DNA of 64,000 nt from Streptomyces sp. NBC_01335 (GTDB taxonomy: Bacteria > Actinomycetota > Actinomycetes > Streptomycetales > Streptomycetaceae). Both the position numbers and the translations under genes were made by a program. Within the stretch, counting starts at the first letter, position 1. Each line of letters begins with the position of its first letter. The stretch covers positions 2,604,001-2,668,000 of the forward strand of contig NZ_CP108370.1 of assembly GCF_035953295.1 (NCBI RefSeq), in the 5' to 3' direction. This document shows, in pieces, positions 1 through 64,000 of the stretch. The notes below the pieces were generated by a model. That model did not search any database. It was not told where the DNA came from and worked only from the letters and a program-made list of their open reading frames with translations.

Positions 1-190
1 TGGGAGCGCAAGGTACGCAGTGCGCACAAGGGTTCTGAGGGTTCGTCGCGGATGCGCCGGAGCGGCCCGGGGACCCCCGCCCGGGAGCCTACGGGCCCCC
101 GGGCCGGGCGGTGCCGCCGGGGGGTGTGCGACGGCGCCCCGGGGGGCGTGCGTGCCGCCCCGTCGCCGTACCGGCCGCGGCGGGTACGGC

Positions 191-228
191 GACGGGCCCC
201 GGACGGCGTGATGCGTCCGGGGCCCGTC
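191..228. terminator. Hairpin terminator downstream of tig
   Basis: A perfect 14-bp stem (191-204 with 215-228) closes a 10-nt loop about 20 bp past the tig stop codon. No T tract follows, as is usual in Streptomyces. The sequence to its left (1-190) is GC-rich and shows no convincing gene. Confidence 0.8.
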
Positions 229-247
229 GTGCGGATCAGGGGGAGGC

Positions 248-1627
248 TCAGGCCTCCGTCTTCTCCTCGGCGGCGGCCTCGTCGGAGTCGGCGGTGGCGG
301 CCTCGGCCGTCTCCTCCTCGTCCTCCAGGTCGACGACCTCACCGTTGGTGTCGGTGACCTTCGCGGCCTCGACGACCAGCGCGAGGGCCTTGCCGCGGGC
401 GACCTCGCCGACGAGCATCGGCACCTGGCCACCCTCGACGACGGCCTGGGCGAACTGGTCGGGGCTCATGCCGGAGGAAGCAGCGCGCCGCATGAGGTGC
501 TCGGTGAGCTCCTCCTGGTTGACGTTCAGCTTCTCCTTGTTGACGATCTCGTCCAGCAGGAACTGGGTCTTGATGCCCTTGACGGCCTGCTCCGAGGTCT
601 CGGCCTCGAACTCCTCGACGGTCTTGCCCTGGATCTCCAGGAACTTCGCCAGGTCGAGACCCATCTGGCCGAGCTGGTGGTGCTCCAGGTTGTGCTTGCG
701 GGTGTTGATCTCGTCCGCGAGCAGCTTCTCCGGGATCGGGACCTCGGCGAGCTTCAGCAGCTCTTCGAGGACGCGCTCCTGGGCCTGGGTGGCCTGGTCG
801 TACTGCTTGGTGTTCTCCAGGCGCTTGCGGCTGTCGGCGCGCAGCTCCTCCAGCGTGTCGAACTCGCTCGCCATCTGGGCGAACTCGTCGTCCAGCTCGG
901 GCAGTTCGCGGGCGGCGACGGCGGTGACCTTGACGGTGACCTCCGCTTCCTTGCCCTCGGCCGAGCCGCCCTTCAGCTCGGAGGTGAAGGTGGCCTCGCC
1001 ACCGGCCTCCAGGCCCTTGACGGCCTCGTCGATGCCCTCGAGGAGCTCGCCGGAACCGATGGTGTACGAGACACCGTCGGCCACGCCGTCCTCCAGGACC
1101 TCGCCGTCGACCTTGGCCTGCAGGTCGATCGTCACGACGTCGCCCTCGGCGGCGGCGCGCTCGACCGGGTTGGTGGAGGCGAAGCGCTCGCGGAGCTGCT
1201 CCACGGCCTTCTCGATGTCCTCGTCGGTGACTTCGAGGGCGTCCACGGTGACCTCGATGCCGGAGTAGTCCGGGATCTCGATCTCGGGGCGCACGTCCAC
1301 CTCGGCGGTGAAGGAGAGCAGCTCGCCGTCCTTCAGCTCGGTGATGTCGACGTCGGGCTGGCCGAGAACGTTCAGCTCACCCTCGTTGACCGCCTCGGTG
1401 TAGAACTTCGGGAGGGCGTCGTTGACGGCCTCCTCCAGAACCGCACCGCGGCCGAACCGCTGGTCGATGACGCGGGCCGGGATCTTGCCCTTGCGGAAGC
1501 CCTTCACCGTGACCTGCTGGTTGATCTTCTTGTACGCCGCGTCGAGGCTGTCCTTGAGCTCCTCGAAGGGCACCTCGATGCTGAGCCGAACCCGGGTCGG
1601 GTTCAGGGTCTCCACGGCGCTCTTCAC
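248..1627 (-). CDS. tig: Trigger factor, ribosome-associated chaperone and prolyl isomerase
   Basis: Trigger factor binds ribosomes near the exit tunnel, shields nascent chains and has peptidyl-prolyl isomerase activity in the cytosol. The 459-aa product has the three expected parts. The N-terminal ribosome-binding domain begins [20 protein letters not shown] and carries the signature stretch [13 protein letters not shown] near residue 45. An FKBP-type domain follows at about 160-245 ([16 protein letters not shown]). A helical C-terminal chaperone region leads to a very acidic Glu/Ala/Asp tail of about 30 residues, typical of actinobacterial homologues. The ATG at 1627 is preceded on the coding strand by an AAGGAG ribosome-binding site. 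tRNA-Pro lies just upstream in the same orientation. In streptomycetes clpP genes normally follow tig; here they would lie left of the window edge. Confidence 0.98.
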
Positions 1628-1743
1628 GGTTCGGTCTCCTTGGTGGCTGACTTCGGGGGGTCCCGCCCGCCGCCTGTCGGCGGCTTCGCGGATCGGCCCG
1701 GCTCATCAGACACACGGGCACGCAATTTGCATAGTAACGGCAA

Positions 1744-1759
1744 GGGGGAGGACTCCCCC
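1744..1759 (-). terminator. Short hairpin downstream of tRNA-Pro
   Basis: A GC stem of 6 bp (ggggga with tccccc, 4-nt loop) lies 16 bp past the encoded CCA end of tRNA-Pro. On the transcribed strand it is followed by TT. It probably ends the tRNA transcript before tig. Confidence 0.55.
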
Positions 1760-1775
1760 AATGCGATCTTCCTGG

Positions 1776-1852
1776 TGGTCGGGGTGGCCGGATTCGAACC
1801 GACGACCTTCCGCTCCCAAAGCGGACGCGCTACCAAGCTGCGCCACACCCCG
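1776..1852 (-). tRNA. tRNA-Pro (anticodon TGG)
   Basis: Read on the - strand, the acceptor stem CGGGGTG pairs with CACCCCG. The anticodon stem TCCGC/GCGGA closes the loop TTTGGGA, giving anticodon TGG. The T arm carries GGTTCGAATCC. The discriminator A is followed by an encoded CCA (1776-1778). tRNA genes are common attachment sites for actinomycete integrative elements, but no integrase or duplicated tRNA end is seen here. Confidence 0.96.
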
Positions 1853-2250
1853 TCGGTGCGACACAGAGGGTACATGCAGAAAGGGCGCCCTCCCGCCGCT
1901 TTCCGGTGGCCCTGCGGCAGATGGCCCGCCCCGGGTACGGCAGGAGGCGGGGCGCGCGCCACTGAAGGGTGTTGCGAAAGTGGCGCCGTCCGCCCGGAGG
2001 GCGGGTCCGGCGGCGTCCGGTGCGTGCGATCGCAAGGCGGAGGGCCGCCCCGGTACTGGATGTCGGGGTGATCCCGACAACGCGGCGAGCGTGCGTGCCG
2101 GGCGTCGCCGGACACGCGGGACTTTCGCAACACGCTTCAGTCGGCCGGCCCCGTCCCGGTGCGCCCCCGGATACGGGTGTGCGGGCACCGGCTCCGACCC
2201 GCTACGATGCTCTTCGTACCCGGGGCCGCTCACGGCGCCGGTGCGCTTGT
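1853..2250. other. Intergenic stretch between two tRNA genes
   Basis: About 400 bp separate tRNA-Pro (leftward) from tRNA-Gly (rightward), so both tRNA promoters should lie here. I see no reading frame with believable codon use. I cannot assign -35 and -10 boxes with confidence. Confidence 0.5.
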
Positions 2251-2324
2251 GCGGGCGTAGCTCAATGGTAGAGCCCTAGTCTTCCAAACTAGCTACGCGG
2301 GTTCGATTCCCGTCGCCCGCTCCA
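2251..2324 (+). tRNA. tRNA-Gly (anticodon TCC)
   Basis: Acceptor stem GCGGGCG pairs with CGCCCGC. The anticodon stem CTAGT/ACTAG closes the loop CTTCCAA, giving anticodon TCC. The T arm reads GGTTCGATTCC. The discriminator T at 2321 is followed by an encoded CCA (2322-2324). Confidence 0.96.
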
Positions 2325-2327
2325 TGA

Positions 2328-2380
2328 CGAAGGCCCGGTGCCGCGTCCCGTGATTCCACGGACGTCGGACCGGGCCTTCG
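2328..2380 (+). terminator. Hairpin terminator after tRNA-Gly
   Basis: A 12-bp perfect stem (cgaaggcccggt, 2328-2339, with 2369-2380) starts 4 bp past the tRNA CCA end and spans a 29-nt loop. It may also serve the leftward small gene at 2525-2719. Confidence 0.7.
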
Positions 2381-2524
2381 GCGTATCCGGGCCCTTGCCG
2401 CATCCGGGCCTTGCCGCACTAGGGGGGCGGTCCCCGTACGCGCTCGCGCCGCGCCGCCGGCCGTGGGGACGGCGGTCGGCGGCGCGGCGGTCTTCGAGCG
2501 CGGGACGAGCGGACCGCTCGCGGC

Positions 2525-2719
2525 TCAGAAGCTGATCTGGTTGATCGTGTCGGCTATGGAGTTCATGAACCTGTTGATGGCGGGCGCCATGCCCGTCGAC
2601 GCGAGGAAGAACCCGAAGAGGATCGCGACGATCGCCGGCCCGGCCTTGATGGATCCGCCGCGGATCAGCACCACCAGGATGATCGCCAACATCAGCACCA
2701 CAGACAGTGAAATGGCCAC
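2525..2719 (-). CDS. Conserved small two-helix membrane protein of unknown function
   Basis: A 64-aa hydrophobic protein beginning MAISLSVVLMLAIILVVLIR. It has one membrane helix at about 3-20, a short GGSIKAGP turn, and a second helix at about 29-45. The C-terminus (INRFMNSIADTINQISF) is amphipathic. Codon use is typical of the chromosome and there is no obvious partner gene. I recognise it as the kind of small membrane protein kept across Streptomyces but know no function. The ATG at 2719 is the natural start because the product opens directly into the first helix. Confidence 0.75.
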   Translation of the reverse strand: MAISLSVVLMLAIILVVLIRGGSIKAGPAIVAILFGFFLASTGMAPAINRFMNSIADTINQISF

Positions 2720-3244
2720 GACTGCTCACACCCTAGGTCGGTCCGCCTTGCCGGCCCGGGGGCGCGCTCCATCGCGCGCCCTCCGTTCACTCCATCGTGC
2801 CATCAACTCCCGTGGTGGCGCCGCCGGGTGACGGACCGACCTGGCTGATTCTCGCCATTTGTGCCGCCCGTACACCCGGGAGCCCCCGGCCGGACCCGGA
2901 GGCGAAATCCGCGCCCGGGCCGCGCGGGAGCGCCGTACGGCGGCCCCGGCCCGCCATGCCCCGCCGCGCACCGCCGGGAGATTCGGTTCCGGCGCCCCCG
3001 GCAAGAATTCACTTCCTCCCCACAGGCCACGCGCATTCCGTGGAGCCGGGAGACGGCAGGGAGCGGGAGTTGGGAAGAGTGCGGTAATTCACGCCTCTCA
3101 ATTCTGGCCCGATTTGCCCGCTTTGGGCGGTGATTAGACCGGCATAGCGGACATAACTCAAGGGTTTTGGCGTCGAATTGGCGGGCAGGCGCGAGGCTTC
3201 CGACGCGCTTAACGAAAAGCGAAAGACAGGTCTAGGTTTTTCGA
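2720..3244. other. Long intergenic region with AT-richer right half
   Basis: These 525 bp lie between a leftward small gene and a rightward acyltransferase gene, so they should hold both promoters. The part from about 3085 to 3245 is clearly richer in A and T than the neighbouring coding DNA, as expected for a regulatory region. I see no coding sequence and no operator I can name. Confidence 0.5.
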
Positions 3245-4414
3245 ATGCTTCCTGCTCCGAGCCGTACACAGAGGGCCGCACTCCCGCCGGAGACCCTGGA
3301 CCCGGAGCCCGGACAGAGATCCGCGGCGACCGCGACCGGAACGCTCCCGGCGACCGCGCCCGAGGCTCCCCCGGCGTCCTCGTCGGGGGCCGCTCCGGCG
3401 GGCAAGAAGCGCGATCCGTACTTCGACAACGCGAAGTATCTGGCCATCGTGCTCGTCGCCGTGGCGCACGCCTGGGAACCGTTGATGGGCGACAGCCGGG
3501 CGGCCCGCGCGCTGTACATGATCATCTATACGTTCCACATGCCGGCGTTCATCCTCGTCTCCGGCTACTTCTCCCGGTCCTTCGACGCGAGCCCGGCCCG
3601 GATGAAGCGGCTCGTCACCGGGGTCGTGGTCCCGTACGTGGTCTTCGAGACGGCCTATTCGCTGTTCAGGCGGTACGCGGGCGGCGAGCCGCACGCCCCG
3701 ATCACCCTGCTCGACCCACTCTTCCTCACCTGGTTCCTGGCCGCCCTGCTCATCTGGCGGCTGACCACCCCGCTGTGGCGGACGCTCCGCCATCCGCTCC
3801 CCGTCGCCCTCGCCGTGGCCGCGCTCGCCTCGGTCTGCCCCGGCATCGGAGACGATCTGGACCTCCAGCGCGTCCTGCAGTTCCTGCCGTTCTTCGTCCT
3901 GGGCGTCATGGCCAGGCCCGAGCACTTCGCCTGGGTGCGCCGGCGCCAGGTGCGGCTGCTCTCGTTGCCGCTGTTCGCCGGGGCGCTGGGATTCGCGTAC
4001 GTGGTGGCCCCGCACATGCAGCTCGGCTGGTTCTACCGCAGCGACAGCGCCCAGGAGCTGGGCGCGCCCTGGTGGTCCGGGGTGATGATGACGCTGCTGA
4101 TGTTCGGCTGTGCCCTGCTGCTCACCGTCGGTTTCCTGTCCTGGGTGCCGTCCCGGACGACCTGGTTCACGGTGCTGGGCGGCGGGACCATCTGCGGATA
4201 CCTCCTGCACGGCTTCCTGATCAGGGGCGCCGAGTACGCGGGGCTGATCGACGAGAACGCGTGGCTCTCCGGCCCCGTGGGGCTGGTCGTCGTCTCCGTG
4301 GTCGCGGCCGCGGCGGTGACGCTGCTGTGCACCCCGCCGGTCCGCAGGGTGATGCGGTTCGCCACCGAGCCGGACATGGGCTGGGCGTTCCGCCGGAGCC
4401 CCGCCACCCGCTGA
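3245..4414 (+). CDS. Acyltransferase family 3 integral membrane protein (fucose 4-O-acetylase-like)
   Basis: Acyltransferase-3 proteins move acyl groups, often acetyl, onto sugars or other surface molecules from within the membrane. The 389-aa product has a Pro/Ala-rich cytosolic tail of about 55 residues. The family opening follows: YFDNAKYLAIVLVAVAHAWEP, where the His near residue 75 matches the conserved catalytic position. Further on is FHMPAFILVSGYFSRSF, then roughly ten hydrophobic helices. The C-terminal half holds GTICGYLLHGFLIRGAEY, a second conserved His region. Family length is usually 330-400 aa. The ATG at 3245 lacks a clear ribosome-binding site, so the true start may lie a little downstream. 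It stands alone and is followed by a very strong hairpin. The acceptor molecule cannot be told from sequence. Confidence 0.85.
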   Translation: MLPAPSRTQRAALPPETLDPEPGQRSAATATGTLPATAPEAPPASSSGAAPAGKKRDPYFDNAKYLAIVLVAVAHAWEPLMGDSRAARALYMIIYTFHMPAFILVSGYFSRSFDASPARMKRLVTGVVVPYVVFETAYSLFRRYAGGEPHAPITLLDPLFLTWFLAALLIWRLTTPLWRTLRHPLPVALAVAALASVCPGIGDDLDLQRVLQFLPFFVLGVMARPEHFAWVRRRQVRLLSLPLFAGALGFAYVVAPHMQLGWFYRSDSAQELGAPWWSGVMMTLLMFGCALLLTVGFLSWVPSRTTWFTVLGGGTICGYLLHGFLIRGAEYAGLIDENAWLSGPVGLVVVSVVAAAAVTLLCTPPVRRVMRFATEPDMGWAFRRSPATR

Positions 4415-4430
4415 TCCGGCCGGGCCGTCC

Positions 4431-4497
4431 CCGGGAAAGACGAAGACCGGTGCCGCCGCCCCTCCGGGCGGGCGGCACCGGTCTTCGTCTTTCCCGG
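4431..4497 (+). terminator. Very long perfect hairpin terminator
   Basis: A 27-bp perfect stem (4431-4457 with 4471-4497) closes a 13-nt GC-rich loop, beginning 16 bp after the acyltransferase stop. It is among the longest uninterrupted stems in the window and should work in both directions. Confidence 0.85.
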
Positions 4498-5001
4498 GCG
4501 GCAGGAGCCCCGGAGCCTCCGGGCCGCCGGGGCGGTCTCAGTTCGGGCCAGGGTTGGCCGAATTCATTCGGTCCAGAAGCGATTGATCGACATGGAGACC
4601 CGGAACTCCCCGCACATGCGCATATGTCCCTGCCCACACCTCCCGCACCTCCGTCCGGCCGGCCTCCGGCCGGATCGGCCGCCCGCCCACCCGCTCATGG
4701 GCGCCGCTCACCCCGAGGCGCGTTCGGCAACGTCCACAGAGGGGAATCCTTGACCTCTTCTTTGCCTTCCGTCTCGACTTGTCGATCTACCGAAGGATCG
4801 GGCTCATCGGACACGCCGACACGCTCATCGCCAGGGGAGGCGCTTTTCTGGCTTGGTTCGGCGTCGCCGAGGCCGTCGGCGCCTTCATGATCGGCCTGAT
4901 GCCCGGCGGTACGAGCTCGGGCGAGCGCATCCGGAGACTGGTCCACCCGCTGCGGGACGCGTTCGGGCCGGCTCACCCCCGGCGGAAGGACAGCCGTCCG
5001 C
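4498..5001. other. Gap with an unresolved short reading frame
   Basis: About 500 bp lie between the terminator and the 3' end of the phosphatase gene. One + strand frame, open from before 4746 to 5045, contains a hydrophobic, protein-like stretch (GGAFLAWFGVAEAVGAFMIG near 4830-4895). Its only start is a TTG at 4779 with no ribosome-binding site. In another frame a TTG at 4750 has a good GAGGGG site but gives only 46 low-complexity residues, ending at 4890. The two together could be the remains of a frameshifted small membrane-protein gene. I do not call a gene. Confidence 0.4.
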
Positions 5002-6144
5002 TCAGCCCCGGCGGGAGAGCAGCAGCAGGGCGCGGTCGTCGTTGACGTCCTTCGCGCACGCCTCGATCAGGTGCCAGGCCGCGCCCTCGAAGCCGCTCGT
5101 GACGTACCGGTCGGCTTCGCCGGTCAGCCGGTCGATGCCGTCGGCGATGTCCCGGTCCGACGCCTCCACCAGGCCGTCGGTGAAGAGCATCAGCACGTCG
5201 CCGGAGGCCAGGGAGCCCTTGACCGCGTCGAACTCCGCTCCGTCGTAGACGCCGAGCAGCGGGCCCTCGGCGGCCTTCTCCTCCCACTGCCCGGTGGCGG
5301 CGTTGAGCTGGAGGGCGGGCGGGTGGCCCGCCGAGAGGATCTCGTAGTCGCCGGACTCCAGGTCCAGCACCAGGTGGATCGAGGTGGCGAACCCCTCGTC
5401 CCAGTCCTGGCGGAGCAGGTAGCCGTTGGCGGCGGGCAGGAAGCCGTGCGGGGGCAGCGAGCCGAGGAGGCCGCCGAAGGCGCCGGAGAGCAGCAGGGCG
5501 CGGGAGCCCGCGTCCATGCCCTTGCCGGAGACGTCGGTGAGGACGACCTCCAGCGTGCGTCCGCCGTGGGTGCGGGCCGCGACGACGAAGTCGCCCGAGA
5601 AGGACTGGCCTCCGGCGGGGCGCAGCGACATCTCGCAGTGCCAGCCCTTGGGCAGCCGGGGCAGCGCGCTCTGGACCCTGATGCGTTCGCGCAGGTCGAA
5701 GAGCATGGTGCCGCCGCGCCGCCAGGGCACTCCGACCCGGGCCCGGAACTGGGCGAGCACCAGCCCGAAGAAGCCGCAGGCGCCGACCACGAGGACGTTG
5801 CCGGGGGTGACGGTGACGTCCGCCGGGGACGTACCGAGAGTGAAGGACTCGACGATCAGGGCGCCGGCCGCCACCGCGTACAGGGTGAGCAGGCTGGAGG
5901 GGCGGAGCAGCAGGCCGCCGGCGACGATCGGCAGGACCAGGGCGGTGGGCGAGAACCATTCCGGGTTCCACACCGTGGCCACCGTGAGGGCCGGGATCGT
6001 CAGCAGCAGGCCCGCGAAGGCTATCCAGTCGGACCCGTCACCGCGGAAGTAGTCGACCCCGGACCGGCGCAGCGCGATGCGGGCCCGGTGGGCCGTTCGC
6101 CGCCACCGGGCCACGTGCGCGTTCACTCCGTCACGAGAGGCCAT
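5002..6144 (-). CDS. Membrane-anchored SpoIIE/PP2C-type serine phosphatase
   Basis: SpoIIE-type PP2C phosphatases dephosphorylate Ser/Thr, classically on anti-anti-sigma factors in partner-switching circuits. The 380-aa product starts at ATG 6144 (MASRDGVNAHVARWRRTAHR). A cytosolic N-tail is followed by three to four membrane helices at about 38-135 (for example FAGLLLTIPALTVATV). The catalytic domain then covers about 165-378. Motifs are visible: FSGDFVVAA (first metal-binding Asp), VVLTDVSGKGMDAGSRA, SAGHPPALQL and LMLFTDGLVEA. The end, NDDRALLLLSRRG, matches the family's closing DDRALL motif. No sensory GAF or PAS domain is present. No anti-sigma or antagonist gene is adjacent, so the partner is encoded elsewhere. 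Confidence 0.93.
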   Translation of the reverse strand: MASRDGVNAHVARWRRTAHRARIALRRSGVDYFRGDGSDWIAFAGLLLTIPALTVATVWNPEWFSPTALVLPIVAGGLLLRPSSLLTLYAVAAGALIVESFTLGTSPADVTVTPGNVLVVGACGFFGLVLAQFRARVGVPWRRGGTMLFDLRERIRVQSALPRLPKGWHCEMSLRPAGGQSFSGDFVVAARTHGGRTLEVVLTDVSGKGMDAGSRALLLSGAFGGLLGSLPPHGFLPAANGYLLRQDWDEGFATSIHLVLDLESGDYEILSAGHPPALQLNAATGQWEEKAAEGPLLGVYDGAEFDAVKGSLASGDVLMLFTDGLVEASDRDIADGIDRLTGEADRYVTSGFEGAAWHLIEACAKDVNDDRALLLLSRRG

Positions 6145-6338
6145 TGTCGGGACCTTATCGACCGAACGGCTTCCCGTGCAGGGGGACCCCGGTCGGCGGC
6201 GGTACGAAATAGGGTCGTCCCGCCGGCGGAGAGGCTGGTAGGCGTGGCGTACGCCCCCGGAACCGGGCGGGCCGGAGCACCCGGGGCGGGGTGCCGGACG
6301 CGGGTTTTCGGGAACATGCTTTCGACGGGGTGGATCGC

Positions 6339-6415
6339 GCGGACCGGGGTACGCGGAGCCCCCCGCGCGTCGCGGACCGGGGTACGCGGCGTCACCCGCG
6401 GACCGGGGTGCACGG
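6339..6415. repeat. Three copies of an 18-bp intergenic repeat
   Basis: The unit gcggaccggggtacgcgg occurs at 6339-6356 and 6372-6389, with a slightly changed copy at 6398-6415. It lies in the 302-bp gap between the phosphatase gene and the glycosylase gene. Nothing else is seen in that gap apart from the phosphatase's presumed promoter. Confidence 0.75.
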
Positions 6416-6446
6416 CGCCACCGGCGTACGCCCGGCGCGGGCCCGG

Positions 6447-7256
6447 TCAGCGCTTCTGGCAGGTGGGGCACCAGAAGAGGTTGCGGGCCGCCAGTTCGGC
6501 GGTGCGGACGTCGGTGCCGCAGATGTGGCAGGGGCGGCGGTCGCGCCGGTAGACGTAGACCTCGCCGCCGTGGTCGTCGACGCGGGGCGGGCGGCCCATC
6601 GCTTCGGGCAGGTGCTCGGGGCGGACGGTGTCGATCCGGTTGTTCCGTACGCCCTCGCGCATCAGCAGGACGAGGTCGGTCCAGATCGCGTCCCATTCGG
6701 CGCGGGTGAGGTCCTTGCCGGGGCGGTACGGGTCGATGCCGTGGCGGAAGAGGACCTCGGCGCGGTAGACGTTGCCGACGCCGGAGACGACCTTCTGGTC
6801 CATCAGCAGGGCGGCGACGGTGATCCGGCTGCGGGAGATCCGCTGCCAGGCGCGGGTGCCGTCCTCGTCGGCGCGCAGCGGGTCCGGGCCGAGGCGCTCG
6901 TGTATCGCCTGTTTCTCGGGCTCGGTGACCAGGGCGCAGGTGGTGGGGCCGCGCAGATCGGCGTAGTGGCCGTCGCCCAGCAGCCGGAGGCGGACCGTGT
7001 CGGAGGGCGGCGGGGCCGGGACCGTACCGAAGCCGAGCTTCCCGAAGAGGCCGAGGTGGATGTGGACCCAGCCGGTGGCGCCGAAGCCGAGGAAGAGGTG
7101 CTTGCCGTGGGCGTCGACGGCGTCGAGCACCTGGCCGTCGAGGAGCGCCGCGCTGTCGGCGAACTTGCCCTGCGGGCTGCTGACCCGCACCGGCCGCCCG
7201 GCGAACCGCTCGCGGTGGTCGGCGGCGAGGCGGTGGATGGTGTGTCCCTCGGGCAC
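6447..7256 (-). CDS. Fpg/Nei-family DNA glycosylase (endonuclease VIII-like)
   Basis: This is a base-excision repair enzyme that removes oxidised bases and nicks the abasic site. The start is fixed by catalysis: the GTG at 7256 gives (M)-Pro2-Glu3 (PEGHTIHRLA), the essential N-terminal proline nucleophile and glutamate. An AGGAG site lies 9 nt upstream. The 269-aa protein has the helix-two-turn-helix region (LLMDQKVVSGVGNVYRAEVL, about 151-170). The C-terminal zinc finger has Cys243, Cys246, Cys263 and Cys266 (CHIC...CPTC). Family members are 260-290 aa. PEGHTI and the zinc ligands point to the actinobacterial Nei2 branch rather than MutM. Uracil or hydantoin preference cannot be told from sequence. 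Confidence 0.93.
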   Translation of the reverse strand: MPEGHTIHRLAADHRERFAGRPVRVSSPQGKFADSAALLDGQVLDAVDAHGKHLFLGFGATGWVHIHLGLFGKLGFGTVPAPPPSDTVRLRLLGDGHYADLRGPTTCALVTEPEKQAIHERLGPDPLRADEDGTRAWQRISRSRITVAALLMDQKVVSGVGNVYRAEVLFRHGIDPYRPGKDLTRAEWDAIWTDLVLLMREGVRNNRIDTVRPEHLPEAMGRPPRVDDHGGEVYVYRRDRRPCHICGTDVRTAELAARNLFWCPTCQKR

Positions 7257-7420
7257 GGGCGGCTTCTCCTGACGGGCGGAAACAGGCGGGAAACGAGCGG
7301 AAAGCGGGCGGGACTTCCCGTCGCGGGACGCGCGCGCACGACGGGCGGAAGGCCCCAAGGCCGGCGCGGGACGGGCGGAAGGCGGGCGCAGGACGGGTGC
7401 GGAAGGCGGCGGAAACGGAG

Positions 7421-7451
7421 GTGCCGCCAGGGCCTGGTGGCCTGGCGGCAC
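7421..7451 (-). terminator. Hairpin terminator after rpiB
   Basis: An 11-bp perfect stem (gtgccgccagg, 7421-7431, with 7441-7451) and 9-nt loop sit about 30 bp past the rpiB stop. It separates rpiB from the glycosylase gene in the same orientation. Confidence 0.75.
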
Positions 7452-7482
7452 GGTGGGTGGTCGGCGGGTGCAGCCCTGGGGA

Positions 7483-7971
<489 letters not shown>

Positions 7972-8117
7972 GCCGGAAAGTGTGGCACGAGCGCGACAGG
8001 GTAGCCGTCAGCGGGGTCGGAGCCCTTCGCGGGGTGGCGGCCGGATCGTCACCGGAACCGCCGCGGAGGCAGGGGCGGTTCCTCACGGTCCGCCCGGACC
8101 ACGTGAGGAGTCCATCC

Positions 8118-9587
8118 ATGACGTCGGGGACCACGGTGAGGGAGCCGGGCGGCGAGCCGGAAGGTGCGGCGGCCGATGCCGGAGGTGCGGGTGGCCCGGG
8201 AGACTCCGGCGGCACGGGCGGCGAGCTGAAGGCCGGGCTCAAGAACCGGCACCTTTCGATGATCGCCATCGGCGGGGTGATCGGCGCGGGCCTCTTCGTG
8301 GGCTCCGGCGCGGGCATCGCCGCCGCCGGTCCGGCGATCCTCGTCTCGTACGCCCTGGTCGGCACCATGGTGGTGCTGGTGATGCGGATGCTCGGCGAGA
8401 TGGCGGCCGCGCGGCCCAGCTCGGGGTCCTTCTCCGCCTACGCCGACCAGGCGCTCGGGCGCTGGGCGGGGTTCTCCATCGGCTGGCTGTACTGGTTCTT
8501 CTGGGTGGTCGTGCTCGCCGTGGAGGCCACGGCGGGGGCGGCGATCCTGGAGAGCTGGGTGCCGGCCGTACCGCAGTGGGGGTGGGCGCTGATCGTGATG
8601 ACCGTGCTGACCGCCACGAACCTGATCTCGGTCGGCAGTTACGGCGAGTTCGAGTTCTGGTTCGCCGGAATCAAGGTCGTCGCCATCGGCGCCTTCGTGA
8701 TCGTCGGGCTGCTCGCGGTCTTCGGGTTGCTGCCCGGTTCCGACAACGCGGGTTCCGGGTTCGCCCATCTCACCGACAGCGGCGGCTTCCTGCCGAAGGG
8801 GCCGGGGGCGATCCTGACCGGGGTGCTGATGGTGGTCTTCTCCTTCATGGGCAGCGAGATCGTCACGCTCGCCGCCGGTGAGTCCGCGGACCCCCGGCGC
8901 GCCGTGTCGAAGGCGACCAACAGCGTCATCTGGCGGATCGCGATCTTCTACCTGGGCTCGATCCTCGTGGTGCTGACGCTGCTGCCGTGGAACGACCCGT
9001 CGATCGTGGAGAAGGGCAGTTACGTCGCCGCGCTCGACTCCATCGGCATCCCGCACGCCGGGCAGGTGATGGACGTCATCGTGCTGACGGCCGTGCTCTC
9101 CTGCCTCAACTCCGGTCTCTACACGGCCTCCCGGATGGCCTACTCGCTCGGCGGCCGGGGCGACGCGCCCCGCGCCTTCACCCGGGTGAACAAGCGGGGC
9201 GTCCCGCAGGCGGCGATCCTCTCCTCGGTCGTCTTCGGTTTCGTGGCGGTCTTCTTCAACTACCAGTGGCCGGACACCGTCTTCGCCTTCCTGCTGAACT
9301 CCTCGGGGGCGGTGGCGCTCTTCGTCTGGCTGGTCATCTGCTTCACCCAGCTGCGGATGCGCCCCATGATCGAGCGCGAGTCGCCCGGGAAGCCGGTCGT
9401 GCGGATGTGGCTCTTCCCCTATCTGACCTGGGCGACGATCGCGATGATCTCGTTCGTCCTCGTCTACATGCTCACCGACGACGCGGGCCGCGAGCAGGTG
9501 CTGCTGTCGCTGCTGGTCGCGGCGGTGGTGGTCGCGGTGTCGCTGGTACGGGAACGGCGCGGGCGCCGGGTGACGGCGCGGGACTGA
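8118..9587 (+). CDS. Amino-acid permease, APC superfamily (paralogue 1 of 3)
   Basis: A proton-coupled amino-acid importer of the AAT/GabP-AroP type. The 489-aa product has a Gly-rich cytosolic tail of about 45 residues. The family signature IGGVIGAGLFVGSGAGIAAA lies in helix 1, and there are twelve hydrophobic segments in all. The short motif EFEFWFAGIKVVAI near helix 5-6 and RMAYSLGGRGDAPRAF after helix 8 are both typical. The ATG at 8118 has GAGGAG upstream with good spacing. Two paralogues follow in the same orientation; all three share the EFEFWFA, GGFLP and FPYLTW/FPVATV blocks. The substrate is not predictable from these motifs. Confidence 0.92.
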   Translation: MTSGTTVREPGGEPEGAAADAGGAGGPGDSGGTGGELKAGLKNRHLSMIAIGGVIGAGLFVGSGAGIAAAGPAILVSYALVGTMVVLVMRMLGEMAAARPSSGSFSAYADQALGRWAGFSIGWLYWFFWVVVLAVEATAGAAILESWVPAVPQWGWALIVMTVLTATNLISVGSYGEFEFWFAGIKVVAIGAFVIVGLLAVFGLLPGSDNAGSGFAHLTDSGGFLPKGPGAILTGVLMVVFSFMGSEIVTLAAGESADPRRAVSKATNSVIWRIAIFYLGSILVVLTLLPWNDPSIVEKGSYVAALDSIGIPHAGQVMDVIVLTAVLSCLNSGLYTASRMAYSLGGRGDAPRAFTRVNKRGVPQAAILSSVVFGFVAVFFNYQWPDTVFAFLLNSSGAVALFVWLVICFTQLRMRPMIERESPGKPVVRMWLFPYLTWATIAMISFVLVYMLTDDAGREQVLLSLLVAAVVVAVSLVRERRGRRVTARD

Positions 9588-9652
9588 CGCCGGTACGGGG
9601 GCGGCGCGGCGGCAAGGCGCCGACGAAGGACTGACCTCGTACGGGAACAGCG

Positions 9653-9689
9653 CGAAAGGCCCACCGGAACGCGTCCGGTGGGCCTTTCG
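9653..9689. terminator. Bidirectional hairpin terminator
   Basis: A 16-bp perfect stem (9653-9668 with 9674-9689) with a 5-nt loop sits between the convergent permease and bioY genes. Confidence 0.85.
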
Positions 9690-9726
9690 GGGTGGTACGG
9701 AAAGGCGGGGGTGGTACGGGAAGGGT

Positions 9727-10320
9727 TCAGCCGCGGCGGCCGAGGAGCTTCCAGGAGGCGGGCAGCGCGCCCATCGCCAGCAGGGCCTTCACGGCGTCGC
9801 CGATGAGGAAGGGCGTCAGGCCGGCAGCGATGGCGGCGCTCGCCGACATGCCGGTGGAGAGGGCGAGGTAGGGGACGCCGACGGCGTAGGTGACGGCGGA
9901 GCCGACCACCATGGTGCCCGCGGTACGCAGCACGGAGCGGTCGCCGCCCCGGCGGGCGAGGGCGCCGACGACGGTCGCGGCGAGCAGCATGCCGAGGACG
10001 TAGCCGAAGGTGGCACCGCCCGCGCCGGAGGTGCCGCCGGAGAACCACGGCACACCCGCCATGCCGACGATCGCGTACAGCGCGAGCGAGAGGAAGCCGC
10101 GGCGGGCGCCCAGCGCGGTGCCGATGAGGAGCGCGGCGAAGGTCTGGCCCGTGACGGGGACCGGGGAGCCGGGGATCGGGACCGATATCTGCGCGGCGAG
10201 ACCGGTGAGGGCCGCGCCGCCCATGACGAGGGCCGTGTCGACGGCGGCGCGGTGCCGGACCGCGGGCAGCAGGTCGGCGAGGACCACTCCGGTACGGACG
10301 GGGGCGGCAGCAGTGCTCAT
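9727..10320 (-). CDS. bioY: Biotin transporter BioY (ECF S component)
   Basis: BioY binds biotin and imports it, alone or with an ECF energising module. The 197-aa product has six hydrophobic helices and BioY landmarks: ISVPIPGSPVPVTGQTFAALL (about residues 45-65) and GTALGARRGFLSLALYAIVG. PWFSGGTSGAGGATFGYVLG follows, and PFLIGDAVKALLA lies near the C-terminus. The start is ATG 10320. No bioM/bioN ATPase or permease gene lies beside it, so it either works alone or uses a shared module. The 289-bp divergent gap to permease 2 must hold its promoter. I could not identify a BioQ-type or BirA-type operator there. Confidence 0.94.
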   Translation of the reverse strand: MSTAAAPVRTGVVLADLLPAVRHRAAVDTALVMGGAALTGLAAQISVPIPGSPVPVTGQTFAALLIGTALGARRGFLSLALYAIVGMAGVPWFSGGTSGAGGATFGYVLGMLLAATVVGALARRGGDRSVLRTAGTMVVGSAVTYAVGVPYLALSTGMSASAAIAAGLTPFLIGDAVKALLAMGALPASWKLLGRRG

Positions 10321-10609
10321 CGGGACTCCGCGGGTGAGGGTGGGGCGGGACGGACGGGAGGGCTGGAGCCGAAAAGGCGAGCCTGCGGCTGACGTTAGTC
10401 GAAGGGCCTGCCGTTGATCACCGTGTGTCGCCCACAAAGGGCCGGGCCGTGACTTGGTGAGGTTCACACAAAGACGCTGGGGCAACCACGCCTCGGCGTG
10501 AGCCTCATCACTCCGGCGCGTGCAGCGCAGATGCGTTCCTCGGGGCCGTCTCGCTCCGTGAGACGCTGTAGGTTCTCCACTAAATCGACTCAGAGCGGCC
10601 TCACCCCCC

Positions 10610-12034
10610 ATGCGCGACGCACCACCGCCCCCCGCCCCCGCCGAGCCCCTCTCCCACGGGCTCAAGCAACGGCATCTGACGATGCTCGGTCTCGGCGGGG
10701 TGATCGGGGCGGGGCTGTTCGTCGGTTCGGGCGCCGGAATCGCGGTCGCGGGACCGGCCATCATCGTGTCGTACCTGATCGCGGGCGCCCTGGCGATGCT
10801 GGTGATGCGGATGCTCGGGGAGATGTCGGCGGCGATGCCCGCCTCGGGATCCTTCTCCGTGCACGCGGAACGCGCGCTGGGGCGCTGGGCCGGGTTCAGT
10901 GTGGGCTGGCTCTACTGGTTCCTGCTGGTGGTGGTGCTGGCCGTGGAGGCGACGGCGGCGGCGCAGATCGCGCACGGCTGGGTGCCGGCGGTCGAGCCGT
11001 GGGCGTGGGTGCTGCTCTTCATGGTGGTCTTCACCACGGCCAACCTCACCGCGGTGAAGAACTTCGGCGAGTTCGAGTTCTGGTTCGCCGCGCTGAAGGT
11101 CTGCGCGATCGTGGCCTTCCTGGTGCTCGGGACGCTCGCCGCCTTCGGGGTGCTGCCGGACACCGATCCGGTGGGCCTGACCAACCTCACGGGCCGGGGC
11201 GGGTTCCTGCCGAACGGCTGGAGCGGGGTGCTCTCCGGGGTACTGACGGTGGTCTTCGCCTTCGGCGGCCTGGAGGTCCTCACCATCGCCGCCGCCGAGA
11301 CCGACGATCCGGCGCGCGCGGTGGGGCGGGCGGTGCGCAGCGCGGTGGTGCGCATCCTCTTCTTCTACGTCGGCTCGATGCTGGTGATCGTGACGGTGCT
11401 GCCGTGGACCGCGCAGCAGTCGGGGCTGAGCCCGTACGTGAAGGTGCTGGACTCGATCGGGGTGCCGTCCGCCGGGCAGATCATGAACGTCGTGATCTTC
11501 GTGGCGCTGCTCTCCGCGCTCAACGCGAACCTCTACGGCTCCTCGCGGATGATCTTCTCGCTGGCCGAGCGGGGCGAGGCGCCGCGCGGGCTGCTGAAGG
11601 TGTCGGGGGCGACGAGGAACGGCGGCGGGGTGCCGCGGCGGGCGGTGCTCGCCTCGGTGGCCTTCGGTTTCGTCTCCGTACTCCTCAATCTGGAGTGGCC
11701 GGACACCGTCTTCCTCTACCTGCTCAACTCGGTCGGGGCGGTGCTGCTGTTCGTCTGGGCGCTGATCGCCCTCTCCCAGCTGCGGCTGCGCCCGCGCCTC
11801 GACCGGGAGGCCGCGGCGCGGGGCCCGGAGCGGGGGCCGGTGCTGCGGATGTGGTGCTTCCCGTATCTGACCTGGCTGACGCTGGTGGCGCTGTTCGCGG
11901 TGCTCGTGCTGATGCTCGCCGACGACTCCGCGCGCGGGCAGGTGCTCTGGTCGGCGGGGGCGACGGCGCTGGTGCTGCTGGTCGCGTGGGTACGTGGGTC
12001 CAGGGCGCGGCGGGGCGCGTCGGCGGGGCACTGA
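10610..12034 (+). CDS. Amino-acid permease, APC superfamily (paralogue 2 of 3)
   Basis: A 474-aa homologue of the permease at 8118. It has a short proline-rich tail (MRDAPPPPAPAEPLSHGLKQ) and then the helix-1 signature GLGGVIGAGLFVGSGAGIAV. Twelve hydrophobic segments and the conserved NFGEFEFWFAALKV block follow. RMIFSLAERGEAPRGLLKV appears between helices 8 and 9. It differs from paralogue 1 mainly in the tails and in the loop after helix 7 (PWTAQQSGLSPYVKV), where it is shorter. The ATG at 10610 is the first in frame. Its ribosome-binding site is weak. It lies 215 bp before paralogue 3 with no hairpin between, so cotranscription is possible. Confidence 0.92.
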   Translation: MRDAPPPPAPAEPLSHGLKQRHLTMLGLGGVIGAGLFVGSGAGIAVAGPAIIVSYLIAGALAMLVMRMLGEMSAAMPASGSFSVHAERALGRWAGFSVGWLYWFLLVVVLAVEATAAAQIAHGWVPAVEPWAWVLLFMVVFTTANLTAVKNFGEFEFWFAALKVCAIVAFLVLGTLAAFGVLPDTDPVGLTNLTGRGGFLPNGWSGVLSGVLTVVFAFGGLEVLTIAAAETDDPARAVGRAVRSAVVRILFFYVGSMLVIVTVLPWTAQQSGLSPYVKVLDSIGVPSAGQIMNVVIFVALLSALNANLYGSSRMIFSLAERGEAPRGLLKVSGATRNGGGVPRRAVLASVAFGFVSVLLNLEWPDTVFLYLLNSVGAVLLFVWALIALSQLRLRPRLDREAAARGPERGPVLRMWCFPYLTWLTLVALFAVLVLMLADDSARGQVLWSAGATALVLLVAWVRGSRARRGASAGH

Positions 12035-12248
12035 CCGGGCTCCACGACGGTCCGGCGGGGCGGCCGGGTGTGCGTGGTGTGCGAATCCGGTGACCGCATT
12101 GCGGACACCTCTGCCCGGTGGGCGGTCCATCCGGTCAGATTGAGGAGTCCCCCGGGCCGCCACCCCCAACCCAGGAAATCCCCTGGTCAGCGGCTCGACC
12201 ACCCTCGCGGACCCGCCCTCGGGCCCGCCGACCGAACTGAGCTCGTCG

Positions 12249-13706
12249 ATGCCCCGCACCCCCACCTCCTCCCCCGCCGCCGGTCCGCCGGCGCCCACCG
12301 GGTCCCCCACCCAGGCCGCCGTACCGCCCGACGCGCAGGCCGCCGCCCCGGACGGTTCCTCGCTCGGCAACGGCCTCCGGCAGCGCCATCTGTCGATGAT
12401 CGCGCTCGGCGGGGTCATCGGCGCCGGGCTCTTCGTCGGCTCGGGCGCGGGCATCGCCTCGGCGGGCCCGTCGATCGTCGTCGCCTACGCGGTCTCCGGG
12501 CTGCTGGTCATGCTGGTGATGCGGATGCTCGGCGAGATGTCGGCCGCCAACCCGGCGTCCGGCTCCTTCTCCGTGCACGCCGAGCGGGCGCTCGGGCCGT
12601 GGGCCGGGTTCACCGCGGGCTGGTCGTTCTGGGTGCTGCTCTCGGTCGCGGTCGGGCTGGAGGGCATCGGCGCGGCGGACATCGTGACGGGCTGGCTGCC
12701 GGGTACCCCGCAGTGGATGTGGGTGGCGCTCTTCATGGCCGCGCTCCTGGGCACCAACCTGGCGGCGGTGCGCAACTTCGGCGAGTTCGAGTTCTGGTTC
12801 GCCGCGCTGAAGGTCGCCGCCATCTCGCTCTTCCTGATCCTCGGTGTGCTGGCGATCACCGGGGTGCTGCCCGACGTGGACGCCCCCGGCTCCGCCAACC
12901 TCAGCGGTGACGGCGGTTTCCTGCCGCACGGGGCGAACGGGTTCATCATCGGGCTGCTCGCCTCCGTCTTCGCGTACGGCGGGCTGGAGACGGTCACCAT
13001 CGCGGCGGCCGAGTCGGAGAACCCGGTGCGCGGGGTCGCGAAGGCGGTCCGTACCGCGATGTGGCGGATCGCGCTCTTCTACGTCGGGTCGATGGCGGTC
13101 ATCGTGGTGCTGGTGCCGTGGGACGACCCGAAGGTCGTGGAGAAGGGCCCGTACGTGGCGACCCTCGACCACCTGGGCATCCCGGCGGCCGGCCGGATCA
13201 TGGACGTGGTGATCCTGGTGGCGCTGCTCTCGGCGATGAACGCCAACATCTACGGCGCCTCCCGGATGGCGGGTTCACTGGTGGCGCGCGGTCAGGGCCC
13301 GAAGGTGCTCGGCCGGATCTCGTCCGGGGTGCCGCGCAACGCGGTGCTGGCCTCCTCGGTCTTCGGCTTCCTCTGCGTGCTGCTGAGCTACTGGCGGCCC
13401 GACGACGTCTTCCCGTGGCTGCTCAACATGATCGGCGCGGTGATCCTGGTCGTCTGGATCTTCATCGCTCTCTCCCAGCTGGTCCTGCGCGGGCGCACCG
13501 AGCGCGAGGCGCCGGAGAAGCTGGTGGTGCGGATGTGGCTGTTCCCGGTGGCGACGGTGGGCGCACTGCTGGCGATGGCCGGAATCTTCGTGCTGATGCT
13601 CCGCCAGCCCGACACGCGCGACCAGCTGCTGGCCACCGGCGGGCTGACGGTGGTCCTGATCGTGGTCGGGCTGATCCGGCAGCGGCGGAGCGCGGCGGCG
13701 CGCTGA
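12249..13706 (+). CDS. Amino-acid permease, APC superfamily (paralogue 3 of 3)
   Basis: A 485-aa homologue of the two permeases upstream. A 45-residue Pro/Ala/Thr tail precedes the signature ALGGVIGAGLFVGSGAGIAS. The central block RNFGEFEFWFAALKVAAI is nearly the same as in paralogue 2. One region differs clearly. Helix 3 here reads WSFWVLLSVAVGLEGIGAAD, where the other two have LYWFLLVVVLAVEATAAAQ or similar. This suggests a different substrate pocket. RMAGSLVARGQGPKVLGRI follows helix 8. A strong hairpin starts 16 bp after the stop and ends the permease run. Confidence 0.92.
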   Translation: MPRTPTSSPAAGPPAPTGSPTQAAVPPDAQAAAPDGSSLGNGLRQRHLSMIALGGVIGAGLFVGSGAGIASAGPSIVVAYAVSGLLVMLVMRMLGEMSAANPASGSFSVHAERALGPWAGFTAGWSFWVLLSVAVGLEGIGAADIVTGWLPGTPQWMWVALFMAALLGTNLAAVRNFGEFEFWFAALKVAAISLFLILGVLAITGVLPDVDAPGSANLSGDGGFLPHGANGFIIGLLASVFAYGGLETVTIAAAESENPVRGVAKAVRTAMWRIALFYVGSMAVIVVLVPWDDPKVVEKGPYVATLDHLGIPAAGRIMDVVILVALLSAMNANIYGASRMAGSLVARGQGPKVLGRISSGVPRNAVLASSVFGFLCVLLSYWRPDDVFPWLLNMIGAVILVVWIFIALSQLVLRGRTEREAPEKLVVRMWLFPVATVGALLAMAGIFVLMLRQPDTRDQLLATGGLTVVLIVVGLIRQRRSAAAR

Positions 13707-13721
13707 CGACCGTACGTCCAG

Positions 13722-13762
13722 AAGGAGCGGCGGTCCGGGGATCCCCCGGGCCGCCGCTCCTT
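13722..13762 (+). terminator. Hairpin terminator after the permease run
   Basis: A 19-bp stem (13722-13740 with 13744-13762, one G-T pair) closes a tight 3-nt loop and is followed by TT. Confidence 0.85.
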
Positions 13763-13808
13763 TTCCGTGTACGGACACGTCCGCACTGCGCACGGGCACG
13801 TCCCCTCT

Positions 13809-13866
13809 GCGTACGGGCGCTTCCTCTCCGCGTACGGGCGCTTCCTCTCCGCGTACGGGTCCTTCC
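13809..13866. repeat. 21-bp tandem repeat upstream of sodF
   Basis: The unit gcgtacgggcgcttcctctcc is repeated head to tail at 13809 and 13830, with a partial third copy from 13851. A diverged copy precedes them (cgcactgcgcacgggcac). The repeat lies between the permease terminator and the sodF promoter. Confidence 0.75.
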
Positions 13867-13911
13867 GCCCGGCCCTCTCCCCCGCGTGATCTTCTTCCTG
13901 CTAGCCTGCAC

Positions 13912-13928
13912 TTGCACATAGGTTGCAA
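13912..13928 (+). promoter_or_regulatory. Nur box (nickel-responsive repressor site) for sodF
   Basis: The sequence ttgcacataggttgcaa fits the published Nur consensus tGCaa-N5-ttGCaa, as I recall it. The left half is tgcac at 13913, the spacer is exactly 5 nt, and the right half is ttgcaa at 13923-13928. It lies 34 bp before the sodF ATG. In S. coelicolor, nickel-bound Nur represses sodF while the Ni-SOD gene sodN is expressed. The same logic is inferred here. Confidence 0.75.
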
Positions 13929-13961
13929 TAACAACTGCTGAGCATTTGAAGGGTCCCCACC

Positions 13962-14603
13962 ATGGCCACCTACACGCTCCCGGAACTCCCGTACGACTAC
14001 GCGGCGCTGGAACCGGTCATCAACCCGCAGATCATCGAGCTCCATCACGACAAGCACCACGCGGCGTACGTGAAGGGCGCGAACGACACCCTGGAGCAGC
14101 TGGAGGAGGCCCGGGACAAGGAGGCCTGGGGCGCGGTCAACGGGCTCCAGAAGAACCTCGCGTTCCACCTCTCGGGGCACATCCTGCACTCGATCTACTG
14201 GCACAACATGACCGGCGACGGCGGCGGCGAACCGCTCGCGGCGGACGGCGTCGGCGACCTCGCGGACGCGATCACCGCCTCCTTCGGCTCCTTCGCCGGC
14301 TTCAAGTCCCAGCTGACGAAGGCCGCCGCCACCACACAGGGATCGGGCTGGGGCGTGCTCGCGTACGAGCCGCTGAGCGGCCGGCTGATCGTCGAGCAGG
14401 TCTACGACCACCAGGGCAACGTCGGCCAGGGCTCCGTGCCGGTCCTCGTCTTCGACGCCTGGGAGCACGCCTTCTACCTCCAGTACAAGAACCAGAAGGT
14501 CGACTTCATCGAAGCGATGTGGCGGGTCGTCAACTGGCAGGACGTCGCGCAGCGGTACGCCGCCGCCAAGGCGCGCGAGAACGTGCTGCTGCTCGCCCCC
14601 TGA
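13962..14603 (+). CDS. sodF: Iron (Fe-Zn) superoxide dismutase
   Basis: SodF dismutates superoxide in the cytosol. The 213-aa protein begins [19 protein letters not shown], the usual Fe/Mn-SOD start. Metal ligands are visible in [28 protein letters not shown] and [14 protein letters not shown]. The length is normal for a streptomycete Fe-SOD. An AAGGG site precedes the ATG at 13962, and a Nur box lies just upstream, so expression should rise when nickel is scarce. A strong hairpin follows about 65 bp after the stop. Confidence 0.97.
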
Positions 14604-14669
14604 GCTCCGGCCCCCGAAGCGTCCTGCCTCGTGATCGTCTTCTCAACCCTCACCCGGCAGGCGGATGGA

Positions 14670-14710
14670 CGAAGAGCCCCCGCGAGGACATGACTCGCGG
14701 GGGCTCTTCG
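14670..14710. terminator. Bidirectional hairpin terminator
   Basis: A 16-bp perfect stem (14670-14685 with 14695-14710) lies between convergent sodF and the PLP-enzyme gene. Confidence 0.85.
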
Positions 14711-14730
14711 CGTACGGCGTACCGCCGGAG

Positions 14731-16329
14731 TCAGACCCGGAACACCGCGCCGATGAACTCCGCGAGCAGACGCTCCTTCAGCCGTCCCGGCAGGGCGTCC
14801 AGCAGCGCCAGTACCGGGGCCATCCGGCCGGGCAGACCGGCGTCCCCGTCGAGGCCGGCGAAGGCGAGCACGCCCGCGACCTCCTCCGGCCCGAGCGTGT
14901 CCGGATCCAGGCCCGCGGCGAGCTCGGCGAGGGCGGGGTCGACCGCGACGGGGTCCAGCGCGCGGGCGGCGGACAGCGCCTTCGCCAGGTCGGTGAGGAG
15001 GGCGTCGACCTGGCCGACCGTGGCCGGGGTGAGCGTGAGGTGCAGGTTGGGCGGCAGGCCGTCGAAGGAGAGCTGGGGCTGGAGGTACCAGCCGAGCTCG
15101 CGCATCTCGTCGGCGAGGTGGAGCAGCAGGCTGAGGTCGGGCACCCCTTCACTGGACGCCCCTTCACCGGGCACCCCTTCGCTGGGCACCCCTTCACCGG
15201 GAGCCGCGTCCGGCGCCCCGTGCTCCCTGTCCGCCCCGTCCTCTCTCTCCTCCCCTTGCTCCCCGCCCGCTTCCCCTCCGAGGACGGTGAACGCCACCAG
15301 TCCGGCGGCGGGTTCGCCGAGGACCCGGAGGCCGGGCAGGGCGCGCAGCCCGGCCAGCAGCCGGTCGGACGCCTCGGCGACCCGGCCGGCGAGTGCGGTG
15401 TAACCGTCCTCGCCCACGTGCTGGAGGGCGGCCCACGCCTGGGCGAGCAGCCCGCCGGACTTGGTGCCCTGCACCGTGGGGTTGACGACCGGGTAGCCGG
15501 GCCAGCCGGCGTGCGCGAAGTACTGGTGACGGCGGAGTTCGGCGTCCCGGTAGAGCACCACGGAGGCGCCCTTGTCGGCGTATCCGTACTTGTGGAGGTC
15601 GACGGAGAGCGAGGTGACGCCGGGCACCGACAGGTCGAACGGCGGGATGTCCCGCCCGGCGCGCCGCAGATGGGGCAGCAGCCAGCCGCCGATGCAGGCG
15701 TCGACGTGGCAGAGCACCCCGCGCGCGGAGGCGGCGGCGGCGATCTCGGCGACCGGGTCGACGACCCCGTGGGCGTACGAGGGGGTGGAGGCGACCACGA
15801 GGGCGGTGCGGTCGGTGAGGGCGGCGGCCATCGCTTGGGCGTCGGCCCGGAAGGTGACCGGGTCGACGGGGACGACGACCGGTTCGAGGCCCAGGTAGTG
15901 GGCGGCCTTGTGGAAGGCCGCGTGGGCGGTGGAGGGCAGCACCAGCTGGGGGTCCGTCACCCCGCGTACGGCACGGGCGTGGTCGCGGGCGGTCTTGACG
16001 GCGAGCAGGATGCTCTCGGTGCCGCCGCTGGTGAAGGTGCCCTGGGCGCCGGGGACGCCGAGGAGGTCGACGGCGGCGCGGACCAGGTCGTTCTCCAGCC
16101 GGGCGACGCTGGGGAAGACGGTGGGGTCGAGCCCGTTGACGGTGGCGAAGGCGGTGTACGCCTCGGCCGTCAGCTCGTCGAGTCCGTCGAGCCCGGCGTC
16201 GTAGACGTAGGCGAAGGTGCGCCCGCCCCGGGTGGGGGCGTCGGCGCCGCGCAGGGCGCGCAGTTCGGCCAGCACCTCGGCGGCGGGGCGGCCGGTCGCG
16301 GCGGGGGTGGGTACGGGGTCAGTCGGCAC
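14731..16329 (-). CDS. PLP-dependent decarboxylase / sphingosine-1-phosphate lyase-like enzyme
   Basis: A fold-type I PLP enzyme of the group II decarboxylase / S1P-lyase family. The 532-aa product has the glycine-rich phosphate motif GTFTSGGTESILLAVKTARD near residues 95-115. LCHVDACIGGWLLP carries the ring-stacking Asp. The PLP lysine lies in SLSVDLHKYGYADKGAS near residue 250. The order of motifs fits S1P lyase better than Glu or Dopa decarboxylase, but the substrate is unknown. An odd feature is an acidic, repetitive insert (GEGVPSEGVPGEGASSEGVP and preceding Glu/Asp-rich residues, about 352-396) within the C-terminal domain, encoded by 15-bp DNA repeats. The GTG start at 16329 overlaps the upstream MFS gene by 11 bp, so the two are probably cotranscribed. 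Confidence 0.85.
   Translation of the reverse strand: MPTDPVPTPAATGRPAAEVLAELRALRGADAPTRGGRTFAYVYDAGLDGLDELTAEAYTAFATVNGLDPTVFPSVARLENDLVRAAVDLLGVPGAQGTFTSGGTESILLAVKTARDHARAVRGVTDPQLVLPSTAHAAFHKAAHYLGLEPVVVPVDPVTFRADAQAMAAALTDRTALVVASTPSYAHGVVDPVAEIAAAASARGVLCHVDACIGGWLLPHLRRAGRDIPPFDLSVPGVTSLSVDLHKYGYADKGASVVLYRDAELRRHQYFAHAGWPGYPVVNPTVQGTKSGGLLAQAWAALQHVGEDGYTALAGRVAEASDRLLAGLRALPGLRVLGEPAAGLVAFTVLGGEAGGEQGEEREDGADREHGAPDAAPGEGVPSEGVPGEGASSEGVPDLSLLLHLADEMRELGWYLQPQLSFDGLPPNLHLTLTPATVGQVDALLTDLAKALSAARALDPVAVDPALAELAAGLDPDTLGPEEVAGVLAFAGLDGDAGLPGRMAPVLALLDALPGRLKERLLAEFIGAVFRV
15141..15200. repeat. In-frame 15-bp tandem repeat in the PLP-enzyme gene
   Basis: Four tandem 15-bp units close to gcaccccttcaccgg run from 15141 to 15200. 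On the coding strand each encodes five residues of the type EGVPG/S. The reading frame is kept, so the repeat expands a surface loop. Confidence 0.85.
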
Positions 16330-17701
16330 GGGTCAGGTCCTCGTTCGGGGCGGAAGGGGTCACGGCGGTGGGGTCGGCTTCCTCGCGGTAGCGGTGCAGC
16401 AGCAAGAGGCTCGCGGCGGCGAGGACGGCGGGCAGCAGGCTCATCCCGGCGGTGATGCCGGTGAGGGCGGCGGCGGGCTGGGCGACCTCGTGGTCGGCGT
16501 CCGAGGAGCGGAACCCCGTCACCGCGAGGACCAGCGCGAACACTCCGGCGCCCAGGGCGAAGGCGAGGGTCTCGGCGGCCGTCCACAGTCCGGTGAAGGT
16601 CGCGGTCCTGCGCTTGCCGGTGCGGACCGCGTCGGCGGCGAGGGTGTCGGCCAGCAGGGTCAGCGGCAGTAGCTGGAGGCCCGCGTACGCGATGCCGACG
16701 GCGGCCACCGCGAGGTAGCCGAGCACCGGACCGGCCGCCCCGGTGAAGGCGAGGGCGAGCGCCCCGGCGATGTAGAGCAGCGAGGCGCACCACTGGGCGT
16801 ACCGGGTGCCCTTGCGGCGGGCGAGCCGGTTCCAGAGCGGCATGAAGAGCACCAGCGGGCCGATCATGCAGGCGAAGAGCGGGGTCACCGCGGACGCCGA
16901 GCCCAGCGTGTAGGTGGCGAAGTACTGGACGCCCGCGAGCATCACGCCGATCGCCAGCGCCTGGAGCGTCCACATCCCGGCGAGGTGGAGGAAGGGGCGG
17001 TTGGTGCGGGCGGCCGCGAGTTGGGCGCGGAGGGAGGGTTCGGCCTCGCTGCGGGCGACGGTGGGGGCCCACCGGGTGGTGAACCAGGCGCCGAACATGC
17101 CCGCCGCGAGGAGCACGGCGACGACGACGCCCATCAGCCGGTAGCTCGCGGGGGTGTCGCCGTCCGCGTGCGCGACGGCGGGGGCCAGGGCGCCGGAGAG
17201 CAGGATGGCGACGCCGAGGAACGCCACCCGCCAGGCCAGTACCCGGCCGCGCTCGGCGGGGTCCTCGGTCATCTCGGCGGGCATCGTCACGTACGGCACC
17301 TGGAAGACGGCGTACGCGGTCGCGGCGAGCAGGAAGAGCACGGCGACGTATCCGGCGGCGGCTCCGCCGCGCAGGTCGGGGGCGGCGAAGATCAGCGCGA
17401 AGGACGGCGGCAGGGTGCAGGCGCCGATCAGCAGGAAGGGGCGGCGGGGGCCGCCGCGCAGCCGGCTGCGGTCGGAGGCCGCGCCGACCAGCGGGTTGAC
17501 GAGGACGTCCCACGCCTTGGGGAGGAAGACGGCGGCCCCGGCGACGGCGGCGGGCACGGCCAGCACGTCGGTGAGGTAGTAGAGCAGGACGAGACCGGGC
17601 ACGGTGGAGAAGGTGCCGGTGGCGAGGGAACCCAGGCCGTAACCGACGCGCACCCGGCGGGGCAGGGCGGGCGCGGGTCGCGGGGGTCTGTCGGCGGGCA
17701 T
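16319..17701 (-). CDS. MFS transporter of the glycoside-pentoside-hexuronide symporter type
   Basis: A 12-helix secondary transporter. The product (about 460 aa) shows GPH-family features: RVRVGYGLGSLATGTF at the start of helix 1, KAWDVLVNPLVGAASDRSR after helix 2, and PYVTMPAEMTEDPAERGRVL between helices 4 and 5. AGLQLLPLTLLADTLAADA and RRTATFTGLWTAAETLAFA lie in the second half. Such proteins usually import sugars with protons or sodium. Coupling to a PLP decarboxylase gene, overlapped by 11 bp, suggests the pair handles a related metabolite. I took ATG 17701; a GTG at 17725 would add eight residues. Confidence 0.87.
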   Translation of the reverse strand: MPADRPPRPAPALPRRVRVGYGLGSLATGTFSTVPGLVLLYYLTDVLAVPAAVAGAAVFLPKAWDVLVNPLVGAASDRSRLRGGPRRPFLLIGACTLPPSFALIFAAPDLRGGAAAGYVAVLFLLAATAYAVFQVPYVTMPAEMTEDPAERGRVLAWRVAFLGVAILLSGALAPAVAHADGDTPASYRLMGVVVAVLLAAGMFGAWFTTRWAPTVARSEAEPSLRAQLAAARTNRPFLHLAGMWTLQALAIGVMLAGVQYFATYTLGSASAVTPLFACMIGPLVLFMPLWNRLARRKGTRYAQWCASLLYIAGALALAFTGAAGPVLGYLAVAAVGIAYAGLQLLPLTLLADTLAADAVRTGKRRTATFTGLWTAAETLAFALGAGVFALVLAVTGFRSSDADHEVAQPAAALTGITAGMSLLPAVLAAASLLLLHRYREEADPTAVTPSAPNEDLTRAD

Positions 17702-17829
17702 GCGCCGATCATGGGGCGGCCACACCGTGGGAACAAGAGTTCGCGTGTTGCGGGTGTGCGAACGAATGCGGGGGCGGGCGCGGGGCCGCCCGCCCCCGCG
17801 CCCGCCCGCGCCCCGTACGACGGTGCGGA

Positions 17830-18480
17830 TCAGTCGAAGATCGGGCCCTGGGTGCGGGTCCGCTTGATCTCGTAGAAGCCGGGGACCGAGGCGACCAGCA
17901 GCGTGCCGTCCCAGAGCTTCGCCGCGGCCTCGCCCTTGGGGGCGGGGGTCACGACCGGGCCGAAGAACGCGACCTGCTCGCCGTCGGCGCCGGGCACCGC
18001 GATGACCGGGGTGCCGACCTCCTGGCCGACCTTGTCGATGCCCTCCTGGTGGGAGGCGCGCAGCTCGGCGTCGTAGGTGGCGTCGTCCATGAAGTCGGCG
18101 AGCGAGGCGGGCAGGTCGACGTCGGCGAGCGCGCCGAGGACCGCTTCGCGGGTCGGGCCCTCGCCGTTGTTGTGGAAGCGGGTGCCGAGCGCGGTGTAGA
18201 GCGGGCCGGTGACCTCGTCACCGTGCAGCTGCTGGGCGGCGACGACGACCCGGACCGGGCCCCACGCCTTCTTCTCCAGCAGGTCGCGGTACTCCTCGGG
18301 CAGCTGGTCCAGCTTGTCCTCGTTGAGGACGGCGAGGCTCATCACGTGCCAGCGGACCTCGACGTCGCGTACCTTCTCGACCTCCAGCATCCAGCGGGAG
18401 GTCATCCACGCCCACGGGCAGAGCGGGTCGAACCAGAAGTCCGCGGGGGTCTTGCCAGGTGCGGTGGTGGTGTCGGACAT
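17830..18480 (-). CDS. DsbA-family oxidoreductase, mycothiol-dependent nitroreductase-like
   Basis: A 216-aa thioredoxin-fold protein of the DsbA group. The active-site motif is DFWFDPLCPWAWMTSRWM with Cys21 in CPWA. This matches mycobacterial Rv2466c-type enzymes, which use mycothiol to reduce disulfides or nitroaromatics. The second Cys of a CxxC pair is absent, as is normal for CPWA enzymes. A helical insertion sits between about 60 and 145, and the cis-Pro strand is VGTPVIAVPG. It lies divergently from pepN with 129 bp between them. A cytosolic redox role is likely; the natural substrate is unknown. Confidence 0.9.
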   Translation of the reverse strand: MSDTTTAPGKTPADFWFDPLCPWAWMTSRWMLEVEKVRDVEVRWHVMSLAVLNEDKLDQLPEEYRDLLEKKAWGPVRVVVAAQQLHGDEVTGPLYTALGTRFHNNGEGPTREAVLGALADVDLPASLADFMDDATYDAELRASHQEGIDKVGQEVGTPVIAVPGADGEQVAFFGPVVTPAPKGEAAAKLWDGTLLVASVPGFYEIKRTRTQGPIFD

Positions 18481-18609
18481 GTCTCTCCTTGGCAGCGTCG
18501 GTCTCCGCGCGGGACAACGCGTGGAACGGTCGAAGGATTCCCCCGGGATGCCCCGGAGGGCGGCATGCGAGGATCAAACCATTCGAAATCGAGTCACGAA
18601 GGAGTGCCG

Positions 18610-21192
18610 GTGCCCGGTGAGAACCTGTCCCGCGAAGAGGCCCGCGAGCGGGCGGAGCTGCTGACCGTCGACGGATACGAGATCGCGCTCGATCTGCGGT
18701 CCGCCGTCGGCGGGGCCGAGGAGGAGGGCGCCCCGCGCACCTTCCGGTCCGTGACCACCATCCGCTTCCGCTCGGCCCGTGCGGGTGCCTCCACCTTCGC
18801 CGACCTGATCGCCCCGGGCGTGGACGCGGTGACCCTGAACGGCACCGCGCTCGACCCGGCGGCCGTCTTCGACGGGTCCCGCCTGGCTCTGGACGGCCTG
18901 GCCGAGGGCGAGAACGTCCTGGTGGTCGACGCGCGGTGCGCGTACAGCCGGACCGGCGAGGGGATGCACCGGTTCGTCGACCCGGAGGACGGCGAGGTCT
19001 ACCTCTACACCCAGTACGAGCCGGCCGACGCCCGCCGGGTCTTCGCCAACTTCGAGCAGCCCGACCTCAAGGCGCCGTACCGCTTCGAGGTGGCGGCCCC
19101 CGAGGGCTGGCGGGTCTGGAGCAACGGCGCCGAGGAGTCCCACGAGGACGGGGTGTGGCGGTTCGCCGAGACGAAGCCGATCTCGACGTACATCACCGCC
19201 GTGGTCGCGGGGCCGTACCACTACGTGACCGACCACTACTCCCGTACCTTCGAGGACGGCAGCACGCTGGAGATCCCGCTCGGCGCGATGTGCCGCAAGG
19301 GTCTCGCCCGCCACTTCGACGCGGACGACGTCTTCCTCATCACCAAGCAGGGCCTGGACTTCTTCCACGACCACTTCGACTACCCGTACCCGTTCGGGAA
19401 GTACGACCAGGCGTTCGTGCCGGAGTACAACCTCGGCGCGATGGAGAACCCGGGCCTGGTCACCTTCCGCGAGGAGTACATCTACCGCGGCAAGGTCACC
19501 ACGGCGTCCTACGAGCGCCGGGCCAACGTCATCCTGCACGAGATGGCGCACATGTGGTTCGGCGACCTCGTCACCATGAGCTGGTGGGACGACCTGTGGC
19601 TGAAGGAGTCCTTCGCGGACTTCATGGGCTCCTTCTCGATGGTCGAGGCGACCCGCTTCACCAACGGCTGGATCACCTTCGCCAACAACCGCAAGGCGTG
19701 GGCCTACCGGGCCGACCAGCTGCCCTCCACCCACCCGGTCACGGCCGACATCCGCGACCTGGAGGACGCCAAGCTGAACTTCGACGGCATCACGTACGCC
19801 AAGGGCGCCTCGGTCCTGAAACAGCTGGTGGCGTACGTCGGGCGGGACGCGTTCCTCGAAGGCGCCCGGCGCTACTTCAAGCAGCACGCCTACGGCAACA
19901 CCCGCCTCGGCGACCTGCTGTCGGTGCTCGCCGACACCTCCGGCCGCGACATGACGGCCTGGTCCCGCGCCTGGCTCCAGACGGCGGGCGTCAACAGCCT
20001 CACCCCGGTGGTGGAGTACGACTCCGAGGGCCGGATCGCCGAGCTCGCCGTGGTCCAGGAGGCCGCCGCCTCCCACCCGGAACTGCGCCCGCACCGGATC
20101 GCGGTGGGCCTGTACCGGCACGACGGGAGCGGCGCGCTGGCGCGCTACGCCCGCGTCGAGACGGACGTGGCCGGGGCGCGGACGGTCATCGCCGAGCTGG
20201 CCGGGGCCGAGAAGCCCGAGCTGGTCCTCGTCAACGACGACGACCTGACGTACTGCAAGGTCCGCTTCGACGAGCAGTCGCTCGCCACCCTGCGCGACCA
20301 CCTCGGTGCGGTCACCGACCCGCTGGCCCGCGCCCTCTGCTGGTCGGCGCTGTGGAACATGACCCGCGACGGGCTGATGCCGGCCCGGGACTTCATCGCC
20401 CTGGTCCTCGCCTTCGCCGGGCGCGAGTCGGACATCGGCGTGCTCCAGATGCTGCACAACTGGGCCCAGTCCGCGCTCACCCACTACGCGGCCCCGGCCT
20501 GGCGCGAGGAGGGCGGCCGGCTGCTGGCCGAGGGGGCGCTGCGCGAGCTGCGGCTCGCCGTGCCGGGCGGCCAGGACCAGCTGACCTGGGCCCGGTTCTT
20601 CGCCTCGACGGCTTCCTCGGACGAGGACTTCCGCCTGCTGGGCGAGCTGCTCGACGGCTCCGCCACGATCGACGGACTCGACGTCGACCAGGAGCTGCGC
20701 TGGGCGTTCCTCTTCCCGCTGGCCGCGCACGGCGTGGCCGACGAGGGGGCGATCGACGCCGAACTGGCCCGCGACGACACGGCGTCGGGCAAGCGCCACC
20801 AGGTGCGCTGCCTGGCGGCGCGCCCCTCGGCGGCGGTCAAGGACCAGGCGTGGGCGGCGGTCGTGGAGTCCGACCGGCTCTCCAACGCCCTGGTGGAGGC
20901 GACCATCGGCGGGTTCGTCCGGCCCTCGCAGCGCGCACTCCTCGCGCCGTACGCCGGGAAGTACTTCGCGGCGATCGAGCGGGTCTGGAAGGAGCGCTCC
21001 ATCCAGATCGGGATGCACGTGGTCTCGGGCCTGTTCCCGGGGCTCCAGGACGACCCGGCGACCCTGGAGGCCACCGACGCCTGGCTGAAGGAGCACGAGG
21101 ACGCCGCGCCCGCGCTGCGCCGCCTGGTGCTGGAGGCCCGGGACGACCTGGCGCGCGCGCTGCGCGGTCAGGAGTACGACGCGGCGGTCTGA
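18610..21192 (+). CDS. pepN: Aminopeptidase N, M1 family (paralogue 1)
   Basis: A zinc exopeptidase that removes N-terminal residues from cytosolic peptides. The GTG at 18610 follows AAGGAG with 5-nt spacing, and the encoded start (PGENLSREEARERAELL) aligns with that of the second PepN at 27599. The 860-aa protein has the exopeptidase motif GAMEN at 276-280. The zinc site is His310-Glu311-x-x-His314 with Glu333 (HEMAHMWFGDL...LKE), spaced exactly as in M1 enzymes. The C-terminal half is the helical ERAP1-like domain. Compared with paralogue 2, the N-terminal domain has a small Glu-rich insertion (GGAEEEGAPRT) and Ser/Asp changes after the zinc motif. S. coelicolor PepN is SCO2643; I cannot say which copy is its orthologue. 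Confidence 0.96.
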   Translation: MPGENLSREEARERAELLTVDGYEIALDLRSAVGGAEEEGAPRTFRSVTTIRFRSARAGASTFADLIAPGVDAVTLNGTALDPAAVFDGSRLALDGLAEGENVLVVDARCAYSRTGEGMHRFVDPEDGEVYLYTQYEPADARRVFANFEQPDLKAPYRFEVAAPEGWRVWSNGAEESHEDGVWRFAETKPISTYITAVVAGPYHYVTDHYSRTFEDGSTLEIPLGAMCRKGLARHFDADDVFLITKQGLDFFHDHFDYPYPFGKYDQAFVPEYNLGAMENPGLVTFREEYIYRGKVTTASYERRANVILHEMAHMWFGDLVTMSWWDDLWLKESFADFMGSFSMVEATRFTNGWITFANNRKAWAYRADQLPSTHPVTADIRDLEDAKLNFDGITYAKGASVLKQLVAYVGRDAFLEGARRYFKQHAYGNTRLGDLLSVLADTSGRDMTAWSRAWLQTAGVNSLTPVVEYDSEGRIAELAVVQEAAASHPELRPHRIAVGLYRHDGSGALARYARVETDVAGARTVIAELAGAEKPELVLVNDDDLTYCKVRFDEQSLATLRDHLGAVTDPLARALCWSALWNMTRDGLMPARDFIALVLAFAGRESDIGVLQMLHNWAQSALTHYAAPAWREEGGRLLAEGALRELRLAVPGGQDQLTWARFFASTASSDEDFRLLGELLDGSATIDGLDVDQELRWAFLFPLAAHGVADEGAIDAELARDDTASGKRHQVRCLAARPSAAVKDQAWAAVVESDRLSNALVEATIGGFVRPSQRALLAPYAGKYFAAIERVWKERSIQIGMHVVSGLFPGLQDDPATLEATDAWLKEHEDAAPALRRLVLEARDDLARALRGQEYDAAV

Positions 21193-21199
21193 CCCCCTC

Positions 21200-21223
21200 G
21201 GGGGTTGCCCCCGGGCAACCCCC
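21200..21223 (+). terminator. Hairpin terminator after pepN paralogue 1
   Basis: A 10-bp perfect stem (gggggttgcc with ggcaaccccc) and a 4-nt loop lie 7 bp past the stop codon. Confidence 0.75.
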
Positions 21224-21339
21224 GCACGGCGGGCCATTTCGATCATCGGTCCGTACGCAGGGGGGCCGGGCTGTCCTGGTATGGCGACGGGCCTGTAACA
21301 GGGGTTAGCGGCCGCTCCGTCGGCGGAAGGCCCCTGTGC

Positions 21340-22584
21340 ATGAACCACGACACCTCCCTGTCCTCCCCCCGCGCCCTCCCCCGCACACCCGGGTCGGACC
21401 TCCGGGTGGTCACCGGCGCACAGCTGCGGCGGCGGGGCCTGACCGCCGCCCAGATCTCCGGGCGCTGCACGCCCCGGGGCCCGTGGCAGCAACTGCTGCC
21501 CGGTGTCTACCTGCTGCACACGGGCCCGGCCGACGGGCGGGAGCGGCTGCGCGCGGCGCTGCTGTACGCGGGCCGCCCCGCCACCGGGCGCCGCGGCACG
21601 AGCCCCGCGGCCGGTACTGGCCCCGCGGCCGGTACGGACCTCATCGCCGGTACGGGCGCCGCCGCCGGGGACGCCGTCGTCACCGGGGTGGCGGCGCTGG
21701 CGCTGCACGGCTTCGCCGCGGCCCCGCCCGTACCGGCGCTCACCCGGGTCGACGTCCTCGTGCCGCGCACCAGGCGGCTGCGGGCGGCGGGCTTCGTCCG
21801 GGTGGTGCGCGCGGCCCTCCCCCGGGAGCGGGTGACGGTCGGCGGGATTCCGGTGGTGGCCGCGGAGCGGGCCGTCGCCGACGTGGTGGCCGGGCTCGAC
21901 GAGCCGGTCGCGGTACGCCTGCTGCTGACCGAGGCGGTCCGCGACGGCCACTGCGAACCCGGCCCGCTCGTCGCCGAGTTGAGCGCGGCGAAGCTGCTGG
22001 CCCGGCCCGCGGTGACCCGCGCGGTGGAGCTGCTGCTCGCGGAGGGCAGGAGCATCGCCGAGGAGCGGCTGTACGCGATGGTGCGGCTGCACCGGCTGCC
22101 CGAGCCGGTGTGGAACGTGGACCTGCGGCTGCCCGGCGGCCCGCACCTGGGCAGCGTGGACGCCTACTGGCCCGAGGAGGCGGTGGCGGTGGAGCTGGAC
22201 ACCGCCCGCGCGCCCCGGTACGCCACCGCGCCCCGGCCCGCACCGCGCGGGACGCGCGACCGGACGGAACACGAGCACGGCCGGACGGAACACGAGCGGG
22301 GCCGGACGGAACGCGAGCGCGGCCCGGCGGAACGCGAGCGCGGCCCGGCGGAACGCGAGCGCGACCGGACGGAACACGAGCACGGCGGGACGGAGCGCGC
22401 GGCGGGGCCGGCGGCGCACGCGGTGCGGCGGGAGCACTTGGAGCGGCTCGGGGTCACGGTGGTGCGGCTCCCGGCGGAGCGGCTGCGCGAGGCGATGGAG
22501 GAGCAGGCGGACGTGGTGCGGACGGCGCTGGGCGCGGCGCGGGACCGGGAACCCGCCGCGTACGTGGTGGCGTTGCCCCGCTGA
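21340..22584 (+). CDS. AbiEi-like / DUF559-type protein with an internal heptapeptide repeat
   Basis: A 414-aa protein resembling actinobacterial proteins annotated as type IV toxin-antitoxin AbiEi domain or DUF559. The N-terminal winged-helix-like part reads VTGAQLRRRGLTAAQISGRC, then PRGPWQQLLPGVYLLHTG. The middle (VTGVAALALHGFAAAPPVPA, VDVLVPRTRRLRAAGFVRVV) is the typical AbiEi core. The C-terminus begins the Vsr-like nuclease fold (LGSVDAYWPEEAVAVELD). That fold is then split by seven 7-residue repeats of the type RTEHEHG, RTERERG or PAERERG before VRREHLERLGVTVVRLPAE. No cognate toxin gene is next to it. A GGAAGG site precedes the ATG. Whether the split nuclease-like domain is active is doubtful. 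Function unknown. Confidence 0.75.
   Translation: MNHDTSLSSPRALPRTPGSDLRVVTGAQLRRRGLTAAQISGRCTPRGPWQQLLPGVYLLHTGPADGRERLRAALLYAGRPATGRRGTSPAAGTGPAAGTDLIAGTGAAAGDAVVTGVAALALHGFAAAPPVPALTRVDVLVPRTRRLRAAGFVRVVRAALPRERVTVGGIPVVAAERAVADVVAGLDEPVAVRLLLTEAVRDGHCEPGPLVAELSAAKLLARPAVTRAVELLLAEGRSIAEERLYAMVRLHRLPEPVWNVDLRLPGGPHLGSVDAYWPEEAVAVELDTARAPRYATAPRPAPRGTRDRTEHEHGRTEHERGRTERERGPAERERGPAERERDRTEHEHGGTERAAGPAAHAVRREHLERLGVTVVRLPAERLREAMEEQADVVRTALGAARDREPAAYVVALPR
22261..22407. repeat. Seven in-frame 21-bp tandem repeats
   Basis: Seven head-to-tail 21-bp units start at 22261, 22282, 22303, 22324, 22345, 22366 and 22387, close to cggacggaacacgagcacgg. Each encodes seven charged residues. Copies 1 and 6 match exactly, which suggests recent slippage or conversion. 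Confidence 0.92.
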
Positions 22585-22803
22585 GCGGAGGGGGAACCGG
22601 GGCGGGAGAGCCTCCTGAGGGCCCGCGATGGCATGGTCTGGCACCTTTTCTCCCCGGTGACGCAGGAGCAACGGTGGCGGATCTACGCCATGTCGTCTAA
22701 GCGCCTCCGTCAACTCTCCACAAAACCCTGTCGGATACGAAAGGGTGAGCGGTCATCCGGTACCGATTTCCGGACTCATTCTTTCCGAATAACAGGGATG
22801 CTG

Positions 22804-27448
<4,645 letters not shown>

Positions 27449-27598
27449 CCCGTCCGAGGGGTCGGTCACCGGTGACCACCGGTGGCCGCCCCCTCGCGCT
27501 TGGTTCCCCCGGCTCCGCTCCGCGCGAAAGCACGTAACGCCCCGCACCCCTGACGTGGAAGGATGACCCGAAACGTCACCATCGAAGGAGATGACCGG

Positions 27599-30175
27599 GT
27601 GCCTGGCACGAATCTGACCCGCGAAGAGGCACAGGAGCGGGCCCGCCTGCTGACCGTGGACTCCTACGAGGTCGAGCTCGACCTCTCCGGGGCGCAGGAA
27701 GGCGGGTCCTACCGGTCCGTCACCACCGTGCGCTTCGACTCCGCGGAGGCCGGTGCGGAGACCTTCATCGACCTCATCGCCCCCGCCGTGCACGACATCG
27801 TCCTCAACGGCACCGCGCTGGACGTCGCCGCCGTCTTCCGCGACGCGCGGATCGCCCTGCCGCACCTGCGCGAGGGCGCGAACGAGCTGAAGGTCGTCGC
27901 CGACTGCGCGTACACCAACACCGGCGAGGGCCTGCACCGGTTCGTCGACCCGGTGGACGAGCAGGCGTACCTCTACACCCAGTTCGAGGTGCCGGACGCG
28001 CGGCGGGTGTTCGCCAGCTTCGAGCAGCCCGACCTGAAGGCCACCTTCGCCTTCACCGTCAAGGCCCCCGCGGGCTGGACCGTGATCTCGAACTCCCCGA
28101 CGCCCGAGCCGGTGGACGACGTCTGGACCTTCGCGCCGACGCCCCGCATCTCGACGTACATCACCGCGCTGATCGCCGGCCCGTACCACTCGGTGCACAG
28201 CAGCTACGAGCGCGACGGCCGGACGGTGCCGCTCGGCATCTACTGCCGCCCCTCGCTCGCCGAGCACCTCGACGCGGACGACATCTTCGCCGTCACCCGG
28301 CAGGGCTTCGACTGGTTCCAGGAGAAGTTCGACTACGCGTACCCGTTCGCCAAGTACGACCAGCTCTTCGTGCCGGAGTTCAACGCGGGCGCGATGGAGA
28401 ACGCGGGCGCGGTCACCATCCGCGACCAGTACGTCTTCCGCTCCAAGGTCACCGACGCCGCGTACGAGGTCCGGGCCGAGACCATCCTCCACGAGCTGGC
28501 CCACATGTGGTTCGGCGACCTGGTCACCATGGAGTGGTGGAACGACCTCTGGCTGAACGAGTCGTTCGCCACCTTCACCTCGATCGCCTGCCAGGCCGGC
28601 GCCGAGGGCTCGCGGTGGCCGCACTCGTGGACCACGTTCGCCAACTCCATGAAGACCTGGGCGTACCGGCAGGACCAGCTGCCGTCCACCCACCCGATCA
28701 TGGCGGAGATCAACGACCTCGACGACGTCCTCGTCAACTTCGACGGGATCACGTACGCCAAGGGCGCCTCGGTCCTCAAGCAGCTCGTGGCGTACGTCGG
28801 CCAGGACGAGTTCTTCGCGGGCGTGCAGGCCTACTTCAAGGCGCACGCCTTCGGCAACACCCGTCTGTCCGACCTGCTGGGAGCACTGGAGAAGACCTCC
28901 GGCCGCGACCTGAAGACCTGGTCGAAGTCGTGGCTGGAAACGGCCGGTATCAACATCCTGCGCCCGTCGATCGAGACGGACGCAGAGGGCCGCATCACCT
29001 CCCTCGCCGTGCTCCAGGAGGCCCCGGCGCTGCCGGCCGGCGCCAAGGGCGAGCCGACGCTGCGCCCGCACCGCATCGCGATCGGCTTCTACGACCTCGG
29101 CGCCGACGGCAAGCTGGTCCGCGGCGAGCGGATCGAGCTGGACGTGGACGGCGAGCGCACCGAGGTGGAGCTGCCCGAGGGCACGAAGCGCCCGGCCGTC
29201 GTCCTGCTCAACGACGACGACCTCTCCTACGCGAAGGTCCGGCTCGACGAGGAGTCGCTGCGGTTCGTCACCGAGCACCTGGGCGACTTCGCCGAGTCGC
29301 TGCCGCGTGCGCTGTGCTGGGCCTCGGCCTGGGACATGACCCGCGACGGCGAGCTGGCGACCCGCGACTACCTCGCGCTGGTGCTGGCCGGCATCGGCAA
29401 GGAGTCGGACATCGGCGTGGTGCAGTCGCTGCACCGTCAGCTGAAGCTGGCGCTCGACCAGTACGCGGCGCCTGAGTCCCGCGAGGCGCTGCTGACCCGC
29501 TGGACGGACGCCACTCTGGCGCACCTGAACGCGGCCGAGGCCGGCAGCGACCACCAGCTGGCCTGGGCCCGCGCCTTCGCGGCGACGGCCCGTACCCCGC
29601 AGCAGCTGGACCTGCTCCAGGGGCTGCTGGACGGCACCAAGGCGGTCGAGGGCCTGGCCGTCGACACCGAGCTGCGCTGGGCGTTCGTGCAGCGGCTCGC
29701 CGCGACCGGTCTGCTCGACGAGGAGGAGATCGCCGCCGAGTACGAGCGTGACCGGACCGCGGCGGGCGAGCGGCACGCGGCCGAGGCCCGCGCCGCGCGT
29801 CCCTCCGAGGAGGCCAAGGCGGAGGCCTGGGCTCTGGTCGTGGAGTCCGACAAGCTGCCGAACGCCGTCCAGGAGGCCGTCATCGGCGGCTTCGTCCAGA
29901 CCGAGCAGCGCGAGCTGCTGGCGCCGTACGCGGAGAAGTACTTCGCGGCGGTCAAGGAGGTCTGGGACAGCCGCAGCCACGAGATGGCCCAGCAGGTCGC
30001 GATCGGCCTCTACCCGGCGATCCAGGTCTCCCAGGAGACGCTGGACGCCACGGACGCGTGGCTGGCCTCGGCCGAGCCGAACGCGGCGCTGCGCCGGCTG
30101 ATGTCGGAGTCCCGCGCGGGCGTCGAGCGCGCGTTGCGCGCCCAGGCCGCGGACGCCGCCGCCGCGACCGCGTAA
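27599..30175 (+). CDS. pepN: Aminopeptidase N, M1 family (paralogue 2)
   Basis: An 858-aa zinc aminopeptidase with the same architecture as the product at 18610. The GTG start at 27599 follows GAAGGAG and encodes PGTNLTREEAQERARLLTVD. The GAMEN motif is at 264-268. The zinc site is His298, His302 and Glu321 with Glu299 as base (HELAHMWFGDLVTMEWW). Its WWNDLWLNESFATF stretch is the canonical M1 form. Paralogue 1 instead has WWDDLWLKESFADF, so this copy is closer to the usual bacterial PepN. The C-terminus is helical with an Ala-rich tail. Two such genes within 9 kb point to an old duplication followed by divergence. Confidence 0.96.
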   Translation: MPGTNLTREEAQERARLLTVDSYEVELDLSGAQEGGSYRSVTTVRFDSAEAGAETFIDLIAPAVHDIVLNGTALDVAAVFRDARIALPHLREGANELKVVADCAYTNTGEGLHRFVDPVDEQAYLYTQFEVPDARRVFASFEQPDLKATFAFTVKAPAGWTVISNSPTPEPVDDVWTFAPTPRISTYITALIAGPYHSVHSSYERDGRTVPLGIYCRPSLAEHLDADDIFAVTRQGFDWFQEKFDYAYPFAKYDQLFVPEFNAGAMENAGAVTIRDQYVFRSKVTDAAYEVRAETILHELAHMWFGDLVTMEWWNDLWLNESFATFTSIACQAGAEGSRWPHSWTTFANSMKTWAYRQDQLPSTHPIMAEINDLDDVLVNFDGITYAKGASVLKQLVAYVGQDEFFAGVQAYFKAHAFGNTRLSDLLGALEKTSGRDLKTWSKSWLETAGINILRPSIETDAEGRITSLAVLQEAPALPAGAKGEPTLRPHRIAIGFYDLGADGKLVRGERIELDVDGERTEVELPEGTKRPAVVLLNDDDLSYAKVRLDEESLRFVTEHLGDFAESLPRALCWASAWDMTRDGELATRDYLALVLAGIGKESDIGVVQSLHRQLKLALDQYAAPESREALLTRWTDATLAHLNAAEAGSDHQLAWARAFAATARTPQQLDLLQGLLDGTKAVEGLAVDTELRWAFVQRLAATGLLDEEEIAAEYERDRTAAGERHAAEARAARPSEEAKAEAWALVVESDKLPNAVQEAVIGGFVQTEQRELLAPYAEKYFAAVKEVWDSRSHEMAQQVAIGLYPAIQVSQETLDATDAWLASAEPNAALRRLMSESRAGVERALRAQAADAAAATA

Positions 30176-30210
30176 CGGCGCGGCACGCGGGAGCGCGAAG
30201 CCGCGAGAGC

Positions 30211-30260
30211 CGCGAGGGCGCCCTCCCCGGGTGGTACGCACCGGGGAGGGCGCCCTCGCG
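30211..30260 (+). terminator. Long hairpin terminator after pepN paralogue 2
   Basis: A 20-bp perfect stem (30211-30230 with 30241-30260) and a 10-nt loop start 36 bp past the stop codon. Confidence 0.9.
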
Positions 30261-30370
30261 CGTGGCGGGCTCACGGCGTGGTCCGGGCACCCTCGCGGGT
30301 ACCTGTCGGTGGCCCGTGTCCGGTGCGTGGCGGACTCACGGCACGGTGGCGCGCCCGTATCCGGACATGC

Positions 30371-30408
30371 GTGTGCGCCGCGCGGTAACCCGTACCGGCG
30401 GCGCACAC
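30371..30408 (-). terminator. Hairpin terminator after the small exported protein gene
   Basis: A 10-bp perfect stem (gtgtgcgccg with cggcgcacac) lies 21 bp downstream of the leftward gene ending at 30429. Confidence 0.7.
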
Positions 30409-30428
30409 GGCTGGAGCGTGTGAGGCGG

Positions 30429-30662
30429 TTACGCCTTCTTCTTGGACTTGTCGAGCACCACGACCAGGCCCGCGATCACGGCGAACAGCGCGAGGGGCGC
30501 GAGGACGTACAGGCTGATGGTCTCGATGACCGACAGGCCGTGTTGACCCGGGTCGTCGCCGTCGTCGCGCGTCAGCGCGAGGGCGGGAGACGACATGAGC
30601 AGCATCATCAGCGTCGTACCGGCCGCAACGGCGCCGGCGCGCATAGCGTTCTTCTTGTCCAC
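30429..30662 (-). CDS. Small membrane or exported protein of unknown function
   Basis: A 77-aa product. It opens with a lysine-containing tail and a signal-like helix (MRAGAVAAGTTLMMLLMSSP, ending ALA-LTRDDGDD). A short acidic linker follows, then a second helix (TISLYVLAPLALFAVIAGLV) and a KSKKKA end. It therefore looks like a processed or two-pass protein with a short outer loop and a basic cytosolic tail. There is no LPxTG-type motif before the last helix. I used the GTG at 30662; an internal ATG at 30644 is possible. It lies 20 bp after malQ in the same orientation and may be cotranscribed. Function unknown. Confidence 0.72.
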   Translation of the reverse strand: MDKKNAMRAGAVAAGTTLMMLLMSSPALALTRDDGDDPGQHGLSVIETISLYVLAPLALFAVIAGLVVVLDKSKKKA

Positions 30663-30682
30663 GGTGCAAACGTAGCGAACGC

Positions 30683-32833
30683 CTAAGGACGCCGCGCGTC
30701 CGGGGGTGCCGTACGTGGGGTGCGGGGGGTCAGTTCGTCCATCAGGCGGTGGAGTCGGGGCGAGCCGGTGATCTGCTCCAACGTCAGGGGACGGCCCTCC
30801 CCGTCGGCGATCGGCAGGCGCCAGTTGGGGTACTGGTCCCAGGTCCCGGGGAGGTTCTGCGGGCGCCGGTCGCCCACGGTGTCCGGGAGCCAGATGCCGG
30901 TCAGCCGGGCGGGCGTGCGCAGCAGGAAGCGGTGCACGGCGCGTACGGCGGCCTCCTCGTCGCCCTCGCCCTCGGGCAGCAGCCCCAGCCGGGCGAGCCG
31001 GCCGAGCCATTCGGCGGTGTCGGCGGCGTCCTCGGCGAGCTCCTCCTCCAGGGTGCGGGTGAGCAGGCCGAGTTCGTGGCGGAGCCGTACGTGGTCGCCG
31101 GAGAGGCGGGCCGCGGTGGACGGCAGGTCGTGGGTGGTGGCGGTGGCCATGCAGTCCTGGCGCCATCGCTCCGGGTCCAGCGGGCGGCCGTCGCCCTCCC
31201 AGTCGCGTTCGAACCAGAGCACGGAGGTGCCGAGGACCCCGCGCCGGGCGAGCGCCTCGCGGACGCCGGGTTCGACCGTGCCGAGGTCCTCGCCCAGCAC
31301 GACGGCCCCGGCGCGGTGGGCCTCCAGGACGAGGACGGCGAGCATCGCCTCGCCGTCCAGGCTGACGTAGGTGCCCTCGGTGGGCGGCTTGCCCTCGGGG
31401 ACCCACCAGAGCCGGAAGAGGCCCATGACGTGGTCGACGCGGAGCGCTCCGGCGTGTGCGAGGAGGCCGCGCAGCAGGCGCCGGAAGGGGGCGTAGCCGG
31501 AGGCGGCGAGGGCGTCGGGCCGCCAGGGCGGCAGGCCCCAGTCCTGGCCCCGCGCGTTGAAGGCGTCCGGGGGCGCGCCGACGGACATGCGACGGGCGTA
31601 GTCGTCCTGGCCGGCCCAGGTGTCGGCCCCCGCCGGGTGCACGCCGACGGCGAGGTCGTGGATGACGCCGACCTCCATCCCGGCGTCCTCGGCGGCCCGC
31701 TGGGCCTCGGCGAGCTGGATGTCGGTCAGCCAGGCGAGCCGGCTGTGGAAGTCGACGCGGTCGAGGAGTCCGGTGCGGGCGCGGGCGGTCTCCCGGGAGC
31801 GGGGGTCGCGCAGCGGCTCGGGCCAGGTGTGCCAGTCGGGGCCGTGCACCTCGGCCAGCGCGCACCAGAGCGCGTGGTCCTCCAGGGCCTGGCCCCGGGC
31901 GGAGAGGAAGTCGCAGTACGCGGCCCGGCGGCCGGGGGTCAGCGGCACCTGGTGGACGAGCTCCAGGGCCTGCCGCTTCAGCTCCCAGACGGCGTCCCGG
32001 TCGATCAGCGCGCCCTTGTTGAGCACCGCCTCCGAGAGCGCGGCGGCGTCCTGGCGGAGGTCGTCGAGCACCGCACGGGCGCGTACCTGGCCGTACTCCG
32101 GGATCGACTCGACGTGCAGGTGGACGGGGTCGGGGAAGAGCCGCGAGGAGGGGCGGTACGGGGACGGGTCGGTGGGGCGTCCGGGGACGGCCGCGTGCAG
32201 CGGGTTGATCTGGACGAACCCGGCGCCGAGGGTGCGTCCGGCCCAGGCGGCGAGGTCGGCCAGGTCGCCGAGGTCGCCCATGCCCCAGGACCGGGCGGAG
32301 AGCAGCGAGTAGAGCTGGACGAGGAAGCCCTGGGCGCGGGCGGGGGGCTGCGGGGCGCGGGCGGGGGCGACGACGAGGGTGGCGGTGCCCTGCCGGTGGT
32401 CGAGGGTGCGCGCGGTCACCCGGTGCACGCCGAGGGGCGGGTCGGTCCACCAGACGGGGACGGCGGACGGCGGGGGCGCGTCCGGGACGTCGGCCTGCGC
32501 GCCGGTGACGCGCAGCCGGACCGGCTCGGGCCGCGCGGCGCCCGGTCCGGCCTCCGGGGCGACCGTCAGGGTCGTCCCGATCGGCAGCGTGGCGAGGGCG
32601 GGCGGCAGCGGCTCGCCCGCCCAGACCACCACGGTCGGCGGGAGCAGCCGGGAGCCCGCCCTCGATTCGGCGGCGGCGAGCGACCTCCGTACGCCTTCCG
32701 GGGTGGCGGCGTCCACGCCCAGTGCGGCGAGCACGGCGGTGACCGTGTCGTCGGGGACGGTCACCGTGACACCTGCGGACGGGGAGTAGGACGTGGCGAC
32801 GCCGTGCAGGGCGGCGAGCCGGGAGAGGCCCAT
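30683..32833 (-). CDS. malQ: 4-alpha-glucanotransferase (amylomaltase, GH77)
   Basis: MalQ transfers 1,4-glucan chains between maltodextrins in glycogen and maltose metabolism. The 716-aa product has the actinobacterial N-terminal extension (about 1-150, with beta strands such as VTVTVPDDTVTAVLAALGV). The GH77 barrel follows. The catalytic Asp lies in ALRVDHVMGLFRLWWVP, the acid Glu in VVLGEDLGTVEPGVREAL, and the third acidic residue in TTHDLPSTAARLSGDHVRL. The FVQINPLHAAVPG stretch and SWGMGDLGDLADL are typical. The ATG at 32833 directly follows a TGA at 32834-32836 of an upstream repetitive frame, with AGGAG 7 nt before the ATG. Confidence 0.96.
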   Translation of the reverse strand: MGLSRLAALHGVATSYSPSAGVTVTVPDDTVTAVLAALGVDAATPEGVRRSLAAAESRAGSRLLPPTVVVWAGEPLPPALATLPIGTTLTVAPEAGPGAARPEPVRLRVTGAQADVPDAPPPSAVPVWWTDPPLGVHRVTARTLDHRQGTATLVVAPARAPQPPARAQGFLVQLYSLLSARSWGMGDLGDLADLAAWAGRTLGAGFVQINPLHAAVPGRPTDPSPYRPSSRLFPDPVHLHVESIPEYGQVRARAVLDDLRQDAAALSEAVLNKGALIDRDAVWELKRQALELVHQVPLTPGRRAAYCDFLSARGQALEDHALWCALAEVHGPDWHTWPEPLRDPRSRETARARTGLLDRVDFHSRLAWLTDIQLAEAQRAAEDAGMEVGVIHDLAVGVHPAGADTWAGQDDYARRMSVGAPPDAFNARGQDWGLPPWRPDALAASGYAPFRRLLRGLLAHAGALRVDHVMGLFRLWWVPEGKPPTEGTYVSLDGEAMLAVLVLEAHRAGAVVLGEDLGTVEPGVREALARRGVLGTSVLWFERDWEGDGRPLDPERWRQDCMATATTHDLPSTAARLSGDHVRLRHELGLLTRTLEEELAEDAADTAEWLGRLARLGLLPEGEGDEEAAVRAVHRFLLRTPARLTGIWLPDTVGDRRPQNLPGTWDQYPNWRLPIADGEGRPLTLEQITGSPRLHRLMDELTPRTPRTAPPDARRP

Positions 32834-33271
32834 TCAGACTCCTGGAGACTCCATGGCCCCCGCGACACCGGGGGCGGTCGGTTCGCTGGTGAGCGGAGCG
32901 ACGACGGCGAGCGGCGGCTCGCTCGTCAGGGGGGTGGCGTCGGCGAGCGGCGGCTCGCTGGTGAGGGGCGCGGTGCCGGCGGCGGGCGGCGCGTCGAACG
33001 CGGCGACGAGTCCGGTGCGGGGTCCGCCGAGGGGGCGGGGGACGGCTGCGGGCTGGAGGGGCGGTTCACTGGTCAGCGGTTCACCGGTCGACGGCTCGTT
33101 GGCCGACGGCTCACTGGTCAGCGGCTCCGGGCGGGCCGGACCGGGGACCTGTTTGGACAGGGCGGGGAGCGGAAGACGCGCGGCTGCGGGCAAGGTGGGC
33201 CTCCTGGCCGTGGGAGCAGGACGGAACAGAGACCTACCCAGCCCTCGGGTGCGCAGACGTGAGCGTGGCAT
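32834..33271 (-). repeat. Degenerate repeat region upstream of malQ (possible low-complexity reading frame)
   Basis: This stretch has many diverged copies of a short unit around ggctcactggtcagcgg, clustered at 32878-32965 and 33060-33125. On the - strand a 145-residue frame (ATG 33271 to TGA 32834) reads through them as repeated PLTSEP blocks and ends exactly where malQ begins. That could be a coupled leader gene. However, it has no recognisable domain and only a weak ribosome-binding site, and the + strand is equally open. I treat it as repeat DNA. The rest of the gap up to 33428 is empty apart from an AT-richer patch near 33340-33360. Confidence 0.5.
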
Positions 33272-33428
33272 AGGTCCGATGCCAACGTCCTCAACGTGCC
33301 GTGGGTCACATCCCGTTCCCCCGGACGGCAGATTTGAGCCATTTTCAGCCAATCCGCCTGCCGACCCGTCTGCCTGCCCGCCTGCCGGCCCGCCGCCGCG
33401 GTCCAGCGACCGGGGTGGCAGGCGGTGC

Positions 33429-33965
33429 TCACGCGGAGACGCCGTCGATCCGGGCCAGCGCGTCGTCCGCGCCGAACGGCTGGAGGTAGGGCAGCCAGCG
33501 CGGGTCGCGGTGGCCGGTGCCGATGATCCGCCACGCGAGGCCGGTGGGGGGTGCGGGCTGGTGGCGCAGGCGCCAGCCGAGCTCGGGGAGGTGCCGGTCG
33601 GCCTTGACGTGGTTGCAGTGGCGACAGGCGGCCACCACGTTGTCCCACGCGTGCAGACCGCCCCGGCTGCGCGGGACGACGTGGTCGACGCTGGTGGCGG
33701 CGGCCCCGCAGTACACGCAGCGCCCTCCGTCCCGGGCGAAGAGCGCGCGGCGGGTGAGTGGGACGGGCCCCCGGTAGGGGACCCGGACGAAGCGCTTGAG
33801 GCGGACCACACTGGGCGCCGGTACGGCGGTGGTGGGGCTGCGGAGGAGGGCGCCGGACTCTTCGAGGCAGACGGCCTTGTTTTCGAGGACGAGGACGAGC
33901 GCGCGGTGGAGCGGTACGACGCCGAGCGGCTCGTACGACGCGTTGAGAACCAGGACGTGCGGCAC
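33429..33965 (-). CDS. HNH endonuclease family protein
   Basis: A 178-aa protein with an N-terminal strand-rich part (PHVLVLNASYEPLGVVPLHR) and the HNH core. The core runs CVYCGAAATSVDHVVPRSRG, then LHAWDNVVAACRHCNHVKAD. The two CxxC pairs bind zinc and the DH...N...H residues form the metal-dependent nuclease site. This exact architecture is common and conserved in actinobacterial chromosomes, mostly as a stand-alone gene of unknown role. It is not obviously part of a restriction or phage system. The GTG at 33965 has AAGGAGG upstream. It is divergent from the channel gene at 34275. Confidence 0.92.
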   Translation of the reverse strand: MPHVLVLNASYEPLGVVPLHRALVLVLENKAVCLEESGALLRSPTTAVPAPSVVRLKRFVRVPYRGPVPLTRRALFARDGGRCVYCGAAATSVDHVVPRSRGGLHAWDNVVAACRHCNHVKADRHLPELGWRLRHQPAPPTGLAWRIIGTGHRDPRWLPYLQPFGADDALARIDGVSA

Positions 33966-34274
33966 GGTGGATGCCTCCTTGTACGCCGGCGGCGCGTGGC
34001 TCGCGCCGGGACGATCCGCTCTCAGTCTCTCCTCATGCCTGGTCCGGGCGCCACCACGTGCGGGTAATGGGTCGAACCGATTCCGCCCGACGGCCGCACG
34101 GACCGCCTGCGCCGACGGCCGCACGGTCGGGGCACGGTCGGGCTGCGCGGCGAAACGCGCACAAACATGTGATGAAGGGATGAGATGCGTCTCTCGCCGG
34201 GCTGCGGACATCATCCGGGCCGCGCCCGTCGTTAACCTGGTTGATCCGCCGTCGCCCGTTCTGGAGGTCCCGCC
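33966..34274. other. Divergent promoter region between HNH and MscS genes
   Basis: These 309 bp hold the starts of two divergent genes. They contain two copies of gacggccgcacgg near 34090 and 34118, and an AT-richer stretch around 34150-34185. No gene is seen and no known operator is recognised. Confidence 0.45.
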
Positions 34275-35339
34275 GTGTCCCCGTCCGTTCTGTTGGCCGC
34301 CGCCCCGTCGACCGGGTCGGGAGGCTCGCTCGACGAGGCCGCCCGGCAGGCCGGCGACGCCGCGGGCTGGGTCGAGCAGAACTGGTCCACTTGGCTGAAC
34401 ACCGGTCTGCGCATCATCCTGATCGCCGCCGTGGCGATCGTGCTGCGCTACCTGATCCGCCGCGCCCTCACCAATCTGATCGAGCGGATGAACCGCAGCG
34501 CGCAGGCCGTGGAGGGCACCGCTCTCGGCGGGCTGCTGGTCAACGCCGAGCGGCGCCGCCAGCGCTCGGAGGCGATAGGTTCCGTGCTCCGGTCGGTGAC
34601 CTCGTTCCTGATCCTGGGCACGGCGGCGCTGATGATCCTGGGCGCCTTCGAGATCAACCTGGCGCCGCTGCTGGCCTCCGCCGGAGTCGCCGGAGTCGCG
34701 CTCGGTTTCGGCGCGCGCAACCTCGTCACCGACTTCCTCTCCGGGGTCTTCATGATCCTGGAGGACCAGTACGGCGTGGGCGACACGGTGGACGCCGGCG
34801 TCGCCTCCGGCGAGGTGATCGAGGTGGGGCTGCGGGTCACCAAGCTGCGCGGCGACAACGGCGAGATCTGGTACGTCCGCAACGGCGAGGTGAAGCGGAT
34901 CGGCAACCTCAGCCAGGGCTGGTCCACCGCCGGTGTCGACGTGACCGTCCGGCCGACGGAGGACCTGGACCGGGTGCGCGCGGCCATCTCCGCCGCCACC
35001 GAGGTCATGGCGAAGGAGGAGCCGTGGAGCGAGCGGCTCTGGGGCCCGGTGGAGATCCTCGGCCTGGACGCCGTCCTGCTGGACTCGATGACCGTACGGG
35101 TCACCGCGAAGACCATGCCGGGCAAGGCGCTCGCCGTGGAGCGCGAGCTGCGCTGGCGCATCAAGAGGTCGCTGGACGAGGCGGGGATCAGCATGATCGG
35201 CACGGTGCCCCCGCAGCCGGAGGCCGAGTCGAAGGCGGACCCGACGGCGGCGATGGCCGCCCCGTCCGCGTACGCCTCGGCGACCTCGCCGCAGTCGCTC
35301 GCCGCGACGCCGCTCACGCCGCCGAGCATCAGCAAGTAG
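34275..35339 (+). CDS. Small-conductance mechanosensitive channel (MscS family)
   Basis: A stretch-gated channel that releases solutes on osmotic downshock. The 354-aa protein has three membrane helices: about 38-58 (GLRIILIAAVAIVLRYLI), 102-124, and the pore-lining TM3 (ASAGVAGVALGFGARNLVTD). The GFGARNLVTDFLSGVFMILE stretch is the family signature. A soluble beta domain and alpha/beta C-terminal domain follow, then a Pro/Ala/Ser-rich cytosolic tail. The GTG at 34275 has a well-spaced GGAGG. A hairpin ends it before the csn operon. Confidence 0.94.
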   Translation: MSPSVLLAAAPSTGSGGSLDEAARQAGDAAGWVEQNWSTWLNTGLRIILIAAVAIVLRYLIRRALTNLIERMNRSAQAVEGTALGGLLVNAERRRQRSEAIGSVLRSVTSFLILGTAALMILGAFEINLAPLLASAGVAGVALGFGARNLVTDFLSGVFMILEDQYGVGDTVDAGVASGEVIEVGLRVTKLRGDNGEIWYVRNGEVKRIGNLSQGWSTAGVDVTVRPTEDLDRVRAAISAATEVMAKEEPWSERLWGPVEILGLDAVLLDSMTVRVTAKTMPGKALAVERELRWRIKRSLDEAGISMIGTVPPQPEAESKADPTAAMAAPSAYASATSPQSLAATPLTPPSISK

Positions 35340-35361
35340 CCGTACCCGCACCTCTCCGCCG

Positions 35362-35397
35362 GGGGGCCTCCGCGCACGACGCGGCAGGCCCCCTTTT
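35362..35397 (+). terminator. Hairpin terminator with T run after the MscS gene
   Basis: Stem gggggcct (35362-35369) pairs with aggccccc (35386-35393) and is followed by TTTT. This is one of the few classic intrinsic terminators in the window. Confidence 0.75.
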
Positions 35398-35505
35398 CGC
35401 GTTTCCGGGCCGCTTCCGCGCTTTCCCCGCAGGTAACGCTTTCGTTGCCCGGCCGCCTCGCCATTGACGCCCCGGGGACGGACGCCTACCTTCCTCTCAC
35501 CGGAC

Positions 35506-35518
35506 AGGAAACTTTCCT
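35506..35518. promoter_or_regulatory. CsnR operator palindrome
   Basis: The perfect 13-bp palindrome aggaaactttcct is centred 29 bp before the csnR ATG. It matches the operator described for the ROK repressor CsnR of S. lividans, as I recall it. Its position implies that CsnR represses its own operon until chitosan oligosaccharides appear. I found no second copy before csnE. Confidence 0.85.
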
Positions 35519-35540
35519 AACAGAGAGCGGAACCACCTCC

Positions 35541-36764
35541 ATGGCAGGAACCACCCCGGGCACCGGCGTCCCCGGCACCCCCCGGCTGCTGCGCGCCATG
35601 AACGACCGCGCCGCCCTCGATCTGCTGCTGGAGTACGGCCCGCTCTCCCGCACCCGGATCGGGAAGCTCACCGGTCTCTCCAAGCCGACCGCCTCGCAGT
35701 TGCTGGCCCGGCTGGAGGCGGCCGGGCTGGTGCGGGTCACCGGCACCTCCGAGGGGCGCCCCGGGCCCAACGCGCAGCTGTACGCGGTCAACCCCGAGGC
35801 GGCGTACGTCGCCGGGCTCGACGTGAACGCCCAGCGCATCGTGGCCGCCGTCGCCGACGTCACCGGCACGGTGGTGGGCGAGTTCGAACTCCGCACCCCG
35901 GCCCGGGGCGCCCAGAGCGTGGTCGGCCAGGTCGTCGGGGCACTGGACGGCGCCGCGGAGCGGGCCGGGCTGGACCGGTCCGCGGTCCACCGGGTGGTGA
36001 TCGGCACGCCGGGCGCCTTCGATCCGGGCACCGGCCGGCTGCGCTACGCCTCGCACCTGCCGGGCTGGCACTCCCCCACCCTGCTCGACGAGCTGGCGGC
36101 GGCGCTGCCCATGCCCGTGGAGTACGAGAACGACGTGAACCTGGTCGCGGTGGCCGAGCAGCGGCGCGGGGCCGCCCGGGGCCATGACGACTTCGTCCTG
36201 CTCTGGAACGAGGAGGGGCTCGGCGGCGCGCTCGTCATCAACGGCCGGCTGCACCGGGGCTTCACCGGCGGCGCCGGGGAGGTCGGCTTCCTGCCGGTGC
36301 CGGGCACCCCGCTCGTACGCCAGGTCGTCAAGGCCAACAGCGGCGGCTTCCAGGAGCTGGCGGGCGCCCAGGCGATCCCCCGGCTCGCCGCGACGCTCGG
36401 CATCGACACCCCGCAGCAGCCCTATCCGGAGGTCGCCGCCGCCCTGCTGACCCGTGCCGCCGCCGCGTACGGCGAGGACGAGCGGCTGACCGAGCTGCTG
36501 CGGAGTTACGCGCAGCGGCTCGCCACCGGGCTCGCCTCCCTGACGGCCGTGCTCGACCCCGGGCTGATCGTGCTGGCCGGCGGGCTGATCTCGGCCGGCG
36601 GCGAGCGGCTGCGCGCGCTGATCCAGTCCGAACTCGCCGAACTGGCCGCCTCCCGGCCCCCGCTCGTCCTCGCCGAGACCGTCCGGCTGCCGGTCCTGCG
36701 CGGCGCCCTGGAACGCGCCCTCGCGGACACCCGCGACGAGGTGTTCGACACCTCGCGCCCCTGA
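35541..36764 (+). CDS. csnR: ROK-family repressor of chitosan-oligosaccharide genes
   Basis: CsnR represses the csn uptake operon and the chitosanase gene. The 407-aa protein has an N-terminal winged helix-turn-helix (GPLSRTRIGKLTGLSKPTAS and LLARLEAAGLVRV). A ROK sugar-kinase-like domain follows, with VAGLDVNAQRIVAAVADVTG, VEYENDVNLVAVAE and the segment RGFTGGAGEVGFLPV. It appears to have no cysteine, so the zinc-binding Cys cluster found in many ROK kinases is missing. The first residue is ATG 35541, just after the operator palindrome. The next gene, csnE, starts 59 bp after the csnR stop, consistent with a csnR-to-csnK transcript. Confidence 0.92.
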   Translation: MAGTTPGTGVPGTPRLLRAMNDRAALDLLLEYGPLSRTRIGKLTGLSKPTASQLLARLEAAGLVRVTGTSEGRPGPNAQLYAVNPEAAYVAGLDVNAQRIVAAVADVTGTVVGEFELRTPARGAQSVVGQVVGALDGAAERAGLDRSAVHRVVIGTPGAFDPGTGRLRYASHLPGWHSPTLLDELAAALPMPVEYENDVNLVAVAEQRRGAARGHDDFVLLWNEEGLGGALVINGRLHRGFTGGAGEVGFLPVPGTPLVRQVVKANSGGFQELAGAQAIPRLAATLGIDTPQQPYPEVAAALLTRAAAAYGEDERLTELLRSYAQRLATGLASLTAVLDPGLIVLAGGLISAGGERLRALIQSELAELAASRPPLVLAETVRLPVLRGALERALADTRDEVFDTSRP

Positions 36765-36823
36765 ACCTCCCGCACTCCGTACCGCCGTTGCCTCTCCTTC
36801 AACCGTCTTCAAGGAGCTTCGCC

Positions 36824-38155
36824 ATGCGCAGAAACAGCCTCACCACCGCCGCCGTGGCGGTCGCCGCGATATCCGTCCTCGCCACCGCCTGCACAGGGCA
36901 GTCCCAGAGCGGCGCCACGGACGACCCGAACGCGAAGACCACGATCAACTTCTGGCACGGCTGGAGCGCGCCGTCCGAGGTCAAGGCGGTGCAGGACAAC
37001 GTCGACCGTTTCGAGAAGGCCCACCCGAACATCAAGGTGAACGTCGTCGGCAACATCAACGACGACAAGCTCAACCAGGCGCTGCGCGCCGGGGGTTCGA
37101 ACGGCCCGGACGTGGTGTCGTCCTTCACCACGTCGAACGTCGGCAAGTTCTGTTCGTCCGGCGCCTTCGCGGACCTGACGCCGTTCATCGAGAAGTCGAA
37201 GCTGGACCTGGAGAAGACCTTCCCGAAGGTGCTCCTCGACTACACGCAGTTCGAGGGCAAGCGCTGCGCGCTGCCGCTGCTGGCCGACGCGTACGGGCTC
37301 TACTACAACAAGGACGCGTTCGAGAAGGCCGGGATCGCCGCGCCGCCCAAGACCCTCTCCGAGTTCGCGGCCGACGCCGAGAAGCTGACCGTCACCAAGG
37401 GCGACGGCTACCAGCAGCTCGGCTTCATGCCGACCTTCCACGGCTACGAGTCGGTCGCCGACCACTACCTGGGCTCCTGGGACCACGCGTACTTCGACGC
37501 GGACGGCAAGTCGAACATCGCCAAGGACCCGGCCTTCGCCGCGATGTTCACGTACCAGAAGAAGCTGGTCGAGGACCTCGGCGGCTACGACAAGCTGGAG
37601 AAGTTCCGCGGCTCCTTCGGTGACGAGTGGGGCGCGAAGCACCCGTTCCAGACCGGCCAGGTCGCCATGCAGATGGACGGCGAGTGGCGGCTCGGGATGG
37701 CCGAGGAGGCGGGCGCGGACTTCGAGATCGGGGTCGCGCCGATGCCCGTGGCCGACGACGAGGCCGACACCTACGGCAAGGGCTTCCTCTCCGGCACGAT
37801 CATGGGCATCGCGCCCGCCAGCAAGAAGCAGAACGCCGCGTGGGAGCTGGTCAAGTTCATGACCAGCGACACGCAGGCGGTGGTCGACTTCGCCAACGGC
37901 ATCAAGAACGTGCCCTCCACCTTCGAGGCGCTGAAGTCGCCCGACCTGAAGTTCGACCCGCGCTTCAAGACCTTCCTGGACATCGCGCAGAACCCGCACT
38001 CCAACACCCCGGACGGGGCCGTCAACGGGGCCACGTACCAGCAGACCCTCCAGGACTTCGGCTACCAGTACGAGAAGGGGGCGGTGAAGGACCTCCAGGC
38101 CGGTCTGGAGAAGACCGCCGCGCAGATCGACACCGACATCGCCAAGGCCAAGTAG
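36824..38155 (+). CDS. csnE: Sugar ABC transporter solute-binding lipoprotein
   Basis: The extracellular receptor of the chitosan-oligosaccharide importer. The 443-aa product has a lipoprotein signal with the lipid-modified Cys23 (SVLATAC-TGQSQSG). A cluster-B/MalE-type binding domain follows: FWHGWSAPSEVKAVQDNVDR near the N-terminus and ALPLLADAYGLYYNKDAFEK near 145. FQTGQVAMQMDGEWRLGMAE lies near 285. AAGGAG precedes the ATG at 36824. Its stop is 6 bp before csnF. No ATP-binding subunit is encoded in the operon, so the transporter probably uses the shared ATPase MsiK, as other Streptomyces sugar transporters do. Confidence 0.94.
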   Translation: MRRNSLTTAAVAVAAISVLATACTGQSQSGATDDPNAKTTINFWHGWSAPSEVKAVQDNVDRFEKAHPNIKVNVVGNINDDKLNQALRAGGSNGPDVVSSFTTSNVGKFCSSGAFADLTPFIEKSKLDLEKTFPKVLLDYTQFEGKRCALPLLADAYGLYYNKDAFEKAGIAAPPKTLSEFAADAEKLTVTKGDGYQQLGFMPTFHGYESVADHYLGSWDHAYFDADGKSNIAKDPAFAAMFTYQKKLVEDLGGYDKLEKFRGSFGDEWGAKHPFQTGQVAMQMDGEWRLGMAEEAGADFEIGVAPMPVADDEADTYGKGFLSGTIMGIAPASKKQNAAWELVKFMTSDTQAVVDFANGIKNVPSTFEALKSPDLKFDPRFKTFLDIAQNPHSNTPDGAVNGATYQQTLQDFGYQYEKGAVKDLQAGLEKTAAQIDTDIAKAK

Positions 38156-38161
38156 CCCGCG

Positions 38162-39103
38162 ATGACCACGTACACACTCCGCTCCAAGCGCCGCAGGTCG
38201 GCGCTGCGCACGGTGGCGTTCCTGTCGCCCTGGCTGGTCGGCTTCTGCTTCTTCTTCGCCTACCCGATGATCTCGACCGTCTACTTCTCCTTCACGAAGT
38301 ACGACGGGTTCGGGGCACCGGTCTTCAACGGGCTGACCAACTGGACGTACGTCTTCACCGACTATCCGATGTTCTGGCCGTCGCTGCGCAACACCCTCTG
38401 GCTGGTGATCGTCATGGTCACCTGCCGGGTGGTGTTCGGCCTCGGCATCGGGCTGCTGATCACCCGGATCAAGACCGCCACCGGGCTCTTCCGCACCCTC
38501 TTCTACCTGCCCTACCTCGCGCCCCCCGTGGCCGCGACCCTCGCCTTCGTCTTCCTGCTCAACCCGGGGACGGGGCCGGTCAACTCGATCCTGGGGAACC
38601 TCGGGCTGCCGACGCCCGGCTGGTTCAACGACGCGTCCTGGTCGAAGCCGGCGCTGACCGTGCTCGCGGTCTGGGGCATCGGCGACCTCATGGTGATCTT
38701 CATGGCCGCGCTGCTGGACGTACCCGTCGAGCAGTACGAGGCGGCCGAGCTGGACGGCGCCTCCGCCTGGCAGCGGTTCCGCTTCGTGACCCTGCCGAAC
38801 ATCTCGCCCATCGTGATGTTCGCCGTGGTCACCGGGGTCATCCAGGCGATGCAGTACTACACGCAGCCGCTGGTGGCGGGGAAGGTGGCCTCCGGCGTGA
38901 TCGGCGGCTCCGGGCAGTCCTTCGAGCCCGGCTATCCCGACAAGTCGACCCTGACGCTCCCCCAGCTCGTCTACAACCTCGGCTTCCAGCGCTTCGACTA
39001 CGGCTCCGCCTGCGTCGTCGCCCTGGTCCTGTTCGCCCTGGCCATGGCCTTCACCGCACTGCTGATGCGGGGCCGCAACAACCTCGTCCAGGCCGGTGAC
39101 TGA
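38162..39103 (+). CDS. csnF: Sugar ABC transporter permease (MalF type)
   Basis: One of two membrane subunits for chitosan-oligosaccharide uptake. The 313-aa product has six membrane helices, starting with LRTVAFLSPWLVGFCFFFAY. The ATPase-contact loop is YEAAELDGASAWQRFRFVTL, the EAA motif near residues 200-220. A large outer loop after helix 1 holds YFSFTKYDGFGAPVFNGLTN. The stop at 39101-39103 is two bases before the next ATG, so translation is very likely coupled. Confidence 0.94.
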   Translation: MTTYTLRSKRRRSALRTVAFLSPWLVGFCFFFAYPMISTVYFSFTKYDGFGAPVFNGLTNWTYVFTDYPMFWPSLRNTLWLVIVMVTCRVVFGLGIGLLITRIKTATGLFRTLFYLPYLAPPVAATLAFVFLLNPGTGPVNSILGNLGLPTPGWFNDASWSKPALTVLAVWGIGDLMVIFMAALLDVPVEQYEAAELDGASAWQRFRFVTLPNISPIVMFAVVTGVIQAMQYYTQPLVAGKVASGVIGGSGQSFEPGYPDKSTLTLPQLVYNLGFQRFDYGSACVVALVLFALAMAFTALLMRGRNNLVQAGD

Positions 39104-39105
39104 TC

Positions 39106-40011
39106 ATGACCCAGCTGCTCGACTCCCCCGGAGCCCCTGCCGCGGCCGTCCGCACCGGACGGCCGCCCGCCGAGCGCACCGCCCGCCGCAAGGCGCTGCT
39201 GCACTGGATCGCGGTGCACGCGCTCGGCGTCGCCGCCGCGCTCTTCTTCGTCCTCCCGCTGGTCTTCGTGGTGCTGACCTCGCTCATGAGCGACCAGCAG
39301 GCGCTGACCCGCGACCTCACCCCCGACACCTGGGAGTGGGAGAACTACCGGCGGGTCTTCGACACCCCCGGCTTCCTGACCTGGTGGCGCAACACCCTGC
39401 TCTACGCCGGGGCCGGCACCGTGCTGACCGTGGTCTCCTCGGTGCCCGTCGCCTACGCGCTCGCGAAGTTCCGCTTCAAGGGCCGCAAGCTGTCGCTGAT
39501 GCTGGTCATCTCGATGATGATGCTTCCGCCGCAGGTCGTGATCATCCCGATGTACCTGTTCTGGGCCAAGCAGATGGACCTCTCCGGGACGCTCTGGCCG
39601 CTGATCGTCCCGATGGCCTTCGGTGACGCCTTCTCCATCTTCCTGCTGCGCCAGTTCCTGCTGACCATCCCGGACGAGTACCTGGACGCGGCGCGGATCG
39701 ACGGCTGCGGCGAACTGCGCACCCTGCTGCGGGTGGTGCTGCCGATGGCGAAGCCGGGCATCGCCGCCATCGCGCTGTTCCAGTTCTTCGCCGCCTGGAA
39801 CGACTACTTCGGGCCGCAGATCTACGCCTCCGAGAACCCGGCCGCCTGGACGCTCAGTTACGGCCTGGAGTCCTTCAAGGGCGCACACCACACCGACTGG
39901 AACCTGACCATGGCCGCGACCGTTCTGGTCATGGCCCCCGTGATCGCCGTCTTCTTCTTCGCTCAGAAGGCATTCGTCGAGGGCGTCACACTGACCGGAG
40001 TGAAGGGCTGA
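39106..40011 (+). CDS. csnG: Sugar ABC transporter permease (MalG type)
   Basis: The second membrane subunit of the importer. The 301-aa product has six helices and the EAA-type loop YLDAARIDGCGELRTLLRVV near residue 190. LPMAKPGIAAIALFQFFAAW follows. The start (MTQLLDSPGAPAAAVRTGRP) is a cytosolic tail of about 30 residues before helix 1. It lies 2 bp after csnF and 1 bp before csnH, so the operon is tightly packed. Confidence 0.94.
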   Translation: MTQLLDSPGAPAAAVRTGRPPAERTARRKALLHWIAVHALGVAAALFFVLPLVFVVLTSLMSDQQALTRDLTPDTWEWENYRRVFDTPGFLTWWRNTLLYAGAGTVLTVVSSVPVAYALAKFRFKGRKLSLMLVISMMMLPPQVVIIPMYLFWAKQMDLSGTLWPLIVPMAFGDAFSIFLLRQFLLTIPDEYLDAARIDGCGELRTLLRVVLPMAKPGIAAIALFQFFAAWNDYFGPQIYASENPAAWTLSYGLESFKGAHHTDWNLTMAATVLVMAPVIAVFFFAQKAFVEGVTLTGVKG

Positions 40012-40012
40012 C

Positions 40013-41278
40013 ATGAAGCTCGCAGTAGTGGGTGGCGGGTCCACCTACACCCCCGAACTGATCGACGGGTTCGCCCGTCTGCAAGGCACCCTGCCGATCG
40101 AGGAGCTCGTGCTCGTCGACCCGGCGGCCGACCGCCTCGACCTCGTGGGCGGCCTCGCCCGGCGGATCTTCGCCAAGCAGGGCCACCCCGGCACCATCAC
40201 CACCACCTCCGACCTCGACGCCGGGGTGGAGGGCGCCGACGCGGTCCTGCTCCAGCTGCGCGTCGGCGGACAGGCCGCGCGCAACCAGGACGAGACCTGG
40301 CCGCTGGAGTGCGGCTGCGTCGGCCAGGAGACCACCGGTGCGGGCGGCCTCGCCAAGGCGCTGCGGACCGTGCCGGTCGTGCTGGACATCGCCGAGCGGG
40401 TCCGCCGCAGCAACCCGGACGCCTGGATCATCGACTTCACCAACCCGGTGGGCATCGTCACCCGGGCGCTCCTCCAGGCCGGCCACAAGGCCGTCGGCCT
40501 CTGCAACGTCGCGATCGGCTTCCAGCGGAAGTTCGCCCGGCTGCTCGACGTCTCCCCCGCCGAGGTGCACCTCGACCACGTCGGGCTGAACCACCTCTCC
40601 TGGGAGCTGGGGGTACGCCTCGGCGGCCCGGACGGCGAGAACGTGCTGCCCCGGCTGCTGGCCGGGCACGGCGAGTCCATCGCCGCCGACCTGCACCTGC
40701 CTCGTGCGCTCGTGGACCGGCTCGGCGTGGTGCCCTCGTACTACCTGCGGTACTTCTACGCGCACGACGAGGTCGTCCGGGAGCTCGGCACCAAGCCGTC
40801 CCGGGCCGCGGAGGTCGCCGCGATGGAGAAGGAACTCCTCGCGATGTACGGCGATCCGGCGCTGGACGAGAAGCCGGCGCTGCTCGCCAAGCGCGGCGGC
40901 GCCTTCTACTCCGAGGCGGCGGTGGACCTGGCGTCCTCGCTGCTCGGCGGGGGCGCCGCCACCGTGCAGGTGGTCAACACCCTCAACAACGGCACCCTGC
41001 CGTTCCTCCCCGACGACGCGGTGATCGAGACGCAGGCCCGGGTCGACGGCTCGGGCGCCGTACCGCTCGCGGTCCCCGCGCTGGACCCGCTGTACGCCGG
41101 GCTGATCGCCCAGGTCACCGCGTACGAGGACCTGGCGCTGAAGGCCGCCCTGCACGGCGGCCGGGACCGCGTCTTCAAGGCGCTGCTCGCCCACCCGCTG
41201 GTCGGGCAGTACGAGTACGCCGAGGGCCTCACGGACCGGCTGATCGCGCACAACCGGGAGCACCTCGCGTGGGCGTGA
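40013..41278 (+). CDS. csnH: Glycoside hydrolase family 4 enzyme (NAD- and metal-dependent glycosidase)
   Basis: GH4 enzymes cleave glycosides by an NAD-dependent redox mechanism, with Mn. The 421-aa protein has the Rossmann motif VVGGGSTYTPELI at 5-17. The metal site is Cys164-Asn165 (GLCNVAIGF) with His194 (GLNHLSWEL), as in 6-phospho-beta-glucosidases. In the csn operon it should split imported glucosamine oligosaccharides inside the cell, possibly after phosphorylation by CsnK. The order of these two steps is not fixed by sequence. The ATG is 1 bp after csnG. Its TGA overlaps the start region of csnK. Confidence 0.93.
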   Translation: MKLAVVGGGSTYTPELIDGFARLQGTLPIEELVLVDPAADRLDLVGGLARRIFAKQGHPGTITTTSDLDAGVEGADAVLLQLRVGGQAARNQDETWPLECGCVGQETTGAGGLAKALRTVPVVLDIAERVRRSNPDAWIIDFTNPVGIVTRALLQAGHKAVGLCNVAIGFQRKFARLLDVSPAEVHLDHVGLNHLSWELGVRLGGPDGENVLPRLLAGHGESIAADLHLPRALVDRLGVVPSYYLRYFYAHDEVVRELGTKPSRAAEVAAMEKELLAMYGDPALDEKPALLAKRGGAFYSEAAVDLASSLLGGGAATVQVVNTLNNGTLPFLPDDAVIETQARVDGSGAVPLAVPALDPLYAGLIAQVTAYEDLALKAALHGGRDRVFKALLAHPLVGQYEYAEGLTDRLIAHNREHLAWA

Positions 41279-42243
41279 ACGCTTCGGTCCTCGCCATCGA
41301 CGCGGGGAACAGCAAGACCGACGTGGCGCTGATAGGCGAAGACGGCACGGTGCTCGGCACGGGCCGGGGCGGCGGTTTCCAGCCGCCCGTGGTCGGCATA
41401 CCCGCCGCGCTGGACGTGCTCGCCGTCGCCGTGGCGGGGGCGTACGCCTCGGCCGGGGAGCCGGCCGGCCCGGTCGCGCACGTCGCCGCCTGCCTCGCCA
41501 ACGCCGACCTCCCCGTCGAGGAGGAGGAGTTGGCGGCCGCGCTGCTCGAACGCGGCTGGGGGCACACGGTCGAGGTGCGCAACGACACCTTCGCCGTGCT
41601 GCGCGCCGGGGTGGACGAACCCCGGGGCGTCGCGGTGGTCTGCGGCGCCGGGATCAACTGCGTGGGCATGCTGCCGGACGGGCGCACCGCCCGGTTCCCC
41701 GCGATCGGCCGGATGTCCGGTGACTGGGGCGGCGGTTCGGGGCTCGCCGAGGAGGCGCTCTGGTTCGCCGCCCGCGCCGAGGACGGCCGGGGCGAGCCGA
41801 CCGAGCTGGCCCGGGCGCTCCCGGCGCACTTCGGGCTCGGCTCGATGTACGAGCTGATCGAGGCGCTGCACCGGGAGCACATCCCGTACGAGCGCCGGCA
41901 CGAGCTGACCCCGGTGCTCTTCGCGACGGGCGCGGCCGGTGACCCGGTGGCGCGCGCGGTGGTGGACCGGCTCGCCGAGGAGGTCGTCGTGATGGCCTCG
42001 GTGGCGCTGGACCGGCTCGGCCTTCTGGAGGAGCACGTTCCGGTGATTCTCGGCGGCAGCGTGCTGGCCGCGCGCCACCCGGACCTGGACCGCCGGATCG
42101 CCACGCTGCTGGCGGCCCGCGCACCCCGGGCCGAGATCCGCGTGGTGGCCCAACCGCCGGTGCTGGGGGCCGCGTTGCTGGGCCTGGACCACACGGGGGC
42201 GGCACCCGAGGCGCACGCCAGGCTGCGCGCGCGGTACGCCTGA
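41269..42243 (+). CDS. csnK: BadF/BadG-type kinase, N-acetylglucosamine/glucosamine kinase-like
   Basis: Predicted to phosphorylate glucosamine released from chitosan oligosaccharides. The 324-aa protein has the ASKHA phosphate-1 motif VLAIDAGNSKTDVALIG near the start. It also has NDTFAVLRAGVDEPRGVAVV, VCGAGINCVGML and GRMSGDWGGGSGLAEEALWF. LGGSVLAARHPDLDRRI lies near the end. These fit the BadF/BadG family that includes GlcNAc kinase. I chose the GTG at 41269 because GGGAG lies 8 nt upstream. A GTG at 41275 also overlaps the csnH stop as GTGA. It is the last gene of the operon and a broken hairpin follows. Confidence 0.9.
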   Translation: MGVNASVLAIDAGNSKTDVALIGEDGTVLGTGRGGGFQPPVVGIPAALDVLAVAVAGAYASAGEPAGPVAHVAACLANADLPVEEEELAAALLERGWGHTVEVRNDTFAVLRAGVDEPRGVAVVCGAGINCVGMLPDGRTARFPAIGRMSGDWGGGSGLAEEALWFAARAEDGRGEPTELARALPAHFGLGSMYELIEALHREHIPYERRHELTPVLFATGAAGDPVARAVVDRLAEEVVVMASVALDRLGLLEEHVPVILGGSVLAARHPDLDRRIATLLAARAPRAEIRVVAQPPVLGAALLGLDHTGAAPEAHARLRARYA

Positions 42244-42286
42244 GGGCGCGCCGGATCGCCCCGGGAGGCCACCGGCGAACCCGCCG

Positions 42287-42323
42287 GTCCGTCAACTCCC
42301 GTACACCGTCGTACGGGACGGAC
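42287..42323 (+). terminator. Hairpin terminator after the csn operon
   Basis: An inner 8-bp stem (tcccgtac with gtacggga) and an outer 5-bp stem (gtccg with cggac), separated by a 5-nt bulge on one side, lie 43 bp past the csnK stop. Confidence 0.6.
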
Positions 42324-42524
42324 CTGACGCACGGGAACCGATCACCTGTGCCGATCGTGTTCACAGCGGAGGCGGTCCGGTAACGGCCGTAAAGGCCCGG
42401 GTCCGGCGCGAGATCCCGGTATTCCTGGTGGATGCCGGTCACTGCGGCCATACTTCAGCCCGGGCGCCACTCCCCCCGACCGGCCGGGGGCAACGGCGCC
42501 GTCAGTGACCGAGGGGGAAGCCGA

Positions 42525-43904
42525 GTGACACACCCGCCGATCGGGGGCCCGCCGCGACAGCACGGAGCGGCGCCGGTCTCCGGCGTGCCCGCCCAGCGGC
42601 GCGGGGCGGCATCCGCGCTGGCGGGGCGGCTGCGCGACGCGGCGACGACGGAGCCGGGGCGGCTGCGGCTCGTCGGAGCCGTACTCGCCCTGCTCGTCGT
42701 GGCGTTCGGGGCGGTGACCGCCGTGGAGGTCTCCGGCCGGGCCGCCGCCGCGGACGACGTGGTGAGCCGGAGCCAGCCGCTGAGCGCGGACGCGGCGGCC
42801 GTCTACCGTTCGCTCGCCGACGCGGACACCATGGCGGCGAGCGGGTTCCTCGCGGGCACCGAGGAGCCTTCGAGCGTCCGCGCCCAGTACGAGAAGGACA
42901 TCCGGAACGCCTCCCGGCTGCTGGTGAAGGCGGCGGCGAACACCGAGGCCACCACCTCCTCGGGCCGCGAGATCCGCACGATGAACGAGCTCCTCCCGGT
43001 CTACACCGGCCTGGTCGAGCGGGCCCGCGCCAACAACCGTCTCGGGCTGCCGCTGGGCGGCGCCTACCTCCGGTACGCCAACCAGAAGATGAGCGGTGAA
43101 CTGCTCCCCGCGGCCGAGCGGTTGTACACGGCGGAGACCGGCCGGCTCGACGCCGACCAGCGCGACGCCCGGCAGTGGCCGCTCGTCGCCCTCGCCGCCG
43201 GGATCGTGGCCCTCGCCGTGCTGGCCTGGGCGCAGCGGCGCGACTACCGCCGGACCAACCGGGTCTTCAGCCGCGGGCTGCTCGCCGCGACGGCCGCGAC
43301 CGCCGCCGCGCTGGTCTGGCTGGCCGCCGGGCAGGCCCTGGCCAGGACCGAGCTGCACCACGCGATGGCGGACGGCCAGGCCTCGCTGGACGTGCTGAAC
43401 GGCGCGCGGATCGCCTCCCTCAAGGCCCGCGCCAACGAGAACCTCACCCTGGTCGCCCGGGGCGCGGTGCTCACCGCGGACGGTTCCGCCGACCAGTACC
43501 AGACCGACTACACCGCGGACATGGACGCGCTGCGCACCGAGTTGGGCAAGGCCGGCGAGCTGGCCGACGACGACCCCGGGAGCACCCCGGTGAAGACGGC
43601 CGTCAGCAGCGTGACGGAGTGGCAGAAGCGCCACGCCGACGCCCGGAAGACCGACGACGGCGGCGACTACGAGGGCGCGCTCGCCCTGGTCATCGGGGCG
43701 AAGGGCTCCACCGGCGAGTGCTTCTCGAAGGTGGACGCCGCGCTGGAGACGGCCCTGGCCCACGAGCAGAGGCAGTTCGACGCGGCGGCCGGGAAGGGGC
43801 GCGGCGCCCTGGACGGGCTGGCGGTCGGGGCGGGGGTCCTGGCGGTGCTGGGAGCGGTCGCCGCGATCACCGGGATCGGCCGGCGACTCGGGGAGTTCCG
43901 GTGA
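42525..43904 (+). CDS. Four-TM sensor membrane protein, GlnX-like
   Basis: The 459-aa protein has a cytosolic tail (1-47) and TM1 at about 48-67 (RLVGAVLALLVVAFGAVTAV). An outer domain covers about 68-215 and TM2 about 216-235. After a short basic loop comes TM3 at about 250-272 and a second outer domain at about 273-431. TM4 is at about 432-452, with the tail RRLGEFR. Both outer domains are helical and contain the matching phrases ADADTMAASGFL and NGARIASLKARANENLTLVA, like duplicated 4-helix sensor bundles. This layout is that of mycobacterial GlnX, which links the binding protein GlnH to PknG. Gene order here is the same. The GTG at 42525 has GAGGGGGA upstream. Its TGA overlaps the next GTG. 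Called from topology and context, not a strong domain match. Confidence 0.8.
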   Translation: MTHPPIGGPPRQHGAAPVSGVPAQRRGAASALAGRLRDAATTEPGRLRLVGAVLALLVVAFGAVTAVEVSGRAAAADDVVSRSQPLSADAAAVYRSLADADTMAASGFLAGTEEPSSVRAQYEKDIRNASRLLVKAAANTEATTSSGREIRTMNELLPVYTGLVERARANNRLGLPLGGAYLRYANQKMSGELLPAAERLYTAETGRLDADQRDARQWPLVALAAGIVALAVLAWAQRRDYRRTNRVFSRGLLAATAATAAALVWLAAGQALARTELHHAMADGQASLDVLNGARIASLKARANENLTLVARGAVLTADGSADQYQTDYTADMDALRTELGKAGELADDDPGSTPVKTAVSSVTEWQKRHADARKTDDGGDYEGALALVIGAKGSTGECFSKVDAALETALAHEQRQFDAAAGKGRGALDGLAVGAGVLAVLGAVAAITGIGRRLGEFR

Positions 43905-44992
43905 ACGCGGACGGACCGGCAGGAGAGCCGGCAGGGGGAGGAGCGGTGGGAGGGGGAGCGATGGCGCGGGCACGGACACGGACCGGCGGGAGCAGGCTGC
44001 GTGGCTGGGGCGGGGTGACGGCCATGGCGGTGGCCTGTGTGCTCACCGCCCTGTTCGCCCTGCTGCCGCTGACGCACGACACCACCGGCTCGTTCGGCGG
44101 CGACTCGGGCCAGGGCACCGCGAGGGCCACCCAGGCGCGCGCCGACACCTGCGACAAGCCCGAGGCGAGCCTGCCGCCGTCGCGGAACGACGGTCCGGGC
44201 GTCGAGCGGATCAAGGAGCGCGGCAAGCTCATCGCCGGGGTGGACCAGAACAGCTACCGCTGGGGGTACCGCAATCCGGCGACCGGGAAGCTGGAGGGCT
44301 TCGACATCGACCTGGTCCGGGCCATCGCCCAGGACATCCTCGGCGACTCCTCCAAGGTGGTCTTCCGGGCCATCCCGACCAGCCAGCGGATCGCCGCGCT
44401 GGAGAGCGGCCGGGTCGACGTGGTGGTGCGGACCATGACGATCAACTGCGCGCGGCTGAAGCAGGTCGCGTTCTCCACCGCCTACTTCCGGGCGGGGCAG
44501 CAGGTGCTCGCCCCGGTGGCCTCGGACATCACCGGGTACAACGCCTCGCTGCGCGGGAAGCGGGTCTGCACCGCCGAGGGCTCCACCGCGTACGAGGCCC
44601 TGAAGAAGCAGTCGTACGGCGCGGTCTTCGAGGACGCGCACGACGGCACCGCCGGGGACGAGGACCGGCTGACCGTCCCCAGCCAGCTCGACTGCCTGGT
44701 GCGCCTCCAGCTCGGCGAGGTGGACGCCGTGGTGACGGACAACGCGCTGGCGGCGGGCCAGGTCGCCCAGGACCCGACGGTGGAGCTCAAGGGCGGCCCG
44801 TTCACGACGGAGTACTACGGCGTCGCCGCCAAGCTCGGCTCCGACGACCTGGTGGCCCGGGTCAACCAGGTGCTGGCGGACTACCGCAGCGGCGGTGCGG
44901 GGAGCCCGTGGATGCGCTCGTACCGCACCTGGCTGGAGGCCGGGCTGCCCGGCTTCACGGCGCCCCCGGCGCCCTCGTACCGGAGCAACTGA
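43901..44992 (+). CDS. Membrane-anchored amino-acid-binding protein, GlnH-like
   Basis: A periplasmic-binding-protein type II domain of the polar amino-acid class. The 363-aa product has one N-terminal membrane anchor (VTAMAVACVLTALFALLPLT, about 39-58) with no lipobox. The binding domain follows: RIKERGKLIAGVDQNSYRWG, GKLEGFDIDLVRAIAQDILG, IAALESGRVDVVVRTMTINC and FSTAYFRAGQQVLAPV. Four cysteines in the domain (ADTCDK, INCARL, RVCTAEG, QLDCLV) could form two disulfides outside the cell. No transporter genes are near, so it is more likely a sensor subunit than an importer part. Mycobacterial GlnH, a lipoprotein, binds Asp, Glu and related ligands and signals to PknG. The GTG at 43901 overlaps the previous stop by 4 nt. 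Confidence 0.88.
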   Translation: MNADGPAGEPAGGGAVGGGAMARARTRTGGSRLRGWGGVTAMAVACVLTALFALLPLTHDTTGSFGGDSGQGTARATQARADTCDKPEASLPPSRNDGPGVERIKERGKLIAGVDQNSYRWGYRNPATGKLEGFDIDLVRAIAQDILGDSSKVVFRAIPTSQRIAALESGRVDVVVRTMTINCARLKQVAFSTAYFRAGQQVLAPVASDITGYNASLRGKRVCTAEGSTAYEALKKQSYGAVFEDAHDGTAGDEDRLTVPSQLDCLVRLQLGEVDAVVTDNALAAGQVAQDPTVELKGGPFTTEYYGVAAKLGSDDLVARVNQVLADYRSGGAGSPWMRSYRTWLEAGLPGFTAPPAPSYRSN

Positions 44993-45036
44993 TCCCGGCG
45001 GCCTGCGGGCCGGCGGGGAGAGCGGAGAGGTGAGCG

Positions 45037-46419
45037 ATGGGCGTCGCGGGACCCTTCCCCAGCTACGCGGCCAGGCCCCCGGGCCCCGTCATGGACCGGG
45101 ACGAGGCGGACCGTGCGCTGGCCCGGCTCGGCGCGGAGCACGAGGCGATCGAGACCTCACTCCTCGCTCTCCAGGACCACGCGGGCCGGCGCCTCCTGGA
45201 GGGTGCCGACCTGTCCGGGGTGACCAAGGAGCGCTGGGCCGCCACCGAGCGGTCGATCACCCTGCTCTGGGGGTACTTCGACGCGTACGCCGACGCGCTC
45301 TCCCGGGCGCGCGAGGTGCGCGCCCGCAGGCGTCACCCCGGCCGGGAGGACCTGGAGACCCTCACCGGGCTGCTCCGGGGCCGCGAGATCACCGTGGCGC
45401 ACGGCGCCGCCCCGCCCGACCCCTCGGTCGCCGGTCCGGCCCGGCTCGCGACACGCTTCTCGCTGGAGGAGCTGGTGAGCCGGATGAACACGCTCTACGC
45501 CCGCTCGCTCGACATGGTGGTGGCCTCCGACTCCGTCTGGTCGGCGCTGCCCGCCCGGATCGACCTGCTCGCCGCCGAGCTCCACCGCACCCGTTCGCTG
45601 GCCCACTCCGTGGGGGTCCGGCCGGGCGAGCACCCGTCCGGCGACGACCTGGAGTCGATCACCCGGGAGCTCGCCGAGCTGCGGGCCCTGGTGATCGCCG
45701 ACCCGCTGGCGTTCTGGCTGCCGGGGCCGGGCAGCGCGGCGCCGGGCAGCGGGCGCGCGGACACCGCGCGGTACGACCGGGCGGCGCGCGCGCTGGAGGA
45801 GGTGCGGCGGGAGATCGAGGCGGTCCTCGCCGTCCGGCAGGACGCCGAACACCGGCTCGCCCGGCTGCGGGACGTGCTGTCGCGGGCGGACCGCACGCTG
45901 GCCGAGGCGCGGGCCGCCCGGGGCGAGGTGCTGGCGAAGATCGCCGCCTCGGAGGTGCCCGCCGTCAGCGGTCCGCCGACCGCGCTCCAGGAGCGGCTGG
46001 CCGCCGCCTCCGAGCACCGCAGGCACGCCCGCTGGCACCGGCTCCCGCCGCTCCTCGAACAGTTGGAGCGGGAGGCGGAGGAGGAGCTGCTGCGCGCCCG
46101 CGAGTCGCTGACCTCGGTGACCGCCCCGCTCGCCGTACGCGCGGAGCTGCGGGGCCGGCTCGACGCGTACCGCGCGAAGGTGGCGCGGCACGGGCTCGCG
46201 GAGGACCCGCTGCTGATCGAGCAGTACGACGCGGCCCGCCGGATGCTGTGGAGCGCGCCCTGCGACCTGCGGGTCGCCGACCAGGCGGTGCTGCGCTACC
46301 AGCGCACGGCCGCCGAGATGACCGCTCCGGGCCGGACGCCCCCGCCCGAGGACCGGCGGTACGACTTGCACGACGCGCACGACCGGCACGGCCGGCCCGA
46401 CGAGGGGGAGACCCGATGA
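45037..46419 (+). CDS. Helical coiled-coil protein of the PknG locus, function unknown
   Basis: A 460-aa soluble protein with no signal peptide or membrane helix. Almost the whole length is predicted helix, rich in Arg, Glu, Ala and Leu. Coiled-coil-like parts lie at about 255-310 (RAARALEEVRREIEAVLAVR) and 330-385 (LLEQLEREAEEELLRARESL). The C-terminus is His/Asp-rich (YDLHDAHDRHGRPDE). It matches no family I know. It sits between the GlnH-like gene (44-bp gap) and pknG. Its stop overlaps the pknG ATG in an ATGA arrangement, so its amount is probably tied to that of the kinase. A scaffold linking membrane sensors to the kinase is a plausible guess only. Confidence 0.85.
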   Translation: MGVAGPFPSYAARPPGPVMDRDEADRALARLGAEHEAIETSLLALQDHAGRRLLEGADLSGVTKERWAATERSITLLWGYFDAYADALSRAREVRARRRHPGREDLETLTGLLRGREITVAHGAAPPDPSVAGPARLATRFSLEELVSRMNTLYARSLDMVVASDSVWSALPARIDLLAAELHRTRSLAHSVGVRPGEHPSGDDLESITRELAELRALVIADPLAFWLPGPGSAAPGSGRADTARYDRAARALEEVRREIEAVLAVRQDAEHRLARLRDVLSRADRTLAEARAARGEVLAKIAASEVPAVSGPPTALQERLAAASEHRRHARWHRLPPLLEQLEREAEEELLRARESLTSVTAPLAVRAELRGRLDAYRAKVARHGLAEDPLLIEQYDAARRMLWSAPCDLRVADQAVLRYQRTAAEMTAPGRTPPPEDRRYDLHDAHDRHGRPDEGETR

Positions 46420-49400
46420 GTACCCGGTGCCAGCGCCCCACGTGCGAGGGCGCGTACGAGGACATGGGCGAGGGCGAGCTGTACTGCGACACCTGCGGTC
46501 TGGCCCCCGTGGTCTCCCCGAACGGCATGGTCGCCTCGCCGCCCACCGGCATCGCGGGCGGCCCCTTCGCCGCGCGCGGCGGCAACTCGGCGTCCGCACC
46601 TGCCGGTTCGCGCGCCTCGGGCCGGGCCTCCTCGCGTTCGTCGACCTCGCGGCGGTCCGTCTCGGGCCGGCTCTCGCGGGGGCTGTCCGGCGGGGCGGGG
46701 ACGGTGCCGTCGGTGTCGGTACGGGCCTCCGGCGCCTCGGGCGGCTCCTCCGGCCGGGGGCGGCTGGGCGCGGGCCTGGTGCAGGTGCCGGACGTGCCGC
46801 GCCCCGATCCCTGTGCGGCCGTGATGGCGAACCCCGAGGTCCCCGAGCGGAAGCGGTTCTGCTCGCGCTCGGACTGCGGGGCGCCGGTGGGCCGGGCGCG
46901 CGGCGACCGGCCGGGCCGCACCGAGGGGTTCTGCACCAAGTGCGGGCACCCGTACTCCTTCGTACCGAAGCTGCGCGGCGGTGACGTGGTGCACGGGCAG
47001 TACGAAGTCGCGGGCTGCCTCGCGCACGGCGGGCTCGGCTGGGTGTACCTCGCGGTGGACCGGGCCGTCTCGGACCGCTGGGTGGTCCTCAAGGGCCTGC
47101 TGGACACGGGCGACCAGGACGCCATGGCGGCGGCCATCTCGGAGCGCCGCTTCCTCGCGGAGATCGAGCACTCCAACATCGTGCGGATCTACAACTTCGT
47201 CGAGCACCTCGACCAGCGGACGGGTTCGCTGGACGGCTACATCGTGATGGAGTACGTCGGCGGCAAGGCCCTCAAGGAGATCGCCAACGACCGCCGCACC
47301 CCGTCCGGGAGGCGCGATCCGCTGCCGGTCGAGCAGGCGTGCGCGTACGGGATCGAGGCGCTGGAGGCACTCGGCCACCTGCACAGCCGCAACCTCCTGT
47401 ACTGCGACTTCAAGGTCGACAACGCGATCCAGACGGAGAACCAGCTCAAGCTGATCGACATGGGCGCGGTCCGCCGGATGGACGACGAGGAGTCGGCGAT
47501 CTACGGCACGGTGGGCTACCAGGCCCCCGAGGTCGGGGAGGTCGGCCCGTCGGTCGCCTCCGACCTGTACACGGTGGCGCGGACCCTCGCCGTGCTCACC
47601 TTCGACTTCCAGGGCTACACCAACGTCTTCGTGGACTCGCTGCCGGACCCGGAGAACATCGAGGTCTTCCGGACGTACGAGTCCTTCTACCGGCTGCTGG
47701 TCCGCGCCACCGACCCCGACCCGGCGCGGCGTTTCGCCTCGGCGGAGGAGATGGCCGAGCAGCTGACGGGGGTGTTGCGGGAGGTCGTGGCGCTCCAGTC
47801 GGGCCGCCCGCGCCCGGCCCTGTCCACCCTGTTCGGCCCGGAACTGCGGGTGACGGACACGGAGTTGTTCGCCGAGCTGACCGGTGACGTCTCCCGCCTC
47901 GGCGGCCGCGGCTCGCGGGCGGGGGCACGGGCGGGGCGGGCAGAACGCCCGAAGCGGCGCGGGAAGCCCGCCGCTGGGGCCGAGGCGGGAGCCGTCGGTA
48001 CGGGGACCGTCGCCCCGGGCGCGGTGGCTCCGGGCGCGGTGGCTCCGGCGGTGGCGGCGGCGCTGCCGGTGGGCCCGGGTCCGTACGGCGCCGTCCCCCC
48101 GGCCCGTACCGCGGCGCCCGGCCCGCAGCCCGCCGGGTACGCACCGGGCCCGGGGTACGCGACGCCTTCCGGGTACACGGGGCCCACCGGGAACTCCCAG
48201 CCTTCCGGGTACGCGGGGCCCTCCGGACACGCGGGGCCTTCCCCGTACTCCGCGCCGTCCGGACACACCCCGCCGGCCGGGTACCAGCCCTCGGCGGCGG
48301 CCCTCGCGGCCCCGCCCACCCACGCGAGCGGGGCGCCGGGCGGCCGTCCGCCGGCCGGTGGGCCGTCCCCCTACGTGCCGTCGCAGCCGGTGGCTCCGGC
48401 GTACGCCCACCCGGCGGCAGCCGCTCCGGCCCTGTCGTCCGGGGCGGGACCGGCACCGTCCGGGACCGGGCAGTGGCTCGACGGAGTGGACGCCGGTGCC
48501 ACCGCGCTCGCGCTGCCGGTGCCGCGTGTCGACGCGAGCGACCCCAACGCCGGTTTCCTCGCGGGGGTGATGGCCGCGGCTCCGCAGGAGCTGATCGGCG
48601 CACTGCGCACCGTGCCCGCGCCCTCCCCGGAGACCCGGCTGCGCGAGCTGCGCGCCCTGCTGGAGCTGGCGGAGTACGGGGCGGCCGGCCACGTACTGGG
48701 CGAGCTGGAGGCCCGGCACCCGGACGACTGGCGGGTGGTCTGGTACCGGGGAGTCGTCTCCCTGGTGACCGGTGACCGCGAGCGCGCGGCGCTCTCCTTC
48801 GACGCGGTGTACGACGCGTTCCCGGGCGAACCGGCGCCCAAGCTGGCGCTCGGCGTCTGCGCGGAGGTGCTGGGGCAGCTGGACAACGCCGCCGACTACT
48901 ACCACCTCGTCTGGACCACCGATCCGAGCTTCGTCAGCGCCGCGTTCGGGCTCGCCCGGGTGCGCTTCGCCGCCGGGGACCGTACGGGTGCGGTACGCAC
49001 GCTGGAGTCGGTGCCCGCCGCGTCGATCCACTTCACGGCCGCCCGGGTCGCCTCGGTCCGCGCGCGGCTGCGCGGGCGCGACCCGGGAGAGCCGCTGGCG
49101 GACGACCTGGCCGCCGCCTCGGACCAGATCACGGCGCTGGCCGGGCTGGGGCTGGACGCGGTGCGCCGCGAACGCCTGTCGACGGAGGTGCTGGGGACGG
49201 CGCTGGACTGGGTACTCTCCACAGGACCCGCCCGTCCGTCCGCGGGCCCCGCGCCCTTCGGGCCGGGCGCGCGGAAGCTGCTCGGCAGCGAACTGGACGA
49301 GCGGGGGCTCCGGTTCGGGCTGGAACGCGCTTATCGGATGCTCGCCAGGCTGGCTCAGCAGGGCGACGAGAGGATCGAACTGGTGGAGCGGGCCAACCGT

Positions 49401-49424
49401 TTCCGCCCCCGGACGTGGGTGTGA
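46416..49424 (+). CDS. pknG: Serine/threonine protein kinase PknG with zinc ribbons and TPR domain
   Basis: A cytosolic Ser/Thr kinase of the PknG class. The 1,002-aa product has an N-terminal zinc ribbon (CQRPTCEGAYEDMGEGELYC, then DTCG). A second lies at about 149-186 (CSRSDC...CTKCG). Kinase domain at about 190-455: glycine loop LAHGGLGWVY, ATP Lys226, catalytic Asp331/Lys333/Asn336 (YCDFKVDN) and Asp348 in DMG. These replacements for HRD and DFG resemble mycobacterial PknG. A long Pro/Gly/Ser linker (about 510-690) with repeats such as PSGYTGP, PSGYAGP and PSGHAGP follows. A TPR-like helical domain covers about 720-1000. Mycobacterial PknG is about 750 aa, so the linker explains the extra length. 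Coupled by overlap to genes on both sides. Confidence 0.95.
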   Translation: MSTRCQRPTCEGAYEDMGEGELYCDTCGLAPVVSPNGMVASPPTGIAGGPFAARGGNSASAPAGSRASGRASSRSSTSRRSVSGRLSRGLSGGAGTVPSVSVRASGASGGSSGRGRLGAGLVQVPDVPRPDPCAAVMANPEVPERKRFCSRSDCGAPVGRARGDRPGRTEGFCTKCGHPYSFVPKLRGGDVVHGQYEVAGCLAHGGLGWVYLAVDRAVSDRWVVLKGLLDTGDQDAMAAAISERRFLAEIEHSNIVRIYNFVEHLDQRTGSLDGYIVMEYVGGKALKEIANDRRTPSGRRDPLPVEQACAYGIEALEALGHLHSRNLLYCDFKVDNAIQTENQLKLIDMGAVRRMDDEESAIYGTVGYQAPEVGEVGPSVASDLYTVARTLAVLTFDFQGYTNVFVDSLPDPENIEVFRTYESFYRLLVRATDPDPARRFASAEEMAEQLTGVLREVVALQSGRPRPALSTLFGPELRVTDTELFAELTGDVSRLGGRGSRAGARAGRAERPKRRGKPAAGAEAGAVGTGTVAPGAVAPGAVAPAVAAALPVGPGPYGAVPPARTAAPGPQPAGYAPGPGYATPSGYTGPTGNSQPSGYAGPSGHAGPSPYSAPSGHTPPAGYQPSAAALAAPPTHASGAPGGRPPAGGPSPYVPSQPVAPAYAHPAAAAPALSSGAGPAPSGTGQWLDGVDAGATALALPVPRVDASDPNAGFLAGVMAAAPQELIGALRTVPAPSPETRLRELRALLELAEYGAAGHVLGELEARHPDDWRVVWYRGVVSLVTGDRERAALSFDAVYDAFPGEPAPKLALGVCAEVLGQLDNAADYYHLVWTTDPSFVSAAFGLARVRFAAGDRTGAVRTLESVPAASIHFTAARVASVRARLRGRDPGEPLADDLAAASDQITALAGLGLDAVRRERLSTEVLGTALDWVLSTGPARPSAGPAPFGPGARKLLGSELDERGLRFGLERAYRMLARLAQQGDERIELVERANRFRPRTWV

Positions 49425-49426
49425 AG

Positions 49427-51076
49427 ATGTCACAGATCCACCAGCAGGCGGCTGCCCTGCCGACGTGCCCCAGCTGCGCGGAACCACTGGAGCCGGGCGA
49501 CCTGTTCTGCGGCGCCTGCGGCTACGACCTGTCGGCGGTGCCCGAACGGCCGGGCGACCGGCCGACGATGGCGATCACCACCCCGCCTCCGCCCCCACCG
49601 GCAGCACCACCGGCCCCGCCTGTTCCGCCAGCCCCGCCGGTTCCGCCGGTTCCGCCTGTTCCGCCTGCTCAGCCGGTGGCTCCGGTGGCCCCGACGGCTC
49701 CGGGGGCTTCGGCTGCTCCGGGGGAAGCGGCTGCTGCGGTGGCTTCGGCTGCTGCGGCTCCCGCTCCGGTCCAGTGGCCGCCCGCGTCCGAGACCGACAC
49801 CTCGGACCAGCCCGCGCCCGTCCACCGTCCGGCCGACCTGCCTGGCCTGGACTCCGCGGGGCACCCGCTGTACGCCCGTGCGGCGGCTCCATCCGCCGCG
49901 CCGGTGGCCCCGCCCGCCGTGCGCCACGACGACCGGGCGGTGCCGGGGCAGCGCACCGACCACGGCCCGGGCACCAACTCCGGCACCAACGCCGGTTACG
50001 ACTCCGGGGACTTCGAGCTCGCGGCACCGGGATCCGCACCGGGGTCCGCACCGGCGGGCGTACCCGCCACCGACCCGCGCGCCCCCACGCCCCCCGCCCC
50101 CGGGGCCGCCGCGACGGCCACGACGCCCGCCGCCGGCACGAGCGCCCCGGCCGGCACCAAGCTCTGCGTCGCCTGCCGGGCCGGCCGGGTGGACACCGAC
50201 GGGTACTGCGAGACCTGCGGCCACGCCCAGCCGCGCGAACGCGACCACATGGAGCGGGAGCTCGGCGCGGTGGCGGCGGTCAGCGACCGCGGACTGCGCC
50301 ACCACCGCAACGAGGACTCCTTCGCCGTGTCGACGACCGCGCTGCCGGACGGTTCGCCGGCCGTCGTCGCGATCGTCTGCGACGGGGTGTCCTCCGCGCA
50401 CCGGCCCGACGAGGCGTCGGCCGCCGCCGCGCGGGCCGCCGACGCGTCCCTCCTGGAGTCGCTGCCGCGCGGTACGCACCCGCAGCAGGCGATGCACGAC
50501 GCGATCGTCGCGGCCTCCCGGGCGGTCAACGCGCTGGCCGAGGAGCAGGAGGGCGCGGCGGAGCACGATCCGCACCGCCACCAGAACGCCCCGGCCTGCA
50601 CCCTGGTCGGTGCGGTCGTCGCCGCCGGTCTGCTGATCGTCGGCTGGGTCGGCGACAGCCGCGTCTACTGGGTGCCGGCCGACCGTACCCAGCAGCCGGC
50701 CCGGCTCACCGAGGACGACTCCTGGGCCGCGCAGATGGTGGCGGCGGGCCTGATGAGCGAGGAGCAGGCGTACGCGGACGAGCGTGCCCACGCGATCACC
50801 GGCTGGCTCGGCGCGGACGCCTACGAACTCGACCCGCACACCGCGGCGTTCAAGCCCGACCGGCCGGGCACCGTGGTGGTCTGCACCGACGGGCTGTGGA
50901 ACTACGCGGAGTCCGCCGAGGAGATGGCCGCCGCCATGCCCCGGGACGCGGGCGAACGCCCCCTGCACGGCGCCCGGGTGCTGGTGGGGCACGCGCTCGA
51001 CGGCGGGGGCCACGACAACGTAACAGTGGCGCTGCTGCCGTTCGCCGTACCGCCCGCCGGGGCACACTCCGGCTGA
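49427..51076 (+). CDS. PP2C-type serine/threonine phosphatase with two zinc ribbons
   Basis: Likely the phosphatase that reverses PknG phosphorylation. The 549-aa product starts with a zinc ribbon (CPSCAEPLEPGDLFCGACG, about 14-32). A Pro/Ala-rich linker and a second ribbon (CVACRAGRVDTDGYCETCG, about 247-265) follow. The PP2C domain then fills about 280-545. Metal and phosphate motifs are all present: VSDRGLRHHRNEDSF, AIVCDGVSSAHRPDEAS, VGWVGDSRVYW, VVVCTDGLWNYAES and GGGHDNVTVALLP. Start choice is uncertain. ATG 49427 is used; GTG 49421 overlaps the pknG stop as GTGA and is also in frame. No membrane segment, so it acts in the cytosol beside the kinase. Confidence 0.94.
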   Translation: MSQIHQQAAALPTCPSCAEPLEPGDLFCGACGYDLSAVPERPGDRPTMAITTPPPPPPAAPPAPPVPPAPPVPPVPPVPPAQPVAPVAPTAPGASAAPGEAAAAVASAAAAPAPVQWPPASETDTSDQPAPVHRPADLPGLDSAGHPLYARAAAPSAAPVAPPAVRHDDRAVPGQRTDHGPGTNSGTNAGYDSGDFELAAPGSAPGSAPAGVPATDPRAPTPPAPGAAATATTPAAGTSAPAGTKLCVACRAGRVDTDGYCETCGHAQPRERDHMERELGAVAAVSDRGLRHHRNEDSFAVSTTALPDGSPAVVAIVCDGVSSAHRPDEASAAAARAADASLLESLPRGTHPQQAMHDAIVAASRAVNALAEEQEGAAEHDPHRHQNAPACTLVGAVVAAGLLIVGWVGDSRVYWVPADRTQQPARLTEDDSWAAQMVAAGLMSEEQAYADERAHAITGWLGADAYELDPHTAAFKPDRPGTVVVCTDGLWNYAESAEEMAAAMPRDAGERPLHGARVLVGHALDGGGHDNVTVALLPFAVPPAGAHSG

Positions 51077-51195
51077 CGGCCTCCCGGGCGCTTCCGGCTG
51101 TTTCCCACCGTTTCCCACCGCTTCGCCGCCTGGTCACCGACCGTCCAACGCACGCCCGCATCCGTCCCTCCGGTGGGGCATCGAGGAGCCGCTCC

Positions 51196-52563
51196 ATGGC
51201 CAACTTCTCCAAGTCGCAAGCGCCGCGGTTCTCCGTCGACGTGTACCAGAACAGTTACCTCCCCGAAGGGGGCCGTGAGGTCAACGCGATCGTCACCGTC
51301 ACCTCCACGGGAGGCGGCACGACGGGCGGCGTGCCGCTCGCCGGGAACGCGGGCGCGTCCGCATCCGCATCCGCATCCGCATCCGCGTCGAACGCGGCGG
51401 TCGTGCTCATGGTCGACTGCTCCGGGTCGATGGACTATCCGCCGACGAAGATGCGCAACGCCCGGGACGCCACCGCGGCGGCCATCGACACCCTGCGCGA
51501 CGGCACCCGGTTCGCGGTGGTGGCCGGTACGCACGTGGCGAGGGACGTCTACCCGGGCAACGGCCGGCTCGCCACGGCCGACCACCTGACCAAGGCGCAG
51601 GCCAAGGACGCGCTGCGCGGGCTGAGCGCGGGCGGCGGCACGGCGATCGGTACCTGGCTGCGCCTCGCCGACCGGCTGTTCGGCACCGCCGGGGCGGATC
51701 TGCGGCACGGCATCCTGCTGACCGACGGGCGCAACGAGCACGAGGCGCCGGAGGACCTGCGGGCGGCGCTGGACGCCTGCGCGGGCCGCTTCACCTGTGA
51801 CGCCCGGGGCGTCGGCACCGACTGGGAGGTGAAGGAGGTCACGGGCATCGCCTCCGCCCTGCTGGGCACCGCAGACATCGTCGCCGACCCGGCCGGGCTG
51901 GCGGCGGACTTCACGCGGATGATGGAGAACGCCATGGGCAAGGAGGTCGCGGACGTGGCGCTGCGGCTCTGGACGCCGGTGGACACCGAGATCCTCTTCG
52001 TGAAGCAGGTCGCTCCGTCGGTCGTCGACCTGACCGGGCGCCGGACGGAGGCGGGGCCGCGCGCCGGGGACTATCCGACGGGTTCCTGGGGTGACGAATC
52101 CCGCGATTATCACGTGTGCGTCAGGGTTCCCCAGGCCCGGATCGGCCAGGAGATGCTGGCGGCGCGGGTCTCTCTGGTCCTCCCGGCCCCTGCGGGCGGG
52201 GGCGCTCCGGGGACCCTCGCGCAGGGGCTCGTACGCGCGGTGTGGACCGACGACCTGGTGGCGTCCACGGCGATGAATCCGCAGGTCGCGCACTACACGG
52301 GCCAGGCCGAGCTGGCCCGGGTGATCCAGCAGGGACTCGACGCCCGCAAGGCCGGAGACCTGAACGGGGCGACCGCGAAACTGGGGCGCGCGGTGCAGCT
52401 CGCGTCGGTCTCCGGCAACGAGGACACCGCGAAGCTGCTTTCGAAGGTGGTCGACGTGGTCGACGCCGCGACAGGTACTGTGCGACTGAAAGCGAAGGTC
52501 GCGGAAGCGGACGAGATGACACTCGAAACGCGCTCCACCAAGACCGTTCGCGTCAAGAAGTAG
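51196..52563 (+). CDS. von Willebrand factor A-domain protein
   Basis: A 455-aa soluble protein. An N-terminal beta part (PRFSVDVYQNSYLPEGGREV, VNAIVTVTSTGGG) leads through an Ala-Ser dipeptide run (about 54-64) into a vWA domain. The metal-ion-dependent adhesion motif is MVDCSGSMD near residue 75, with the later conserved Thr in GGGTAIGTW and Asp in LLTDGRNEHEA. The C-terminal part (about 245-455) is mostly beta, then helical (YTGQAELARVIQQGLDARKA). vWA proteins paired with PP2C and FHA proteins occur in Ser/Thr phosphorylation and Ter-like loci, where they act as assembly or substrate proteins. GAGGAG precedes the ATG. It lies 119 bp after the phosphatase gene. Confidence 0.92.
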   Translation: MANFSKSQAPRFSVDVYQNSYLPEGGREVNAIVTVTSTGGGTTGGVPLAGNAGASASASASASASNAAVVLMVDCSGSMDYPPTKMRNARDATAAAIDTLRDGTRFAVVAGTHVARDVYPGNGRLATADHLTKAQAKDALRGLSAGGGTAIGTWLRLADRLFGTAGADLRHGILLTDGRNEHEAPEDLRAALDACAGRFTCDARGVGTDWEVKEVTGIASALLGTADIVADPAGLAADFTRMMENAMGKEVADVALRLWTPVDTEILFVKQVAPSVVDLTGRRTEAGPRAGDYPTGSWGDESRDYHVCVRVPQARIGQEMLAARVSLVLPAPAGGGAPGTLAQGLVRAVWTDDLVASTAMNPQVAHYTGQAELARVIQQGLDARKAGDLNGATAKLGRAVQLASVSGNEDTAKLLSKVVDVVDAATGTVRLKAKVAEADEMTLETRSTKTVRVKK

Positions 52564-52701
52564 CAAGAGAACGACACAGACGAAGCCGAGCGACAGAGTC
52601 GTCCGCACGGCCGAGGGCGGACCCTCCGCCCCGCCGCGCGCACGGCGATCGACGAGCATGACGGCCCCCTGGGCCGGACAAGGAGAGGGGGAAGCGCCGA
52701 C

Positions 52702-54279
52702 ATGCCGACCTGCCCGAACGGACACCAGTCGGGTTCCGAGGACTGGTGCGAGGTCTGCGGACATCGCATGGCCGGAGCCCGGCCGCCCGGTGCCGTCCCC
52801 CCGCCTCCCCCTCCGCCGCCGCCCGCTCCCGGGTACGGCTATCCGCAGGGCCCCGGCCCCGGCGGCCAGCAGACCGCCGGCGTCGAGCTCTGCCCGCAGT
52901 GCCGCACCCCGCGTGAGCCCGGGGCGCCGTTCTGCGAGGAGTGCCGGTGGAACTTCCTCACCAACACGGCCACCTCGTACACCCCGCTGGCTCCGCAGCC
53001 CGGCGCCGGTGGCGGCCCCGTGCCCGGTCTCAACCTGCCGCCCGGCTTCCAGGCGCAGCCCGGCCCCCGGCAGGCACCCCCGGCCCCGCAGTCCCAGGGG
53101 CCGCAGTCCTCGGGCCCGCAGTCCCACGGCCCGCAGTCCCACGGTCCGCAGCCTCCGCAGCCGCGCGACCCCTACGAGTACCAGGGCTCGCGCCCCTCGC
53201 AGCTGAACCGCCCGGCGGAGCCCCTCGTACCGGACCGCGACGGCCGGCAGGCCCCGCCGAGCGCCTTCCAGCAGGGGCCGCCGCCTGCCTCCTTCCAGCA
53301 GGGTCCGCCGCCCCCGGCCTTCCAGCAGGGACAGCAGGGACAGCCGGGCCAGCAGGGACAGCCGGGCCAGCAGGGCCGTCCCGGACAGCCGGGCCCCCAG
53401 GGCGGGCCGGGCGGGCCGCCGCCGTTCCCGCAGGGCGGGCAGCAGCAGTTCCCCGGCCACCCCGGGCAGCCGTCCTTCCCGCAGGGCCAGCCGGGACAGC
53501 CGGGTCAGCAGGGTGGTCCGGGACAGCAGGGCGGCCCGGGACAGCAGGGCGGCCCGCCGGCCGGGTTCCAGCAGAGCCCGCCGCCGTCGTCGTTCCAGCA
53601 GAGCGCGCCGCCCGCGCCCGGTCCGGTGTCCGCGCCGGAGGCGGACGACTGGATGCTGCCGCCGCCCTCACAGGGCCAGGCCGGTGCGCAGGCGGGTGCC
53701 CAGGCGCCGCACGCCCCCGCGCCGCACCAGCAGCCGCCGCACGCCTTCCAGCAGAGCCCCCAGGGGGCCTTCCCGCCGCCGTTCCCCGGTCAGGGCGGCT
53801 TCCCCGGTGCCCAGGCGGGTCCCGGAGCGCAGGGCGGCCAGGCGGGTCCCGGTGGGCAGGAGCCGCCGCGGCCGGCCACCTGGACCGCGGTGATCGCGCC
53901 GGACCGTGACTACTTCCTGGCGATGATGCAGCGCAGCGGCCCGGAGGCGACGGGGCTGAACCTGCCCGCGTACTCCCCCGAGCAGCACCTCGAACTCGCG
54001 GGCAGCCAGGTCACCATCGGGCGCCGCCGGCACTCCACCGGCGAGTCGCCCGACATCGACCTGGCGGTGCCGCCGGAGGACCCGGGCGTCTCGCACCAGC
54101 ACGCGGTCCTGGTGAAGCAGCCGGACGGCGGCTGGGCGGTGGTGGACCAGAACTCCACCAACGGCACCACGCTGAACGGCGCCGAGGACCCGATCCAGCC
54201 CTACGTGCCGGTCCCGCTCCAGGACGGCGACCAGGTGCACGTCGGCGCGTGGACGACGATCACGGTCCGCCGGGGCTGA
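52702..54279 (+). CDS. FHA-domain protein with zinc ribbons and a long low-complexity linker
   Basis: The probable phosphothreonine reader of the locus. The 525-aa product has a zinc ribbon at the very start (CPNGHQSGSEDWCEVCG, about 4-20) and another at about 60-80 (CPQCRTPREPGAPFCEECR). A Gln/Pro/Gly-rich linker of about 300 residues has repeats such as GPQSH, QQGQPG and QQGGPG. The FHA domain is at about 430-525: TIGRRRHSTGESPDIDLAVP, DPGVSHQHAVLV, then QNSTNGTTLNG. The Arg, Ser-His and Asn residues that bind pThr are all kept. In mycobacteria the PknG target GarA is a short FHA protein. This is much longer but has the same end domain, so it may be a functional counterpart. GGAGAGGGGG precedes the ATG. 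Confidence 0.94.
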   Translation: MPTCPNGHQSGSEDWCEVCGHRMAGARPPGAVPPPPPPPPPAPGYGYPQGPGPGGQQTAGVELCPQCRTPREPGAPFCEECRWNFLTNTATSYTPLAPQPGAGGGPVPGLNLPPGFQAQPGPRQAPPAPQSQGPQSSGPQSHGPQSHGPQPPQPRDPYEYQGSRPSQLNRPAEPLVPDRDGRQAPPSAFQQGPPPASFQQGPPPPAFQQGQQGQPGQQGQPGQQGRPGQPGPQGGPGGPPPFPQGGQQQFPGHPGQPSFPQGQPGQPGQQGGPGQQGGPGQQGGPPAGFQQSPPPSSFQQSAPPAPGPVSAPEADDWMLPPPSQGQAGAQAGAQAPHAPAPHQQPPHAFQQSPQGAFPPPFPGQGGFPGAQAGPGAQGGQAGPGGQEPPRPATWTAVIAPDRDYFLAMMQRSGPEATGLNLPAYSPEQHLELAGSQVTIGRRRHSTGESPDIDLAVPPEDPGVSHQHAVLVKQPDGGWAVVDQNSTNGTTLNGAEDPIQPYVPVPLQDGDQVHVGAWTTITVRRG

Positions 54280-54311
54280 CCCGCCGGGCGCCGCTCGCCC
54301 TCATGTGAACC

Positions 54312-54352
54312 CATGGCCCCTCACCGCTCCTCGTGACCGGTGAGGGGCCATG
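54312..54352. terminator. Bidirectional hairpin terminator
   Basis: A 14-bp perfect stem (54312-54325 with 54339-54352) lies between the convergent FHA and methyltransferase genes. It overlaps the last codons of the latter. Confidence 0.8.
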
Positions 54353-55313
54353 TGTACGGGCCCTCCGGGTCGTCCAGCCAGGCCCACTGCCGGCCCCGGG
54401 CGTCGACGGTGAGGCCGAAGCGTTCACGGCCGGGGCGTCCCTCGCCCTCCCAGAGGTTCATCGCCTCGTCCGCGCCGAGCGAGCCGCCCGCCAGGGTGAG
54501 CAGGAACGAGTAGAGGTCGTTCCCCGTCATGCGCCGCGCCCGACCGCCGTACCGCTCCGGCGTCCCGCGCAGCGGTACGAAGAACGCCGGGGTGTGCAGG
54601 AAGTGCCCCTCGGCCCGCCGTCCGCCCGCCGTCTCCCGCACCCGGAGAAGGATCAGCCCGGTGGCGAAGGGGGCCAGGATGCGCGCGTCGGGGGCGCACT
54701 GCGCGAGCCAGCCCTCGGGGATCAGCGGCAGGGTGCAGGTCGCGATGATCCTGTCGTACGGGCTCCGCCCCGGGCAGCCGCGTGCCCCGTCGCCGGTGAC
54801 GACGGTCGGGCGGTACCCGGCGGCGGCGAGGTGGCGGCGGGCGGACTCGGTGATCTCCGGGTCGAGGTCGACGGTGGTGACCGCCCGGTCGCCGAGCCGG
54901 TGGGCGAGCAGGGCGGCGTTGTAGCCGGTGCCCGCGCCGATCTCCAGCACGCTCTGGCCGTCGCGCACGTCCAGCGCGTCGAGCATGAGCGCCATCAGGG
55001 AGGGCTGGCTGCTGGAGGAGACGAGTTCGCCGTCCTTCATCCGGGTGGCCAGCGGCCCGTCCGCGTACGCCCCGCGCAGCCACTGCTCGCGGCGTCCGGG
55101 GTCGGCGTCCTCGCACCAGAGGCGTACGTGGCCGAGGAGCCCGCCCTCGTAGTAGTACGGCACGAACAGGTGGCGGGGCACGTCCTCGAAGGCCGCGCGC
55201 CAGGCGGGGTCGCGCAGCCCGCCGTCGGCCACGATGAGCCGCACCATGGCCTGCCGGGCCGCCGCCCCCTCGGTCTCGAACGGATCGCGCCCCGCGCGCT
55301 GTGGTCCACCCAT
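54321..55313 (-). CDS. Protein-L-isoaspartate O-methyltransferase-like methyltransferase
   Basis: A 330-aa SAM-dependent methyltransferase of the PCMT group. The N-terminal part has AFEDVPRHLFVPYYYEGGLL, the usual PCMT segment that recognises the substrate end. It is followed by SSSQPSLMALMLDALDVRDG. SAM motif I is VLEIGAGTGYNAALLAHRLG near residues 120-140, and motif II is VTTVDLDPEITESARRHLAA. The C-terminal extension of about 110 residues is longer than in classical Pcm (about 210 aa) and typical of Streptomyces paralogues. These are used in protein repair or peptide tailoring. No peptide precursor gene is nearby. The start is ATG 55313. Confidence 0.88.
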   Translation of the reverse strand: MGGPQRAGRDPFETEGAAARQAMVRLIVADGGLRDPAWRAAFEDVPRHLFVPYYYEGGLLGHVRLWCEDADPGRREQWLRGAYADGPLATRMKDGELVSSSSQPSLMALMLDALDVRDGQSVLEIGAGTGYNAALLAHRLGDRAVTTVDLDPEITESARRHLAAAGYRPTVVTGDGARGCPGRSPYDRIIATCTLPLIPEGWLAQCAPDARILAPFATGLILLRVRETAGGRRAEGHFLHTPAFFVPLRGTPERYGGRARRMTGNDLYSFLLTLAGGSLGADEAMNLWEGEGRPGRERFGLTVDARGRQWAWLDDPEGPYTWPLTGHEER

Positions 55314-55360
55314 GCCTCCACTCTCCTGCGGCGGCGCCCGGCGGGCGAGCGGCGGGCCCG

Positions 55361-56257
55361 TCACGAGGGCGGGTGGGTGGCGTGGGACGCGGCGTACAGG
55401 ATGTCCCGCAGGCCGGGCAGGGCCTCGCGGTCCTCGCGCCAGACGAGGCGCAGGCTGAGGTCGGGCAGGGGAAGGCCGAGCCGGACCAGGGTGCCCGCCC
55501 GGAGGCTGTCGGCGACCGCGAAGTGCGGCAGCAGCGCGATGCCGAGGCCGTGCTCGGCCCAGGCGCGCATCACCGTGACCCCGCCGGCCCGGACCCGCTC
55601 GGGGCCGGGGCCGAGGATGCGGTCGGCGGCCATCCGGAACGAGCACTCCGGGACGTTGACCAGGAGCCGCTCGCGGTCGAGGTCGGCGGGGACCAGCGCG
55701 CTCCGGCCGGCCAGGGCGTGGGCCGGGGCGGCGACCAGGGCGAGCGGGACCGGGTCGAGATCGACGAACGCCAGCGGTTCGGCCGGCGGCGGAAAGCCGA
55801 GGCCGCCGAGCTCCTCGCCGGAGTCCAGCAGCAACGCCGCGTCGAGCCGCCCCGCCACGACGTCGGCGAACAGCAGCTGGCGGCTGCCGTCGGCGTGGAC
55901 CTCGACGTCGGTCTCGGGCCGCCGCTCGGCCAGCCGGGCGAGGACCAGCGGGACGTGGGAGCCGGCCAGGGTCTCCAGGGCGCCGAGCCGCAGCCTCCGT
56001 CGCTCGGCCCGGACGTCGCGGACGGCCGCTTCGGCCGTGTCGAGCAGCGAACGCGCCCAGCCGCACAGCCGCTGCCCGGCGGCCGTCGGCTCCATCCCCC
56101 GGGGTCCCCGGTCGAAGAGGGACACCCCGAGAGCCGATTCGAGGGAGCGGATCTGCTCCGAGACCGAGGAGGGAGCGAGGCCGAGCGCGACGGCGGCCGC
56201 GGTGACGGTCCGGTGGTCGAAGACGGCCGTGAAGACTCTGAGTTGGCGTAGCTCCAT
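55361..56257 (-). CDS. LysR-family transcriptional regulator
   Basis: A 298-aa regulator with an N-terminal winged helix-turn-helix (ELRQLRVFTAVFDHRTVTAA, ALGLAPSSVSEQIRSLESAL, FDRGPRGMEPTAAGQRL). A type II periplasmic-like effector domain (about 90-290) follows. It is transcribed away from the MFS gene at 56434, with 176 bp between the two starts. That is the usual layout when a LysR protein controls its divergent neighbour. The effector is unknown. No clean T-N11-A palindrome stands out in the gap. Confidence 0.94.
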   Translation of the reverse strand: MELRQLRVFTAVFDHRTVTAAAVALGLAPSSVSEQIRSLESALGVSLFDRGPRGMEPTAAGQRLCGWARSLLDTAEAAVRDVRAERRRLRLGALETLAGSHVPLVLARLAERRPETDVEVHADGSRQLLFADVVAGRLDAALLLDSGEELGGLGFPPPAEPLAFVDLDPVPLALVAAPAHALAGRSALVPADLDRERLLVNVPECSFRMAADRILGPGPERVRAGGVTVMRAWAEHGLGIALLPHFAVADSLRAGTLVRLGLPLPDLSLRLVWREDREALPGLRDILYAASHATHPPS

Positions 56258-56433
56258 GGCAGAGGAGAACGCGTCGGAGCGTTCGGGGATTCCGAACGCT
56301 CCGTGCGGACGAGCCGGTGGAACCCACCCACCGGAACGGCCAAGGTGAGCCGCCTGCACCCGAGTTCGCCCGGCACCCTGCCCGCGTTGCCGGAACTCCC
56401 CAGCTCGCACACCGCCCTGGAGGCCGTCCCGTC

Positions 56434-57897
56434 ATGCCAGTCGCCGACCCGCCCGCTTCCCCGGGCCTCTCCGCCCCGAAGAACCCGAAGAGTCCGAAGC
56501 CCCCGAAAAGCCCAAAGAGCCCGAAGAGCCCGAAGAGCCCGAAGGCGCGGCGGGCCCGCGCACTGACGGGCATTTCGCTGGGCTACTTCATGGTCCTCCT
56601 CGACACCACGGTGCTGGCCGTCGCCGAACCCGATCTGGCCTCCTCCCTGGGCACGTCGACGGCCGGACTCCAGTGGGCGGTCACCGGCTACACCGTGGCC
56701 TTCGCGGCGCTGCTGCTGTCGGCCGGGGCCGCGGCCGACCGGTTCGGGGCGGACCGGCTCTTCCGGGGCGGTGTCACGGTGTTCGTCCTCGCCTCGCTGC
56801 TCAGCTCCGTCGCCCCGGGCCTGACCGCGCTGCTCCTCCTCCGTGCGGTCTCCGGCGCCGCCGCGGCCGCGTGCGTACCGGCCTCCCTGGCGATGATCGG
56901 CCGGCTCTACCCGGAGCCGGCCGCCCGGGCGCGCGCGATCTCGGTGTGGGCCGCGGTCAGCGGGGCGGCCGTCGCGGCCGGCCCGCTCGCCGGGGGCGCC
57001 CTGGTCGGGGCGGCCGGGTGGCGCGCGGTGTTCTGGGTCAACGTGCCCGTCGGGCTGGTGGCGCTGGTCCTCACCCGGACCCGCTCGGTGGCCTGTCCGC
57101 GCGGTGACCGCCCCATCGACTGGCCCGCCCAGGCCGCCGCCGCGGTGGCGCTCGCGCTGCTCACGGACGCGCTGATCGCCGCCGGGGCGCGGGACGTGGG
57201 CCACGCGGTGTGGTCGTCGGCGGGGTTCCTCCTCGCGGCGCTCGCCTTCCTCGTACGCGAACGGGGAAGCCGGTCGCCGGTCCTGAACCGGGCCCTGCTG
57301 CGGTCCGCCCGGGTGCGGGCCGGTCTGCTGGCCGCCGCGGCCGTCGGCTTCGCGCTGGCCGGCGCGCTCTTCGTACTCCCCCTGCTGCTCCAGCGGCAGT
57401 GGCAGCTGAGCCCGCTGGAGACCGGGCTCGTCTTTCTGCCGCTGACGGTTCCCTTCGCCGCCAACCCGCCGCTGACCGGCCGGATCGTGGCGCGCAGGGG
57501 CCCCCGGCTCCCCGTCCTGACCGGCCTGTCCCTGCTGACCGCCGGTGGTGCGGCGCTCGCCTGCCCGGCCTTCGCCGGGGGCAGCTTCCTCTGGCTCACG
57601 CCGGGCCTGCTGCTCACCGGTTTCGGGATCTCCTTCGTGCTGCCGGCCCTCGCCGCGGCGGTGGTCGGCGCCGCCCCGGAGGGCACCGCGGGCGCGGCCG
57701 GCGGCCTGCTCAACGCGGTACGCCAGGTCGGCGCCACCCTCGGCGTCGCCCTCATGGGCGCCGCCGCGGCCGGGCACACCGGCTGGTCGCTGCTGCTGTC
57801 GGCCGGGGTCTGCGCGCTCGCCGGGCTCGTCTTCGCGTGGGCCCGCCCCGCTGCCGGCCCCAGGGTGTCCCGGGAGCCCGGTCCCCGGGGGTCCTAG
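56434..57897 (+). CDS. MFS drug-type exporter with an SPK-repeat N-terminal tail
   Basis: A 487-aa major facilitator protein. After the tail it has GISLGYFMVLLDTTVLAVAE (helix 1), the loop AADRFGADRLFRGG, and the antiporter-like motif C region (SVWAAVSGAAVAAGPLAGGA). About fourteen hydrophobic segments are present, which fits DHA2-type multidrug exporters. The odd part is residues 15-32, where SPK, NPK and PPK triplets are encoded by 9-bp tandem repeats (about 56476-56544), giving a strongly basic cytosolic tail. GGAGG lies 10 nt before the ATG at 56434; an upstream ATG at 56317 would add 39 residues. It is divergent from the LysR gene, which probably regulates it. A palindrome (57888-57903) overlaps the stop. 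Confidence 0.9.
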   Translation: MPVADPPASPGLSAPKNPKSPKPPKSPKSPKSPKSPKARRARALTGISLGYFMVLLDTTVLAVAEPDLASSLGTSTAGLQWAVTGYTVAFAALLLSAGAAADRFGADRLFRGGVTVFVLASLLSSVAPGLTALLLLRAVSGAAAAACVPASLAMIGRLYPEPAARARAISVWAAVSGAAVAAGPLAGGALVGAAGWRAVFWVNVPVGLVALVLTRTRSVACPRGDRPIDWPAQAAAAVALALLTDALIAAGARDVGHAVWSSAGFLLAALAFLVRERGSRSPVLNRALLRSARVRAGLLAAAAVGFALAGALFVLPLLLQRQWQLSPLETGLVFLPLTVPFAANPPLTGRIVARRGPRLPVLTGLSLLTAGGAALACPAFAGGSFLWLTPGLLLTGFGISFVLPALAAAVVGAAPEGTAGAAGGLLNAVRQVGATLGVALMGAAAAGHTGWSLLLSAGVCALAGLVFAWARPAAGPRVSREPGPRGS

Positions 57898-57937
57898 GAC
57901 CCCGGACCTGGGCCGGTACGTCTGCGACCATGGAGGC

Positions 57938-58342
57938 GTGACAGAGAACCCGCGCGACACGCTTCAGGAGCAGACCTTCTACGAGCAGGTCGGCGGCGAG
58001 GCGACCTTCCGGCGCCTGGTGCACCGCTTCTACGAGGGAGTGGCCCAGGACCCGCTGCTGCGGCCGATGTACCCGGAGGAGGACCTGGGTCCGGCCGAGG
58101 AGCGGTTCGCGCTCTTCCTGATGCAGTACTGGGGCGGCCCCCGGACGTACAGCGACCACCGCGGCCACCCCCGGCTGCGGATGCGGCACCAGCCGTTCCG
58201 GGTGGACCGGGCGGCGCACGACGCCTGGCTCGCCAACATGCGGGTGGCCCTGGACGAGCTCGACCTCGCCCCCGAGCACGAGCAGCAGCTGTGGTCCTAC
58301 CTCACGTACGCGGCGGCCTCGATGGTGAACACGGCCGACTGA
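57938..58342 (+). CDS. glbO: Group II truncated hemoglobin (trHbO)
   Basis: A 134-aa heme protein that binds oxygen and may detoxify NO or peroxide near the membrane. It aligns closely with mycobacterial GlbO through QYWGGPRTYSDHRGHPRLRM. Key residues by that alignment: Tyr32 (B10), Tyr45 (CD1), proximal His84 (RMRHQPFR) and Trp97 (G8). All are conserved, so ligand binding should be normal. The GTG at 57938 has GGAG close upstream. It starts 40 bp after the MFS stop in the same orientation. Confidence 0.95.
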   Translation: MTENPRDTLQEQTFYEQVGGEATFRRLVHRFYEGVAQDPLLRPMYPEEDLGPAEERFALFLMQYWGGPRTYSDHRGHPRLRMRHQPFRVDRAAHDAWLANMRVALDELDLAPEHEQQLWSYLTYAAASMVNTAD

Positions 58343-58421
58343 GCCACCGGCGGCGGCCAGGCCGGCGGGGGGTCTCAGCGCCGCCCGACCTGACGCACGC
58401 GTGGGGGCCGGCGCGGGATTC

Positions 58422-59141
58422 TCAGCGCCGGCCGACCGACACCTGGAGCGCCCCGAGCCCGCCGCTGCCCTCGGCGCGCAGCGCGACGGAGCCGTACGGA
58501 GTCCGTAGGCGCAGCCAGGAACCCGCCGACAGCAGGCTGACCGGGAAGTCCGGCTGGGGGCGGAGGAAGCCGAGCGACTGGGCGGCGTGCACGGCACGCA
58601 GCGGGAGCGGGGTCCCGCCGACCTGCCGGGACCAGATCTCGCGGCCGATCAGATCGCGTTCGGCCCGGGTACGGCGCTCCTCGGGCAGCGCCTCGTCGCG
58701 GGCGCGGAACTCGCCGACGGCTGTGGTCAGCGCGGTACGCAGGTCCAGCGGACCCGGCAGGCCCGGTATCTCGCGCCAGGGGCCGCGCGGCGGCAGCAGC
58801 CCGGTCCAGGGCGGTCCGGTGACGGGGGCGGGCAGGACGCCGGCGCCTCCGTCGGAGTCCTCGGGACCTTCGGGGCCTTCGGGGCCGAGGGTCTCCAGGA
58901 ACTCCCCCGCCGACACCGTGATGTCGAAGGTCTCGGGGTTCCCGGTTCCGGCCAGGCGGGCGGTACGGATCGCCAGCACGTCGAACGACGGCGGGCGCCC
59001 GAACACGGCCAGCGCCCCGCCGGCCGCCTGGAGGCGGACGGCGGCGGCGCGGTCGTAGTGGAGCAGCCGGCCGAGGAAGGCGGCGAGGTCCGCCGCCTCC
59101 CTCGCGTCGGCGAAGAGCACGGAGTGCACGGGCATGGTCAT
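58422..59141 (-). CDS. Conserved protein of unknown function, coupled to a thioesterase gene
   Basis: A 239-aa soluble protein. Visible parts are a start like SVLFADAREAADLAAFLGRL, then YDRAAAVRLQAAGGALAVFG and FDVLAIRTARLAG. A Gly/Pro/Glu-rich linker (LETLGPEGPEGPEDSDGG) follows. The end (LRLRTPYGSVALRAEG) looks beta-rich. I recognise it only as a family kept in Streptomyces at this position, with no known activity. Its ATG (59141) overlaps the stop of the thioesterase gene as ATGA, so both are translated from one mRNA with ettA upstream. Confidence 0.85.
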   Translation of the reverse strand: MTMPVHSVLFADAREAADLAAFLGRLLHYDRAAAVRLQAAGGALAVFGRPPSFDVLAIRTARLAGTGNPETFDITVSAGEFLETLGPEGPEGPEDSDGGAGVLPAPVTGPPWTGLLPPRGPWREIPGLPGPLDLRTALTTAVGEFRARDEALPEERRTRAERDLIGREIWSRQVGGTPLPLRAVHAAQSLGFLRPQPDFPVSLLSAGSWLRLRTPYGSVALRAEGSGGLGALQVSVGRR

Positions 59142-59560
59142 GCCGCGGCGGGCTCCTGCTCCATGTACTCCTGGAGGAAGAGCTTCTCCTCGGCGGAGAT
59201 CCGCCGGGGCCGCCCTTCCTCCAGGTTGTAGGGCACGACGACCGTGGAGGCCCGCACGTACACCAGATCCGCGTCCTTGATCTCGTACGCGATCGTCAGG
59301 GACGCCGCGCCGAGCTTGGTGACCCAGGACTCGACGGTGACCGGCGCGTGGCGGTGGACCAGCGGCCGGAGGTAGTCGATCTCGTGGCGGGCCACGACGG
59401 AACCGCCCGCGAAGGACGGCGAACCGTCCCCAGGCGCCAGCCGGAACATGAAGTCGACGCGCGCCTCCTCCAGGTAGCGGAGGAAGACCACGTTGTTGAC
59501 ATGGCCGAAGGCGTCCATGTCCGACCAGCGCAGCGGGCAGGGGTAGAGGTGACGGGCCAC
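59138..59560 (-). CDS. Hotdog-fold acyl-CoA thioesterase (4HBT family)
   Basis: A 140-aa single hotdog domain of the YbgC/4HBT type that hydrolyses acyl-CoA. The active-site segment is PLRWSDMDAFGHVNNVVFLR with Asp16 at the catalytic position. LEEARVDFM and ARHEIDYLRPLVHRHAPVTV follow. Length is normal for the family. The GTG at 59560 lies 5 bp after the ettA stop, and its own stop overlaps the next gene. The fatty or aromatic substrate is not clear from sequence. Confidence 0.92.
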   Translation of the reverse strand: MARHLYPCPLRWSDMDAFGHVNNVVFLRYLEEARVDFMFRLAPGDGSPSFAGGSVVARHEIDYLRPLVHRHAPVTVESWVTKLGAASLTIAYEIKDADLVYVRASTVVVPYNLEEGRPRRISAEEKLFLQEYMEQEPAAA

Positions 59561-59565
59561 GGTGA

Positions 59566-61230
<1,665 letters not shown>

Positions 61231-61469
61231 GAGAAACCGTCCGGCAGCAATAGAGGTGTGGGCAGATACACCCCATCTTGCCTGACGACAAGCCCACGGG
61301 GGAAACCCGTCCCACCCGGGGCCGCTGACCTGGGCTGCGTCGGGGGCCGGAAGCGGCGGCAAAGGCGACATCGCCGGACGAGACGCCGCCGGAAGCCGCT
61401 GAACGCCACTGGAAACCGCCGGAGGCCGCCGCCGGGCGTCGCCGGGTGATCCCGGCACGGGGGGCGCGT

Positions 61470-61538
61470 GCGGGGTACGTGCGGACGTCTCGGGTACGTG
61501 CGGTGCGTACGGACGCCGCGCGTACGTGCGGGTACGTG
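61470..61538. repeat. Short direct repeats around gtacgtgcg
   Basis: At least four copies of gtacgtgcg or close variants occur between 61470 and 61538, directly next to the terminator of the surface-protein gene. Together with that terminator they account for most of the 447-bp gap between ettA and the adhesin gene. The remaining part (61231-61465) must carry the ettA promoter. Confidence 0.65.
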
Positions 61539-61582
61539 CGAAGGCCCCGCACCCCCGGGGAGTCCGGGGGTCGGGGCCTTCG
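61539..61582 (-). terminator. Long interrupted hairpin terminator of the surface-protein gene
   Basis: Outer stem cgaaggccccg (61539-61549) pairs with 61572-61582. Inner stem acccccgg (61551-61558) pairs with ccgggggt (61564-61571). One base is unpaired. Confidence 0.85.
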
Positions 61583-61677
61583 GTCGTACGGTCCTGCGTC
61601 GGCACAGCGGTCGTGCCGCCCTGCCGCTTTGCCGTTACGGCGCGGTGCGCGCGGTCACCGCGCGCACCCGGCGGCCA

Positions 61678-63198
61678 CTACTGGGCGCCGGCGGCCGACT
61701 TCTTGCGGCGGAGGAAGAACACCGCGCCGCCACCGAGGACGACGAGCACGACGGCGACGCCGGCGATGACCGGGGTCGCGCTGGAGCCACCGGTGGCGGC
61801 GAGGTCGCCCTCACCACCGCCGGTCAGGTCGGCGACAGCGGCGGTCGCGGCGGGGCTCGGCGAGGCGCCGGTCTGCGTGTCGGTGCCCTCGTCGCCGGGG
61901 GCCGGGGTCGAGGCGGTGACGCAGTCGAGCACGCCCTTGAAGTTCTGCTTGAAGTCGTTGTCGACTCCGGAGACCGTGATGTCGTACGCCTTGTCCTCGG
62001 CGACGGCGACCGGCACGGTCTTCGTGCCGCCGGCCTCGACGGTGTAGACGTCACCGGCGTCGAACGTGAACGTGAAGGGCTGGTCGCCGCTGTTGGTCAC
62101 GGTGAGGTCCACGCTGCCCTTGGCGCAGTTCTTCTGCGCGGTCACCGCGGGAACCGGGCCCTTGGCGGCCCAGGTGGCGGCGGCCTGCGCGGAGACGACG
62201 GACTCACTGGAGCCCGCCAGGATCTGCGTCTGGCTGGTGGTGGTCACGCCGGTGAAGACACGGCCGACCGGTACGGAGGTGGTGGCCTGCACGGTGAGTG
62301 CGGCGGAACCGTCCGCGGCGCCCTTCGGCACGTCGAAGTAGAGCTCGGTGCCGTCGGTCGCCTTCGAGACGGGGTTGCCGTCCTTGTCGGTGATCTTGAT
62401 GCCGCTGGCGACGGCGTCGGCGGGCGGGGCCACCGCTGCCTCGGCGGCGTCGGTGTGGACGGTGACCGGACCGAGCAGGCCGCCGGCCTGACCGGAGACC
62501 ACGGCCGGGCTCAGGGTGAGCGACGCCTGGGGCTCGGCCGAGTTCTGGGCCGCGCCCTGGAGGTAGTCGGCGAGCTTCTCGGCGTCGTCGTTCACCGCGG
62601 TGACGTCGGCGTTGTCCGAGAACCGCCAGATGGCGACCTGGGTGCCGGCGGCGGCGGTGCCCTCGGTCAGCGGGCCGGTGTGGGCCGCCTTCGCGAGCGA
62701 GGCGAGGTCGTCGACCTGCGGGTAGGAGTGTTCGAGGATCCAGCGGATGCGGCCGGCGTTGTCGTTCTTGCCGAGCGAGGAGTCCGCCCAGGGGGTCTCC
62801 TGGTACTGCGCCGACCCCTGAGTGGGGTTGTGGATGTCGATGCAGTAGGTCTTGAGCTTGCCGCCGCCGTCGACGGTCATCTCGAAGAGACCGGCGGAGA
62901 CCCGCTGGTCGTCCGCTCCGGGCGTCTTGATGACGGCCTTGTCGAACGTCTTCAGCCCGTCCAGGACGGCGGTCGCGCCGCCCTGGTGCTGAGGTGCCTC
63001 GTCGGCCGCCGCCGCGCCCGCGCCGGTGAGGGCGCCCGCAGCGACGAGACCGGTGACCAGTGCGGTGGAGGCCAGGCGGGCGAGCCCGTTGCCCCGTCCC
63101 CGCAGCGACCGACGCGTGGCCCGACCGGCGCCGAGGGCCGGGTCGGTCGCTATGTCGGAATCTTGAAGCGCTGAAATCTCAGAAAACGCAGAAGTCAC
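61678..63198 (-). CDS. Cys-Gln thioester-forming surface protein with LAxTG sorting signal
   Basis: A cell-wall-anchored protein. The 506-aa product has a long signal peptide (basic start, helix ASTALVTGLVAAGALTGAG, cleavage near residue 65). A thioester domain follows. Cys119 (KTYCIDIHN) and Gln187 (GTQVAIWRFSD) are placed to form the internal Cys-Gln thioester seen in Gram-positive adhesins. Ig-like beta domains cover about 220-420, then a Thr/Ser/Pro/Ala wall-spanning stretch. The sorting signal is LAATG at 466-470 with a membrane helix and RRKK tail, fitting class E sortase substrates of Streptomyces. The GTG at 63198 has GGAGGGG upstream. No sortase gene is nearby. Adhesion to a host or surface is inferred from related domains. 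Confidence 0.93.
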   Translation of the reverse strand: MTSAFSEISALQDSDIATDPALGAGRATRRSLRGRGNGLARLASTALVTGLVAAGALTGAGAAAADEAPQHQGGATAVLDGLKTFDKAVIKTPGADDQRVSAGLFEMTVDGGGKLKTYCIDIHNPTQGSAQYQETPWADSSLGKNDNAGRIRWILEHSYPQVDDLASLAKAAHTGPLTEGTAAAGTQVAIWRFSDNADVTAVNDDAEKLADYLQGAAQNSAEPQASLTLSPAVVSGQAGGLLGPVTVHTDAAEAAVAPPADAVASGIKITDKDGNPVSKATDGTELYFDVPKGAADGSAALTVQATTSVPVGRVFTGVTTTSQTQILAGSSESVVSAQAAATWAAKGPVPAVTAQKNCAKGSVDLTVTNSGDQPFTFTFDAGDVYTVEAGGTKTVPVAVAEDKAYDITVSGVDNDFKQNFKGVLDCVTASTPAPGDEGTDTQTGASPSPAATAAVADLTGGGEGDLAATGGSSATPVIAGVAVVLVVLGGGAVFFLRRKKSAAGAQ

Positions 63199-63443
63199 AG
63201 AATTCCCCTCCGGGGCGGAGCCCTCGCGCTCGGTGCGCGTGTGGGGAGTGCCCCGCCGAAAGACTCAAGTGCCCATGAGTACGGGGGAATCCTATGGACG
63301 GGGGCCAGAACCGCTCCCCCGTCTTACGGTCGCACAACCATTCCGAATCGCAATCGTTATCGCCGCCACTCCCGCCCCACGGAGTGCGACGAAAACCATC
63401 AGCACCCCGTCACCAACCGTGCACCGAGCGCACTTCGGCACCC

Positions 63444-64000
63444 TCAGGTGGCCGACGTGAGCCCCAGGGGCCGTTTCTGACGGCTCGTCGGCTTGCGGGG
63501 CCGCGCTGCCGCACGCGGAGCCCCTGCCGCCCTCGTGCGACTCGCCTCCTCGCCGGCGGGCCCGATCTCCCAGGAGGGACCGTCACCGGCCGGTTCGCTC
63601 GCGAAAACCGGACCGCCGGCGTCCTGTCCCCCAGGCCCTCCCGGGCCTGTGCCGGGTCTCGTACGCGCGCCCCCGCCTGCGCCGGTACCGACCCCCGTAC
63701 CCATGTCCCCGCCCACGCCCTCACCGACCCCCGTACCCATGCCCGCGCTTGCGTCCGTGCCTGCCTCCATGCCTGTCTCCGCACCGAACGGGGGCTCGCG
63801 TCGGGTCGCGCGCCGGAACGCGGCGGAGCCCCGGTTCAGGTCGTGTCCCACCGCCACCGCCTCGACGTCCACGAACGTCCGGCGTACGCCCTCGCGTTCC
63901 TCCTCCCGGACCTTCAGCCGGCCGTGCACCAGCAGTGGTTCGCCCACGGAGACGGAGGCCGCCACGTTCGACGCGAGGCCCCGCCAGGCCCACACCGTGT
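63444..64000 (-). CDS. ssbB: Single-stranded DNA-binding protein, C-terminal part (cut by window edge)
   Basis: The 3' part of an SSB gene; its start lies right of the window. The visible OB-fold half reads TVWAWRGLASNVAASVSVGE, LLVHGRLKVREEEREGVRRT and VDVEAVAVGHDLNRGSAAFR. A low-complexity Gly/Thr/Met linker with GMGTGVGEGVGG-type repeats follows, then a basic end, RKPTSRQKRPLGLTSAT. The acidic DDDxPF tip of ordinary SSB is missing. That agrees with SsbB of Streptomyces (SCO2683), the paralogue needed for chromosome segregation in sporulation, which I recall lies next to the ettA region. The 245-bp gap before the adhesin gene shows no other gene. Confidence 0.88.
   Translation of the reverse strand, partial: TVWAWRGLASNVAASVSVGEPLLVHGRLKVREEEREGVRRTFVDVEAVAVGHDLNRGSAAFRRATRREPPFGAETGMEAGTDASAGMGTGVGEGVGGDMGTGVGTGAGGGARTRPGTGPGGPGGQDAGGPVFASEPAGDGPSWEIGPAGEEASRTRAAGAPRAAARPRKPTSRQKRPLGLTSAT

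Follow-up and report, generated by a model that had tools for sequence, protein, structure and literature searches.

What does the kinase PknG act on when its gene lies inside a larger block of signaling genes? PknG is usually studied as part of a three-gene system with GarA/OdhI as its target. In the window analyzed here (the whole 64,000-nt stretch of DNA from Streptomyces sp. NBC_01335), an earlier note made from the sequence alone had described seven consecutive + strand genes around pknG, and this layout was confirmed, with ORFs spanning positions 42525–54279:

42525..43904, + strand: glnX, four-TM sensor/transducer of the GlnX family (NF058618, 467.3 bits for a cut-off of 250; four hydrophobic segments)
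43901..44992, + strand: glnH, membrane-anchored amino-acid-binding protein (SBP_bac_3, 84 bits; one N-terminal hydrophobic segment)
45037..46419, + strand: conserved long-helical (coiled-coil) protein, possible scaffold (AlphaFold2 pLDDT 89.9, almost all helix)
46416..49424, + strand: pknG, with zinc ribbon, rubredoxin, kinase, and TPR parts (PknG_rubred, PF16919, 108 bits; Pkinase, PF00069, 86 bits; PknG_TPR, PF16918, 289 bits; all above cut-off)
49421..51076, + strand: PP2C phosphatase with N-terminal zinc-ribbon-like stretches (PF13672, PP2C_2, 54 bits)
51196..52563, + strand: ArnB-like vWA protein, with vWA, beta-sandwich, C-terminal helices, and Thr-rich tail (VWA_3; VWA_3_C, PF18571, 80 bits)
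51415..51429, + strand: MIDAS motif DCSGS, residues 74–78 of the vWA protein
52510..52560, + strand: C-terminal tail of the vWA protein, DEMTLETRSTKTVRVKK, residues 439–455, where PknG phosphorylation and FHA docking are proposed (T450 at 52543–52545)
52702..54279, + strand: ArnA-like protein with two zinc ribbons, a Pro/Gln-rich linker, and a C-terminal FHA domain (FHA; DZR weak, below cut-off)
54010..54246, + strand: FHA domain, residues 437–515 of the FHA protein (PF00498, 57 bits)

The 4-nt stop/start overlaps previously described for glnX/glnH (GTGA), the coiled-coil gene and pknG (ATGA), and pknG and the PP2C gene (GTGA) are all present, and the remaining gaps within the block measure 44, 119, and 138 nt (glnH/coiled-coil, PP2C/vWA, and vWA/FHA by coordinates, respectively). 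A consensus scan of positions 41500–55500, restricted to sigma-70-like promoters and terminator-like sites, yielded zero of either, which says little because only 0.1 and 1.4 sites, respectively, were expected by chance.

The gene-neighborhood survey that the earlier note had proposed as a check found all seven genes in 62 of 80 Streptomyces loci, the other 18 ending inside the block, and the complete loci displayed one order on one strand in every case (62/62). The seven-gene set was also seen in several actinomycete families and surrounds one match from another class; the arrangement is not particular to Streptomyces sp. NBC_01335. Because of these counts, the block is not a chance association, and the proposal that sensor, kinase, phosphatase, and FHA reader form one module is borne out by the Streptomyces loci and the other families, with the vWA and coiled-coil genes included as members by the same counts. 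Of the 246 class genomes, 62 had VWA_3_C, and it was accompanied by PknG_TPR in 58 of them (Fisher odds ratio of 69). Loci of a mycobacterial-looking family (f4) carried glnX-glnH-pknG at most, and the comparison suggests that the three-gene mycobacterial version is a reduced form of a wider module, in a tree whose deep nodes are weak.

On the input side, GlnX-type and GlnH-type genes are linked to pknG, as defines a PknG-GlnX-GlnH system. GlnX reached the subfamily model NF058618 but not the narrower GlnX equivalog NF041460 (168 of 780 bits), and the top PDB matches of GlnH were the M. tuberculosis GlnH structures 6h1u, 6h20, and 6h2t (E about 2e-47). Among the binding-pocket positions, with residue roles (Asp/Glu) taken from the cited portion of PMC6069109, the equivalents of R147 and D250 are kept in 80/80 Streptomyces proteins, T162 in 79/80, and R169 in 77/80, while W232 is replaced by Q (80/80), K161 by R (80/80), and S164 by T (79/80); the W232 equivalent is Trp in 6/6 proteins of f4. 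PknG itself has the full PknG architecture and aligned to the PknG structure 2pzi with 562 bits.

On the output side, the vWA protein matched the solved homologue 4fx5 over residues 6–455 (475 bits). Its MIDAS D/S/S residues and their T and D partners are kept in 68/68 Streptomyces and 21/21 other module vWA proteins, with one S and one T replaced in 5 second-copy vWA proteins. The C-terminal tail is conserved and includes a near-invariant Thr: among 32 non-Streptomyces vWA proteins, the T450 position is occupied by Thr in 30 and by Ser in the other 2, with S447 kept in 30/32. A Foldseek search of the PDB with the vWA model, itself a weak model, placed 4fx5 first (E 9.9e-45), the ArnAB complex 8s05 second and third (E 2.5e-14 and 7.1e-13), and VWA2 5a8j sixth (E 6.0e-12), with 13–15% identity in fold alignments to the ArnB-type matches; the corresponding sequence profile gave 6 PDB matches at E 0.1, including 4fx5 and without ArnB or VWA2. 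As modeled, the vWA protein thus has the ArnB fold of vWA, beta-sandwich, and C-terminal helical bundle, and the ArnB authors pointed out the resemblance to 4FX5, with the same tripartite fold, in the cited part of PMC6509490. According to the cited passages on the archaeal switch, ArnC phosphorylates the C-terminal threonines of ArnB, to which the FHA domain of ArnA binds (PMC12852372), and PP2A undoes this phosphorylation (PMC7472852), although the switch authors saw such vWA proteins as mostly outside multi-phosphorylation control (PMC12852372).

The FHA protein is the putative partner. ArnA consists of a zinc finger or ribbon, a linker, and a C-terminal FHA domain (PMC10470591, in the part cited), and the module protein has the same predicted layout: in 55 of 57 module FHA ORFs, the FHA domain is preceded by a zinc-ribbon pattern. 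The pThr-site residues of the FHA domain are kept in 62/62 Streptomyces homologues save one N to D change. Likewise, the PP2C metal-site residues are kept in 66–68 of 69 Streptomyces homologues, the remainder being gaps and one N to H change. The coiled-coil protein had no Pfam family above cut-off.

The best explanation, to which we give about half of our confidence, is a PknG signaling operon with its own ArnA/ArnB-like phospho-switch as output. Following the known logic of the sensor pair, GlnH would bind an extracellular amino acid of the acidic or a related type, and GlnX would relay this information to PknG via its TPR region. PknG may then phosphorylate Thr/Ser residues of the vWA C-terminal tail, with T450 as first candidate, and the zinc-ribbon protein would bind the phospho-tail through its FHA domain, turning a loose complex held by the zinc ribbons into a tight one. 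The PP2C phosphatase would reset the tail, and the coiled-coil protein, a possible scaffold, probably keeps kinase and substrates together. The link to metabolism suggested in the earlier note is hypothetical as far as the module itself goes. A bolder version, which we advance tentatively and rate a little short of even, has an actinobacterial ArnA/ArnB-type vWA-FHA phospho-switch whose single operon also encodes a transmembrane sensor of amino acids, PknG, and a phosphatase of its own. PknG would originally have acted on the vWA protein rather than on GarA, and mycobacteria would have shed this arm while keeping PknG and GarA. Bacteria and archaea would then share one switch logic for nutrient state.

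The earlier note had instead taken the FHA protein for a GarA-like metabolic effector, itself the PknG substrate. An FHA domain with an intact pThr site is indeed encoded near PknG, but the equivalence with GarA found no support: the protein scored 22.1 bits in the NCBIfam OdhI/GarA model for a cut-off of 200, is 525 aa long with two zinc ribbons, and has no match to the wide [ED]TT pattern (the ETT motif being the GarA/OdhI-type phosphosite). Of 79 module FHA ORFs, one had this pattern (L120, within an open frame of 2382 aa), versus 7/7 GarA-like control loci, and a separate GarA-like gene with a SETTSTISI stretch lies about 1.58 Mb off in the same genome (188.5 bits in the OdhI/GarA model, itself below the 200-bit cut-off), making this reading improbable. 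The distant gene, with its ETT stretch, favors another possibility, in which the FHA and vWA proteins form a docking platform instead of the output, and PknG has the separate GarA as its true target. PknG, once autophosphorylated, would be recognized by the FHA domain, while the vWA and coiled-coil proteins would keep the complex at GlnX. This would fit the N-terminus of Streptomyces PknG, where a Thr is conserved (97% of the 80 stretches aligned), as is the sequence SRRSVSGRLSR, as well as the cited passages describing PknG action via GarA/OdhI in mycobacteria and corynebacteria (PMC6069109, PMC8546545). None of the 80 Streptomyces PknG ORFs contained a stretch resembling TxxxFRxDF, like that of the mycobacterial-type PknG of L082, an absence that weighs little because the stretch is present in just 5/23 f4 ORFs. 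However, a docking platform leaves the conserved Thr of the vWA tail unexplained, and we consider it unlikely, albeit a serious contender.

In a further reading, the block is related to the type VI threonine-phosphorylation pathway (kinase, vWA, PP2C, FHA) and would control an assembled machine rather than metabolism; in the cited excerpts, PpkA carries a vWA domain (PMC1262709) and works with the PppA phosphatase, an Fha protein, and TagQRST (PMC3953482). Yet the FHA protein reached 36.2 bits in the TagH model for a cut-off of 120.25, the 10 flanking ORFs scanned contained no secretion domain, and the kinase architecture and sensors are unlike, so that we rate this relationship very improbable. 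That the genes are merely co-located without a common pathway would agree with the subsets seen at some loci, but is hardly credible given their recurrence across families in differing gene orders and the near restriction of VWA_3_C to PknG genomes in the sample.

If the ArnA/ArnB-like output is real, PknG would gain a phosphatase of its own, along with likely native partners, within a wider, older-looking module. For Streptomyces, which produce antibiotics, this would open a testable path by which amino-acid supply could influence cell decisions. It would also provide a possible function for the solved structure 4FX5 and a possible parallel in bacteria to the ArnA/ArnB switch of archaea.

Among known systems, the type VI pathway PpkA-PppA-Fha has kinase, vWA, PP2C, FHA, and sensors in common with the block but, as described in the cited excerpts, the PpkA vWA is fused to the kinase, unlike the separate protein here. 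Actinobacterial GAP1-N2 GTPase conflict systems likewise have a zinc-ribbon kinase, PP2C, and standalone vWA as neighbors, although tied to GTPase systems in the portion cited (PMC7159879); PknG and GlnX have 0 occurrences in the text of that paper. The GlnH-GlnX-PknG systems of Mycobacterium and Corynebacterium comprise the same sensor pair and kinase family with adjacent genes (PMC6069109, PMC8546545, PMC9769921, in the parts cited), whereas the Streptomyces block has four extra linked genes, different GlnH pocket positions, and an FHA protein that is not GarA. ArnA-ArnB of Sulfolobus (kinases ArnC/ArnD, phosphatase PP2A) pairs, like the block, a zinc ribbon-linker-FHA protein with a vWA/beta-sandwich/helical protein, and the sources cited in part describe phosphorylatable C-terminal threonines in ArnB (cf. 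the conserved and putatively phosphorylated tail Thr here), a nutrient response like that proposed for the block, and an ArnC said to have a TPR-like stretch reminiscent of the TPR of PknG. Compared to this archaeal switch, the block is distinguished by two zinc ribbons, a PP2C instead of a PP2A phosphatase, a dedicated membrane sensor, and a single gene block.

The seven + strand genes that the earlier note had placed at 42525–54279 were confirmed, as were the three 4-nt overlaps it had claimed between them, while the remaining junctions, without overlap, measured 44, 119, and 138 nt. A family scan of the encoded proteins gave the following assignments.

Genes of the module in the window (42525–54279), in order, with family-scan results
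GlnX, + strand: NF058618, 467 bits against a cut-off of 250
GlnH, + strand: family-3 solute-binding protein
Coiled-coil protein, + strand: no family above cut-off
PknG, + strand: rubredoxin, kinase, and TPR parts
PP2C, + strand: assigned by family scan
vWA protein, + strand: ends in a VWA_3_C domain
FHA protein, + strand: assigned by family scan

A consensus scan of 41500–55500 detected no terminator-like or sigma-70-like sites, which is weak evidence since only 1.4 and 0.1, respectively, would be expected by chance. The module is preceded on the + strand (36788–41278) by genes for a solute-binding protein, two transporter permeases, and a family 4 glycosidase, and followed on the − strand (54321–56573) by one for a PCMT-domain protein. 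In Streptomyces, the PknG N-terminus (46416–46830 in the window) carries an additional zinc-ribbon-like stretch, together with a Ser/Arg-rich segment, SRRSVSGRLSR...RSVSVR, that is strongly conserved.

We evaluated the conservation of this neighborhood across Streptomyces, as the earlier note had proposed, by scanning a species-level genome collection with PknG, which returned at least 568 related stretches; the best 80, all titled Streptomyces, were retained. The complete seven-gene set was found in 62 of these 80 loci, with identical order and strand in all 62, and the other 18 lacked genes only at the 3′ side, where the locus stops within the block. Among the same best 80 of at least 568, the 4-nt overlaps occurred at frequencies of 77/80 (glnX/glnH), 51/80 (coiled-coil/pknG), and 32/70 (pknG/PP2C), and a pairwise table for Streptomyces indicated that the coiled-coil and vWA proteins are mostly better conserved than GlnX and GlnH.

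Across the class, PknG_TPR was detected in 90 of 246 genomes (88 above cut-off) and 25 of 95 genera. A set of 115 loci around these matches was compared using profiles built first from Streptomyces proteins and then from the loci themselves, which within the 64-kb window matched nothing but the seven genes, and the tally was restricted to loci in which the pknG frame was flanked by ≥3.5 kb on its 5′ side and ≥6 kb on its 3′ side. The full set was present in 21/21 Streptomyces main copies, a group that leaves out the cut-off locus L196 and locus L135, which has broken genes, and in families f22 (5/5), f37 (1/1), and f11 (1/1), where coiled-coil matches were weak (42–101 bits). In L135 (genome G134), several module genes lie in pieces in different frames of one assembly, through either decay or sequencing error. 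Main copies in Frankiaceae included glnX, glnH, and PP2C in 10/10 loci and the coiled-coil, vWA, and FHA genes in 9/10. In the family that includes Thermomonospora (f15), glnX/glnH were found in 14/14 main copies, PP2C and FHA in 13, vWA in 11, and the coiled-coil gene in 10; here glnX-glnH are placed after the FHA gene, so that gene order differs while the set is retained. Family f4, which its very high PknG_TPR model scores suggest is mycobacterial, had glnX/glnH at 18/20 loci (both exceptions being second copies) and the remaining four module genes at 0/20, and the main locus of family f41 (L102) consists of glnX-glnH-pknG alone.

The VWA_3_C domain was found in 62 of the 246 class genomes (60 above cut-off), 58 of which also encode PknG_TPR (Fisher odds ratio 69, p ~5e-28, a statistic that ignores shared ancestry), and was absent from all 21 PknG-encoding f4 genomes. 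Linkage was looser in Frankiaceae and f41, where 12 of 29 VWA_3_C matches lay <4 kb from a PknG_TPR match and the other 17 were far off or on a different contig, in assemblies that are often fragmented. In a phylum sample, VWA_3_C was detected in 10 of 296 genomes, namely nine Streptomyces and one member of another class (G418), whose locus contains all seven genes with glnX-glnH facing the other five. In two PknG trees, midpoint-rooted and with weak deep nodes, the mycobacterial type was nested within the seven-gene types. The simpler reading of these patterns is that the four genes were lost in the mycobacterial line, although they may instead reflect a single gain elsewhere.

Among nine second PknG loci in Streptomyces, the vWA gene adjoins pknG in five, four of them with a weak coiled-coil match (28–32 bits), and in the other four none of the six partners exceeded the thresholds used. 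In L127, L128, L129, and L130, all Streptomyces second loci, the vWA gene lies 3′ of pknG and its product carries an ST[KR]T stretch near the end followed by a C-terminally fused zinc ribbon, an arrangement resembling the transfer of a portion of the FHA partner to the vWA protein. Frankia-type second loci can include a convergent glnH-glnX pair (L106, L108, L131, L112, L114, L166, L168, and L176), the first three combining one kinase with two sensor pairs. Five Frankia-type PP2C, vWA, and FHA loci (L216–L220) are distant from PknG_TPR; L219 additionally encodes a coiled-coil protein and a PknG-like kinase, in which a TPR domain was sought and not found.

The earlier note had set the module FHA protein in parallel with GarA, the FHA target in mycobacteria, a GarA-like assignment not supported by its score of 22.1 bits to the OdhI/GarA model against a cut-off of 200. 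Of 79 module FHA ORFs, one (L120, inside a 2382-aa open frame) contained the [ED]TT pattern, versus 7/7 GarA-like control loci. The genome from which the window comes encodes a separate GarA-like FHA protein (1066244–1066576, ~1.58 Mb from the module) with SETTSTISI and a zinc-ribbon-like stretch in its ORF, scoring 188.5 bits, i.e., below the cut-off of a model that, as an FHA model, also catches other FHA proteins (matches in 246/246 genomes, 27 above cut-off). In locus L144, the zinc-ribbon-like stretch of the Streptomyces GarA-like protein (ORF 3227–4150, − strand) precedes the SETTSTISI site.

The phosphothreonine-site residues of the FHA protein were kept in 62/62 Streptomyces (one N to D), and outside Streptomyces R, S, N, and G were kept in 15/17, with the H following S replaced by R in five. 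PP2C metal residues were intact in 66–68 of 69 Streptomyces, and vWA MIDAS residues in 68/68 Streptomyces and 21/21 other module proteins. GlnH retained equivalents of Arg147, Thr162, Arg169, and Asp250 in 77–80 of 80 sequences, with Trp232 to Gln, Lys161 to Arg, and Ser164 to Thr (79/80) substitutions that leave Asp/Glu as candidate ligands only. The coiled-coil protein was predicted to form a near all-helical bundle (pLDDT 89.9), for which no clear structural match was found. The vWA protein ends in a tail (LETRSTKTVRVKK) modeled with low confidence, in which 30 of 32 non-Streptomyces proteins have T at position 450 and the other two have S, while S occupies position 447 in 30; only two Thr positions of the window protein are more conserved than 450, both at the MIDAS. 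The strict pattern [ED][TS]xST[KR]T was found in 21/22 Streptomyces main copies, f22 (5/5), f37 (1/1), and f11 (1/1), and elsewhere in 5/10 (f15), 1/14 (Frankiaceae), 0/1 (f41), and 0/5 second copies.

Taken together, the conservation of the module, the vWA tail, the active-site residues, and a comparison with archaeal ArnA/ArnB lead us to infer a phospho-switch running from GlnH-GlnX via PknG to the vWA tail. GlnH-GlnX would signal to PknG, which would act on the tail; the FHA protein would read it, PP2C would reset the switch, and the coiled-coil protein may serve as a scaffold. For signaling between GlnH and PknG, this model draws on published studies of mycobacteria and Corynebacterium (PMC6069109, PMC8546545, PMC9769921). 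The organization of pknG in an operon with glnX and glnH has been described as conserved in Actinomycetales, with Streptomyces named among the organisms with these proteins (PMC6069109); the main text of that article contains no occurrence of “phosphatase”, “Willebrand”, or “coiled”. The literature searched, in which subscription journals were mostly outside coverage, yielded no description of the extended operon or of a vWA/FHA pair tied to PknG, and “PknG” does not occur in the two ArnA/ArnB papers checked for the term. In that archaeal system, the kinase ArnC targets threonines of the helical C-terminal region of the vWA protein ArnB, phosphorylating T353 (in a SIETT motif), T363, and T375 first; the FHA domain of ArnA then binds, so that a complex held loosely by the zinc finger becomes tight (PMC12852372). 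This phosphorylation is undone by PP2A (PMC7472852), and the ArnA–ArnB interaction decreases upon nutrient depletion (PMC6509490). A neighborhood of kinase, PP2C, and vWA genes is also found in the GTPase conflict systems of actinobacteria (PMC7159879).
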